This document shows, piece after piece, positions 1 to 44,452 of a stretch of DNA of 44,452 bases. The notes under the pieces were generated by a model, which was not told the origin of the DNA, searched no databases, and was given only the letters and a program-made list of their open reading frames with translations. Source of the DNA: an uncultured Hungatella sp. (GTDB lineage: Bacteria > Bacillota > Clostridia > Lachnospirales > Lachnospiraceae). The position numbers and the translations under genes were made by a program. Location of the stretch: positions 1 to 44,452 of the forward strand of contig CAMTAF010000016.1 of assembly GCA_947066955.1 (NCBI GenBank). The letters are read 5' to 3'. The first letter of the stretch is position 1. The number at the start of each line of letters is the position of its first letter.

Positions 1-224
1 CGGCCCCGCCCCAGCGCAGCGAGTAGGGAGAAGACCTCCCCTACTCGATTGTGCACAGGGCGGCAAGGAAATATGGCCGCTTGCGCGGCTCCGCCCTGGC
101 ACGGCGAGTAGGGGAAAAGCCTCCCCTACTCGATTACACACGGGGCAAAAAGGAAATGTGGCTGCTTGCGCGGCTCCGCCCTGGCACGGCGAGTAGGGGA
201 AAAGACCTCCCCTACTCGATTGCG
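1..224. repeat. Tandem array of modular palindromic repeats
   Basis: Three copies of a hairpin whose arms are GAGTAGGGG and CCCCTACTC lie at about 21-46, 106-131 (arms 106-114/123-131) and 191-217 (arms 191-199/209-217). Between them are two copies of a second palindromic module containing GGCCGCTTGCGCGGCTCC, at about 58-100 and 139-186. The same two modules, in the opposite orientation, occur at 2154-2220, 6918-7053 and 31487-31576. The array begins at or before the left edge, so its full length is unknown. No coding potential is convincing here; the open frames crossing it are repeat artefacts. It lies downstream of the recombinase gene. Confidence 0.85.
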
Positions 225-292
225 CAGGCCCGGCTCGTTTCCGGCGGGAATCAACAGGCAGCGGTCCCCGCTCTGCCGGTTTTCCGGCAATT

Positions 293-898
293 TTATCCCA
301 CCTCCCCCGAAGACTCCCTGCTCCTCCTCCGAAAGGATGTCAGAGGCATCCCGCACAGATCCGCTGCCCTCTTTCCGGATATCTCGCCTGCCATCCATTT
401 CTGGCTCAGCTGCCCGAAATTATCCGGCAGGGGCTTTAGCGGCCTGCCGAACTTTACTCCCCGGAGCCTTGCGGCCTCGATGCCTTCCTGCTGTCTCTCC
501 CGGATATTTTTCCGCTCATTTTCCGCCACAAATGACAAAACCTGGAGAACAATATCGCTTAAGAAAGTGCCCATGAGATCTTTCCCCCGCCTGGTGTCCA
601 AAAGGGGCATGTCCAATACCACAATATCCACCTTTTTCTCCCTGGTCAGCACCCTCCACTGTTCCAGAATTTCCTCATAATTCCGCCCCAGCCTGTCGAT
701 GCTTTTGATATACAGCAGATCGTCTTCTTTCAGCCTTTTCATCAAGCGCTTGTACATGGGGCGCTCAAAATCCTTTCCCGACTGCTTATCTACATAAATA
801 TTTCCCTTTGGAAGCCGCATCTCACTGAGGGCAAGGAGCTGCCTGTCCTCTTTCTGTTCTTTTGTGCTGACCCGGGCGTATCCGTACATGTTCTTCAT
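293..898 (-). CDS. Serine site-specific recombinase (resolvase/invertase family)
   Basis: 201 residues, the usual size of a small resolvase/invertase. The N-terminal catalytic domain opens with YGYARVSTKEQ, which places the nucleophilic serine at residue 11. A second family motif, IDRLGRNYEEI, follows near residues 67-77, and the long E-helix region around residues 110-135 contains FVAENERKNIRERQQEG. The C-terminus (about 155-195) has a short helix-turn-helix resembling HTH_7. Such enzymes form a covalent serine-DNA intermediate and resolve cointegrates or invert DNA. The start at 898 is supported by AAGGAGGAAC directly upstream. No transposase partner is visible; it sits alone beside the tandem palindromic repeats and may be a domesticated invertase or a remnant of a mobile element. 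Family assignment is firm, the substrate site is unknown. Confidence 0.9.
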   Translation of the reverse strand: MKNMYGYARVSTKEQKEDRQLLALSEMRLPKGNIYVDKQSGKDFERPMYKRLMKRLKEDDLLYIKSIDRLGRNYEEILEQWRVLTREKKVDIVVLDMPLLDTRRGKDLMGTFLSDIVLQVLSFVAENERKNIRERQQEGIEAARLRGVKFGRPLKPLPDNFGQLSQKWMAGEISGKRAADLCGMPLTSFRRRSRESSGEVG

Positions 899-944
899 CA
901 GTTCCTCCTTATCTTGTGTAACTGCGCTGCTTCCCTTATCTTAT

Positions 945-963
945 CCATTTTTTTCCAAAATGG
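945..963. promoter_or_regulatory. Dyad between divergent recombinase and DUF6774 genes
   Basis: CCATTTT and AAAATGG form 7-bp inverted arms around five bases. Outside them, TTATCC (941-946) and GGATAA (973-978) form another inverted pair. The site lies in the 157-bp divergent region, so it could be an operator or a recombinase site. This is inference only. Confidence 0.3.
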
Positions 964-1055
964 CCACAATTGGATAATACAAAATCGGAGGATTGCCGCC
1001 GGGATACGGGAATATCCAGGTGGGTTTTTACATAGACTTCTTTGAGGTGATCTCT

Positions 1056-1232
1056 ATGGAATCCTGTGAACTTGTGATGGCGATCTCCGCCCTGGCCTGC
1101 TGTATCGCGGAGGGAAAGTCTTCTGACCAGATTGCTCTGATCAGTTCTGTTTTTTCTCAGCTTGGCGACACATTAGATACCATTGCCGCCCAGCGGGAGC
1201 TGTGTTCTCCGGGGGATGCCCACGATTTTTGA
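1056..1232 (+). CDS. Small DUF6774-like protein
   Basis: 58 residues. The frame is open from 993, but the ATG at 1056 is preceded five bases upstream by GAGGTGA and gives the family-like start MESCELVMAISALACCIAEG. The protein has a Cys-containing hydrophobic helix, then a second helix with FSQLGDTLDTIAAQ. This pattern matches my recollection of the small clostridial DUF6774 family, whose function is unknown. It is transcribed away from the recombinase and is followed by a good terminator at 1317-1346, which supports a real, separately transcribed gene. Confidence 0.7.
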   Translation: MESCELVMAISALACCIAEGKSSDQIALISSVFSQLGDTLDTIAAQRELCSPGDAHDF

Positions 1233-1316
1233 GAGGTAGATTCTGCGTTTATACGCAGCAAAAATCGGCGTGCCCGGAGGATGGGAATCTCTCCCGTAAA
1301 GGAGGTCCCGGCGCTG

Positions 1317-1346
1317 CGGGCAGGGAAAAATTCTCCTGCCCGTTTT
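1317..1346 (+). terminator. Intrinsic terminator after DUF6774-like gene
   Basis: CGGGCAGG (1317-1324) and CCTGCCCG (1335-1342) form a perfect 8-bp stem with a ten-base loop, followed by TTTT. A smaller perfect hairpin, CTGCGT/ACGCAG, lies upstream at 1243-1258. Confidence 0.7.
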
Positions 1347-1353
1347 CATAAAG

Positions 1354-2133
1354 TCAGCCAAAGTCTCCCACAGCCTGGGCTCCCTGGCTGTCGGTGGTGT
1401 ACAGGGCGCACTCCAGGGGATGGCCCTTCCTGGGCTCGAAATAATACCATTTCCCGTCAATCTCATGCCAGTCGGTGAGGGCATAGCCGTCCGGGTTAAA
1501 GTAATATTTGCGGCCGTTGATGATCTGCCAGCAATTTTTATAATAGGTGGATTCCGTATCCGCGTACCACCAGCCATTGGAATCCTGGTTCCATCCTTTG
1601 ATGTACTCCGGTTCTTTTGCCAGGCTCCAGTCGGGGCGCCCGTACCCGGCGATCCTGTCATAGGACAGCTGGTAAGATTTCTCCCACACGCCGCCTCCAT
1701 TTGCCACCACGCCGGAAGCGCTGCCTGTGTTGCCTTCCACGGTATAGATTTTTCCTGCCGTAACCTTCTCCACGATTCCTGTATGGTAGATCCTGACAGA
1801 ATTTTTAAAAAATACCTGGTCGCCTTTTCTGGGGGTGGTTTTCCACATTCCTTTATCTTTGTAGTACTGGGCCGACGTGGGAGTATAGGCGCTGAATCCC
1901 CCTCCTACCATCTGGCGTGCCCGGATCTGGCCAAAGGCTTTCACAAAGCACCAGTCCACAAACATGTCGCACCAGGGCTGGGCCTGGAGAGCCGGGTAGA
2001 GATCTCTGGCGTATTTTGTGTAATTTCCGCTTCCGCTGTTGCCTGTCTTGCTGTCCAGATCCCTGTCTGACTTTTTCTCCAGATATCCCACCTCTTCTTT
2101 GGCAATATTGATAACCTTTTCCGCTCCGCTCAT
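1354..2133 (-). CDS. CHAP-domain cell-wall hydrolase with C-terminal wall-binding repeats
   Basis: 259 residues. The N-terminal 150 residues form a CHAP (NlpC/P60-like) amidase/endopeptidase domain: the nucleophile is the Cys of AQPWCDMFVDWC and the catalytic His is in RIYHTGIVEKV. From about residue 178 come three aromatic/glycine repeats (GWNQDSNGWWYADTE, GRKYYFNPDGYALTD, GKWYYFEPRKG) of the CW_binding_1/choline-binding type that attach proteins to the cell wall. The ATG at 2133 is preferred over the longer frame because GAGGAGGGA lies just upstream and the extra 29 residues would be translated repeat DNA. There is no signal peptide, so release may need lysis or a holin, as with phage endolysins or autolysins. 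It probably cleaves peptidoglycan; the exact bond is unknown. Confidence 0.85.
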   Translation of the reverse strand: MSGAEKVINIAKEEVGYLEKKSDRDLDSKTGNSGSGNYTKYARDLYPALQAQPWCDMFVDWCFVKAFGQIRARQMVGGGFSAYTPTSAQYYKDKGMWKTTPRKGDQVFFKNSVRIYHTGIVEKVTAGKIYTVEGNTGSASGVVANGGGVWEKSYQLSYDRIAGYGRPDWSLAKEPEYIKGWNQDSNGWWYADTESTYYKNCWQIINGRKYYFNPDGYALTDWHEIDGKWYYFEPRKGHPLECALYTTDSQGAQAVGDFG

Positions 2134-2153
2134 ATAAATCCCTCCTCTCAAAA

Positions 2154-2220
2154 CCCGTGTGCAATCGAGCAGGGAGGCTTTTTCCCTGCTCGCCGCGACG
2201 GGGCGGGGCCCCGTGTGCAT
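2154..2220. repeat. Palindromic repeat, single hairpin copy
   Basis: CGAGCAGGGA (2166-2175) and TCCCTGCTCG (2183-2192) form a perfect 10-bp stem. It is flanked by GTGTGCAATC on one side and by GTGTGCAT running into seven As (the minus-strand T-tract of the nth-side terminator) on the other. It belongs to the family at 1-224, 6918-7053 and 31487-31576. Confidence 0.8.
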
Positions 2221-2293
2221 AAAAAAAGCACAGGCACTATCAGGCAGTTTCTGTCCGGAACCCTGTTTTCATGATTCCGGGCCTCTGCCTGAT
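2221..2293 (-). terminator. Probable terminator downstream of nth operon
   Basis: ATCAGGCAG (2239-2247) pairs with CTGCCTGAT (2285-2293), with an inner stem CCGGAA/TTCCGG (2255-2260/2275-2280). On the minus strand the structure is followed within about a dozen bases by seven Ts (2221-2227). The gap between stem and T-tract makes it less than ideal. Confidence 0.5.
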
Positions 2294-2374
2294 ATATCCT
2301 ATGCATCTTCTATGATTTCTGTTTCTTGCTGCCATGCTCCCTTAAGGGCTGCCTCTTTTCTTTACAAATCCCCC

Positions 2375-3010
2375 TCAGACCCCGTTCTTTTTACAGATAT
2401 CTTTCAGGCAGCACCTGTCACAGTAGGGCTTTGTCCTTGCGGTGCACACGTCCCTTCCGTGGTTCACCAGCCGATGGCAGAAATTGTTGCCCTCCTCAGG
2501 GGGAACCAGCTTCCACAGGGCCATCTCCACTTTCTTTGGATCCTTGATATTGTCCACAAGGCCCATGCGGTTCACCAGGCGGATACAGTGGGTGTCCGTG
2601 ACAATGGCCGGCTTTCCGAACACGTCGCCCATGATCAGGTTGGCGCTTTTTCTCCCCACGCCAGGAAGCTTTAAGAGGGCGTCAAAGTCATTGGGCACTT
2701 TCCCTCCGTATTGATCCCGCAGGATCTTCATACATCCGCTGATGTCTCTGGCCTTGCTGTGCCCTAAGCCGCAGGGTTTCACGATCTTCTCGATCTCCTC
2801 CACCGGGGCGTCCGCCAGGGCATTGACATCCGGATATTTTTCATACAGCCCCTCCACAACCACGTTGACTCTGGCGTCTGTGCACTGGGCCGCCAGCCTG
2901 ACACTGACCAGCAGTTTCCACGCCTGGTCATAATCCAGGGTACAGTCCGCGTCCGGATATTCTTTTTTCAGACGCTCAATGATCTCCAATGTCAGTTCTT
3001 TTTTTGTCAT
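2375..3010 (-). CDS. nth: Endonuclease III (base-excision DNA glycosylase/AP lyase)
   Basis: 211 residues, normal for bacterial Nth. It removes oxidised pyrimidines and cleaves the abasic site. The helix-hairpin-helix LPGVGRKSANLI carries the catalytic lysine, and the catalytic aspartate is in VTDTHCIR. The C-terminal four-cysteine loop (CTARTKPYC, CDRC, then C five residues later) matches the 4Fe-4S site, with seven rather than the E. coli six residues between the first two cysteines. The start at 3010 is the first Met of the conserved domain. It follows the MATE gene by about 60 bp on the same strand and is probably the last gene of the transporter operon. Confidence 0.95.
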   Translation of the reverse strand: MTKKELTLEIIERLKKEYPDADCTLDYDQAWKLLVSVRLAAQCTDARVNVVVEGLYEKYPDVNALADAPVEEIEKIVKPCGLGHSKARDISGCMKILRDQYGGKVPNDFDALLKLPGVGRKSANLIMGDVFGKPAIVTDTHCIRLVNRMGLVDNIKDPKKVEMALWKLVPPEEGNNFCHRLVNHGRDVCTARTKPYCDRCCLKDICKKNGV

Positions 3011-3072
3011 AATTTTCTCTCCCTCTTATCTCTTGTCCAAGCCGCCTCTGTGCGGGAAAATTTTACGCCCCC

Positions 3073-4410
3073 TCAGTTCACGGAAAAGATCCTGTCTCTC
3101 TGCCTTCTGGTCAGTACAGGAAGGGCGAATAAAAGGGCCTTGCACACATTGTCGCCGATCATGCACAGCCACACGGCTCTGAGATCCAAGTTCCACACCT
3201 TTACGCACAGGAAAGTGAAAAAGATCCGGATGCCCCACATGCTGAAGGTTTCCACCAGGAAAGCGTATTTTGTCCGTCCAAGGCCGTAGAAAATTCCTTC
3301 CAGCACAATCATGAGCCCGAAAAACGGCTCCGACAAGGCTACCAGCTTCAGCATCCTGGCTCCCAGGGATGCCGCTGCCACGCTGGGGGTAAACAGGCGC
3401 ATCAGGGGATAGGCTACCAGATACAGCGTCATCCCGCTGAGACACATAAGAAGCACGGTCAGAATCACGCTCAGGTTTCCCGTGGTCTTTAATTTTTCCT
3501 GATTCTTTTCCCCAAGGGCCGCGCCCACCAGGGCCGACGTGGCGGTGCGCAGTCCGTAACCCGGGATATAGAAAATGGTCTCCGCCGTGACCGCTATGGA
3601 GTGGGCGGCAAATACGGTGGTCCCCATCCCTGACACCAGACCGGCGAACACCACGTACCCCATGCAGGAAGTCATGCTGGTACCCAGAACCGGCATGCCG
3701 ATGGAGGCGCATTCTTTTAAAAGGGGAACCTCCAGGGAAAATTCCCGCCATCTCCAGTTCAGCAGCTCATTTTTCCGGTAAGCCGCGAGCATCAAAAGCC
3801 CTGAGACACAGTAGGAGACCGCCGACGCCGCGGCTGCCCCTGTGACCCCCAGGCCTGCCCTGTAGATCAGGATGTAGTTGAGCCCCACATTCAGGCTGTT
3901 GGCTGACATGCTGATGAGCATGGGGGTTCTGGTGTTCTGGGTGGCCCGGATGGAGGCTCCCAGGATGGTGGTCCAGGTCCGGAACACCATGGGAAGGCTT
4001 ATGATAAAAAAGTAGGCAGACGCCTGGCTCTGTATGGCTTCCTCAGCCCCCATCCACACCGGGATAAAGGGACTTAAAAGAATACAGATGCTCCCCGTGA
4101 CCACGCCGCAGCCTGTGGCCAGAAAAAGTGCCTGCTTGGACAGGCTTCGGATCTTCTCCCTGTCTCCGCTTCCCACTGCCCTGGAGATCATGGCCAGAAT
4201 CGCTGTCCCGATGGCTCCGGCCATGCTCCCCACCAGCCAGTTGATGGTGGTGGTGATGCTCACGGAAGCCGTGGCCTGCTCCCCCAGCTGACCCACCATG
4301 GCCGTGTCCACATATTGAAGGAGGGTTGACAGGACTTCTTCCGCCATGGTGGGGATTGACAGGGCCAGCAGAGTGCCCAGAAGCTGCCTTCTGCTCTCTG
4401 CCTTAGTCAT
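3073..4410 (-). CDS. MATE-family multidrug/metabolite exporter
   Basis: 445 residues with about twelve membrane helices in two related halves, as in the MATE family (cation-coupled drug/toxin antiporters of the cytoplasmic membrane). Recognisable family segments are IPTMAEEVLSTLLQYVDTAM near the start and the second-half ASIGMPVLGTSMTSCMGY. I place the start at 4410, not in the longer frame, because this ATG overlaps the last eight bases of the solute-binding protein gene, typical of translational coupling. The substrate is unknown. Co-transcription with an amino-acid importer could mean linked import and export, but this is inference. Confidence 0.88.
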   Translation of the reverse strand: MTKAESRRQLLGTLLALSIPTMAEEVLSTLLQYVDTAMVGQLGEQATASVSITTTINWLVGSMAGAIGTAILAMISRAVGSGDREKIRSLSKQALFLATGCGVVTGSICILLSPFIPVWMGAEEAIQSQASAYFFIISLPMVFRTWTTILGASIRATQNTRTPMLISMSANSLNVGLNYILIYRAGLGVTGAAAASAVSYCVSGLLMLAAYRKNELLNWRWREFSLEVPLLKECASIGMPVLGTSMTSCMGYVVFAGLVSGMGTTVFAAHSIAVTAETIFYIPGYGLRTATSALVGAALGEKNQEKLKTTGNLSVILTVLLMCLSGMTLYLVAYPLMRLFTPSVAAASLGARMLKLVALSEPFFGLMIVLEGIFYGLGRTKYAFLVETFSMWGIRIFFTFLCVKVWNLDLRAVWLCMIGDNVCKALLFALPVLTRRQRDRIFSVN

Positions 4411-5311
4411 TGCTCTGGGGATTCTTGGAAATATCGCTGCCAAAATACTTTTCTGACAGCTGCGCCAGCTCCCCTGACTGGCTAATCTGGGCGATGGCCT
4501 CATTGACCACCTCCCGAAGGCTGGCGGATTCCTCCCCCTTCCGCATGGGGATGGCCACCAGGGACGCCTCCTCTGTGAGGGCTGCGATCTTTAAATTCCT
4601 GTCCGGGTGTGCTTTCATATAGTCATAGTAAGTCAGCTCCGCGTTGAGCGTGGCGTCGATCCGCCCGGAAAGCAGCAGTTCAAAGGTCTGATTTAAATCA
4701 TCCACCCCTGTCACTGTGGCGCCGTAGCTCTCCGCCAGTTCCGCATAGGTGCTGGAAATGGTGTTAGCTGTGTTTTTCCCTTTCAGATCCTCGAAAGACT
4801 GTATTTCGTCATTGTCCCCGTCTACCACAATGGCTGTACGGATAAAACCATAGGGATCGGAGAAATCATACTTCTCCCTTCTCTCCTCAGTGATCTCCAC
4901 GCCGTTGACCACCATATCATATCTCCCGGCATCCAGTCCGGCAAAAAGGCCGTCCCACTCTCCTTCTACAAAAACAACTTCCACACCCAGCCTCTGGGCA
5001 ATCAGCCTGGCCACCTCCACGTCATAGCCCACAAGCTCATCCTTCTCGTCATGGTAAGTCCATGGGGACCAGGTCCCCTCCATGGCCACAACCATCTGCC
5101 CCTTTTCCTGGATCTGGGCCAGCTGATCTTTGCCGCTTCCCTCTGCGCCGGCGCTCCCTGAGGCAGAATCCTGGGAGCCTGTTGTCTCTGTCTGAGCCGG
5201 CTGGATACCGGACTGCTGTCCGCCCCCGCTTTCTGATCCGGAACACCCTGACAGGGACAGTGCCCCTGCTGTCACCAATGCTGCTGCTTTCAGCCAAACG
5301 AATTTTTTCAT
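4403..5311 (-). CDS. Amino-acid ABC transporter substrate-binding lipoprotein, probably for cystine
   Basis: 302 residues. The signal peptide ends in the lipobox LSGC with Cys23 as the lipidated residue, followed by a Ser/Gly/Glu-rich linker to about residue 63. The SBP_bac_3 fold follows: WSPWTYHDEKDELVGYDVEV, then GVEITEERREKYDFSDPY, then SFEDLKGKNTANTISSTYAE. These segments resemble TcyA/FliY-type cystine-binding proteins more than glutamine or arginine binders, so cystine is my best guess. AAGGAG lies just upstream of the ATG. It is the third gene of the permease-ATPase-binding protein operon, and its end overlaps the MATE start. Confidence 0.88.
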   Translation of the reverse strand: MKKFVWLKAAALVTAGALSLSGCSGSESGGGQQSGIQPAQTETTGSQDSASGSAGAEGSGKDQLAQIQEKGQMVVAMEGTWSPWTYHDEKDELVGYDVEVARLIAQRLGVEVVFVEGEWDGLFAGLDAGRYDMVVNGVEITEERREKYDFSDPYGFIRTAIVVDGDNDEIQSFEDLKGKNTANTISSTYAELAESYGATVTGVDDLNQTFELLLSGRIDATLNAELTYYDYMKAHPDRNLKIAALTEEASLVAIPMRKGEESASLREVVNEAIAQISQSGELAQLSEKYFGSDISKNPQSND

Positions 5312-5344
5312 TTTCTTTCACTCCTTTATAGGTATCTTAATTGT

Positions 5345-6079
5345 TTACACATTCACAAGCCGCAGAAACTCTCTCGTCCTCTCCCCTTTGGGATTTTCAA
5401 AAAATTCTTTTGAGCCTCCGGCCTCTGCCACCTGTCCATCCTCCATAAACATCACCTTTGTGGACACATTTCTGGCAAAGTTCATCTCATGGGTAACCAC
5501 AAGCATGGTCATCCCCTCCTGGGCCAGATTCTTCATAACCTCCAGGACCTCTCCTATGAGCTCGGGGTCCAAAGCCGATGTAGGTTCGTCAAAAAAGATA
5601 ATCTCCGGATCTGCCGCTATGGCTCTGGCTATGGCCACCCGCTGCTGCTGTCCCCCTGAGAGCTGGCCGGGATAGTGGCCGCACCGGTCTGACAGCCCCA
5701 CCTTCTCAAGGGCCCTCTTTCCGATGTCCACGGCCTGGGCCTTTGGGATCTTGCGGGCCACAATCAGGCCCTCGGTCACATTTTCCAGGGCTGTCTTGTT
5801 GAGAAACAGATTAAAATTCTGAAACACAAAGGCTGTCTTTCTCCGTATCCTTCGAATCTCCTTTCTGGATATATGGCTCATGTCATAATTTTCCCCGTCA
5901 AACTCCATGGTGCCCCGGTCCGCTGTCTCCAAAAAATTGATGCACCTTAAAAATGTGGTCTTTCCGGATCCGCTGGGACCCAGGATGGCCACCACGTCTC
6001 CTTTCTCCACATCCAGGTCCACTCCTCTCAGAACTTCAAGACTGCCGAAGTTCTTCCTCACATCTCTGATTTTTAGCAT
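5345..6079 (-). CDS. Polar amino-acid ABC transporter ATP-binding protein
   Basis: 244 residues, the standard size for a single-domain ABC ATPase of this family. Walker A is GPSGSGKTT (about 34-42), the Q-loop is in FVFQNFNLF, the signature is LSGGQQQRVAIARA, Walker B is IIFFDEPTSALDP, and the H-loop His is in VVTHEMNFA. It energises uptake through the permease at 6142-6813. The start has AGGAGG a few bases upstream. Family is certain; cystine specificity is inherited from the binding-protein argument. Confidence 0.93.
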   Translation of the reverse strand: MLKIRDVRKNFGSLEVLRGVDLDVEKGDVVAILGPSGSGKTTFLRCINFLETADRGTMEFDGENYDMSHISRKEIRRIRRKTAFVFQNFNLFLNKTALENVTEGLIVARKIPKAQAVDIGKRALEKVGLSDRCGHYPGQLSGGQQQRVAIARAIAADPEIIFFDEPTSALDPELIGEVLEVMKNLAQEGMTMLVVTHEMNFARNVSTKVMFMEDGQVAEAGGSKEFFENPKGERTREFLRLVNV

Positions 6080-6141
6080 CTCAAGCCTCCTGTTAGCGTC
6101 CCTTTTCCTCTAATGCCCTTCATCGCCATTCATCTCTGCCC

Positions 6142-6813
6142 TCATCTGGAAAGATAAAAATTCAGCCGCTTCTCTCCCACATGCTGCAGCTTGGTTAATA
6201 CGGTGGAGAAGATCAGATAGATCAGCCCCACCTCACAGTACAGGGCCAGAGGCTCATAGGTTCTTGCCACGATCCTCTGGGTCGCCATAAACATCTCCGT
6301 AACCGTGATATTGGCAGCTAAGGAGGTGTCCTTCACCATGGCTATGAGGGAATTGGACAGAGAGGGAAAGGCGGTCCGGAGAGCCTGGGGAAGCACGATT
6401 CTTCTCATGATCTGCATATAGGACATGCCCACGCAGTATCCTGCCTCCAGCTGTCCCTTGGGCACAGATTCCAGCGCTGCCCTGATAATCTCGGCGCCGT
6501 AGGCCCCTTCGTTGAGGGAGAACACAATCACTGCCGAGGGAAACGGATCCAGGACGATCCCCACCCCGGGCAGCCCGTAAAAAATCACATACAGCTGGAC
6601 CAGAAGAGGGGTCCCGCGAATCACCCATATGTAAAACCTGGCTAACTGTTTCAGTCCTTTTATATCGGCAAACTGTATCAGAGCCATGATCACCGCGATC
6701 ACCATGGCAAAGGAAAAAGAGATCACAGTGAGGGGGATGGTCGCCTTCAGCCCCGGAAGCAGTATCTTCCAGAAAGAATCCAGCAAAATCCCGTACAGCC
6801 GTTCACTAATCAT
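6142..6813 (-). CDS. Polar amino-acid ABC transporter permease, probably cystine
   Basis: About 223 residues with five membrane helices. The cytoplasmic EAA loop is visible as GAYGAEIIRAALESVPKGQ followed by EAGYCVGMSYMQIMRRIVLP. FYIWVIRGTPLLVQLYVIFY is the family hallmark of His/Glu/Gln/Arg/opine permeases and is close to TcyB. The frame is open to an ATG at 6828, but that ATG touches an AGAAAGG with no spacer. The ATG at 6813 gives the better family start (MISERLYGILLDSFWKI) with AGGA upstream, so I chose it; the difference is five residues. First gene of the transporter operon. Confidence 0.9.
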   Translation of the reverse strand: MISERLYGILLDSFWKILLPGLKATIPLTVISFSFAMVIAVIMALIQFADIKGLKQLARFYIWVIRGTPLLVQLYVIFYGLPGVGIVLDPFPSAVIVFSLNEGAYGAEIIRAALESVPKGQLEAGYCVGMSYMQIMRRIVLPQALRTAFPSLSNSLIAMVKDTSLAANITVTEMFMATQRIVARTYEPLALYCEVGLIYLIFSTVLTKLQHVGEKRLNFYLSR

Positions 6814-6917
6814 TGTTCCTATCAGCATCCTTTCTATAAAAATAGTAAAATGGCATCTCTGTCACAGACGCTTCCTTATTTTACCTCATGCACCTCCATA
6901 TCGTCAAGTGCTGCCGC

Positions 6918-7053
6918 CGGGGCAGGGCCGCGCAAGCGGCCATATTTCCTTCCCGCCCCATGCGCAATCGAGCAGGGGCGGTCTTTCCCCCTGCTCGCCG
7001 CGCGGCCCGTGCGCCGCTTTAGCGGCAAATTTCCACTGCACGGGCCTGTGCAT
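6918..7053. repeat. Composite palindromic repeat
   Basis: Three hairpin modules in a row: a GGCCGCGCAAGCGGCC stem near 6926-6941; CGAGCAGGGG with its CCCCTGCTCG partner near 6969-6997; and GGCCCGTGC/GCACGGGCC (7004-7012/7038-7046), which encloses GCCGCTTTAGCGGC. It ends in GTGCAT immediately beside the A/T tract of the terminator at 7054-7087. It fills most of the gap between the permease gene and the first chemoreceptor; nothing coding is supported. Confidence 0.8.
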
Positions 7054-7087
7054 AAAAAGTCCTGGGAAAATATCCCCAGGACTTTTT
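7054..7087 (-). terminator. Intrinsic terminator of chemoreceptor operon
   Basis: AAAAAGTCCTGGG (7054-7066) and CCCAGGACTTTTT (7075-7087) form a perfect 13-bp stem with an eight-base loop. The flanking A and T runs let it work in both directions; the adjacent gene is the minus-strand chemoreceptor ending at 7108. Confidence 0.9.
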
Positions 7088-7107
7088 AATCCTTTAAAAT
7101 TTTTCAT

Positions 7108-8910
7108 TTAATATTTATCATTGGTGGAGTAGCCTGTGCTCTCATATCCATAGCTCTCCGACGGCATATCGTAGGAAGCTGCCGGCTCCGGCATACTTAC
7201 CAGGGACCCTCCGCCGGATTTCAGGCGGAACTTGCTTACCTGCTGTTTCATCAGCTGAGCCTGACTGGAAAGCTCCTCGCTGGCCGCCGCACTCTGCTGG
7301 GCCGTAGCGGAGTTGGTCTGAATTACGCTGGAGATCTGGTCAATTCCCACTGTAATCTGGGAGATGGCTGCGGACTGGGTATTGCTGGCCTCGGATATCT
7401 TATCCATAAGCGTAGTAACCTCTTTTGCTCCCGCCACAGCCTGGCTTAAGGTCTTGGCTGTCTCGCTGGCAATCTCCGTACCGTTCTGAACCGCCTTGAT
7501 GGAGTTCTCTATCAGAGCCGCAGTATTCTTGGAAGCCTCGGCGCTCTTGCTGGCAAGGTTTCTCACCTCGTCCGCCACCACGGCAAAGCCCTTGCCTGCG
7601 CTTCCTGCCCTGGCCGCCTCCACGGCAGCGTTCAGAGCCAGGATATTCGTCTGGAAGGCGATATCCTCGATAGTCTTGATGATCTTGCCGATCTCGTTGG
7701 AGCTGTTGCTGATATCCTCCATGGCCCGGATCATATCCTGCATCTTTTCGTTGCTCAAATTCATATCATCGCCCACAGCATCCACTTTTCTGTTGGCATC
7801 GCTGGCATTGTCCGCGTTCTCCTTGATTCTCTCGGAGATATCGGAGATGGTCGCGGCCAGCTCCTCAATGGAGCTCGCCTGCTCTGTAGCGCCCTGGGAA
7901 AGAGCCTGAGCGCCGCTGGAAACCTGCTCGGAACTGTTGGAAACCTGCTCGCTGCTGGTGCTGATCTGGGACATGGCCTCATTCATCCGGTTGGCAATAG
8001 CCCGGAAAGAGAGAAGAACCTGATGGAAGCTGCCTATGTACTCCTGCTCACAGATAGAATCCACGGTCAGATCTCCGGAAGCCATCTTGGCCAGGAACTG
8101 ATTCTCATCAGCCACAATGGCTCTCAGCTTCCTGATAACCTCACGGAACTGGTCTGAAAGCACGCCCAGCTCATCCTTTGACTGGTACGCGATCTCTACA
8201 TCCAGATTGCCCTTGGCCATCTGGATCGCCGCTTCCTCGATCTCTGCCACCGGCTGGCGGATACTTGAGATAATAATGGTGGAGAACACAATCCCGATGA
8301 GGATCACTGCCACCATCATGGCAACCTGGATAGCAATGGCATTCCTGTAAGTGGTATTGCTTTCCTCATAAGCGCCCTCGCTGCCCCTGGTGTTAAAAGC
8401 CGACAAGTTTTCCAAAGCAGTTGACACGGCCTTATAGGAATTGGTTCCCTGATCGCTGTCCAAAAGAGCCCACGCCTCGGCTGTCTGGCCGGCTTTCACC
8501 AGCCCGGTGAGCTGACTGTCGATCTGCTTATAAGTGCTCCAGGTGGACTGGAGAGACTCATAAAGCTGCCGTCCTTCCGTGGTACTTACATAATTGCCAT
8601 AGGAAGAAACATAAGAATCCATACTGCTCAGCTGCTGTGAAATCCTCCCGGAAAAGTCCTGCATCTTGGCAGCATCCGTCGCCGTCACGTATCGAACCTC
8701 GTAAAGCCTTAAGTCTGAAACAGCCGTGTTCATCCGATCAGCCAGAGTGCAGCTTGGCATCCATTTCTCCGCAATAATCGTTGTCTCGCCGCTTAAGGTT
8801 CCCATAAGGGCAAAGGACACGACCCCCAATGCCAGCATCCCTATCAGGGCAACCCCTACCAGAACATAGAGCTTTGCCTTGATCTTCAGATTCTTAATCT
8901 TGTCTCCCAT
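7108..8910 (-). CDS. Methyl-accepting chemotaxis protein with 4-helix-bundle-like sensor domain
   Basis: 600 residues. Membrane helices at about 13-36 and 191-217 enclose an all-helical extracytoplasmic domain of the 4HB_MCP type, with no recognisable ligand signature. A HAMP domain follows (about 218-270). The signalling domain has the hairpin tip [20 protein letters not shown] followed by [13 protein letters not shown], which docks CheA/CheW. Glu/Gln-rich segments on either side, for example [14 protein letters not shown], are likely methylation regions. The C-terminal tail after about residue 560 is flexible and ends in NDKY, similar to the tail of the receptor at 10702-12483. GGAGG precedes the start. 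It is separated by 117 bp from the receptor gene upstream and ends at a strong terminator. Confidence 0.95.
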
Positions 8911-9027
8911 AACATCTTTCCTCCATTCCTTTTGATGTCCCGCATGATTGTCTATTGAAAATTTACGAGAACACTCTGCTTTTGCCGTAAGGACCGCGGC
9001 GGCATCTCAGCCGCAGCCGATCTTTCT

Positions 9028-10686
9028 TCAGCTTTTTCTCAGCTGAAACCTTCCTATCAATGACTTGAGAATCTGGGCCTGACCCGCCAGCTCTTCACTG
9101 GCCGCGGCGCTCTCCTCTGAGGTGGCCGAGTTGGACTGGATCACCGTGGAAATCTGGGTGATGCTGTCTTTGATACGTCCGATGGCTGCTTCCTGCTCCA
9201 TAGATGCCTGGGAAATCATCTTGATATGGCTGGTGACGTTGCCGGCGCCGTCTACCACGGAACCCAGGGACTGCTGAGTCACGTCGGTAAGCCTGGAACC
9301 TGTCTCCACCATATGGAGGGTCTTGTCAATCAGTTCCGTAGTCTCCTTAACTGCATCCGCGCTCTTGGCCGCTAAGTTGCGCACTTCATCCGCCACAACC
9401 GCGAATCCCTTGCCGGCGCTTCCCGCCCTCGCGGCTTCCACAGCGGCGTTCAATGCCAGGATATTGGTCTGGAACGCGATGTCATCAATAGTCTTAATAA
9501 TATGCTGGATCTCTCCCGAGCAGGCGCTGATCTGCTTCATGGCCTCAGCCATCTCCTGCATCTGTCCGTCGCAGATATGGATCTGCTCGCCTACCTTATC
9601 CGCCTCCGATGTGGTGATGGCGGCGCTTTCGGCGTTGCCGTTGATCTGCTCCGAGATCTGCTCGATCATGTGCAGCAGATTATCAACCTCCGATGCCTGT
9701 TCTGTGGAACCCTGAGCCAGGGACTGAGCGCCCATAGCTACCTGATTCGCCCCGGAATCCACCTGGCTGGCAGAAGCCTGAATCTGCTCCATGGTCTTGT
9801 TCTGCTCTCTGCTGATGGTCTCAATAGCTGTCTGAATCTGGACAAAATCTCCGATATAATCAATCTCGCTCTCACTGGCCAGATTACCCTGGGCAAGCTC
9901 ATCCAGCACCTTGCTGATATCCGAAATATACATCTTCAAATTCTTTACAGAGGTGTTCAGCGTACCCGCCAGATCGCCGATCTCATTGTTGTCGTTCACG
10001 TCGATCTGGAAGCCTAAGTTGCCCTCGGCAAGCTTTCTGCTGGCTTCGGTGATAAGCTGGACAGGCGCCACGATCCGCTTCATCACATAGATAAACAAAA
10101 GAATGCTTACAATCAGAATAATCAAAACCGTTCCCGCTGAGATCATCTCGGTCCAGGAAACCCATCTCAGAAGTCCGGACTGATTATCTGCCACCTGGCC
10201 GGCCGTGATCTGGGATACCTGATCCAGAAGAGCTACCAGCTTGGTCACATTGGCCTTGGTCACATCGCTGTACATCTGCTTTGCCTGATCCGGATCCGTC
10301 TCATTCAGGTCAAGAATCGTCTGGGCCGACTCGTGGATCGCCTGATGGATGGGTTTCATCTCCTCAATAAGCCGAAGCATCTCGCTGTCCGTCACAGAGG
10401 AGAGATCCGTATTATAAAACCAGTTTCCTAAAACGCACGTTCTGTAATCCTTGCTCCCCGTAAATTCTGTGCCCAAAGCAACCGCGGAACACAAATTCTC
10501 CACCCAGCTGTAGTGGGCTTTCTCTGCCGTGAGAACCAGACTGTTGATCTCTGTCGCCTGTTCCGTAGACTTGCTGTAGTTCTTCACTTTATTCATACCG
10601 CTTATGGTCACGATCCCGCTGACAATGACACACAAAAATATGAGGGCAATCCTTATCATAACCTGCTGTTTTATACTCTGCTTCAT
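9028..10686 (-). CDS. Methyl-accepting chemotaxis protein with extracytoplasmic CZB-like zinc-binding domain
   Basis: 552 residues. Membrane helices at about 10-30 and 181-203. The sensor domain between them carries H58-x2-W61, C84-V-L-G-N-W89, H114 and H118. These spacings (22 residues from W61 to C84, 24 from W89 to H114) match the published CZB pattern of chemoreceptor zinc-binding domains. CZB is best known from cytoplasmic receptors, so this placement outside the membrane is notable. HAMP (about 204-256) and a standard signalling hairpin ([20 protein letters not shown]) follow. It lacks the C-terminal tail seen on its two neighbours, ending at [10 protein letters not shown]. Its start lies 15 bp after the upstream receptor gene, so the two share a transcript. 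Confidence 0.93.
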
Positions 10687-10701
10687 CTTTTATCTCCTCA
10701 A

Positions 10702-12483
10702 TCAATACTTCCCGTCATTATAGGAGCCATAGGACATCTCCTGAGGCTCGCCGGAGGAATAGGATTCATACTGCGGGGCAGGGGATGCCATGCCGGAATC
10801 TCCCTCCAGTTTGAATCTTCTCACCAGTTCCTTCATAATCTGAGCCTGGCTGGACAGCTCCTCGCTGGCGGCGGCGCTTTCTTCCGATGTCGCGGAGTTG
10901 GTCTGCACAACGCTGGAGATCTGATCAATGCCCACCGTGATCTGGCTGATGGCATCCGCCTGTTCCTGGGAGGCCTTTGCGATGGAATCCATCATCTCCG
11001 TAGCTTCCCGGATACCGGTCATGACCTGTTCTAAGGAGCGGGCCGTCTCGTCGGCGATCCTCTTGCCGTTCTCAACCGCTGTGAGAGAATTTTCAATCAG
11101 CACGGCCGTATTCTTGGAAGCCTCGGCGGACTTGCTGGCCAGGTTGCGCACTTCGTCGGCCACAACCGCGAAGCCCTTGCCTGCCGCTCCTGCCCTGGCA
11201 GCCTCAACGGCGGCGTTCAGAGCCAGAATATTGGTCTGGAACGCGATATCTTCGATGGTCTTAATGATCTTGCCGATCTCGCCGGAAGACGCGTTGATGT
11301 CAGCCATGGCAGCCAGCATATCCTGCATCATGCGGTTGCCCTCGCCGGCCACCTCGCTGACCATGACGGACTTTCTGCTGGCCTCCTGAGCGCCTTTGGC
11401 GTTCTCGTTAATCCGGGTTGAAATATCGTTGATGGAAGCAGCCAGCTCTTCCACGGAGGAAGCCTGCTCGGTAGCTCCCTGGGAGAGAGCCTGGGCGCCG
11501 GAGGACACCTGCTCGGAACCGGAAGACACCTGGTTCGCCGACTGATTCAAAGTGGTCATGGTGGTGTTCAGGCTGCTCTTGATCCCCCGCATAGCCTGGA
11601 GGATCTTCTGATAATCCCCGATATACATGCTTCTGTCGGTGGACTTGGCTGCGAAATCCCCGCCCGCCATAGCCGTAAGGATCACCTCGATATCTTTGAT
11701 GATCCTGCTGATGCCGGCAGTCATGTCATTCATCTCACCGGCCATCTGTCCGAATTCATCCTCGGATTTGTAATCGATATTCACGGAAAGCTTTCCCTGC
11801 ACCACCTGGGCCATAGCCTCCTGAATCTTCTTCACCGGTATCAGGATATTGCCTGTCAAATTCAAAGCGATAAACACCGTAATAAGGAAAGCAACGGCCG
11901 CCACAGCCACCGACACCCCGATCAGGGCCGACAGGGTAGTCATGGACTCTTCATACCGGTTCTGGCTCTCCTGTCCCATCTGGACAAACGCGTTCTGCAG
12001 AATGCCGATAAACTGCTGGATCTGAGGATTGTACTCATTGATCACCAGATCCTGGGCCTGCTGCTTGCCATCGGCCGTGTTCTGGGTAGCGTACTCGATG
12101 ATCGCCAGTCTCGTGGTCTTATTGTTCTCCAGGCCTGTCTCAAATTCTTTGAGAAGAGTCGTGTCGCCCCCGTAGTTGGCGTATACGTCGCTGAGCCCTG
12201 AGCGGACATCCTCCATGTATCCCGTCACCTGGTTCACATGGTCCGCAGTGGCCGCCGGGTCCGTCTCCACCACTGCCAGCATCAGCTCTGTCAGGGCCTG
12301 CTGCAGTTTCAGCTGAATCTCGTAGACGCTTGCCACGGCCTTATAATCGTTGGTAAAAAAGCCTTGATAGCTGGACTTTGCCCTGACGATCCCGATGGTC
12401 CCCACGATCACCGACACCAAAAACAGTGTCAGGATAGTCCCAAAAGACACTATAAATTTTTTGCCGACTTTAAAATTCTTCAT
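10702..12483 (-). CDS. Methyl-accepting chemotaxis protein
   Basis: 593 residues. Membrane helices at about 10-32 and 186-210, with a helical sensor domain (about 35-185) of 4HB_MCP type between them. HAMP follows (about 210-265), then a signalling domain with [20 protein letters not shown] and [20 protein letters not shown]. The last 30 residues form a Ser/Tyr/Pro-rich tail ending in YNDGKY, like the NDKY tail of the receptor at 7108-8910. The start is backed by AAGGAGGAG. It is the first gene after the divergent intergenic region and is likely read from sigma-28 promoters there. Ligand unknown. Confidence 0.95.
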
Positions 12484-12588
12484 TTGTTGCTCCTCCTTAT
12501 TGAGTCTTGATTGAGTCTTTTTTTTCCTCCTGCCGCTCTGTCAGCAGATCGATGAGACAGGGGATTCCGTCACGCACTCCTTAGAAGT

Positions 12589-12596
12589 ATATCGGC
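12589..12596 (-). promoter_or_regulatory. Sigma-28-type -10 box, proximal to chemoreceptor genes
   Basis: Reads GCCGATAT on the minus strand, an exact match to the sigma-28 (SigD/FliA) -10 element. The expected -35 (TAAA-like) about 15 bp upstream is weak (TTAT). It lies 106 bp before the chemoreceptor start. Confidence 0.55.
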
Positions 12597-12651
12597 GGAT
12601 TCTCTTTTTCTATAATAGTTTTCTCCGCCTATTATTAAAAACCTGGGTTTT

Positions 12652-12659
12652 ATATCGGC
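12652..12659 (-). promoter_or_regulatory. Second sigma-28-type -10 box, distal
   Basis: Again GCCGATAT on the minus strand, 63 bp upstream of the other copy, with a TTAT where the -35 should be. Two such octamers in one orientation in a 335-bp region are unlikely by chance, but each has a poor -35. Confidence 0.5.
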
Positions 12660-12707
12660 AGAATTTCAAAAAAAATAATGGTTTTTTGTAATTTTTTTCC
12701 CTGGCCC

Positions 12708-12734
12708 TTAATAAAATCCAAATTTCGCCGATAA
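12708..12734 (+). promoter_or_regulatory. Sigma-28-type promoter of the cheAWRB operon
   Basis: TTAATAAA (12708-12715), 11 bases, then GCCGATAA (12727-12734). This has the spacing of the sigma-28 consensus TAAAGTTT-N11-GCCGATAA; the -10 is perfect and the -35 partial. It lies 84 bp upstream of the cheA start. Confidence 0.75.
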
Positions 12735-12818
12735 TTGTCTTAGTGTGTTGCTGTCTGCTGTATTTTCCGCGGATTGTTTAGTATGCAATATAAATCTAAG
12801 GATAGGTGGTGTAATAGA

Positions 12819-14927
12819 ATGGATAATGGTATGGAGGGTATGCTGGACACATACCTCTTTGAAACAAATTCCCTTTTAGACCGGTTGGACGAGATGCTGG
12901 TGGCGGATGAAAAGGACGGCGATTTCTCGGTCGATGATATAAACGAGATTTTCCGCATCATGCATACCATCAAAGGCTCCTCCGCTATGATGGAATTCGG
13001 TTCCCTTGCTGAGATCTCGCACCATATAGAGGATCTGTTCTTCTATATCAGGGACAAAGGGATTGACTCCCTGGATCCGCAGCACAAAAAGGAACTTTTT
13101 AACCTGATGTTCCGTTCTGAGGATTTTCTTCGGGGGCAGGTGGAGAAGGTGGAGGCCGGGAAGGCTCTGGACACGGATCTGGATTCTTTTTCCGCCGACA
13201 TCAACAATTTTCTGAAGAAGATCAGCGGCGCCCAGGTGGATGAACCCGCGGCCCAGGACGCACCCCCGGCTCCTGCCGACTCCCCGGCGGCGGCCCCGGC
13301 AGCCGGCGGAGAGAATCTTCCCGCGGACAAGGATGCGGCATGTTTTCTCCATATCTTTTTGGAGGAAGGCATCGGCATGGAGAACCTCCGCGCCTTTATG
13401 ATTGTCAACGCCGTCAAGGAATGCGGGATCGACTTCCGCTATTATCCCGAGAACATGGAGTCGAATTCCGAAACTACCGCTACCATTATAGAAGAAGGGT
13501 TCTACATGGCCTTTGAATCCGAAGAAGAGGCCAACAAGGCTTCCGGCGTTTTGAGGACCCAGGGCCATATCCGTTCCTATGAGCTGGTTGCCAACGCCGA
13601 GCCGGAGGCTCCGGCTCCCGAACCGCCCAAGGCTTCGGCTCCCGAGCCGCCGAAAGCTCCCGCGCCGGCAAAACCCGCTCCCAAGCCCCCCGCTGCCCAG
13701 CAAAAGTCCGCTGCTCAGAACGCTCCTGTAAAACAGAACTTAATCAGCGTCAACTTAATGAAACTGGACAGCCTCCAAAATATTGTGGGCGAGATCGTCA
13801 TCACGGAATCCATGGTTACCTCCTCGCCGGAGCTGAACCAGCTCAGCCGCGACGGCTATGACAATTTTATGAAGTCGGCCCGGCAGCTGCGCAAGCTTAC
13901 GGACGATCTCCAGGATATCGCCATGTCCCTCCGTATGGTGCCCATCTCCGGTGTGTTCCAGAAGATGAGCCGTATTGTCCGGGATATGAAGCAGAAGCTG
14001 AACAAAGATGTGCGCCTCACCCTTGTGGGGGAGGAGACCGAGGTTGACAAGACCATCGTGGACAGTATTCAGGATCCGATTATGCATATGGTCCGCAACG
14101 CCATGGACCACGGCATTGAGGATGACGTGCAGGAGCGTCTGGATCTTGGAAAGGATCCTCAGGGCGAGATTATCCTGTCCGCCACCCACACCAGCAACGA
14201 GGTGGTGATCACCATCACCGACGACGGCAAGGGCATGAATCCCGACAAGCTTCTGGCCAAGGCCAAAGAAAAGGGAATCCTCACCAAGCCTGAGAACGAA
14301 TATACCAAGAAGGAAGCCTTAGGGCTCATCATGCTGCCCGGTTTCTCAACCAACCAGGAGGTCACGGAGTTTTCCGGCCGAGGCGTGGGCATGGATGTGG
14401 TCAAGAAGAACGTGGAGGCTGTGGGCGGCGTGGTGTCTTTAACCAGCGAAGAAGGCCACGGCACCACTTTCACCATGAAGATCCCCCTGACCATGGCCAT
14501 CGTGGACGGCATGAGGGTTACCGTGGGCCGCTCTATTTTTACCATCCCCATCGCCAATATCCGTCAGTCCTTCAAGGTCCTGCCGGATGAGATTATCCGG
14601 GATGAGAACGGCAACGAGATGATCGAGCGCATGGACAGCTTCTATCCCATCATAAGGCTTCATCAGTTCTACAATATCGAGACAGACGTGGTCAACATAG
14701 AGGATGGCATTATTCTCTGGGTAGAGACCAGCGAACATTCCTTCTGCCTGTTTGTAGATGAGCTTGTAGGAGAACAGCAGGTTGTTGTAAAACCGTTCCC
14801 GTCCTTCCTGAACTTCTTCGAGCTTAAGAATTTCGGATGCGGCGGCTGCACCATCTTGGGCGACGGCAATATCAGCATTATCCTTGAGATCCAGAGTCTC
14901 TATGCGGCGGCTCTTGAGAATTCGTAA
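12819..14927 (+). CDS. cheA: Chemotaxis histidine kinase CheA
   Basis: 702 residues. P1 (1-105) contains HTIKGSS with the phosphorylated His49. An Ala/Pro linker (about 140-163) leads to a P2-like response-regulator docking domain (about 168-257), and a second Pro/Ala/Lys linker (about 260-304) to the P3 dimerisation helices (308-372). P4 kinase: N box MVRNAMDHG (423-431), G1 ITDDGKGM (466-473), G2 GRGVGMDVV (520-528), G3 GHGTTF (546-551). P5 (about 560-700) is the CheW-like regulatory domain. It phosphorylates CheB and a CheY (not in this window) in response to the receptors. The ATG at 12819 is chosen because it starts P1 properly and has GGTGGT upstream; the frame extends 15 codons further back without a better site. 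Confidence 0.97.
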   Translation: MDNGMEGMLDTYLFETNSLLDRLDEMLVADEKDGDFSVDDINEIFRIMHTIKGSSAMMEFGSLAEISHHIEDLFFYIRDKGIDSLDPQHKKELFNLMFRSEDFLRGQVEKVEAGKALDTDLDSFSADINNFLKKISGAQVDEPAAQDAPPAPADSPAAAPAAGGENLPADKDAACFLHIFLEEGIGMENLRAFMIVNAVKECGIDFRYYPENMESNSETTATIIEEGFYMAFESEEEANKASGVLRTQGHIRSYELVANAEPEAPAPEPPKASAPEPPKAPAPAKPAPKPPAAQQKSAAQNAPVKQNLISVNLMKLDSLQNIVGEIVITESMVTSSPELNQLSRDGYDNFMKSARQLRKLTDDLQDIAMSLRMVPISGVFQKMSRIVRDMKQKLNKDVRLTLVGEETEVDKTIVDSIQDPIMHMVRNAMDHGIEDDVQERLDLGKDPQGEIILSATHTSNEVVITITDDGKGMNPDKLLAKAKEKGILTKPENEYTKKEALGLIMLPGFSTNQEVTEFSGRGVGMDVVKKNVEAVGGVVSLTSEEGHGTTFTMKIPLTMAIVDGMRVTVGRSIFTIPIANIRQSFKVLPDEIIRDENGNEMIERMDSFYPIIRLHQFYNIETDVVNIEDGIILWVETSEHSFCLFVDELVGEQQVVVKPFPSFLNFFELKNFGCGGCTILGDGNISIILEIQSLYAAALENS

Positions 14928-14946
14928 TAGGAAGGGAGGAATTATT

Positions 14947-15432
14947 ATGTCTGAACAGCTTAACAACCAGGATTTTCAGGAGGAGCCTGTGGCAGAAACG
15001 GGGGAGGAGACTTCCTCCGTGGAGCGCTGCCTCACTTTCGAGTCCGGAGATCTTGTGCTGTACATCAGCACGAATTATGTTATAGAGATCATCAACAACC
15101 ACACCATCACCACCCTGCCTCTGATGCCCTCCTACATCAAAGGCATCATCAACTTGAGAGGGCAGATCCTTCCTGTTGTGGATATCCAGCAGCTTATGGG
15201 CAAGTGTGACCCCGACGGCCCCGAGAAGACCTGCATCATTGTCCTGGACATTGACTCCGTCTCTCTGGGGATCGTTGTGGACTCGGTTCGTCAGGTGATC
15301 GATATTGATTTGAAAAATGTCCGTCCTATCCCGCTTAAGCGGCAGCAAAAGCTCCTGAACGGGATGGTGACCATGGAAGACGGAAGCGTCTTTATGTCCA
15401 TTGACTGCCAGGCTCTGGCCACTCCACAGTAA
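14947..15432 (+). CDS. cheW: Chemotaxis adaptor CheW
   Basis: 161 residues, a single CheW domain. It couples receptors to CheA P5. Family landmarks are YIKGIINLRGQILPVVDIQQ near residues 71-90 and ESGDLVLYIS near the start of the fold. The first 25 residues are an acidic extension. The start at 14947 has AGGGAGG just upstream and lies 19 bp after cheA, so the two are co-transcribed. A stem-loop follows its stop codon. Confidence 0.95.
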   Translation: MSEQLNNQDFQEEPVAETGEETSSVERCLTFESGDLVLYISTNYVIEIINNHTITTLPLMPSYIKGIINLRGQILPVVDIQQLMGKCDPDGPEKTCIIVLDIDSVSLGIVVDSVRQVIDIDLKNVRPIPLKRQQKLLNGMVTMEDGSVFMSIDCQALATPQ

Positions 15433-15438
15433 CCGAAA

Positions 15439-15468
15439 CCGAAAAACCGCCTTTGGCGGCTTTTCGGC
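15439..15468 (+). terminator. Hairpin between cheW and cheR, possible attenuator
   Basis: CCGAAAAACCGCC (15439-15451) pairs with GGCGGCTTTTCGG (about 15455-15467) over 12 of 13 positions with a three-base loop. No U-tract follows, so full termination is doubtful. It may set the cheAW to cheRB ratio or protect the upstream mRNA end. Confidence 0.5.
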
Positions 15469-15554
15469 GTAGAGGGGTAAAAATTCCCGGCAGTTTGACC
15501 AGAGCTTTCCAGCGGGATGACTGGTTATTATTTATAAAACAGGGGGGAATCATC

Positions 15555-16370
15555 ATGCTGACATTGACTGACAGCGATTTTCAACGCCTTTATTCCTATA
15601 TTAAACAGCACTACGGAATTGACCTGAGCAAAAAAAAGCAGCTCATTGTAAGCCGCCTTTCCCATACTCTCTCTTCCAAAGGCTATAAAGATTTTACCTC
15701 ATATGTAGATGACATCTTGTCGGGCCGTGACCCGGATATGGTCACTGCCATGCTCAACAAGCTGACTACCAACTATACTTATTTTCTTCGGGAGGAGGAG
15801 CACTTCAAATATCTTTGGGATATCGTGCTCCCTGACCTGGAGAAAAAACACGCCAGGGACAAAGTTCTGTGCATCTGGAGCGCAGGCTGCTCTTCCGGGG
15901 AGGAACCCTACACCATCTCCATGTATCTGAAAGAATATTTCGGAGCCAAATCCTCCCAGTGGGATACCAGGGTTCTGGCCACCGATATCTCCCAGAAGAT
16001 CTTGAATACGGCTATGACTGCCTCTTACAACGACGAGAGCCTTTCCTCTCTCCCGGCTACCTGGAAACAGAAATATTTTGTCAAAAAAGACGGAAACTAC
16101 ACGGTAGCTCCCGCTATCAAACAGAACGTGATCTTCCGGACCTTCAATCTCATGGATCCTATCCAGTTTAAAAGGAAGTTCGATCTGATCTTCTGCCGGA
16201 ATGTTATGATCTATTTTGATCAGCCTACCAAAGATGCGCTGGTCCGCCGCTTTTACAATGCCACTGTTCCGGGGGGACATCTTTTTATCGGCCACTCGGA
16301 AGGCTTGACCAAAGCCAGCTGCCCTTACGACTATGTCAAGCCGGCTATATACAGAAAGAAGCAGGCATAA
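15555..16370 (+). CDS. cheR: Chemoreceptor glutamate methyltransferase CheR
   Basis: 271 residues, typical size. An N-terminal helical domain (1-75) precedes the SAM-binding fold. TNYTYFLREEEHF (72-84) is the family's conserved entry motif, SAGCSSGEEPYTISM (109-123) binds SAM, and FDLIFCRNVMIYFD lies in the second half. It methylates receptor glutamates. The frame opens 34 codons earlier, but the ATG at 15555 has AGGGGGGA upstream and gives the family start. Third gene of the che operon, behind a stem-loop. Confidence 0.96.
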   Translation: MLTLTDSDFQRLYSYIKQHYGIDLSKKKQLIVSRLSHTLSSKGYKDFTSYVDDILSGRDPDMVTAMLNKLTTNYTYFLREEEHFKYLWDIVLPDLEKKHARDKVLCIWSAGCSSGEEPYTISMYLKEYFGAKSSQWDTRVLATDISQKILNTAMTASYNDESLSSLPATWKQKYFVKKDGNYTVAPAIKQNVIFRTFNLMDPIQFKRKFDLIFCRNVMIYFDQPTKDALVRRFYNATVPGGHLFIGHSEGLTKASCPYDYVKPAIYRKKQA

Positions 16371-16395
16371 GATGGTAAAGAAAGAAGGTTAGATT

Positions 16396-17442
16396 ATGCA
16401 ACAGAAAATCCGAGTAATGGTGGTAGACGATTCTCTCATGTTCCGAACCTGGCTGATACAGAACCTGTCGGCAGATCCCCGTTTTGAGGTGATTGGCTAT
16501 GCCGTCAACGCTCTGGATGCCAAAGCCAAGCTTCCTGTGCTGAAACCGGATATCATGACCCTGGATATCGAGATGCCGGGGATGAGCGGACTGGAATTTT
16601 TAAAGGAAGTCCTTCCTTCCCATCCCGTTCCCGTGATCCTGGTTTCCTCCCTCAACGTGCGGGTGTTTGACGCCCTGGCGGCAGGCGCTGTGGACTTTGT
16701 CCGCAAGCCGGAAGAAGGCCAGAGAGACTCGTTCTTAAGAAACCTGATGGCAAAATTGGCTGTGGGCAAAAATGCCCGTGTCCGCCTTCCCCAGTCCTCT
16801 GCCGCTCCTGCGGTCAGAACCACGGCTTCCCTTCCCCGCGTCAATGCCGCCTCCTTTTCTCCAGGTTCTGCCATCGACCTGGTGGCCATCGGAGCCTCCA
16901 CAGGCGGAACCGAAGCTATTCTGGAGGTGGTCCGGCATTTTCCCGCCAAGATGCCGGGGATCGTGATCACCCAGCATATGCCCCCCGGATTTACCGCCAT
17001 GTACGCGGAGCGCCTCAACCGCATCTGTAAGCTGGAAGTGAAGGAGGCCGCCCACGGCGACAAGGTACGCCCGGGTCTGGTACTCTTAGCTCCCGGCGGC
17101 CTTCAGATGCGCGTGGTGCGCCTGGGAACCGGCTACAGCGTCAGCTGCACGGCAGAGGCCAAGGTCAGCGGCCATCAGCCCTCTGTGGATGTGCTCTTTG
17201 ACTCCGTGGCCGCCACTGTGAAGAGCCGGGCCATCGGCGTGATCCTCACAGGCATGGGCGCCGACGGGGCCGCAGGCATGCTGCGGATGAGAAAGGCCGG
17301 CGCTTACACCATCGGTCAGGACCGGGACTCCTGCGTTGTCTACGGAATGCCCATGGAAGCTTACAAGATCGGCGCCGTATGCCAGCAGGCGCCTTTGGGC
17401 AATATCGCCCAGGTAGTTTTGGCACGTCTCGCCAAGGCATGA
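16396..17442 (+). CDS. cheB: Chemotaxis response regulator and receptor methylesterase CheB
   Basis: 348 residues. The receiver domain (1-120) has acidic residues D11-D12, the phospho-acceptor D57 in LDIEMPG, and VSS and K residues in their usual places. A linker (about 125-158) leads to the methylesterase with catalytic S168 (GASTGGTEA), H194 (TQHMPPGFT) and D290 (GMGADGAAG). It removes methyl groups from, or deamidates, chemoreceptors when phosphorylated by CheA, opposing CheR. It lies 25 bp after cheR. The operon has no cheY, cheC or cheD within the window. Confidence 0.96.
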   Translation: MQQKIRVMVVDDSLMFRTWLIQNLSADPRFEVIGYAVNALDAKAKLPVLKPDIMTLDIEMPGMSGLEFLKEVLPSHPVPVILVSSLNVRVFDALAAGAVDFVRKPEEGQRDSFLRNLMAKLAVGKNARVRLPQSSAAPAVRTTASLPRVNAASFSPGSAIDLVAIGASTGGTEAILEVVRHFPAKMPGIVITQHMPPGFTAMYAERLNRICKLEVKEAAHGDKVRPGLVLLAPGGLQMRVVRLGTGYSVSCTAEAKVSGHQPSVDVLFDSVAATVKSRAIGVILTGMGADGAAGMLRMRKAGAYTIGQDRDSCVVYGMPMEAYKIGAVCQQAPLGNIAQVVLARLAKA

Positions 17443-17469
17443 CACAACGGATTTGGAGGATGATCACTC

Positions 17470-18492
17470 ATGGCCCCTGCGCATAAAAAAAACAGACAGC
17501 ACCAGAACCAGAGAGTCTCTGGTTCTGGTGCTGTCCCCTTCTCCCGCTCCCATGTCATCCCGCCGCCGGGCAGACAGGCAAAGGATCCCAAGCCTCCAAA
17601 AAGCCGGGCAGAGCTTTTGATCACAGGGGGCATCGTGGCCGCGGGCGCCGCCCTGTCCGTCAGCCTGCTGGCGTATTTCCGGCCTTTTTCTTCCGGAGCA
17701 GCGGGGGCAGCGGTAAACCGTGTGTCCGGCTATGTCTCCCAGCTCTTTTCAAAGTCTTTAGATGCCCAGGAGGATACCGGCATTTTGATTTCCCGGGAAG
17801 AGGTTCTGCCACAGGAGACTGAGGATGAAGGCCGCCGGGAGACCGAGGAGATCTCCCAGATGACCCGGACCGATGAGCTGGGGGATATCTCCGACATGAG
17901 CGCGGAGTCTGTATTTCCCCCTCAGGACACCATCTATTCCTGCATGCTGGACACGGCCATGGGGCCTCTCCTGTACTACAACCAGGGAGATATCCGCTGG
18001 AAAGAATACCTGTACGGCGGGCAGGACCGGATCAGCAAGTACGGGTGCGGGCCTGTGTGCGTCGCCATGATCATCAACAGCTTTTCCCCTCAGGGCGTGA
18101 CACCCATTGAGATGGCGGACTGGTCCGCTGCCAACGGCTACTATGCCCGGCAGAGCGGTTCCTACCACGGCCTGATTCCAGGAAGCATCTCTGCTTTCGG
18201 CCTCCAGGTGGAGAGCGTCACTGACCGCACGCCGGGACATGTTTCCGATCTTCTCGCAAACGGCCATGTGCTGGTAGCTCTTATGGGAAAGGGAAGCCTG
18301 ACCCAGAACGGACACTTTATCATTATCGCCCAGCTCTGCGGCAACGGCAATGTGTACATCGCCGACCCTGCCAGCTATGAGAACAGCACCAAGGAGTGGG
18401 ATCTGCAGCTGTTGATGGATGAACTGAAAAGGAGCTATGACAGCGGCGGCCCCCTGTGGGCAGTATCCTATCCGGAGGGGGAGATGTCCTGA
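17470..18492 (+). CDS. Membrane-anchored C39-like cysteine peptidase
   Basis: 340 residues. A basic N-terminus (1-55) is followed by one membrane helix (about 53-75, GGIVAAGAALSVSLLAYF), an acidic spacer (about 95-155) and a Peptidase_C39_2 domain (about 170-335). The candidate nucleophile is the first Cys of YGCGPVCVAM, the His is in NGHFIIIA and the Asp in YIADPAS. The topology puts the peptidase outside the cell. Substrate unknown; wall-linked peptides are one possibility. GGAGGATGA upstream strongly supports the ATG at 17470, so the perfect inverted repeat at 17495-17535 lies within codons 9-22. It starts 27 bp after cheB and may be read from the che operon. Confidence 0.8.
   Translation: MAPAHKKNRQHQNQRVSGSGAVPFSRSHVIPPPGRQAKDPKPPKSRAELLITGGIVAAGAALSVSLLAYFRPFSSGAAGAAVNRVSGYVSQLFSKSLDAQEDTGILISREEVLPQETEDEGRRETEEISQMTRTDELGDISDMSAESVFPPQDTIYSCMLDTAMGPLLYYNQGDIRWKEYLYGGQDRISKYGCGPVCVAMIINSFSPQGVTPIEMADWSAANGYYARQSGSYHGLIPGSISAFGLQVESVTDRTPGHVSDLLANGHVLVALMGKGSLTQNGHFIIIAQLCGNGNVYIADPASYENSTKEWDLQLLMDELKRSYDSGGPLWAVSYPEGEMS
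17495..17535. repeat. Perfect 20-bp inverted repeat inside a coding start
   Basis: Positions 17495-17514 and 17516-17535 are exact reverse complements around one base. The arm core is CAGCACCAGAACCAGAG. On the minus strand the hairpin is followed by TGTTTTTTTTATG, the form of an intrinsic terminator; on the plus strand it would fold in the mRNA about 25 nt after the start codon. Confidence 0.9.
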
Positions 18493-18535
18493 CAGGCCGT
18501 CTTCCCCTCCCTCCGCACTGATTTGATGTCCCGGA

Positions 18536-19657
18536 TCAGCTTTTCAGAAGAAGGATATCCTTAGGGTGGATCCTGACCATAATCTTGTCCCCCACTTTGG
18601 CGCTCTCCTGTTCCTCGTAAGCTTTCCACTGTTCTTTGGGCATCTCCAGCCGCAGCCAGACATTGTGAGAATCCGACTGGGCATTTATGGAGCTGACCAT
18701 GACCACCATATTGAACACATCCTCCACGATCCGACGGATCCGGCATTCCATAACATTTTGCGCATCCGCGGGGATCTCCCCCGAGATCAGATGAATATAG
18801 TGGCTCCGCACGCCGATGCAGCTGATATCCTCCGGAACTCTCTGTCCGCATTCCAGGCTCACCCCCCAGTCTATTGCCCGAACCCAGGCGGTTTCCTGTT
18901 CCCTGCCCCTTTTTCCGGGATCCGGCTGTGCCGCGGAGTAATTTTTACAGCCCGACAGCATGCAGGCTGCCACGGTTTTCGGCTCCTCAAACATGGCTTT
19001 CACCGGCGCCACAGGCGCAGACCTCCCCTTGTCCATGACACAGACACTGTCACAGATCCGGTAGATCTCGTCTCTGCTGTGGGAGACAAAAAGGGTAGTT
19101 CCGGAAAATTCCCGAAGAATGTCCATGAGCTCCATCTCCAGCTTCCACCGCAGATACCCATCCAGGGCGGAAAAAGGCTCATCCAGCATAAGGAGCCTGG
19201 GCTTTGTGAGAAGAATCCTGGCTAAGGCCACCCGCTGCTGCTGCCCTCCGGACAGCTGGGAGGGGCGGTGCTTCTCCAGACCTGTGAGATAAAACCGCTC
19301 CATCATCTCTGCCACCGCCGCCCTGGCCTTCTTCCTGTCCTTTTCCACAGCCTTCAGCCCTGCCATAAGGTTTTTCTCCACTGTCATGTTGGGAAACAGG
19401 GCATAGTTCTGGAACAATAGTCCCGCGCGCCTCTTCTGGGGAGTGAGATCGATGCCTTTTTCCGAATCAAACCAGGTGATCCCATCCAGCCTAATCTTCC
19501 CTCTGTCCGGCTTCACCACGCCTGCGATGCACCGCAGGGTCATGCTTTTTCCGCATCCCGAAGCTCCTAAGATTCCCATGATCTCTTCCCCTGCCTCAAA
19601 CCTTGTGGAAAGCCGAAAGCTGCCGAAATCTTTCTCAATATCCACATACAGGGACAT
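18536..19657 (-). CDS. modC: Molybdate ABC transporter ATP-binding protein
   Basis: 373 residues. ABC ATPase domain (1-about 230): Walker A GASGCGKS, signature LSGGQQQRVALARILL, Walker B LLMLDEPFSALD, H-loop FVSHSRDEI. A C-terminal extension (about 265-373) has the TOBE-like fold found in ModC, which can sense oxyanion. The order modA-modB-modC with very short gaps (2 bp after modB) fixes the role. It powers molybdate (or tungstate) import. Last gene of the long molybdenum run, converging on the C39 peptidase gene. Confidence 0.92.
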   Translation of the reverse strand: MSLYVDIEKDFGSFRLSTRFEAGEEIMGILGASGCGKSMTLRCIAGVVKPDRGKIRLDGITWFDSEKGIDLTPQKRRAGLLFQNYALFPNMTVEKNLMAGLKAVEKDRKKARAAVAEMMERFYLTGLEKHRPSQLSGGQQQRVALARILLTKPRLLMLDEPFSALDGYLRWKLEMELMDILREFSGTTLFVSHSRDEIYRICDSVCVMDKGRSAPVAPVKAMFEEPKTVAACMLSGCKNYSAAQPDPGKRGREQETAWVRAIDWGVSLECGQRVPEDISCIGVRSHYIHLISGEIPADAQNVMECRIRRIVEDVFNMVVMVSSINAQSDSHNVWLRLEMPKEQWKAYEEQESAKVGDKIMVRIHPKDILLLKS

Positions 19658-19659
19658 GG

Positions 19660-20328
19660 TTATCTCCCCTCCTTTCTATTTTTCCTCTCCAGCATATTCA
19701 CTGTCAAAAGCACCACGGCCGAGATCATCACATTGATGACGACCCACTGAAAAGCCAAAGCCTCGTTGTCCGTCCGCCACAGCTGATAGACCGTGGTGGA
19801 TATGGTAGCTGTCTTTCCCGGTGTGTAGCCTGCCAGCATGCTGGTGGCTCCGTACTCTCCCAGGGCCCTGGCAAAGGACAGCACCGCCCCTGCCAGGATC
19901 CCCTGGCGGCAGGCGGGCATCCGAATCCTCCAGAAAATGTAGGTGTTGGACAGCCCCAGGGTCTGGCCTGAATAGGCCAGGGTCTCGTCGAAGCTCTCAA
20001 AGGCGCCCCTGGCCGTCCGGTACATCAGGGGAAAGGCAACCACCGCAGAGGCGAAGATCCCGGAATACCAGGTCATCACCAGCTTTATGCCAAACTGTTC
20101 CTGAAACCACATGCCCACCGGACGCCTGGCCCCCAAAAGCAGCAGCAGGAAATATCCCACCACCGTGGGCGGCAGCACCATGGGAAGGGTCAGAATCACA
20201 TCAAGGATCCCCTTGACCACCCGGTTCAGCCTGGCGATATAGTAGGCCGCGAAAATACCTGTGAAAAATACAATCACGCTGGAGATCAGGGCGATCCTCA
20301 GGGAATTATAAAGGGGATACCAGTCCAT
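19660..20328 (-). CDS. modB: Molybdate ABC transporter permease
   Basis: 222 residues with about five membrane helices. LTLPMVLPPTVVGYFLLLLL is a strong ModB hallmark, and the EAA-type loop is seen as AYSGQTLGLSNTYIFWRIRM. The ATG at 20328 has AGGAGAG five bases upstream; the open frame continues 15 codons into the end of modA without a better site. It forms the membrane channel with ModC as motor and ModA as binding protein. Confidence 0.94.
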   Translation of the reverse strand: MDWYPLYNSLRIALISSVIVFFTGIFAAYYIARLNRVVKGILDVILTLPMVLPPTVVGYFLLLLLGARRPVGMWFQEQFGIKLVMTWYSGIFASAVVAFPLMYRTARGAFESFDETLAYSGQTLGLSNTYIFWRIRMPACRQGILAGAVLSFARALGEYGATSMLAGYTPGKTATISTTVYQLWRTDNEALAFQWVVINVMISAVVLLTVNMLERKNRKEGR

Positions 20329-20341
20329 ATCGTCTCTCCTG

Positions 20342-21232
20342 TTATTTTGCCATAGAAAATCCCACAGACTCAAACACTGCCGCGCAGTCGGCTGTAGTGA
20401 GATAATCTAAAAATGCCTGGGCCTCCTCCTGATGTTTTGAGATATTTAACACAGCCGCCGGGTAGATCACCTGGCCGCACTGGTCCTCATCCGCCTGGTC
20501 CACCACGGTCAGACCGGCGGAAAACGCGTCCGTGGCATAGATGATCCCGCAGTCCACGGATGCCTCCTTCACCTGGGTGGTCACCTCCTTCACGTTGGAG
20601 CCGTAGGTGATCTTGGCGTCACGCTCCAGCTGCTCCAAAATGCCAAGGCTCTCCAGAATCTCTATGGAATACGCCCCCACCGGGACATCATCGTTGCCTA
20701 AGCAGATCAGATTCAGCTTGTCTGTCCCCAAATCCTCATAGGAGGAAATGCCTGCCGGGTTGTCCTGGGGAACAGCCAGGACAACCTTGTTCTCCACCAG
20801 GTTCAATCTGCTTCCCTCCAGTACAAAATCCAGCCCCTCCGTGTTTACAGACGGGTCCGCCGCCATATCCAGCTGATTCATCTGTTTCTGCGCCGCGGAG
20901 ATAAAGATATCGCAGTCAGCCCCTTCCTGGATCTGGGTCTTTAAGGTTCCTGAGGAATCAAAGGTGTAGACGATCTCCACCTCCGGCCTGACTTCCTTGT
21001 ACATCTTGGCGATCTCAGTGAGTGTCTCTGTCATGGAAGCAGCCGCGAACACAATCAGCTCCACGCTCTCTTTCGGGCTCTCGCTCTCTGTCTCTGTTGT
21101 CTCTGCCTCTGTGCCCTCCTGGGCCGTGCCTGCTGCCTGGGTGTGGGATGTCTTCTGGCTGCCGCCGCATCCTGACAAGGCTCCCACTGCCATCATCGCT
21201 GCCATCATCGCTGCTGCAAATCTTTTTCTCAT
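20342..21232 (-). CDS. modA: Molybdate-binding lipoprotein
   Basis: 296 residues. A signal peptide ends in LSGC with Cys22 lipidated, then a Thr/Glu/Ser-rich linker (about 25-58). The ModA fold starts ELIVFAAASMTETLTEIAKM and shows FDSSGTLKTQI and GADCDIFISAAQKQMNQL, the oxyanion-binding loops of ModA. A later segment (VDCGIIYATDA) is also typical. The ATG at 21232 follows AAGGAGGACATT; the extra 28 codons upstream are not needed. It captures molybdate or tungstate outside the membrane. A palindrome at 21278-21293 lies in its promoter region. Confidence 0.93.
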   Translation of the reverse strand: MRKRFAAAMMAAMMAVGALSGCGGSQKTSHTQAAGTAQEGTEAETTETESESPKESVELIVFAAASMTETLTEIAKMYKEVRPEVEIVYTFDSSGTLKTQIQEGADCDIFISAAQKQMNQLDMAADPSVNTEGLDFVLEGSRLNLVENKVVLAVPQDNPAGISSYEDLGTDKLNLICLGNDDVPVGAYSIEILESLGILEQLERDAKITYGSNVKEVTTQVKEASVDCGIIYATDAFSAGLTVVDQADEDQCGQVIYPAAVLNISKHQEEAQAFLDYLTTADCAAVFESVGFSMAK

Positions 21233-21277
21233 AATGTCCTCCTTCTGTCCCTTCCGGGGATGGGTATTTATACCGAG

Positions 21278-21293
21278 CGTTTTTACAAAAACG
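21278..21293. promoter_or_regulatory. Operator-like dyad upstream of modA
   Basis: CGTTTTTACAAAAACG is a 16-bp dyad with 7-bp arms, about 46 bp upstream of the modA start. It could bind a molybdate-responsive regulator such as the ModE-like domain encoded at 27064-28002. It is not the E. coli ModE box, so this is inference. Confidence 0.4.
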
Positions 21294-21319
21294 TACGGTT
21301 GTATAATCTTATGCAATTT

Positions 21320-21363
21320 CCAGGCAGGGGAGAGCCGGCTTTTGAACCCTCTCCCCTGCCTGG
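21320..21363 (-). terminator. Strong stem-loop between the moa/mog genes and modABC
   Basis: CCAGGCAGGGGAGAG (21320-21334) and CTCTCCCCTGCCTGG (21349-21363) form a perfect 15-bp stem with a 14-base loop. No clear U-tract follows on the minus strand, so it may be a partial terminator or an mRNA processing/stability element that separates expression of cofactor genes from modABC. Confidence 0.6.
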
Positions 21364-21380
21364 CAGATCATGTTTTGATC

Positions 21381-22325
21381 TTATGTTCTCGCGCACTCCG
21401 AGGCTGTTCCCCGAAGAATCTCAAGGCCGTGGGCCAGGGACCCAAGGATATAATCCAGGCTTTCCTTTACCGCCTTCGGGCTTCCCGGCAGGTTGACGAT
21501 CAAAGTCTTTCCCCGGATCACCGACACTCCTCTGCCAAGCATGGCCCGGCTGGTAACCTCCATGGACTTGTAACGGATGTATTCCGCGATCCCCGGCGCA
21601 TTCCGGTCCGCCACCTCCATGGTTGCCTCCGGAGTCTGGTCCCTCATAGAAAATCCGGTTCCCCCGCTGGTGACCACCAGATCCACCTGCCGCCCGTCTG
21701 CCAGACGTTTCAGCTGAGTCTTTAAAAGGGCCGGCTCATCGGGAAGGATCATGGTTTCCACCACCTCATAGCCTGCCTCCTCCAGCATCCTCACCGCCGC
21801 GGGCCCGCTCTCGTCCTCCCGCTCTCCCTTGGCTCCCTTGTCGCTGAGGGTCACCACTGCTGCCGTAAAAGGCCTCTTGGGATCAGGGGGCACCACGGTG
21901 AGCACATCGCCCTCAGAGATGTCCCCTTCTTTTAAAACCTTGGCAAACACTCCCTCGTGAGGCATAATGCACTCTCCCATCCGCTTGAAAATAGCGCAGT
22001 GGCTGTGGCATTCTTTTCCGATCTGGGTCATCTCAAGCTCCGCTGTCCCCACCAGAAAACGGCTTCCCACAGGAAGGCTTTTAAAGTCAATCCCTTCCAC
22101 CACCAGATTCTCGCCGAACGCTCCGTGGTCCACATCGGCTCCTCTCTCGTTAAATTCTTTCACCTTATCGTAAGAAAGAAGGCTGATCTGGCGGTGCCAC
22201 CTGCCTGCGTGGGCGTCGCCCTCAATGCCGTAATTTGGCCGCACATGGACACGGCCCACCCCGTGTTTCTCTGTGCCCTTTTTCTCACTGACACAGACTG
22301 CTTTTACTGTTCCTGTCAACATCAT
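21381..22325 (-). CDS. MOSC domain fused to MogA/MoaB-type molybdopterin adenylyltransferase
   Basis: 314 residues. Residues 1-145 form a MOSC domain: GIEGDAHAGRWHRQISLLS, then GAFGENLVVEGID, with a conserved Cys in GKECHSHC (Cys106). Residues 150-314 form a MogA/MoaB domain: TAAVVTLSDKGAKGE, then VVTSGGTGFSMRDQTPEAT (218-236) and NLPGSPKAV. MogA adenylates molybdopterin before metal insertion; MOSC domains handle sulfur or bind molybdenum cofactor. The ATG at 22325 overlaps the moaC stop codon as ATGA; the longer frame of 62 extra codons is moaC in another frame and is rejected. Confidence 0.9.
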   Translation of the reverse strand: MMLTGTVKAVCVSEKKGTEKHGVGRVHVRPNYGIEGDAHAGRWHRQISLLSYDKVKEFNERGADVDHGAFGENLVVEGIDFKSLPVGSRFLVGTAELEMTQIGKECHSHCAIFKRMGECIMPHEGVFAKVLKEGDISEGDVLTVVPPDPKRPFTAAVVTLSDKGAKGEREDESGPAAVRMLEEAGYEVVETMILPDEPALLKTQLKRLADGRQVDLVVTSGGTGFSMRDQTPEATMEVADRNAPGIAEYIRYKSMEVTSRAMLGRGVSVIRGKTLIVNLPGSPKAVKESLDYILGSLAHGLEILRGTASECART

Positions 22326-22807
22326 GTATCCTTCCTGGGATTTATGTAGATCCCGCTCTTTCCCCCTGTCTTTTTCTCCAGATAAATCTGCCCCATCTCC
22401 ATGGACTTGTCCACTGCCTTGCACATATCGTAGATTGTCAGCAGCGCCACGGTAACTCCTGTGAGAGCTTCCATCTCCACACCGGTTTTTCCTGTGGTGC
22501 AGGCCGTGCACACGGCCTGGATCTCATGGGTCTCCTCCTTCAGTTCAAACTCCACGGCCAGCTTTGTCAGGTTGAGGATATGGCACAGGGGAATAAGCTC
22601 TGAGGTTTTCTTCGCGCCCATAATCCCCGCCACCCGGGCCACGGAAAGCACATCCCCCTTTTTCATGGCTCCCCGGACCACCATGTCAAAACACTGGGGA
22701 CTTAAAAAAATGCTTCCCCTGGCCACTGCCTCCCGCTTCGTGTCCTCCTTCTCCCCCACATCTACCATCCAGGCGTTGCCCTGTGTGTCAAAATGCGTAA
22801 ATTCCAT
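22322..22807 (-). CDS. moaC: Cyclic pyranopterin monophosphate synthase MoaC
   Basis: 161 residues, typical size. It converts the MoaA product to cyclic pyranopterin monophosphate. MVDVGEKEDTKREAVARG opens the fold, and GAKKTSELIPLCH followed by KTGVEMEALTGVTVALLTIY are signature segments. The usual CHPL motif reads CHIL here, a small departure. The start lies 2 bp after moaA and the end overlaps the MOSC-MogA start by four bases, so translation is coupled. Confidence 0.95.
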   Translation of the reverse strand: MEFTHFDTQGNAWMVDVGEKEDTKREAVARGSIFLSPQCFDMVVRGAMKKGDVLSVARVAGIMGAKKTSELIPLCHILNLTKLAVEFELKEETHEIQAVCTACTTGKTGVEMEALTGVTVALLTIYDMCKAVDKSMEMGQIYLEKKTGGKSGIYINPRKDT

Positions 22808-22808
22808 C

Positions 22809-23831
22809 TCATCCTCCGATCCTGATCATGTTCCCGCTCTCTGTCATCTGCTCCGGATTCTCAAAGCAGTGAGCCGCGGGCTTCCCCCACACAGCCTGTC
22901 TCATGGCCTCGAGAAGACGGGATTTTCTCTCTTCCCGGCCGGCGCTGCCTCTCAGGATTTTCCTCAGGTCAGCTCCGTCCTCATAGCACAGGCAGCTTTT
23001 TAGATACCCCTGGGAGGTCAGACGCACCCGGTTACAGCCGGCGCAGAATTTTCCGTGGAGAGCGCTGATGAGACCGATGCTCCCCTGAAATCCCGGGATC
23101 CGGTAATACACAGCCGGACCGTTTCCGTGAACCCTGTGATCCTTCTCCATACCCGGATAGATTTCCTTGAGCCGGGCCAAAAGCCTCTCATGGTCCACAG
23201 ACTCATACTGCCTCCCGTAGCCGATGGGCATCACCTCGATAAAGCGCACGTCCACCGGATATTTTACAGCCAGCTCCAGAAGCTCCTCCCAGCCGGGGCC
23301 TTCATAACCGCAGCCAAGCTTTTGGGCCATGTCTTTTAAATCCAGGGAAACCGCATTGATCTTCACCGGGATCTGCCTGTCACGGCCGGCTTCCACGGCC
23401 TTCTCCAGGGCTCTCATAACGGATTCCAGCTCTCCTCCCCCTGTCAATGCCTTATACAGCCCTGGATCCAGGGTGTCCAGGCTGATATTGATGCCGTCGA
23501 TCCCCGCATCCAGAAGCTCTTCCAGGTGCCTTTCCAGCAAAATGCCGTTGGTGGTGATGGTGACCCTGCGGATCCCCTCCGTCTCCTTCAGCATCCGGAT
23601 GAAATCGCAGCAGCCCTGCCTCACCAGAGGCTCTCCCCCGGTCACCTTGATCTTATGGATCCCCAGGGCCGCCCCGCAGGCCGCGATCTCGGCGCACTCT
23701 TCCAGAGTCAGGATCTCTGCCATGGGCACGCACTCTACACCGTCCGGCATGCAGTAACGGCACCGCAGATTGCACCGGTCGGTGATGGATATCCTCATAT
23801 AATCGATTTCCCGTCCCAAATGATCTTTCAA
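22809..23831 (-). CDS. moaA: GTP 3',8-cyclase MoaA (radical SAM)
   Basis: 340 residues. The N-terminal cluster is C20-x3-C24-x2-C27 (DRCNLRCRYC), which binds SAM, and the C-terminal cluster is C263-x2-C266-x13-C280 (FCAGCNRVRLT), which binds GTP. TGGEPLVR and the C-terminal Gly-Gly are also present. It catalyses the first step of molybdenum cofactor synthesis. The start is a TTG at 23831: it gives the family opening KDHLGREIDYMRISITDRC and is preceded by GGAGG inside the end of the xdhC gene. Residues 168-186 look slightly longer than usual between the two halves. Confidence 0.95.
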   Translation of the reverse strand: MKDHLGREIDYMRISITDRCNLRCRYCMPDGVECVPMAEILTLEECAEIAACGAALGIHKIKVTGGEPLVRQGCCDFIRMLKETEGIRRVTITTNGILLERHLEELLDAGIDGINISLDTLDPGLYKALTGGGELESVMRALEKAVEAGRDRQIPVKINAVSLDLKDMAQKLGCGYEGPGWEELLELAVKYPVDVRFIEVMPIGYGRQYESVDHERLLARLKEIYPGMEKDHRVHGNGPAVYYRIPGFQGSIGLISALHGKFCAGCNRVRLTSQGYLKSCLCYEDGADLRKILRGSAGREERKSRLLEAMRQAVWGKPAAHCFENPEQMTESGNMIRIGG

Positions 23832-23833
23832 AA

Positions 23834-24898
23834 TTACAGAACCTCCAACAGCACATCCACCACCCCGCCGCAGACCATGCCCTCATCCTCCGCGTCGGCT
23901 CCGGTCATATCCACATGGCAGAGTTTTATCTCCTGACTCTCAATGTCGGGATCCTGGCTGCTGCGGATCATGTGCAGCGCCTCGCGGATCACGGCTCCCT
24001 CCATGCAGCCGCCTCCGATAGTCCCCACGCATCTGCCCTCAGGGAGCACCAGCATCTTTGTCCCCACATCCCTGGGCGCGGAACCTCTGCGGGTCACGAT
24101 GGTGGCCATCACACGCCGCTGCCCTTCCATGGCCGGATCCAGGATCTGGCGCAGCATATCCTTGGAATAGCCCCATGTGCGTCGCTTTTTGTTCTTCACC
24201 TCTATGATCTGGGCCATGATTGCCACGCCGATCTCCTCCGGCGTCTCCGCGCCGATGTCCAGGCCGATGGGACTGTAGAGCTCAGCCAAAACCTCCGGAT
24301 CCCCTCCTTTTTCCAGGACGCTGTCCTTTACGGTGGCTACCCGGCGGCGGCTTCCAATCATGCCGATGTAGGCATGGGGTTTCTTTATGATCCGCTCCAG
24401 GCATGTCTGGTCGTGGCGGTGCCCCCTTGTGACAATGACAAAATAGGTGTTGGCGTTACCCGGAATCCTGTCCAGCCCCGCCTCAAAGGACTCGCAGAGA
24501 ACCTCCGTGGCCCCTGCCCTCCTGGCATGATCCGCGAACTGGGGCCTGTCCTCCAGCACGGTCACCCTGCACCCCAGCATCAGGCCTATGCGGATCACCG
24601 GCATGGACACATGGCCTCCCCCGCAGATCACAAGCTCCATCTCCTGGCCCAGCCGGTCGCAGAATACCCGAACCCCATTGATCTCTGCCAGGCCTTTGCT
24701 CCCGCTCTCTCCCCCGGGCAGCGCTTTAGCCAATTCCCCGGCATTTTTTGAAAAAAAGCCTCCTTCTTCCGACTCCCACACAAGGCAGTTATCTGAAAAC
24801 AATGCCCTCTGTCCCAATAGAGGCCCGTCAAGTATTACGGCCGCCATATTCTTTTTGTCCGGATCGCAATCCGAAACCGCTCTGTAAAAATCCAACAT
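23834..24898 (-). CDS. XdhC/CoxI family molybdoenzyme maturation protein, permuted domain order
   Basis: 354 residues. Family members bind molybdenum cofactor and help sulfurate and insert it into xanthine-dehydrogenase-type enzymes. A Rossmann domain (about 88-232) has ELVICGGGHVSMP and IGMIGSRRR. The XdhC/CoxI domain (about 240-354) with GSAPRDVGTKM, GTIGGGCMEG and GMVCGGVVDVL lies after it, although it normally comes first. Residues 1-87 resemble the second half of a degenerate XdhC/CoxI domain. It lies between the MoeA-like and moaA genes, with gaps of 6 and 2 bp. Confidence 0.88.
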   Translation of the reverse strand: MLDFYRAVSDCDPDKKNMAAVILDGPLLGQRALFSDNCLVWESEEGGFFSKNAGELAKALPGGESGSKGLAEINGVRVFCDRLGQEMELVICGGGHVSMPVIRIGLMLGCRVTVLEDRPQFADHARRAGATEVLCESFEAGLDRIPGNANTYFVIVTRGHRHDQTCLERIIKKPHAYIGMIGSRRRVATVKDSVLEKGGDPEVLAELYSPIGLDIGAETPEEIGVAIMAQIIEVKNKKRRTWGYSKDMLRQILDPAMEGQRRVMATIVTRRGSAPRDVGTKMLVLPEGRCVGTIGGGCMEGAVIREALHMIRSSQDPDIESQEIKLCHVDMTGADAEDEGMVCGGVVDVLLEVL

Positions 24899-24904
24899 TT
24901 CTCG

Positions 24905-25963
24905 TCATACTCCTTTTCCGAATCCGCAGTTGGGGAAGGTGCACACCGGACAGTTCAGGCACAGCCCGCCCTGTCCAAGAGCCGCCAGCTCCTCTGAAAA
25001 TACCTGGTCGTCTGCCATAACTCTGGGCAGCACCAGGTCAAAGATGGTGCGCCTGGCGTACATGACACACCCCGGCAGTCCCATAATGGCCACTGTCCTC
25101 TCACGCCCCTCATCTTTCACCTCATAATAGGCCAGAAGGAACATGGCTCCCGGCAGAACCGGGGCTCCGTAGGTCACGATCCTGGCCCCTGTGTTTTTGA
25201 TGGCCAGGGGAGTCTTGTCGTCAGGGTCCACGCTCATACCCCCTGTGCAAACTACCACATCCGCCCCTTTCCCGATCATGTCCAGGATGGAGGCTGTTAC
25301 TTTTTTGTCATCATCGTTCCATGTCACATGGTCGATGACCTCTGTGTCGAATTCCTCCAGCTTCTGTCGGATCACAGGGGTGAAGGTGTCCTGGATCCGC
25401 CCGTAGAACACCTCATTTCCCGTGGTCACGATGCCCACTTTTTTGTGGGTAAACGGCTTAAGCTGCAAAATAGGCTTTCCGCCTGTGGCCTCCATGGCGG
25501 CCTTTCTGGCATCTTTCAGCTTGTCCTCCCGGATCACCAGGGGGATAATCCTTGTCCCTGCTATCTTGTCCCCCTTTCGGACGGCAAAATTCCCGTGGCG
25601 GCAGGCGATCATCATCTCCCCGAAACCGTTCACCGCTTTTAAGCCTTTGTTATCCACTTTCAAAAGCCCGTCCCGCTCCGCGGTAAGTTCGATCTTGCCC
25701 TCCTTTACCTCCGAGCGGCCCATATAGTCTCCCCGGCACATGGCGCAGAGGATCTCGGCGGCGTCATTTTCATGGAGGATCCCCTCCTCCTGCTCCCACA
25801 CATAGAGCTGATCTTTTCCCACGCTCAGCAGCACCGGGATGTCCTCTTTTGTCACAATATGGCCTTTTCTGAACACCGCGTCTTTTGTGACTCCCTTGAT
25901 AATCTGGGTAATGTCATGGCACAGCACAGCGCCTTCCGCGTCTACCGTCCGGATCAATTTCAT
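24905..25963 (-). CDS. MoeA-like molybdopterin-binding protein with C-terminal Cys4 motif
   Basis: 352 residues. The core (about 165-310) is a molybdopterin-binding domain: KKVGIVTTGNEVFYG, ADVVVCTGGMSVDPDD and IMGLPGCVMY. The N-terminal part (1-160) has beta-rich MoeA-like segments. MoeA inserts metal into adenylated molybdopterin, a likely role here since no other moeA is seen. The C-terminus ends in a tight cysteine motif, C335-x2-C338-x2-C341-x4-C346 (LCLNCPVCTFPNC), not part of MoeA; it could hold an iron-sulfur cluster or zinc. It lies 4 bp after the phosphatase/HD gene. Confidence 0.85.
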   Translation of the reverse strand: MKLIRTVDAEGAVLCHDITQIIKGVTKDAVFRKGHIVTKEDIPVLLSVGKDQLYVWEQEEGILHENDAAEILCAMCRGDYMGRSEVKEGKIELTAERDGLLKVDNKGLKAVNGFGEMMIACRHGNFAVRKGDKIAGTRIIPLVIREDKLKDARKAAMEATGGKPILQLKPFTHKKVGIVTTGNEVFYGRIQDTFTPVIRQKLEEFDTEVIDHVTWNDDDKKVTASILDMIGKGADVVVCTGGMSVDPDDKTPLAIKNTGARIVTYGAPVLPGAMFLLAYYEVKDEGRERTVAIMGLPGCVMYARRTIFDLVLPRVMADDQVFSEELAALGQGGLCLNCPVCTFPNCGFGKGV

Positions 25964-25967
25964 CTTA

Positions 25968-27062
25968 TTATCCTCCGTCTATCTCTTTTTGCAGCAATCT
26001 CTCAATATTTTTTGCCTCTGTGTAGCGCCGTCTGTGGGCCTCCAGGGCCTCCTCCCTGTTCTCTGCCTCCATGCATCGTTTTCTGCTTTCTTCAAACCGA
26101 CGCTCCAGAGTCACCGGCTGATCCCCGCTGACCTCCTTGTCCGCCAGGTATACCACAGCGGACTCCAGCCACAGGAAAGGAAGATGGTCCCCGGATTCTA
26201 AGGAGCCCGGGCACACTAAGTCGTGATGATGCCGGATCACCTCAGCCACCCTGGGATATCCCTCCCGCAGGAGGATGGCCGCTCCTTTTGCAGGATGGTT
26301 CTCCTGGGTTCGGGCCACGTCGTGAAGCAGGGCCCCGCTGAGGATGACCGGCAGATTCACCTTTTTCCCTGCTTTTGCAAGCTTTTCTCCTATGGCCTGG
26401 GCCTGACGGCAGACAGCCTGGCAGTGCCTTCTCACAGGTTCGGGTGTTTGGTAATGGTCCCAGATCCGCCTGCATTCCCGGTCATCGGGCGCCTCGCCGG
26501 GCATCACCCCCGTCTCTGCCGCCTCCATCTGCCCGTCCTCTCCCACCAGGATCCTGTTAAACCCTCCGTAGGGCTGAGGCAGACTGCGGCTGACCTCAAG
26601 GGGCATTCCCGCCATATCCGCCAGAAGGCAGCTGTTGATGCCTGCGTGGGCCACACAGATCACGTCTCCCTGGGTCCGGGCCAGAATCCGCCCCAAAGCC
26701 TCTTTGATCCTGGCAAGGCCTTCCTCCCGGCTCTCCCCGGTATCTGGCCAGGATTCCAGGGTCTTTTTCAGCCGATCCATGGGAATATTCTCCCACTCTC
26801 CCATGTTCAGCTCTTTCAGCCCTTCCTCCACACACACCGGTCTTCCCTCTCCTGCCAGAATCCGGGCCGTCTCCACGGCCCTCGCCAGGGGGCTGGCAAA
26901 TACCTCTGTCCCCTGTCCTGTCACATGCTGGAAATATCTTCCCAGCTCTCTCGCCTGCTCCCGCCCTCTCTCGTCCAGAGGGAGATCCGTCCAGCCGATG
27001 CACCGGCGGATCCCTCCGGGGAAATCCACATGTCCGTGGCGGACCAGATACAGATTCCTCAT
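25968..27062 (-). CDS. Histidine-phosphatase domain fused to HD domain
   Basis: 364 residues. Residues 1-190 form a histidine phosphatase (phosphoglycerate-mutase-like) domain: LVRHGHVDF with phospho-acceptor His9, SPLARAVETA, and the second His in ICVAHAGINS (His139). Residues 205-330 form an HD domain: LLHDVAR with His247-Asp248, and VIRHHHDLV (His278-280). HD domains of this kind hydrolyse nucleotide or phosphate esters. The substrate is unknown; being inside a molybdenum cofactor operon suggests a nucleotide or pterin phosphate. It is 1 bp after the nucleotidyltransferase-ModE gene. Confidence 0.85.
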   Translation of the reverse strand: MRNLYLVRHGHVDFPGGIRRCIGWTDLPLDERGREQARELGRYFQHVTGQGTEVFASPLARAVETARILAGEGRPVCVEEGLKELNMGEWENIPMDRLKKTLESWPDTGESREEGLARIKEALGRILARTQGDVICVAHAGINSCLLADMAGMPLEVSRSLPQPYGGFNRILVGEDGQMEAAETGVMPGEAPDDRECRRIWDHYQTPEPVRRHCQAVCRQAQAIGEKLAKAGKKVNLPVILSGALLHDVARTQENHPAKGAAILLREGYPRVAEVIRHHHDLVCPGSLESGDHLPFLWLESAVVYLADKEVSGDQPVTLERRFEESRKRCMEAENREEALEAHRRRYTEAKNIERLLQKEIDGG

Positions 27063-27063
27063 A

Positions 27064-28002
27064 TCAAAATCCTTTCCCCATATATTTCTGGTAGGCCTGA
27101 TCCGTAAAATCCTGAACCTCTGCCACCATGCTCTCGTAGGCCTCTATTAGTTTTTTCCCTTTTTCCGTCAGCGCGGAACCGCCGCCGCCGCTGCCGCCGG
27201 TCCATCTCTGGACCACGGGAAATCCCAGCTGCTGCTCCAGCTGCTTTATCATCTTTCTCCCCTTGCTGTAGGAGACGCCCATGTGGAGGCAGGCCTCCTG
27301 GAGAGAGCCGGTCTGCTTAATCCATCCCAGAAGCTGCTGAACCCCGGGGCCGTAGAAAGGTTCGCTGGCAGTGAGACGCACCTGAATCTGGGGGCGGATG
27401 GGATACCCCTGGCCTCTCTGATAATTCCAGTCCAGCAGCTCCTGATACTGCTCCCTTGTGTCCAGATCCCGGTAGATTCCCTCGTCGTCCACCTCCACGT
27501 TGGTGATGGCGATCCCGGAATGCTCAATGGCGCCCCGCAGCCCTCCCGGCCCGTCATAGCCGCACAGCCCTTCTGCCACATCGCTCCACAGCATAATGGG
27601 ATGCCCCGGTTCCCCCCGGCACACGGTCCGGATGATGGGGGCGTCGATCATCAGCTGCTGGCGTATGGTATCCGGCATAATGGCAGGCAGGTCGATGGGA
27701 AGGATCATCAGACGTTCACAGTCCCCGCTGATGGCCCGGATGCCGATCTGAACCGAATCGAACATCTGGGTCTCGCGGAAACGTTCATTTTTTACAAACC
27801 GAACGCCCATAGAAGAAAGGTGCTGCTGCAGCTCATCCCCTCGGTATCCGGTCACCACCACCACCGGGTCGATCCCCATATCCTTCAGCATACTTACCAT
27901 GTGGCGGGAAATCGTAGAGTTTCCAAATGGGAGCATGGGTTTAAAAGCCTCCATGCGGGAGGACAGCCCGGCCGCCACCAGCACTGCGCCTGTTGACTTC
28001 AT
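27064..28002 (-). CDS. MocA/MobA-like nucleotidyltransferase fused to ModE-type DNA-binding domain
   Basis: 312 residues. Residues 1-190: an NTP-transferase fold with GAVLVAAGLSSRMEAFKP (4-21), TGYRGDELQ and ILPIDLPAI. Enzymes of this type attach CMP or GMP to molybdopterin; CMP (MocA) would fit xanthine-dehydrogenase-type enzymes. Residues 200-312: a winged helix like the ModE N-terminus, with LLGWIKQTGSLQEACLHMG, SYSKGRKMIKQLEQQ and the Gly-rich wing WTGGSGGGGSALT. ModE uses this fold to repress mod genes. The ATG at 28002 is chosen because the promoter at 28037-28065 would start the transcript near 28030, ruling out upstream starts. First gene of the molybdenum operon. Confidence 0.87.
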   Translation of the reverse strand: MKSTGAVLVAAGLSSRMEAFKPMLPFGNSTISRHMVSMLKDMGIDPVVVVTGYRGDELQQHLSSMGVRFVKNERFRETQMFDSVQIGIRAISGDCERLMILPIDLPAIMPDTIRQQLMIDAPIIRTVCRGEPGHPIMLWSDVAEGLCGYDGPGGLRGAIEHSGIAITNVEVDDEGIYRDLDTREQYQELLDWNYQRGQGYPIRPQIQVRLTASEPFYGPGVQQLLGWIKQTGSLQEACLHMGVSYSKGRKMIKQLEQQLGFPVVQRWTGGSGGGGSALTEKGKKLIEAYESMVAEVQDFTDQAYQKYMGKGF

Positions 28003-28036
28003 TCTGTGTTTCTTTCCCCTTTCTCTGTTTGTCATA

Positions 28037-28065
28037 ATTATACTATAGACAGTGAAATAAAACAA
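28037..28065 (-). promoter_or_regulatory. Sigma-A promoter of the molybdenum cofactor operon
   Basis: On the minus strand: TTGTTT (28060-28065), a 17-bp spacer, then a perfect TATAAT (28037-28042). The predicted transcript starts near 28030, leaving a leader of about 28 nt before the ATG at 28002. Confidence 0.75.
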
Positions 28066-28096
28066 GTAGTGTGGGATACATCTGCAAAATGGTTTT

Positions 28097-28618
28097 TTAG
28101 CTACAAATCACCCTTACCGTCGGCTTTATAGGATATTTCCCATATACTCCGTCAGCATTCCATTCCTTGATCGAAACCACATCAATCTTATCGATCAGTT
28201 TATTCCCATTTCCCACAAGTTCCTGAAGAGCAAATGGCAGCTCTGCCTTTAATTTATTCCGTAACCTTCTACGGGTAGTCGAATCTCCTTTTGGATATTC
28301 TAAAATATAAACATATTGAACTGGTTTCTGTTTATCAAGCAATCTTAAATAGTGTAGAGAATCATAAAACTTTCTCGTCACCGTCAGAATCTTTTTATCC
28401 GCCATGGGATTGAAGACGTCTGGGGCTGACGCCTCTGCCAAACACGCGTTTTTATATTCTACCATGATAATATGTGTATTGTTTTCAATGAGAAAATCCA
28501 CATCATTAATGTGGAGACCAGCCTCCTGATAGTCTCTGTGAATCCTGTCTGTAGCCCATACCGCATCGGTACAGTCAATACAGTATGCTCCGTTTTCCTC
28601 TGCAAATATATTATTCAT
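28097..28618 (-). CDS. PD-(D/E)XK-nuclease-like partner of an ATPase
   Basis: 173 residues of unknown family. Its central feature is D41 followed 12 residues later by E54-Y-K56 (HINDVDFLIE, then IIMVEYKNA), with the predicted strand pattern of a PD-(D/E)XK nuclease core. There is a basic segment (TTRRRLRNKLKAELP) in the second half. Eight bases separate it from the ATPase gene upstream, so the two form one unit. Base composition is visibly AT-richer than the molybdenum genes to its left. I infer a nuclease effector of a defence module; function is unproven. Confidence 0.6.
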   Translation of the reverse strand: MNNIFAEENGAYCIDCTDAVWATDRIHRDYQEAGLHINDVDFLIENNTHIIMVEYKNACLAEASAPDVFNPMADKKILTVTRKFYDSLHYLRLLDKQKPVQYVYILEYPKGDSTTRRRLRNKLKAELPFALQELVGNGNKLIDKIDVVSIKEWNADGVYGKYPIKPTVRVICS

Positions 28619-28626
28619 CTATACCC

Positions 28627-29643
28627 TCATAAATCATATATCTCATCAAGCAATTTATTATCCGCTATCATAATATGATTTTCTTTAATTTCATCCATTT
28701 TGTACGCTGATTGGCTGTATATCATGCCATCATTTCCTCTATAAAAATTGTGGAACATGACCTGATTGTTATTTTTACGGCGTATCTCCAGATATTTCGC
28801 AAAATTATAGCTATGTGTTGCCACAAAGATCTGAACGCCATTTTTCTGTAATTCTAAAAGGATTTCTGCGACAAGCGGATATAATTCGGGATTTAAATTT
28901 GCTTCTGGCTCATCCCACAGAAGAACAGTCCCCTCTTCCAAAAGTCCATTGCGAATCAACTTCCAAAGCAATCCCATCTTGCGTAAGCCTTCCGCTTCCA
29001 GCGAAAAATCTATTTTTTGCCCATTCTTTTTTATTACATAAAAAGAATCATCTTCCAAAATCACTGTCCCTTCTATGACATCACTGATCTTTTCAAGAAT
29101 GCCTCCCATAGATGGAGAAATTATACGGGTCTCCGGCAATGACGCATTCACAATAATATCGATCTGCGTGCCATCAAAAGGCATATTATATTTCTGATTC
29201 ATAGCCAAAAATCCCTTAGCATGGGACAGCATCTCTGTTGTCGGGATAAATACAGATTGAATATTGAGTCCCGACCAACCCTCTAAGTTTAAACTGCCAT
29301 CACAAGAAAGACCGTCTACAAAACTATGTGTGCCATCTGATACTTTATAGTAACAGTCATCGCTCTTTCTGTCCATATTTTTCAGTGCTTCGCTGTCTTT
29401 TAGGCTGTTTGAAAAAAAACTCAGAAATCGCTTTGATTTTCCTTGATCTGTCTGTTCAGCAGACCACTGTACAGCCGTATAGATCATTTTTAATATGGTA
29501 GTCTTCCCCATACCATTAGCCCCAATCAAAACATTGAGCCCGTCACAAAATTTCAGTTTCAACCCATTGCCAGAATACTGAAAAACCATTACATTTAAAA
29601 TATCAATCGATTTAATCGCCACTGTTGCCACCTCTGCCTTCAT
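28627..29643 (-). CDS. AAA/ABC-type ATPase of a probable defence module
   Basis: 338 residues, SMC/OLD-like ATPase of the AAA_15/AAA_21 kind. Walker A is GANGMGKT (41-48) and Walker B is VLLWDEPEANLNPELYP; the switch His lies in FVATHSYNFA. The middle (about 75-210) is insertion-like and not recognised. Such ATPases serve as sensors or scaffolds for nucleases in two-gene phage-defence systems such as Septu and PARIS; the partner here lacks HNH or TOPRIM features. The ATG at 29643 lies 6 bp after the Crp/Fnr-like gene, so it may share that transcript even though its composition is different (AT-rich). Confidence 0.72.
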   Translation of the reverse strand: MKAEVATVAIKSIDILNVMVFQYSGNGLKLKFCDGLNVLIGANGMGKTTILKMIYTAVQWSAEQTDQGKSKRFLSFFSNSLKDSEALKNMDRKSDDCYYKVSDGTHSFVDGLSCDGSLNLEGWSGLNIQSVFIPTTEMLSHAKGFLAMNQKYNMPFDGTQIDIIVNASLPETRIISPSMGGILEKISDVIEGTVILEDDSFYVIKKNGQKIDFSLEAEGLRKMGLLWKLIRNGLLEEGTVLLWDEPEANLNPELYPLVAEILLELQKNGVQIFVATHSYNFAKYLEIRRKNNNQVMFHNFYRGNDGMIYSQSAYKMDEIKENHIMIADNKLLDEIYDL

Positions 29644-29649
29644 TTTCTT

Positions 29650-30360
29650 CTATTGCAGCATCCTCTCCTGATGCCGTCTCAGCCTCTCCACATCACGGAT
29701 GCAGTAAAATCCGTTGATCTGCTCGATCAGGGACATCTCCTTCAGCTCCTTGATCGCCCGCACCGCTGTCACCCTGTTGATGCCCAGCAGATTGGATAAA
29801 AGCTGCTGGCTGATCTTTTCCCGAATCAGGATCTTTCCGTCATAGGGAACCCCGTAGCGGTCAGCGAACATCAGAAGAAGATCGCAGATCTTCCACCCCG
29901 CGTTGTGGAAATTGGCGTGGCGGATCTGCTCCATGGAGGACAGAAATTTCATGGCCAATGACTGCATGATATCCATGGAGACTTCGGGATCCGCTCTGAT
30001 CGTGTTCAGCAATGTCTCTTTGTCAATGCACACCAGCTCCGACGGCTGCACAGTCTTAAAACAGATGGGGGACGCATAGTCGAACAGAAGGTTGGCCTCC
30101 AGAAGAAGGGAATTCTGCTCGTTAAAATTATAGATTCTCTCTTCCCCATTGAGAGTGTATTCATAGGCCACCACCCGGCCGTATTTGACAATATAGCAGT
30201 ATCTCGGCTTTTCTCCTGCCTGAATCAGAAGGTGATTTCTGGGAAACTCCTTTTTTTCGCCCAGCTTTTCCAGGCGGGCAATCCCTCTGGGAAGGTGCAG
30301 CAGACGGGAAACAAAATCCGTGTGCGGAACCGGTATCTTTTTATTATCTGGCTGTTTCAT
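29650..30360 (-). CDS. Crp/Fnr-family transcriptional regulator
   Basis: 236 residues. A cyclic-nucleotide-binding-type beta roll (about 25-145) has NHLLIQAGEKPRYCYIVKYG and RVVAYEYTLNGEERIYNF. The dimer helix follows, then a Crp-type helix-turn-helix (about 170-225) with ISQQLLSNLLGINRVTAVRAI. There is no N-terminal cysteine cluster like that of Fnr and no clear cAMP-binding signature, so the effector is unknown. It is divergent from the methyltransferase gene at 30595 and close to the hydroxylase locus, which makes both candidate targets. Confidence 0.9.
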   Translation of the reverse strand: MKQPDNKKIPVPHTDFVSRLLHLPRGIARLEKLGEKKEFPRNHLLIQAGEKPRYCYIVKYGRVVAYEYTLNGEERIYNFNEQNSLLLEANLLFDYASPICFKTVQPSELVCIDKETLLNTIRADPEVSMDIMQSLAMKFLSSMEQIRHANFHNAGWKICDLLLMFADRYGVPYDGKILIREKISQQLLSNLLGINRVTAVRAIKELKEMSLIEQINGFYCIRDVERLRRHQERMLQ

Positions 30361-30431
30361 GACCTCTCAACTTTCCTGTGTATCTTCTCTATCTCCACAT
30401 TCACTGACACGTACCTGTTATCTTTAATCAT

Positions 30432-30460
30432 ATTGTACTATTGTCACATTGTTAGCGCAA
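30432..30460 (-). promoter_or_regulatory. Promoter of the Crp/Fnr-like gene
   Basis: On the minus strand TTGCGC (30455-30460), 17 bp, TACAAT (30432-30437). A plus-strand candidate for the divergent gene overlaps it: TTGTCA (30441-30446), 18 bp, TATATG (30465-30470). Overlap of the two would make them compete. Confidence 0.5.
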
Positions 30461-30479
30461 GTAATATATGTAATAAATG

Positions 30480-30494
30480 TTGTATAGACTACAA
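30480..30494. promoter_or_regulatory. Dyad TTGTA-N5-TACAA, candidate operator
   Basis: Perfect 5-bp arms around five bases, in the divergent region between the Crp/Fnr-like gene and the methyltransferase gene, about 100 bp upstream of the latter. Size and symmetry suit a Crp/Fnr-type dimer. Not proven. Beyond these sites I see nothing else in 30361-30594. Confidence 0.35.
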
Positions 30495-30594
30495 ATTTTA
30501 AGAGCGCGAGAATCTCTTGCTTTTCTTTTCCATATCAAATATACTTTTTCCTATGAAATGAAATACACAAAAAACAACAGAAAAAGGAGATTCC

Positions 30595-31449
30595 ATGAAA
30601 ACGATCATTATCCTGGGGGCCGGTCAGTTCGGACAAGCCTGCGCCAATCTGATCAATACCGCCGACACAAAGCTGCTGGCTTTTGGTGACAACAATTCTT
30701 CTCTGCAGGGGACTTATGTGGGAGGTGTCCAGGTTTTGCCTGTGGAAGATGCCGTGGACTTGAAACCGGACTGCGCGCTCATCGCTGTCACTGACCAGAC
30801 GCGGACAGCCCAGCTGCAGGACCAGGCCAAAAAAGCCGGGTTTTCGGGAGCTTTTCTGCTTCTGGGACAGCTGTACCGCTGGTTCGACATCCGGTCCGCC
30901 ACCCTGCACCGCATGGCTGACCGCTTGATTAGGCAGCAGATTCCCGGAGATATCGCTGAGCTGGGCGTGTACAAAGGGGACTTGGCCTGGCAGCTGAATG
31001 CCCTGTTTCCGGACCGGACAATTCATCTCTTTGACACTTTTGAGGGCTTTGATGCCCGGGATGTCAGAGAAGAGGCCAAACAGGGCTTTTCCCGGGCCCG
31101 GGAAGGGGATTTTGCCGACACCAGCTTAGAGGCTGTCCGAAACCGCCTTCCTTATCCGGAAAAAGCCCTGTTCCACAAAGGTTTTTTCCCCCGCACCGCA
31201 GCCGGTCTTGAGAACTGTCGATTCTCGCTGGTTAGCCTGGACGCGGATCTCTATGCCCCCATCCTGGCAGGGCTTGAGTTCTTCTATCCCTGCCTCAGCT
31301 CCGGCGGCATGATCCTCCTTCACGATTACAACAACCGCCGTTTCCGGGGAGCCTCGAAGGCGGTGGAGGACTATGAAAAGGCCCACGGCCCCCTTCCCCT
31401 GGTTCCCCTGTGCGACCTTCACGGGACCGCAGTGATCATTAAAGTGTAG
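30595..31449 (+). CDS. Rossmann domain plus TylF/MycF-like SAM methyltransferase
   Basis: 284 residues. The N-terminus (1-90) is a Rossmann-like domain opening KTIIILGAGQFGQACANLI with an intact GAGQFG loop, similar to sugar-acyltransferase PglD/NeuD N-domains. Residues 115-284 resemble TylF/MycF O-methyltransferases: ELGVYKGDLAWQLN (122-135) for SAM, LFDTFEGFDARD, and probable metal ligands in SLDADLY (D216, D218) and LLHDYNN (D244). The substrate is unknown. AAAAGGAG precedes the ATG. A paralogue with lost motifs lies at 37662-38549, on the other side of the hydroxylase operon. Confidence 0.78.
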   Translation: MKTIIILGAGQFGQACANLINTADTKLLAFGDNNSSLQGTYVGGVQVLPVEDAVDLKPDCALIAVTDQTRTAQLQDQAKKAGFSGAFLLLGQLYRWFDIRSATLHRMADRLIRQQIPGDIAELGVYKGDLAWQLNALFPDRTIHLFDTFEGFDARDVREEAKQGFSRAREGDFADTSLEAVRNRLPYPEKALFHKGFFPRTAAGLENCRFSLVSLDADLYAPILAGLEFFYPCLSSGGMILLHDYNNRRFRGASKAVEDYEKAHGPLPLVPLCDLHGTAVIIKV

Positions 31450-31486
31450 ATGCTTCCAAAGGATCGCCATGAATGAAGGGGAGGCC

Positions 31487-31576
31487 TGCAATCGAGCAGG
31501 GGAGGCTTTTCCCCTACTCGCTGCGCTGGGGCGGGGCCGCGCAAGCGGCCACATTTCCTTTCCGCCCCATGTGCAT
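31487..31576. repeat. Palindromic repeat, two-module copy
   Basis: Module one: CGAGCAGGGG with CCCCTACTCG (about 31493-31502/31511-31520, one mismatch). Module two: GGGGCCGCGCAAGCGGCC and TTTCCTTTCCGCCCC (about 31532-31568). It ends in GTGCAT touching the A-run that forms the T-tract of the minus-strand terminator at 31577-31614. Same family as the copies at 1-224, 2154-2220 and 6918-7053. Confidence 0.82.
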
Positions 31577-31614
31577 AAAAGCAGGAGCCGGAACTGCCCT
31601 CGTCCCGGCTCCTG
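31577..31614 (-). terminator. Intrinsic terminator of the molybdenum hydroxylase operon
   Basis: CAGGAGCCGG (31582-31591) and CCGGCTCCTG (31605-31614) form a perfect 10-bp stem with a 13-base loop; on the minus strand CTTTT follows. It lies 32 bp after the leucine-rich-repeat gene. Confidence 0.85.
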
Positions 31615-31645
31615 TCTCTGAAAATCCCGCAGATCTCCAGCATTT

Positions 31646-32101
31646 TTATGAATTTGTATACACAACTTCCACAATATGCTCATTGGAATGGGAATCTTTC
31701 CACCCATCCTTTGCCTTCATCTCCTGGATGGCCTGATCCACGTAAGACCCTTCTGTACACCGGATCTGAGGAAAATACTGCTTGCTCTCCACCACATGGG
31801 TGAAGCCGAAGTTGCTCTCGATCTTCTTCACCAGCGCATCCTCCCCCAGCTCTTCCACGCTCTCCGGCACACGGATATACTCCAGGTTCAAGCATCCGTT
31901 GACTGTATAATTGCCGATCTTTTTCACTCCGTCGGGGAGATACAGGCCAGTGAGTTTCTTGTTCTGATAAAATGCCTGATTGGCGATCTCCGTGGCGCCC
32001 TCCGGAACCACGATCTCCCCCTGGCAGTTCTTTCCGTCCTTTACCACACCGTTTTCCATGACCAGACCATTTTCCAGTGTTCCATTTAACAGATCGCTCA
32101 T
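31646..32101 (-). CDS. Leucine-rich-repeat (BspA/LRR_5-type) protein
   Basis: 151 residues. The middle holds two or three LRR_5 units: IVVPEGATEIANQAFYQNKK, then LTGLYLPDGVKKIGNYTVNG, then LEYIRVPESVEELGEDALV. There is no signal peptide or wall anchor, so it is probably cytoplasmic. The C-terminal 50 residues (about 100-151) are not repetitive. The ATG at 32101 overlaps the stop of the flavoprotein gene as ATGA, so it is translated together with the hydroxylase flavoprotein. A role as an assembly or scaffold partner is only inference. Confidence 0.75.
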   Translation of the reverse strand: MSDLLNGTLENGLVMENGVVKDGKNCQGEIVVPEGATEIANQAFYQNKKLTGLYLPDGVKKIGNYTVNGCLNLEYIRVPESVEELGEDALVKKIESNFGFTHVVESKQYFPQIRCTEGSYVDQAIQEMKAKDGWKDSHSNEHIVEVVYTNS

Positions 32102-34494
32102 CTTCCTGCCTCCATAACTCTGTTGTAGATCGCATCTTTGCACATAAAGATCTTATACTCGTTTCCGCTCATGGCAAAGGCGTGTTTCATGGCAATCTCC
32201 CCGGCCTGAGCGGCTGTCTCCGGAGTGATCTCCTTCCCCCTCAGGTAGGCTTCCACCTCCGGCAGCTCGTAAGGCACCGGGGCCACCCCGCCCAGCACCA
32301 GGCGGCAGCTCTTGACCACGGCGTCCTCCGCTTCAAAGGCGCTGGCCAGGGACACGATGGCAAAGTCGATGGCATTGCGGACGCGGCGCTTGTCGTAATG
32401 GGTCTCGCCGGAAGCCCTGGGGATCCGGATCTCTGTGACCAGCTCTCCTCTGTGGAGGATATCCTGCACGGTCAGCTTGGAGGTGAACAGTTCTTTGGCA
32501 GAAAGCGTTCTCTCTGTGGTGACGATCCTGGCCCCCTCCATCACCAGCACTGGGGTGATGTCTGAGGGATTCACCGCGTAGCAGGCGCAGTGCAGACAGC
32601 GGCAGGCTTCCTGCTTTGCCTGTTCCTGATCCAGAGAACTCCGGTCCTCTCCTGTAAGGCTCCTCTCAGATGCCGGAAGCTCCCCCGGCCTCACTGCCTT
32701 GGTCCTCTCCACTCCTTCCACATTGAAGGTGGTAAATCTCTCTTTTGCCAATTCCTCTGCCCCCTCGGCGCTCTGCTGCTCCCCGCCGTTTTCAGGGCGC
32801 AGATCCAGGTTCATGGTCCTGGCCGCGTTCCTCCCGGCAGCGATGGCCCGGATAGCCAGATCCGGTCCCGTCACCGCGTCGCCGCCTGCATAGTACCCCT
32901 GGGCCCTGGTCCTTCCGGACTGGGCATCCGCGTCGATGAGCCCTCTCGATGTCTTTATCTGGGAGGACAGGTGATCTCCCAAAAAGCTGAGTTCCACCTT
33001 CTGTCCCGTAGCCAGGATGATAAAGTCGGAGGCCAGCTCCATGGTGTCTTCCTCGTGGTATTTGGGCGCGAACCGTCCGTTTTCATCTCTCACAGACAGG
33101 CACCGCTTTGCCAGAAGGCCCTTCACCTTTCCTTCTGATTCCAGAACCTTCCCAAGGCCCCAGCCATTGTACAGCTCCACGCCCTCTTCCAGGGCCATCT
33201 GAATCTCCTCCTCGGAGGCAGGCATCTCCCCGCGCTGCTCTAAGCACACCAGCTTCACACTCTTCGCGCCTAGCCGGCAGGCTGTGAGGGCCACATCCAT
33301 AGCCACGTTTCCGCCGCCGCACACCAGCACATTTTCCCCCATGGCCTTTTTTAAGTAGGTGTTCACTTCCTCCAGGAAATTTAATCCAAACTCTGTCAGG
33401 TTCTCGCCTTCCAGCCCCAGCACCGGCTGAGACCACGCTCCGGTTCCGAAATACACGGCGTCATTGTCAGCCTTGATCTGCTCCACCGTCACGTCTCTTC
33501 CCACCGTGGTGTTCATGACAAAGCGGATTCCCATAAGGGTCTCCAAAGCCTGACAGAATTCGTCCACAATGGTTTTGGGAAGGCGGTAGTGGGGGATTCC
33601 GTAGCGCAGCACGCCTCCCGGCTTCTCGTGGGAATCATAGACCGTGACCTGGTGGCCCGCGCTTCTCAGATAAAATGCCGCCGTCAAGCCTCCCGGGCCC
33701 GCTCCGATGATGGCGCATTTCTTTCCGGTCTCCTTGTGGGGAGCCTTATAGTACTCCTCTTTATGCTTTAAAATATAGTCCCCAAGGGTCCTCTCCACTG
33801 CCGGGATGTTCACGCTCTCCCCATATACGCTCTGGTTGCAGTGCTGGGTACACCCGTGGGGGCAGACGCGGCTGGTCATCATGGGCATTGGGTTGTATTT
33901 AAAGAAAATATCCGCTGCCCCGGCCCAGTCATTTTCCCGGATCTTGGCCATATAGCCGGGAATGTCCGTCCCCGCCGGACAGGCGTGCTGGCAGGAGGAA
34001 CCGCCTGTGCACATGCCTCCGAAAATGGAGTGGTACCGGTTTTCCCCCGCAATGGCATAGCAGGTGTCCCCGCCCTTTCTCTTGCACTCCAGACGGCCTC
34101 CTATGGAGTCCGGATACCGGTAATACCAGCAGCGCACATCCTGGCACACATTGCCGCCTATGGTGGCGGTGCTGCGGATCAGCGGGGAGGCTACGGAACA
34201 GGCGGCCTCTGACAGAGCCTGGCAGTAGTCCTTTACCAGCGGGCTCTCCGCGATCTGTTTTAATGTGGTCCCGGCCCCGATGGCCAGCATCCCGTCTTTT
34301 TCCTCTATGTACCTGCTCCCGGCAATCCCTTTTAAGCTCACTACGGCCTCAGGGTAATCAGGGAGAAGGCGGTCTTTCAAAGTCCCCAGAAGGTCCGTGC
34401 CGCCGGCAATGGGCTCTACCGCGCCGTTTCCTTCCCGCACCACGCGGCTGGCTTCCTCATAGCTCCGGACCTTGATATGATCAAATTTTTTCAT
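32098..34494 (-). CDS. Molybdenum hydroxylase FAD subunit with nested GltD/YgfK-like NAD(P)H oxidoreductase
   Basis: 798 residues against about 300 for a normal FAD subunit. Residues 1-160 are the first part of a xanthine-dehydrogenase FAD_binding_5 domain: PIAGGTDLLGTLKD, STATIGGNVCQDVRCWYYRY, ENRYHSIFGG. Residues 162-245 are an Fe-S domain like the N-terminus of GltD/dihydropyrimidine dehydrogenase (SCQHACPAGTDIPGYM, RVCPHGCTQHCNQ). Residues 258-560 have two nucleotide-binding folds (IIGAGPGGL, VCGGGNVAMD) and GYYAGGDAVTGPDLAIRAI. The FAD subunit resumes at CYAVNPSDITPVLVMEGA (638) and ends with a CO-dehydrogenase-flavoprotein C-terminal domain. No frame break is seen, so it is one protein. 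It follows the Mo subunit by one base and overlaps the LRR gene. Confidence 0.9.
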   Translation of the reverse strand: MKKFDHIKVRSYEEASRVVREGNGAVEPIAGGTDLLGTLKDRLLPDYPEAVVSLKGIAGSRYIEEKDGMLAIGAGTTLKQIAESPLVKDYCQALSEAACSVASPLIRSTATIGGNVCQDVRCWYYRYPDSIGGRLECKRKGGDTCYAIAGENRYHSIFGGMCTGGSSCQHACPAGTDIPGYMAKIRENDWAGAADIFFKYNPMPMMTSRVCPHGCTQHCNQSVYGESVNIPAVERTLGDYILKHKEEYYKAPHKETGKKCAIIGAGPGGLTAAFYLRSAGHQVTVYDSHEKPGGVLRYGIPHYRLPKTIVDEFCQALETLMGIRFVMNTTVGRDVTVEQIKADNDAVYFGTGAWSQPVLGLEGENLTEFGLNFLEEVNTYLKKAMGENVLVCGGGNVAMDVALTACRLGAKSVKLVCLEQRGEMPASEEEIQMALEEGVELYNGWGLGKVLESEGKVKGLLAKRCLSVRDENGRFAPKYHEEDTMELASDFIILATGQKVELSFLGDHLSSQIKTSRGLIDADAQSGRTRAQGYYAGGDAVTGPDLAIRAIAAGRNAARTMNLDLRPENGGEQQSAEGAEELAKERFTTFNVEGVERTKAVRPGELPASERSLTGEDRSSLDQEQAKQEACRCLHCACYAVNPSDITPVLVMEGARIVTTERTLSAKELFTSKLTVQDILHRGELVTEIRIPRASGETHYDKRRVRNAIDFAIVSLASAFEAEDAVVKSCRLVLGGVAPVPYELPEVEAYLRGKEITPETAAQAGEIAMKHAFAMSGNEYKIFMCKDAIYNRVMEAGR

Positions 34495-34495
34495 T

Positions 34496-36808
34496 TTACC
34501 TTCCTCCTATCTTGCCCATGGCCCGCAGCACAACGGTGGGGGAACAGGGATATTCTGTGATCTCATGGCCAATGGCGTTGCTGACCGCCATCAGGATAGC
34601 CGCCGGAGCCGGGGATGGGGTGATCTCGCCGAATCCCAGGGCGTGGAATGCCTCGGAGTCGAACTCACTCTCCAGAAGCACGGTGTCAAATGGCGGGAAT
34701 TCGTTGAAGGTTCTCCACTTATAGTCGATCATGTTGCCTGTCATGAACCGCCCCAGCTTTTTGTCCATGACCATTTCCTCGAAAAGACCTGTGTCGCCTC
34801 CCGCGGAGCCAAAGGATCCCTCTGCCTGCATGCGGATGTTGATAGGATCAATGATCTGTCCAACATCAGACCCCTCCAGGGCATAGATCAGCCTGGCCTC
34901 ACCGGTCATCAAGTTGACCTCCACGTCCGCCAGATACAGGGCAAAGTTGGGCTTGTCAAAATTCTGCTTATATTTGGCAGAGCCGGTGATGGTCATCTCC
35001 GGAGTGCCGCACACGGCGATCCAGGGAAGCCGCACTTCAGGGCGGCTCTTGGCGAACACCAGGAAATTTTCGGTGTCCAGATCCTCCACATTGGCATTGA
35101 GCTTTATGGCCGCCATCTCCAGAAGCTGGCGCCGGGCGTCATTGGCCGCGCGGACCGCTGTGGTTCCCATGGTAATGGTTCCCCTGGAACCGATCATCCC
35201 GGCGTCGTAGCCGGTGGCGTGGGTGTCCGGATCCACCACCTGCACCCCGTCTAAGGGCACCTTCATCACCTCGGCCACCATCTTCTGCACCGCGAACCTC
35301 TGGGCGCCCCCGGTCTCTCCCACGCACAGCTCCAGGGTCACGCTCCCAAAGGGGTGGAGCTTCACCATCCCCTCTGTGGGATCCTCGCCGATATCCGCGT
35401 TTCCGTGGACGCCCACTCCCACGCCCCGGGCATACCGTCCATCCTCGCTGACCCAGTAGGGCTTCTCCCAGCCTTTCCATTTATCTTTCCAGCCAAAAAC
35501 TCTGGCGCTCTCTTCAAAGGCCCTGGTGTAATCCACGGAGTGAACTTCCCACCACAGATTGTCCCGCCAGATATAGCGGTCCCCGGCCTTGACAAAATTC
35601 TTCTTAAAGACCTCCAGGGGATCCATCCCGGCCTTGCGGATCACCGTGCACACCATGGGCACCAGCACGCTCTTGCACTCCTGCCCTCCGAAACCGCGGA
35701 TAGGAGCCTGGGAGGAGTGGTTGGTGGCCACCAGCTTGGTGTCCAATGCCCAGTTCTTGCATTTTCCCAAAAATGCCTGGCACTCTCCCAGTCCCACAGC
35801 CGTCATGGCTTGGGCGTAGGTGGAGGACATGCCGGAGTCCGTGTACCACATGCCCTCCACTGCGTTGATCACCCCGTCCTCCGTCATGCCTACCCGGCCC
35901 CGGATCCGGCTTCCCTGGCGCAGCTCATAGCTTAGCAGGTGTTCCGTTCTGTCCATGATAAACTTGCAGGCTCTCCCTGTGAGCTTTGCCATGAGGATGG
36001 CCTGGAGGATCATGTGGGGGATCAGTTGCTTGGAGCCGTAGGAGCCTCCCGCGTGGCAGGCGATGACGCGGACCGCCACCCCGGGGATGGAAGCCTCTGT
36101 GTTAAATTTCTGAAGATGAGGCGCTCCTCCGTTATACCACACCGTCACGGCGCTGGGGCTGGTCCACTGGGCGATACAGCCGGGGCTCTCAGGAGGAAGG
36201 GGGTGAGCCATGTTCTCGTATTTCATGTATCCCTCGTTCACATACGCGGCCTCTTCAAAGCCCTTTTTTGTGTCCCCCACAAAGATCTGGTTAAAGGGTT
36301 CCTCGGAAAACGGGGTCACCTTGGGGATCTCATTGCCCGGATACTCTTCATAAAGCTGGGGGGCTCCCGGCTCTAAGGCCTTCTCGCAGTCCAGGACAAA
36401 GGGCAGCACCTCATACTCCACGTCAATGAGTTTCAAGGCTTCATCCGCGATCTCCACGGTCTCCGCGGCCACCAGGGCCACGCTGTCCCCCACAAAGCGG
36501 ACCTGTCGGTCCAGAACACGACGGTGGTTGGGCAGTCCGCATTTCCAGTCAGGCGCTTCCTTGTAGGAGGCGGCGCCGATCACCCCGGGGAGGGCTTTTG
36601 CCTTGCTCAAGTCAATGGATCGGATGACGGCGTTGGGATGGGGGCTTCTTAAGACCCTCACCACCAGCATCCCCGGCATCACCAGGTCGTCTAAAAATTT
36701 CTGGCGGCCGGACACCAAGTCCTCCGCGTCTGCCCTGTTTCCGTGTTTTCCGATATAGCGGTATTCGTGCTCACTCACCTTTACCGTTTTTTTCATCTCC
36801 TCATACAT
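34496..36808 (-). CDS. Xanthine-dehydrogenase-family molybdopterin-binding subunit
   Basis: 770 residues, normal length for a large subunit. An N-terminal aldehyde-oxidase/xanthine-dehydrogenase a/b hammerhead (about 25-135: LRSPHPNAVIRSIDLSKAKA, VRFVGDSVALVAAET) precedes the Mo-binding region: CHAGGSYGSK, SSQAPIRGFGGQE, GSRGTITMGTTAV and EGSFGSAGGDTG. The base glutamate of the family aligns with E728 in ALGFGEITPSP. The usual QG(Q/S)xT near the cofactor is less clear than in the paralogue at 43111. The substrate (purine, other heterocycle or aldehyde) cannot be told from sequence. GGAGG lies 8 bases before the ATG at 36808. Confidence 0.92.
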   Translation of the reverse strand: MYEEMKKTVKVSEHEYRYIGKHGNRADAEDLVSGRQKFLDDLVMPGMLVVRVLRSPHPNAVIRSIDLSKAKALPGVIGAASYKEAPDWKCGLPNHRRVLDRQVRFVGDSVALVAAETVEIADEALKLIDVEYEVLPFVLDCEKALEPGAPQLYEEYPGNEIPKVTPFSEEPFNQIFVGDTKKGFEEAAYVNEGYMKYENMAHPLPPESPGCIAQWTSPSAVTVWYNGGAPHLQKFNTEASIPGVAVRVIACHAGGSYGSKQLIPHMILQAILMAKLTGRACKFIMDRTEHLLSYELRQGSRIRGRVGMTEDGVINAVEGMWYTDSGMSSTYAQAMTAVGLGECQAFLGKCKNWALDTKLVATNHSSQAPIRGFGGQECKSVLVPMVCTVIRKAGMDPLEVFKKNFVKAGDRYIWRDNLWWEVHSVDYTRAFEESARVFGWKDKWKGWEKPYWVSEDGRYARGVGVGVHGNADIGEDPTEGMVKLHPFGSVTLELCVGETGGAQRFAVQKMVAEVMKVPLDGVQVVDPDTHATGYDAGMIGSRGTITMGTTAVRAANDARRQLLEMAAIKLNANVEDLDTENFLVFAKSRPEVRLPWIAVCGTPEMTITGSAKYKQNFDKPNFALYLADVEVNLMTGEARLIYALEGSDVGQIIDPINIRMQAEGSFGSAGGDTGLFEEMVMDKKLGRFMTGNMIDYKWRTFNEFPPFDTVLLESEFDSEAFHALGFGEITPSPAPAAILMAVSNAIGHEITEYPCSPTVVLRAMGKIGGR

Positions 36809-36811
36809 GGG

Positions 36812-37327
36812 TTACGCCTCCTTCCTCTTCATCTCGTTGATAAAGCCCATGACCGTGCGGATCACCTGATAATGGCTGATGCAGCGGCAATAGTTGCCAG
36901 ACAGGGCCTCTGTCAGCTCCTTCTCCGTGGGGTTGGGATTCTGATCCAGAAGAGCCTTTGTGCTCATGATAATTCCCGGGGTGCAGAACCCGCACTGAAA
37001 AGCGGAATTGTCCGCAAATGCCTTCTGCAGAGGGCTTAACTCCCCTGTCACCGGATCGCAGAGCCCTTCCAGCGTTGTCACCGAACTGCCGTCACAGTCC
37101 GCTGTAAGGACCATGCAGGAGGCCACCGCATCCCCATCCACGATCACCGTGCAGCATCCGCAGGCTCCGTGCTCACAGCTTCTCTTGGCAGCCGTCAGTC
37201 CCAGCCGGTCCCGGATGGTGTCCAGAAGCGTCTCTGACGGCGACACACAGCCCACCCCGTCGCCGATGACAAATTTTCTGGGCACGCCGTTGACTGTCAT
37301 GCATATCTGTTCCAGATGTTCCTTCAT
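36812..37327 (-). CDS. Molybdenum hydroxylase [2Fe-2S] subunit
   Basis: 171 residues, standard size. Plant-type cluster: C51-x4-C56-x2-C59-x11-C71 (SCEHGACGCC). Second cluster in the helical domain: FQCGFCTPGIIMS and NYCRCISHYQ. It carries electrons from the molybdenum centre to the flavin. The ATG at 37327 has GGAGG 8-9 bases upstream; the frame extends 39 codons further with no family similarity, and that part is leader. First gene of the hydroxylase operon. Confidence 0.95.
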   Translation of the reverse strand: MKEHLEQICMTVNGVPRKFVIGDGVGCVSPSETLLDTIRDRLGLTAAKRSCEHGACGCCTVIVDGDAVASCMVLTADCDGSSVTTLEGLCDPVTGELSPLQKAFADNSAFQCGFCTPGIIMSTKALLDQNPNPTEKELTEALSGNYCRCISHYQVIRTVMGFINEMKRKEA

Positions 37328-37393
37328 TTCCTGTACCTCCTCATAAAATGTGGGCGTGAGTCCCTTAAGGCCGCCTGCCCCACATACATCAAA

Positions 37394-37440
37394 GGCCAGG
37401 ACAGACGGACACCTTGCTTTTTGTCCGCACGTCACTGGCC
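37394..37440 (-). promoter_or_regulatory. Nested stem-loop in the hydroxylase operon leader
   Basis: Outer arms GGCCAG/CTGGCC (37394-37399/37435-37440) and inner arms CGGACA/TGTCCG (37406-37411/37422-37427) can form a two-tier hairpin in the untranslated leader. A third CCGG-based stem lies just upstream near 37454-37467. I could not match it to a known riboswitch class. The region 37328-37661 has no convincing gene. Confidence 0.4.
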
Positions 37441-37587
37441 GCACTACCCACCACCGGAATGTCCCGGCAGACCTTGTATTTTGTTACTGTTATTTTATCA
37501 GATTCATCGGCTTATAAAAAGTATTCTTAGCCACATACGTGGTCTAGGCTACACCTGTTATCTGGCTTCACCTGTCATCCCCGCTAC

Positions 37588-37616
37588 TTGTAAACAGCTG
37601 TGTTCTATCTGATAAT
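37588..37616 (+). promoter_or_regulatory. Promoter of the second methyltransferase-like gene
   Basis: TTGTAA (37588-37593), 17 bp, GATAAT (37611-37616). The -10 overlaps ATCTGATAA (37607-37615), which is repeated inverted at 37495-37503; there it would lie in the minus-strand promoter area of the hydroxylase operon. Confidence 0.55.
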
Positions 37617-37661
37617 TAAGACAGTTATTATTTTATTGAACAGGAGGTATTGTAACGCTCT

Positions 37662-38549
37662 ATGAAAACCGTGATCATCCTGGAGACAGACCACTTGGGA
37701 ATCCCTGTGTCCGACTTATTAAACCCCAAGGAGATGAAACTGGTGGGCATCGGCAATTCCTGCCCCGAGACCTGGAACGTGTTCAAAGATGCCCAGACCG
37801 GGGAACTGAAAGACGAGATCCAGGGCCTTCCCGTAATGCCGGTTGACCTGGCCGTGTCCCTGCAGCCGGATCTGGTCGTCATCGCCGCCACAGACCAGGA
37901 AAAAAGCCATGCACTGGAGTACATGGCCATCCGCGCGGGATTTGAAAACGACATCCGGTTTATGGAAACCATGGTGTCCGAGTTTTCCGTAAGCTGCGCC
38001 GTCCTCCGCCGCCTCACCAGGCGCCTTGGAACCTTGGGCATTCCCGGCAGTGTCGCGGAGCTTGGCTGCGGAATGGGCGACGTGTCTTGGCAGCTGAACA
38101 TCCTGATGCCGGACCGAAAACTCTATCTCTTCGATACCCTGGAGGGCTTTGACGCCAGGGACATTGCCAAAGAGCAGGCCTTAGGCTGCTCAAAAGCCAA
38201 GGCCGGGGAATTTGGAAAGGTCAGGGAAGACCAGCTTCTGTCCCGCATGCCTGTCCCGGAGCAGGTCGTCCTGAAAAAGGGGTGGTTTCCGGAGACAGCC
38301 TTTGATCTGGAGGAGGAGAAATTTGCCCTTGTGCTGCTGGATGCCTGCCTGTATCAGCCCACATTCACGGGACTGGAATTTTTCTTTCCCCGCATGAGCC
38401 AGGGCGGCGTTATCCTGGTGAATGGATATGAAAGCACCCGGTACGGCGGGGTGCGCAAAGCTGTGGACGACATGGAGAAAAAATACGGAGCCTTCCTCAT
38501 CCTCCCCTTAGGCGACCTTCAGGGCTCTGTCATGATCGTCCGCCCGTAA
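37662..38549 (+). CDS. Degenerate TylF-like methyltransferase paralogue
   Basis: 295 residues, co-linear with the protein at 30595-31449. Shared blocks are IPGSVAELGCGMGDVSWQLN, LYLFDTLEGFDARDIAKEQA and TGLEFFFPRMSQGGVI. Key positions differ: GAGQFG of the N-terminal loop is ETDHLG here; the metal-site segment SLDADLY is LLDACLY (C229 for D218); LHDY is VNGY (N254-G255 for H243-D244). The SAM loop remains. It is therefore probably a non-catalytic homologue that may still bind SAM or pair with its paralogue. Codon use and frame are intact, so it is not an ordinary pseudogene. CAGGAGG lies upstream. Confidence 0.72.
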   Translation: MKTVIILETDHLGIPVSDLLNPKEMKLVGIGNSCPETWNVFKDAQTGELKDEIQGLPVMPVDLAVSLQPDLVVIAATDQEKSHALEYMAIRAGFENDIRFMETMVSEFSVSCAVLRRLTRRLGTLGIPGSVAELGCGMGDVSWQLNILMPDRKLYLFDTLEGFDARDIAKEQALGCSKAKAGEFGKVREDQLLSRMPVPEQVVLKKGWFPETAFDLEEEKFALVLLDACLYQPTFTGLEFFFPRMSQGGVILVNGYESTRYGGVRKAVDDMEKKYGAFLILPLGDLQGSVMIVRP

Positions 38550-38597
38550 CAGGAACCTGCTATCTTGGCCTTTTGGCCCCAAAGAAAAGGAGCATTT

Positions 38598-39125
38598 ATG
38601 AACTTTTACAAAAATCATTTTGGAATGATCATCTCTTCCGTAGTAGCGATCTGCATCTCCCTGATCATGGCAACTGCCGCCATCTTCGTGGCTCACCTGG
38701 AATTCTCTGTCCCGGCTCTCATCAAAAACTGGGGCACAGCCTTCCTCACCATCTCCCTCACCGGCATGCTCCTTCCCCTGACAGACTGGAGCTTTGCTCT
38801 GGGCCGCAAGCTGGGGCTGAAACCGGAGACCCTTCCCCATGTGCTTTTGGAAAACGCGGTGGCAACCCTGTTTTTCAACACAGCGGCAACCATTGTCCTG
38901 ACGGCGGTGAACGTGTTCAACAATCCTGCCATTGAGGGAGCCGTGGCCGCCGGGGCCCTGCCCAGCGTCAGCGCTGTGTTTATAAGCGGCGTTGTACACG
39001 ACTGGCCCATCATGTTTGTGATCAGCTACATATTCGCGTTCTTTGTGACCAAGCTGGCCATCAAGATCGCGGTGGCCTCTGTGGGAGATTTGAAGACCGC
39101 GGAGTCGCCGCAGAATGGGCATTGA
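38598..39125 (+). CDS. Small integral membrane protein, family not recognised
   Basis: 175 residues. About four hydrophobic segments: roughly 10-33 (IISSVVAICISLIMATAAIF), 45-62, 85-110 and 135-160. Short polar loops carry the only charged groups, and the C-terminus is hydrophilic. The ATG at 38598 follows AAAAGGAGC; an earlier in-frame start is less likely. It is 48 bp after the methyltransferase-like gene and on the same strand, so perhaps in one transcript. I do not assign a function. Confidence 0.65.
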   Translation: MNFYKNHFGMIISSVVAICISLIMATAAIFVAHLEFSVPALIKNWGTAFLTISLTGMLLPLTDWSFALGRKLGLKPETLPHVLLENAVATLFFNTAATIVLTAVNVFNNPAIEGAVAAGALPSVSAVFISGVVHDWPIMFVISYIFAFFVTKLAIKIAVASVGDLKTAESPQNGH

Positions 39126-39150
39126 CTATTTCCCCATATCCGCCTCCGTC

Positions 39151-40293
39151 TCACCCAAACAGCTTCGCCGTCTCACCCATCCGCTCTGCCACAGGGACCC
39201 CGAACGGGCAGCGGGTCTCGCATCCTCTGCACCCCACGCAGTCGTCGGCATGTCTCGACAACCCCTCATAGTGGGCGCGAACCGTAGGAGGCACCGTGTC
39301 CTGCATGCGGGCTAAGTCGTAGAGCTTGTTCACCATGGCGATGTCGATGCCTGACGGGCAGGGGGCGCAGTGGCCGCAGTAGGTGCACTGGCCAGAGTAG
39401 GCGTGCTTAGGGGCGCTGGCCAGGATGCTGGCGTAATCTTTCTCCTCCTCTGTGGCTGTCTCATAGGCCACCGCCGCATCCACATGGTCCGGCGTGTCGC
39501 AGCCCACCAGGACGCTGGCCACTGCAGGCCTCGTGAGAGCGTAATGGAGGCACTGCACCGGGGTCAGGGCCACCTGAAAGGGCGAGGTCTCTGCCTTAAA
39601 AAGCCGTCCTCCCTCATACCCTTTCATCACCGTGATCCCCACTCCCCGCTGTTCGCAGATCTGATACAGCCGGGCCCTCTCCGGGGCGATGCCTCCTATG
39701 TTCTCCGCGTATTCGTCTTTAAAATATTCATCCAGATCCTCGCTGGCCGGGAGCATGTCGAAAGCCGGATTCACGGAAAACAGGATCATCTCCACCACCC
39801 CGCTCTCCGCCGCCAGCCTGGCAACATCCGGATTGTGGGTGCTCATGCCGATGTGGCGGATGACTCCCTTCTGCTTTAGATCCTTTACATAGGAGACAAA
39901 TTCCCCTCCCATGATCTTCTTAAACTCCGCCTTCTCGTCCACAAAGTGGATCATGCCCAGGTCAATATAATCGGTCTGCATCCTGTCTAAAAGGTCCTGG
40001 AAGGCCGCCTGTACCTTATCAAGGTCCCGGGTGCGGACATACTGGCCGTTCTGCCAGGTGGAGCCGATGTGGCCCTGGATGATCCACTTCTCTCTCTGTC
40101 CCTTGAGAGCCGCCCCGATGTTGGAGCGCACATTGGGTTCTGACATCCAGCAGTCTAAAATATTGATTCCCGCCTGGGCGCAGCGGTCGATCACTGCCTT
40201 TACCTCCGGCCCGTTGTGGCGCTCCAGCCACTCGGCCCCAAGGCCGATCTCGCTGACTTTCAGTCCTGTGTTTCCAAGTTCTCGGTATCTCAT
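39151..40293 (-). CDS. Aldo/keto reductase with C-terminal iron-sulfur domain
   Basis: 380 residues. The aldo/keto reductase barrel occupies about 1-290: MRYRELGNTGLKVSEIGLG, the DYIDLGMIHFVD segment and RHIGMSTHNPDVA. A ferredoxin-like end follows with CTYCGHCAPCPSGIDI and CVGCRGCETRCPFGVP, giving two cysteine sets for 4Fe-4S clusters. Such fusions are common in anaerobes and reduce or oxidise carbonyl compounds with clusters supplying electrons. Substrate unknown. AAGGAG lies before the ATG. Confidence 0.9.
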   Translation of the reverse strand: MRYRELGNTGLKVSEIGLGAEWLERHNGPEVKAVIDRCAQAGINILDCWMSEPNVRSNIGAALKGQREKWIIQGHIGSTWQNGQYVRTRDLDKVQAAFQDLLDRMQTDYIDLGMIHFVDEKAEFKKIMGGEFVSYVKDLKQKGVIRHIGMSTHNPDVARLAAESGVVEMILFSVNPAFDMLPASEDLDEYFKDEYAENIGGIAPERARLYQICEQRGVGITVMKGYEGGRLFKAETSPFQVALTPVQCLHYALTRPAVASVLVGCDTPDHVDAAVAYETATEEEKDYASILASAPKHAYSGQCTYCGHCAPCPSGIDIAMVNKLYDLARMQDTVPPTVRAHYEGLSRHADDCVGCRGCETRCPFGVPVAERMGETAKLFG

Positions 40294-40345
40294 CTTCCGT
40301 CTCCTTTCTTATCTCATACAATAATCTCATACAATGGATTTCAGC

Positions 40346-41143
40346 TTACACATAAAAAATCTTCTCATCCTCCAGCCGGATGCAGGCCAGCTTTGCTTTG
40401 GGATACAGCTCTCGGAACACGCATCCGCAGTCTATGTCATAGAAAATGCAGTCCTTCTCCTCATCATAATACCGGAACACATCCCCGCCGTTGTAGGTGA
40501 ATTCTCCCTCCACAATGGTGGGCGTGTGGCCGGCTATAATCAGTCCGTGGCGCTTGCCTCCCAGAAGATATCCCTCGACCCTGGCGTGAAGATAGAATTC
40601 CTCCGGGTTTGTGTCTCCTAAGCCGATCTTTTCCAAGTCCTCCGCGTATCCGCCATGCACCACCACGCAGGCCCGTCCCTGGATCTCCCTCTCAAGGTAA
40701 TAAGGCATCCCGCGGATCAAGTCCCTCCACCTGCACAGGTCACCGATGGTTGCGTTGAAATCTTCCAGGAGGCTCTTTATGGTCTTGTAGTAGTCAAAAA
40801 ACCATGTCGTCAGTTTCTTGGCCTTCAGAAGATACTCAAAAGTCCGATACAGCGCCACCGCGTCCTCGTTGGCGTCAGGGTCCGACTCCAGCCCGTACTG
40901 TTTGTCAAGGTCCGTCATCAGATCCACATTGGCGGCAAATTCCTCATCATGATTCCCTCTCACCAGGTGGACATTGGCGGGACATGCCTCCAGCCACCTA
41001 AGCATCTCAAGGCTCTTTTTCCCTCTGTCAATGTAATCGCCTGCCAGGATCAGCTGATCTGCCCCGGAAAATCCAATCTTGTCAAGCATGGCGAGAAACT
41101 CGTCGTAACAGCCGTGGATGTCGCTCATAGCGTAGGTGCTCAT
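40346..41143 (-). CDS. Calcineurin-like metallophosphoesterase (PrpA/ApaH-like)
   Basis: 265 residues. The metal-binding motifs are in order: SDIHGCYDEF (about 7-16), GDYIDRG (35-41), VRGNHDEEF (61-69), VVVHGGYA and IIAGHTPTI. They match serine/threonine-type phosphoprotein phosphatases and Ap4A hydrolases. The segment between about 75 and 145 is helical and not diagnostic, so the substrate (phosphoprotein or dinucleotide) is open. It is 52 bp upstream of the aldo/keto reductase gene on the same strand. Confidence 0.88.
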   Translation of the reverse strand: MSTYAMSDIHGCYDEFLAMLDKIGFSGADQLILAGDYIDRGKKSLEMLRWLEACPANVHLVRGNHDEEFAANVDLMTDLDKQYGLESDPDANEDAVALYRTFEYLLKAKKLTTWFFDYYKTIKSLLEDFNATIGDLCRWRDLIRGMPYYLEREIQGRACVVVHGGYAEDLEKIGLGDTNPEEFYLHARVEGYLLGGKRHGLIIAGHTPTIVEGEFTYNGGDVFRYYDEEKDCIFYDIDCGCVFRELYPKAKLACIRLEDEKIFYV

Positions 41144-41188
41144 CTCTATCCCTCCTCTCCTGTTAGCTTCTGGTTTCTATTGTGCGAT

Positions 41189-41232
41189 GTCACCACCCGC
41201 CAGGGTGATGACCTGCGTGCGCATCAGCGCAC
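41189..41232. other. Two adjacent hairpins in a divergent intergenic region
   Basis: GTCACCACCC (41189-41198) with GGGTGATGAC (41203-41212), one mismatch, and GTGCGC/GCGCAC (41217-41222/41227-41232). They lie in the 197-bp gap between the phosphoesterase gene and the ATPase gene. They may be in the phosphoesterase leader; nothing else is evident outside the ATPase promoter. Confidence 0.4.
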
Positions 41233-41265
41233 TTCCTATTGTACCAGATTCTATGGGAAATGTCC

Positions 41266-41293
41266 TTGATTTTTTTATTTAATGTTTTATAAT
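41266..41293 (+). promoter_or_regulatory. Promoter of the DUF234-type ATPase gene
   Basis: TTGATT (41266-41271), 16 bp, perfect TATAAT (41288-41293). It is 48 bp upstream of the start codon, and the dyad at 41293-41323 begins at the last base of the -10. Confidence 0.7.
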
Positions 41294-41323
41294 TAACTTG
41301 TAAGTAATTTACTTGAAAGTTAA
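41293..41323. promoter_or_regulatory. 31-nt operator-like dyad
   Basis: Left arm TTAACTTGTAAGTAA and right arm TTACTTGAAAGTTAA around one T; 13 of 15 positions are symmetrical. It covers the transcription start, between the -10 and the ribosome site, a place where a bound protein would repress transcription. Confidence 0.7.
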
Positions 41324-41340
41324 CTAAATGGAGGTTTCTT

Positions 41341-42741
41341 ATGTTATTCCTGGGACGCGAAAATGAAATGTCAGAATTTGACCGCCTTTACCGCCAGAAC
41401 CGCTTCCATCTTTTTATCTTATATGGCCGCAGGCGTGTGGGAAAGACCACATTTTTAAAAGAATTTTGCAAAAATAAGCCCAGCATCTTTTACTCTGCTG
41501 AACAGAGCAACGAAAAGCTGAATCTGGAGAAATTTTCTGACCTGGTATTTGCGCATTATGGCGAAACCGCTCTGGAACCTTTCGGCAGTTGGGACAAGGC
41601 AATCCTTTATATCCATAACCGCCAGATTGAGCAGCCTCTTGTCCTGGTGTTTGATGAATTTTCCTACCTGGCCAATAGTAATCCCTCTGTCTTGTCCATG
41701 CTGCAGCACTTAATCGACCATTGCTTAAAGGATGGAAAGCTCTTCCTCGTTCTCTGCGGCAGTTATATGGGATTTATGGAAAAAGAGGTTTTGAGTTCCA
41801 AAAGTCCTCTGTTTGGACGCAGGACGGGGCAGCTTCACATGAAGACTTTTGACTACAAAACCAGCATCCAATTTCTTGACGGTTTTTCAGATGAAGAGAA
41901 GCTTCTTCTCTACAGTGTATTCGGGGGCACTGCTATGTATTTATCCCAGATACAGTCTGATCAGACCGTTGAGGAAAATATCACGGATCTCTTTCTAAAG
42001 CCCACAGGTTATCTCTACGAGGAACCGCTTTTCCTCCTGCGGCAGGAGGTTTACGAGCCAGGCATTTATAATGCAGTGATTCAGGCCATTGCCGGGGGCG
42101 CTTCCCGGGCAAATGAGATTGCCCTTAAAGTGGGGGAAGATTCCTCAAAATGTCTCAAATATATCCATACCCTCTGTGAACTTGGCATCTTGTACAAGGA
42201 GACTCCATTTGGAGAAAAAAGCAGTTCCCGCAAGACGATCTACTGTATCTCTGATCTGATGTTTCGGTTCTGGTACCGGTACGTTGCCTCCAACCGAACT
42301 CTTCTGGAAACCGGAGCTCAGGATCTTATCTGGAAACGCCGTATCCTTCCGGACCTGAACAACTATATGGGCCATGCTTTTGAGGTCATCTGCCGGGACT
42401 ATCTGCTGCGGGCAAACAGTTTCGGGCAGCTCCCCATCCTTTTTACCTCCATAGGACGCTGGTGGGGCACTGGCCCTCGAACCCGGGCGCAGATCGAGAT
42501 CGACATCGTGGCCCAGGATGGAAACTCCTATTTGTTTGGGGAATGTAAATGGAAAAATGAAAAGCTGGGATATCCGGTTTATCAAGAGTTAAAAGACAAG
42601 GCTCGCGCATTTGGCAGAAATCCCAGCCAGATCTGGTATGTATTGTTTTCAAAATCCGGCTTTACCGGATCTCTTCTTGAGGAGGCCAGGCAGGATGAGC
42701 ATCTGCTTCTCATATCCATGGAGACTCTTCTTTCCCAGTAG
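41341..42741 (+). CDS. DUF234-type AAA ATPase with C-terminal PD-(D/E)XK-like domain
   Basis: 466 residues of the archaeal-type ATPase/COG1672 family. MLFLGRENEMSEFDRLY leads to Walker A YGRRRVGKTTFL (28-39), and Walker B is LVLVFDEFSYLA. A winged-helix region (about 235-300) is followed by the DUF234 C-terminal domain with D388 and, after 12 residues, E401-C-K403 (EIDIVAQDG then GECKWKN), a PD-(D/E)XK-type nuclease signature. Similar proteins occur in many copies in some genomes and are often thought to be mobile or defence-linked; the role is not established. It has its own promoter and dyad operator, and GGAGG before the ATG at 41341. Confidence 0.8.
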   Translation: MLFLGRENEMSEFDRLYRQNRFHLFILYGRRRVGKTTFLKEFCKNKPSIFYSAEQSNEKLNLEKFSDLVFAHYGETALEPFGSWDKAILYIHNRQIEQPLVLVFDEFSYLANSNPSVLSMLQHLIDHCLKDGKLFLVLCGSYMGFMEKEVLSSKSPLFGRRTGQLHMKTFDYKTSIQFLDGFSDEEKLLLYSVFGGTAMYLSQIQSDQTVEENITDLFLKPTGYLYEEPLFLLRQEVYEPGIYNAVIQAIAGGASRANEIALKVGEDSSKCLKYIHTLCELGILYKETPFGEKSSSRKTIYCISDLMFRFWYRYVASNRTLLETGAQDLIWKRRILPDLNNYMGHAFEVICRDYLLRANSFGQLPILFTSIGRWWGTGPRTRAQIEIDIVAQDGNSYLFGECKWKNEKLGYPVYQELKDKARAFGRNPSQIWYVLFSKSGFTGSLLEEARQDEHLLLISMETLLSQ

Positions 42742-42751
42742 GGCGGGTTTT

Positions 42752-43003
42752 CTAGTCCAGCGTGCACTCCCCGTCCTCCTGGTGCCCGCAGGTGGTGCAG
42801 TCCGTCACATAGCCCCGGTACTTCTCTGAATCCACATAGGCCCCGCACAGGCCATCGTGCTTTGCGTAGACCTGAAGGCACATGTCTGCCACAAAGTTCA
42901 GGGCAGTGGCCTTGCCGCCGCAGTACCGGCACACATAATCCATGCACCCGGCCTCCTTCACCTGTGTACCGTTTAACACCATTGTTTTTAATTTCCGTCC
43001 CAT
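42752..43003 (-). CDS. Small cysteine-rich protein, possible metal-binding
   Basis: 83 residues with eight cysteines, at 20, 25, 28, 42, 53, 69, 72 and 80. Two CxxC pairs (VCRYCGG and DCTTCGH) suggest a zinc or iron site. No named family is recognised with confidence. It is convergent with the ATPase gene (10 bp between stops) and on the same strand as the hydroxylase gene to its right, from which it is separated by a terminator-like hairpin. Its link to molybdoenzymes is by position only. Confidence 0.6.
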   Translation of the reverse strand: MGRKLKTMVLNGTQVKEAGCMDYVCRYCGGKATALNFVADMCLQVYAKHDGLCGAYVDSEKYRGYVTDCTTCGHQEDGECTLD

Positions 43004-43035
43004 AGTCTCTTCTCCTTCCTAAAATAAGGCAAAAG

Positions 43036-43076
43036 GGGCTGCCGCAAAACCGGGCATTACCGTTTTGCGACAGCCC
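43036..43076 (-). terminator. Terminator after the second molybdopterin subunit gene
   Basis: GGGCTG and CGCAAAAC pair with GTTTTGCG and CAGCCC, with one mismatch and a bulge (43036-43076). On the minus strand it is followed by CCTTTTGCC and another T-rich stretch. Confidence 0.65.
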
Positions 43077-43110
43077 TATCTGTTGCCAATCCTTGCGGTG
43101 AGTTTCTTAC

Positions 43111-44452
43111 TTATTTGCTGTTTCTGTCATCTTTCATCCCATGGAGGGCTCTCCAGATGTGCTCCGGGTCCAGAGGAAGCTCTGTAAAATAGATTCCAGT
43201 GGCCATGTTCACCGCGTTGGCGATGGCGGGAGCCACCGGGGCGGCGGAGCCTTCTCCCGCTTCCTTGGCTCCTAAGGGGCCTTCCTGATCCGGGGTAAAG
43301 TCGTAGAAGGTGCGCATCTTGGGCATATCCAGAGCCGTTGGCAGGCGGTAATCACGGAAGTTGGGGTTTAACACCTTTCCTTCTTTTGTGATATTGTGCT
43401 CGTATACCGCATAGCCCAGGCCCATGCCGATGGAGCCTTCCAGCTGACCCTCCACGGCCCGGCGGTTTAAGGCTCGTCCGCAGTCGTGGGCAAATACAAA
43501 CTCATCGATATCCAGCACTCCGGTCTCCTCGTCCACGGTGAGATGGGCCGCGCCGGTGGAGAAGCTGTATGCCGGGGCATAGTTGGTGGTGTTCACGCCG
43601 TTGTACTGGGAATTGTCGGTTCTGTGGTAGTAGGAGCCTATTCCCACCAGCTCATCGCCCCCCTTGACCGTCATGTAGCGGAACATGGCGTCGCCGATGG
43701 GCATCTGAAGCTCCGCCTTCTCCTTGCTGATCACCTTTCCGTCCAGGCACTCCAGCGTCTCCGGCATCACGCCCCACATGGGGCCGATCACCTCAAAGAG
43801 CTGTCTCTTGGCATCCACCGCAGCGCGGCGGGCAGCGTTTCCTGCCAAGAAGGTTACGCGGCTTCCGTAGGAGCCGGAATCCCACGGGGTCAGGAAGGTG
43901 TCGGACATGAAGGTCTTCACCATGTCCATGGGAAGCCCCAGCTCTTCCGCCACAATGGCTGTCATGACGGTATCCGATCCCTGGCCGATATCGTGGGAAC
44001 CGATATACAGGGAGGCCATCCCCCTCTTGTTCAGGCGGACGGTTACGCAGGCAGAGCTCTGGTTGGGAGCCTCCAGCACCGCGAAGCCGGTTCCTGACAC
44101 AAAACCGGTTCCCGCGAAGCCGATGCCCTCGCCCTTCTTCATCTTGCCCTTTTTCTCGTACCAGCCGATCTCCTTTGCCGCCGTGTCCAGGGTCTCCTTG
44201 TAGGCGCAGCTGGTAATGGTTAAACCTGCCGGGGCCACGTAACCTGGGTCCGCCGCGCTGATCTTGCGGAATTCCACAGGGTCGATGCCCATCTGGTCTG
44301 CCGCGTACTGCATGTTTAAGTCATGGGCAAAATGCACCTGGCATGCCGTGTAACCTCTCATGGCTCCGGCGGACGGGTTGTTGGTGTAGATACGCCTTGC
44401 CAGGAAATCCACAGAGTTCATCTTGTATGGGAAATTGGCCCACAAAGTAGCC
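43111..44452 (-). CDS. Second xanthine-dehydrogenase-family molybdopterin subunit, 5' end outside window
   Basis: About 447 residues are present; the gene runs off the right edge in an open frame (ATLWANFPYK at the edge), so the start is missing. It is the C-terminal half of a large Mo-binding subunit: SAGAMRGYTACQ, DIGQGSDTVMTAIVAEELG near the cofactor, GSYGSRVTFLAGNAAR, and the catalytic Glu in GAKEAGEGSAAPVAPAIANA. These motifs are closer to the textbook family than those of the subunit at 34496-36808, so the two probably act on different substrates. It ends at a terminator-like hairpin. Confidence 0.92.
   Translation of the reverse strand, partial: ATLWANFPYKMNSVDFLARRIYTNNPSAGAMRGYTACQVHFAHDLNMQYAADQMGIDPVEFRKISAADPGYVAPAGLTITSCAYKETLDTAAKEIGWYEKKGKMKKGEGIGFAGTGFVSGTGFAVLEAPNQSSACVTVRLNKRGMASLYIGSHDIGQGSDTVMTAIVAEELGLPMDMVKTFMSDTFLTPWDSGSYGSRVTFLAGNAARRAAVDAKRQLFEVIGPMWGVMPETLECLDGKVISKEKAELQMPIGDAMFRYMTVKGGDELVGIGSYYHRTDNSQYNGVNTTNYAPAYSFSTGAAHLTVDEETGVLDIDEFVFAHDCGRALNRRAVEGQLEGSIGMGLGYAVYEHNITKEGKVLNPNFRDYRLPTALDMPKMRTFYDFTPDQEGPLGAKEAGEGSAAPVAPAIANAVNMATGIYFTELPLDPEHIWRALHGMKDDRNSK

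Follow-up and report, generated by a model that had tools for sequence, protein, structure and literature searches.

The window, the whole 44,452-nucleotide stretch analysed here (contig CAMTAF010000016.1 of an uncultured Hungatella sp., assembly GCA_947066955.1), carries on its minus strand a single uninterrupted frame of 798 aa (window:32098-34494) in which a GltD-like module lies within a molybdenum-hydroxylase FAD subunit. Four Pfam domains exceed their curated cut-offs: FAD_binding_5 at residues 3-118 (101.8 bits vs 27) and CO_deh_flav_C at residues 706-771 (49.4 vs 25.5) at the two ends, with Fer4_20 at residues 166-244 (67.1 vs 25.8) and Pyr_redox_2 at residues 259-554 (100.1 vs 26.1) between them. 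The outer pair, in an operon with molybdenum and [2Fe-2S] subunits (window:34496-37444), identifies the FAD (medium) subunit of the xanthine oxidase (XO) family, and the inner pair a GltD/NfnB-like NAD(P)H module. An unbroken frame with a nested GltD-like module had been proposed in a first-pass annotation made from the letters alone, and it stands; comparison with un-nested hosts refines the limits of the insert from about residues 161 to 636 (some 475 residues) to 160-637 (478 aa). The features are as follows.

18536..28065, minus strand: molybdenum supply cluster (Pfam), with genes for an ABC transporter and binding protein, MOSC/MoCF, MoaC, MoaA-like, XdhC/CoxI, MoCF and MobA-like proteins
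29650..30360, minus strand: Crp/Fnr-type regulator near the nested operon (Pfam)
32101..32583, minus strand: C-terminal part of the host FAD subunit, residues 638-798, with CO_deh_flav_C (706-771; Pfam)
32581..32601, minus strand: R632-C633-L-H-C636-A-C638, the final two cluster cysteines of the insert, then host ligand 4
32584..34017, minus strand: inserted GltD-like module, residues 160-637 (un-nested host comparison; best model PRK12771, below cut-off; inserts monophyletic)
32833..33720, minus strand: Pyr_redox_2 domain of the insert (259-554; Pfam), FAD and NAD(P)H folds
33238..33246, minus strand: C417-L418-E419 of the insert, the third position predicting NADH
33763..33999, minus strand: Fer4_20 domain of the insert (166-244; Pfam), with C168, C172, C211, C215, C219 and E234 invariant in 25/25
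34018..34494, minus strand: N-terminal part of the host FAD subunit, residues 1-159, with FAD_binding_5 and C122, C137 and C145 of the [4Fe-4S] loop
34496..36808, minus strand: molybdenum (MoCoBD) subunit, 770 aa, same operon as the nested gene (Pfam, NCBIfam)
36812..37444, minus strand: [2Fe-2S] subunit, same operon, start codon probably further in (Pfam)

The supply cluster also includes a His_Phos_1/HD gene (25968-27062) without evident role. A Crp/Fnr-type regulator likewise lies beside the G175 operon (L040:13580-14272; Pfam). The molybdenum subunit reached no NCBIfam cut-off, hence no substrate can be assigned from these models.

By alignment, the host is of the 4-hydroxybenzoyl-CoA-reductase (HBCR)/PaoB type, with a four-cysteine loop whose predicted [4Fe-4S] ligands are C122, C137, C145 and C638. 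The earlier description of a normal xanthine-dehydrogenase FAD subunit is borne out for the two Pfam domains but fails at this loop: its cysteines are absent from E. coli XdhB and YgfM, which rules out a plain XdhB host. The loop pattern is matched by 30 of 38 un-nested host rows and not by the other 8, and PaoB is annotated as an FAD-binding Fe-S subunit; the NCBIfam models for HBCR are not reached (TIGR03195, 142.6 of 404.55 bits; TIGR03194, 261.8 of 994.55 bits). The insert sits inside the loop, between ligand 3 (C145) and ligand 4 (C638). At the aligned junctions, un-nested hosts read RYHSIFGGSVEQGC-YA and nested hosts RYHSIFGG[insert]RCxxCxC-YA. Between the host loop and the first cysteine of the insert the spacing is 8 in 23 of 25 sequences (9 and 10 in the remaining two). 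At the other end, a single residue separates C636, the insert's final cysteine, from host C638; RCxxCxC is present in all 23 sequences covering that region, so that ligands of two predicted clusters stand one residue apart.

Across 25 aligned nested sequences, none of the 11 cluster cysteines varies in any sequence that covers it: host C122, C137 and C145 in 24/24, insert C168, C172, C211, C215 and C219 (together with E234) in 25/25, and C633, C636 and C638 in 23/23.

The insert is not a complete GltD, as had been thought, although the assignment to a GltD-like NAD(P)H/FAD/Fe-S module holds. GltD has its RCxxC pair near the N-terminus. This pair of GltD/NfnB-like modules is absent from the N-terminus of the insert, which carries one at its C-terminal end instead (C633/C636), as in StnC-like modules; the best NCBIfam model, PRK12771, gives 409.7 bits against a cut-off of 516. 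The first reading had also taken the module for YgfK built into the flavin subunit. A YgfK origin is unsupported, judged by the TIGR03315 score (240 of 835.3 bits), by the module tree, where E. coli YgfK falls as a long branch in the opposite half from the inserts (four rows with stops, from the wrong strand, were dropped, as were two from another module set), and by the report of YgfK as a separate protein in the available part of PMC12507026.

From these observations (the nesting, its site in the cysteine loop, the invariant ligands, the near-fixed linker lengths, the single origin of the insert described below, and the operon), we propose that the locus encodes a three-subunit HBCR/PaoB-like molybdenum enzyme with a built-in NAD(P)H port at the [4Fe-4S] entry point, a reading to which we give a probability of about 0.62. 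In this bacterium, probably an anaerobe related to gut Clostridia, and in the scattered other anaerobes that carry it, the nested module would probably put the molybdenum enzyme in direct electron exchange with NAD(P)H. The inserted module would oxidise (or reduce) NADH at its own FAD, which would pass electrons to two insert [4Fe-4S] clusters (C172/C211/C215/E234 and C168/C219/C633/C636), these to the host cluster (C122/C137/C145/C638), and the latter to the host FAD, the two [2Fe-2S] clusters and the Mo site; cluster formation and the assignment of cysteines to clusters are derived by homology with GltD/DPD/StnC-type modules. The cysteine spacing supports the electron route suggested at the outset, which links NAD(P)H, Fe-S, flavin and molybdenum. 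We favour the direction of substrate reduction, e.g. of an aromatic compound, by which a formerly ferredoxin-type enzyme would become NADH-driven.

The choice of nucleotide may be read from the position corresponding to E419, which is Arg in GltD, YgfT, NfnI alpha (5jca) and the 8oh5 StnC-type modules and Glu in PreT, annotated for NAD(+). On this basis the window insert is predicted to be of the NADH type. As a family-wide trait this is ruled out, with Glu in 19/25 and Arg in 6/25; the six relatives with Arg are best read as NADPH-type. The position is no clean test, because YgfK, despite its Arg motif, was assayed with NADH (PMC12507026). In the same source purified XdhD with its putative partner YgfM works with NADH; since YgfM lacks the insert, NADH can be used without one.

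The same wiring could run in reverse, the substrate being hydroxylated and the insert passing electrons to NAD(P)+, which would make the enzyme a dehydrogenase with a second port for NAD. XO-family reactions are mostly oxidative, as stated in the portion of PMC12771579 available, and, judged by bit scores against two references, the Mo subunits that accompany the nested subunit belong to at least three divergent kinds, so the direction may differ among nested members. Against this, the recent gut XO-family enzymes that use NADH are reductive in the available texts, namely Ucdh (PMC12771579) and XdhD-YgfM (PMC12507026), and the host loop is of the type of HBCR, whose structure paper reportedly has 'inverted electron flow' in its title. 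We regard the reverse direction as unlikely, but as a serious contender.

The first-pass annotation also raised bifurcation, in which the insert FAD would send electrons from NAD(P)H partly to the Mo enzyme and partly to ferredoxin, in the manner of NfnB. E234 occupies the Glu ligand position of the NfnB-type proximal cluster and is invariant (25/25), as is R304 (25/25), and a 73-aa ferredoxin-like frame adjoins one nested operon (L041), a locus without a Mo subunit. Nevertheless, the Glu ligand is also carried by GltD and YgfT, a single exit chain is visible (neighbours were scanned for markers other than NfnA), and the ferredoxin motif search in the other 21 nested loci gave one further match, a low-complexity frame lying some 6 kb off in L042. 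StnC, of the same fold, is reported as non-bifurcating in the accessible part of PMC10482914. Bifurcation is thus judged improbable, the invariant glutamate notwithstanding.

Slightly less probable again is a purely scaffolding or regulatory role for the insert, with no electron exchange with the Mo enzyme. It would suit a 520-aa reduced copy in the same genome (L038:12367-13926), which keeps the cluster cysteines but no longer the nucleotide folds. The aligned nested proteins, however, conserve both the cluster ligands and the nucleotide motif region G393-N396, their linkers are near-fixed, and purifying selection acts on host and insert alike in the two pairs measured (dN/dS host/insert of 0.19/0.30 and 0.05/0.07; a third pair was saturated). 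A sequencing or assembly artefact fusing two genes, conceivable in a draft of 240 contigs, has a negligible probability and is refuted by independent full-length nested copies in many genomes; the isolate Sporobacter termitidis DSM 10068 alone has two.

A database search for the same nesting, advised in the first-pass annotation, found a second full-length copy elsewhere in this genome, on a different contig (54% identity), and the nesting recurs with the same two junctions in Bacillota, in Desulfobacterota-type bins and in one Chloroflexi bin. The late finds L269 and L278, both nested genes, are in no alignment or tree. With L043 left out, 24 inserts form one clade (support 100/100). The 58-row host tree excludes L253, whose junction pattern failed, the partial L043, L062 and L254, L045, the 520-aa reduced copy, every host shorter than 240 aa and the duplicates L266-L268. 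On a reduced host tree, one clade of nested host halves is rejected (AU p 0.0002; the long branch L041 as well as L062, L193, XdhB and YgfM left out), while its starred branches alone force just one nested/un-nested change. In cross-tests, both without L041, the insert tree rejects groups drawn from the host tree (p 5e-5 and 4e-8; L062, L253 and L254 also left out); the reciprocal test of the insert group on the host tree yields no rejection (p 0.06). Because the inserts form one clade whereas the hosts do not, the cassette, among the inserts sampled, appears to have been gained once and then lost or exchanged, and loss and exchange both fit.

The surroundings of nested and un-nested genes also differ. 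NuoF/NuoG neighbours occur at 7/37 un-nested and 0/22 nested loci, and Tat-like motifs on the partner [2Fe-2S] subunit at 10/23 and 0/17, respectively, counts that the Tat regular expression may inflate and in which L260 and L263 are ambiguous. As independent support both contrasts fail once kinship is allowed for, with a median sign-test p of 1 over 3 independent pairs, too few for that test to reach 0.05.

A broader reading, which we hold tentatively and at somewhat less than even odds, is that a cassette is gained, lost or swapped whole inside a cluster-binding loop, wired by a Cys-x-Cys common to two clusters, and that it turns ferredoxin- or periplasm-linked Mo enzymes into soluble NADH- or NADPH-driven ones, having reached several phyla and Mo subunits of at least three kinds. 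A whole NAD(P)H oxidoreductase would fit between two ligands because the module's ends meet at its own cluster. If so, this would be a clear natural case of a complete redox enzyme housed in another enzyme's metal-binding loop, where the sequence itself sets the electrical contact, and a route for anaerobes to power reductive molybdenum chemistry (e.g. aromatic dehydroxylation) by NADH or NADPH rather than ferredoxin. Nested and un-nested homologues provide a natural with/without series for electron-transfer engineering. The nesting is undescribed in the open-licence PMC papers searched, and the available parts of PMC10482914, PMC12507026, PMC2276186, PMC12771579 and PMC11574389 make no mention of it and report no activity for a nested member.

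Among known systems, the HBCR beta subunit (1rm6_B) and E. coli PaoB (5g5g_B) likewise combine an FAD fold and a four-cysteine loop in a three-subunit Mo enzyme, but without the insert. GltD, NfnB, DPD and PreT share Fer4_20 plus Pyr_redox_2 and seven Cys plus one Glu/Gln for two clusters, a count that follows the DPD cluster ligands; they have the RCxxC pair near the N-terminus (one of its cysteines is confirmed by alignment) and, unlike the nested insert, are separate chains or terminal fusions. Solved NAD(P)H-linked members of the module family include 8oh5_C (1172 aa), 9bov, NfnA (9n5u) and NfnI (5jca), of which the first three have a GltD-like module that, like the insert, bears its RCxxC pair at the C-terminal end, in their case as RCxxCGC. 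We take 8oh5_C to be the StnC of PMC10482914, also 1172 aa, for which the available text describes two [4Fe-4S] clusters and an FAD, as predicted for the insert; the StnC module is an NADPH-binding N-terminal domain fused to a NuoG-type part, whereas that of the window is nested in a flavoprotein and would feed an XO-family enzyme. YgfK is also a GltD-like flavoprotein encoded beside an XO-family enzyme (XdhD-YgfM), but it is a separate yanthine reductase with its own substrate, as far as PMC12507026 is available. Finally, in the accessible part of PMC12771579, HBCR takes electrons from ferredoxin, and the urolithin C dehydroxylase Ucdh of Enterocloster bolteae, like the window system an XO-family enzyme from a Lachnospiraceae host, is driven by NADH.

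The unbroken reading frame claimed for this gene by the first-pass annotation was borne out by translation, which read through 798 residues as a single frame. The features that concern us are the following (residue numbers refer to the 798-aa protein):

window:32098-34494, minus strand, nested FAD subunit, single 798-aa frame (frame translation)
residues 3-118, FAD_binding_5 (Pfam)
residues 166-244, Fer4_20 (Pfam)
residues 259-554, Pyr_redox_2 (Pfam)
residues 706-771, CO_deh_flav_C (Pfam)
window:18536-28065, molybdenum supply cluster with ABC transporter, MoaA/MoaC-like, MoCF, XdhC/CoxI and MobA-like genes (Pfam)

The nested gene is gene 3 of an operon that also encodes a [2Fe-2S] subunit and a MoCoBD molybdenum subunit (Pfam), and MoCoBD_2 occurs at five places in the window's genome. 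Genes for TylF-type methyltransferases flank the operon on both sides (window:30595-31449 and 37662-38549). A LysR-type DNA-binding domain is fused with a MobA-like nucleotidyltransferase at window:27067-28065, and a molybdenum subunit scoring best against 4-hydroxybenzoyl-CoA reductase alpha reaches the contig end (window:43111-44445).

The top host-type NCBIfam model for the window protein is 4-hydroxybenzoyl-CoA reductase beta, with a score far under the cut-off; solved relatives include 1rm6_B, 5y6q_B and PaoB (5g5g_B). The four-cysteine [4Fe-4S] loop of this type (here C122, C137, C145 and C638) matched in 30 of the 38 un-nested rows compared and was unmatched in 8. Across the loop, the alignment gives RC...C...C...RYHSIFGGSVEQGC-YA for a close un-nested relative and RC...C...C...RYHSIFGG, insert, RCxxCxC-YA for nested proteins, which places the insert between ligand 3 (C145) and ligand 4 (C638). 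All 18 nested proteins with both junctions present have it at the same place, with lengths of 445-480 residues and a single exception of 581. The conservation alignment comprised 25 nested sequences, of which L043 and L254 lack the C-terminal end and L062 the N-terminal start. Residues C168, C172, C211, C215, C219, E234 and R304 are retained in 25/25, host ligands C122, C137 and C145 in the 24 sequences covering them, and C633, C636 and C638 in the 23 covering them. The host loop and the first insert cysteine are 8 residues apart in 23 of the 25 (9 and 10 in the remaining two). In one 905-aa nested protein (L198:2191-4905) the insert exceeds the rest by about 100 residues and contains a Gly/Ala-rich stretch ahead of RCxxCxC.

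It had been suggested that the same nesting be sought elsewhere, and we found it in further genomes, among them that of the isolate Sporobacter termitidis DSM 10068. The window's family, taken to be Lachnospiraceae, spans 334 genera in one sample. Matches were retrieved from 7 of 397 genomes of this family (E <= 1e-110) and 19 of 398 of its phylum (E <= 1e-90), four of the latter with a full-length match; the window's own genome is counted among the seven and among the four. A wider search of genome contigs gave at least six nested proteins among the 80 matches listed (L062-L067; five whole, one cut by a contig end), from Clostridia, Syntrophobacterales, S. termitidis DSM 10068, Desulfobacula and Chloroflexi, the last represented by a single bin. 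With an un-nested host as query, 45 of 247 genomes matched in the phylum of the Syntrophobacterales bin G597, taken to be Desulfobacterota; nested genes there, a lower bound read from the sampled genomes, G597 and G684, occur in five sampled genomes (L249-L253) and G597 itself, with one split gene in G684. A nested gene at L254:3020-5346, in a single genome, is broken into frames of 499 and 256 aa; the break may be genuine or may reflect a sequencing error. The window's genome holds two nested copies, the second (54%) on contig C71. Immediately following this second gene is a 520-aa copy (L038:12367-13926) in which the cysteine motifs of both host and insert are retained, whereas the GxGxxG motif, the second of the nucleotide folds and most of FAD_binding_5 are gone.

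The 24 inserts are monophyletic against 26 other modules (support 100/100, present in 200/200 bootstrap trees), whereas their hosts do not form one clade (AU p 0.0002, 16 vs 8 rows). For a host tree of 58 rows, 20 of them nested and 38 un-nested, the nested/un-nested label changes 4 times on the best tree and 4-5 times in bootstraps, 3 changes being forced by starred branches; starred branches force two changes in one further host tree and one in another. Because the inserts form one clade while host labels change repeatedly, the insert had a single origin among the sampled sequences, followed by loss or exchange. The host groups are rejected on the insert tree (p 5e-5 and 4e-8), while the host tree falls just short of rejecting the insert group (p 0.06).

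The Sporobacter nested paralogues L065 and L189 are near-identical until the insertion junction and then diverge: 18 differences fall in the first 462 bases, up to the junction, and mismatches crowd from base 472 onward. Identity by windows is 90-100% before the insert, 52-90% within it and 80-93% across the C-terminal portion of the host, with dS of 0.27 for the host part and 0.74 for the insert. This identity step and dS difference suggest that pieces were exchanged, or the host part converted, with the breakpoint lying close to the junction; the two other pairs profiled lacked a similar step. Near-identity also covers the last tens of bases ahead of the gene, where the Mo gene ends, resembling a conversion tract that ends near the junction.

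Position 419 is Arg (YRR) in GltD, YgfT, YgfK, 5jca and 8oh5, and Glu (ARE) in PreT, annotated as NAD(+)-dependent. The window protein has Glu (CLE), as do 19 of the 25 nested sequences in all; the six with Arg (L187:831 and L249-L253) are all from G597 or its phylum. The module tree, in which E. coli YgfK and PreT are long branches, separates GltD, YgfT and YgfK from PreT and all inserts with support of 100/100. From these sequences we infer NADH as the nucleotide of the window protein and NADPH as that of the six Arg-type proteins. The residue is not decisive, since Arg-bearing YgfK was assayed with NADH (PMC12507026). A Syntrophobacterales cluster (L187:831-8449) contains two nested genes, one of the Arg (NADPH) and one of the Glu (NADH) type.

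Judged by score, the molybdenum subunits encoded next to nested genes fall into three or more divergent kinds. Several loci whose Mo subunit is of the window's kind have CoA-ligase-like genes, both nested (L249, L250, L251) and un-nested (L194, L195, L246, L248, L257), with an acyl-CoA dehydrogenase gene additionally at L195; neighbours at L247 resemble acyl-CoA genes, judged by eye only. The window gave no CoA-ligase match. In the wider family, NADH drives both the removal of a phenolic hydroxyl by Ucdh of Enterocloster bolteae (PMC12771579) and the reduction of uric acid by E. coli XdhD-YgfM (PMC12507026). By analogy with these NADH-driven reductions, we would favor a reductive over an oxidative role for the nested enzyme at about 60 to 40.

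Un-nested relatives serve as natural controls, and some of them have a different path for electrons. NuoF or NuoG genes occur at 7/37 un-nested and 0/22 nested loci (Fisher p 0.039; Pfam-confirmed at L186 and L188), and a Tat-like motif on the partner [2Fe-2S] subunit at 10/23 and 0/17 (p 0.002), both contrasts reflecting few independent events, for which a kinship-aware comparison leaves 3 pairs and a powerless sign test. In those 3 independent pairs any difference ran the expected way (median sign-test p 1). A 4Fe-4S protein gene lies upstream of un-nested L194, and at L237, where the Mo subunit is near the nested Sporobacter type (1042 bits), the host is un-nested and a Tat-like signal is present. 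These patterns are compatible with an NAD(P)H port that would be useful only in the cytosol. Against this tidy picture, nested L041 adjoins a small ferredoxin-like frame. That locus (L041:6338-11367) comprises the nested gene, a [2Fe-2S] gene and the 73-aa ferredoxin-like frame, with no Mo subunit within the stretch retrieved; a fumarate-reductase-like flavoprotein gene lies ahead of the set, and the host portion sits on a very long branch.

The two [4Fe-4S] clusters of GltD-like modules are held by seven cysteines and one other ligand (ligand numbers as for DPD), and the RCxxC pair of GltD is N-terminal. In the window insert, as in 8oh5_C and 9bov, five of the seven cysteines lie in Fer4_20 and the RCxxC pair at the opposite end, so a single cluster should bring both module ends together, and the module could then fit a loop. 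C636 closes the RCxxC pair and host ligand C638 is the next residue but one; from this spacing we infer that the insert and host clusters must be close together, an arrangement suggestive of an electron wire. Each component is already known, and a complete NAD(P)H module in the cluster loop of a Mo-flavoprotein, with a shared Cys-x-Cys, is the arrangement at issue; we found no description of it in the open-licence PMC literature searched. In StnC (PMC10482914), electrons pass from NADPH to FAD, to [4Fe-4S] clusters and onward, and the proximal cluster is bound by three Cys and a Lys, in whose place NfnB has Glu. At this position the nested proteins have Glu, as in NfnB and unlike the Lys of StnC.
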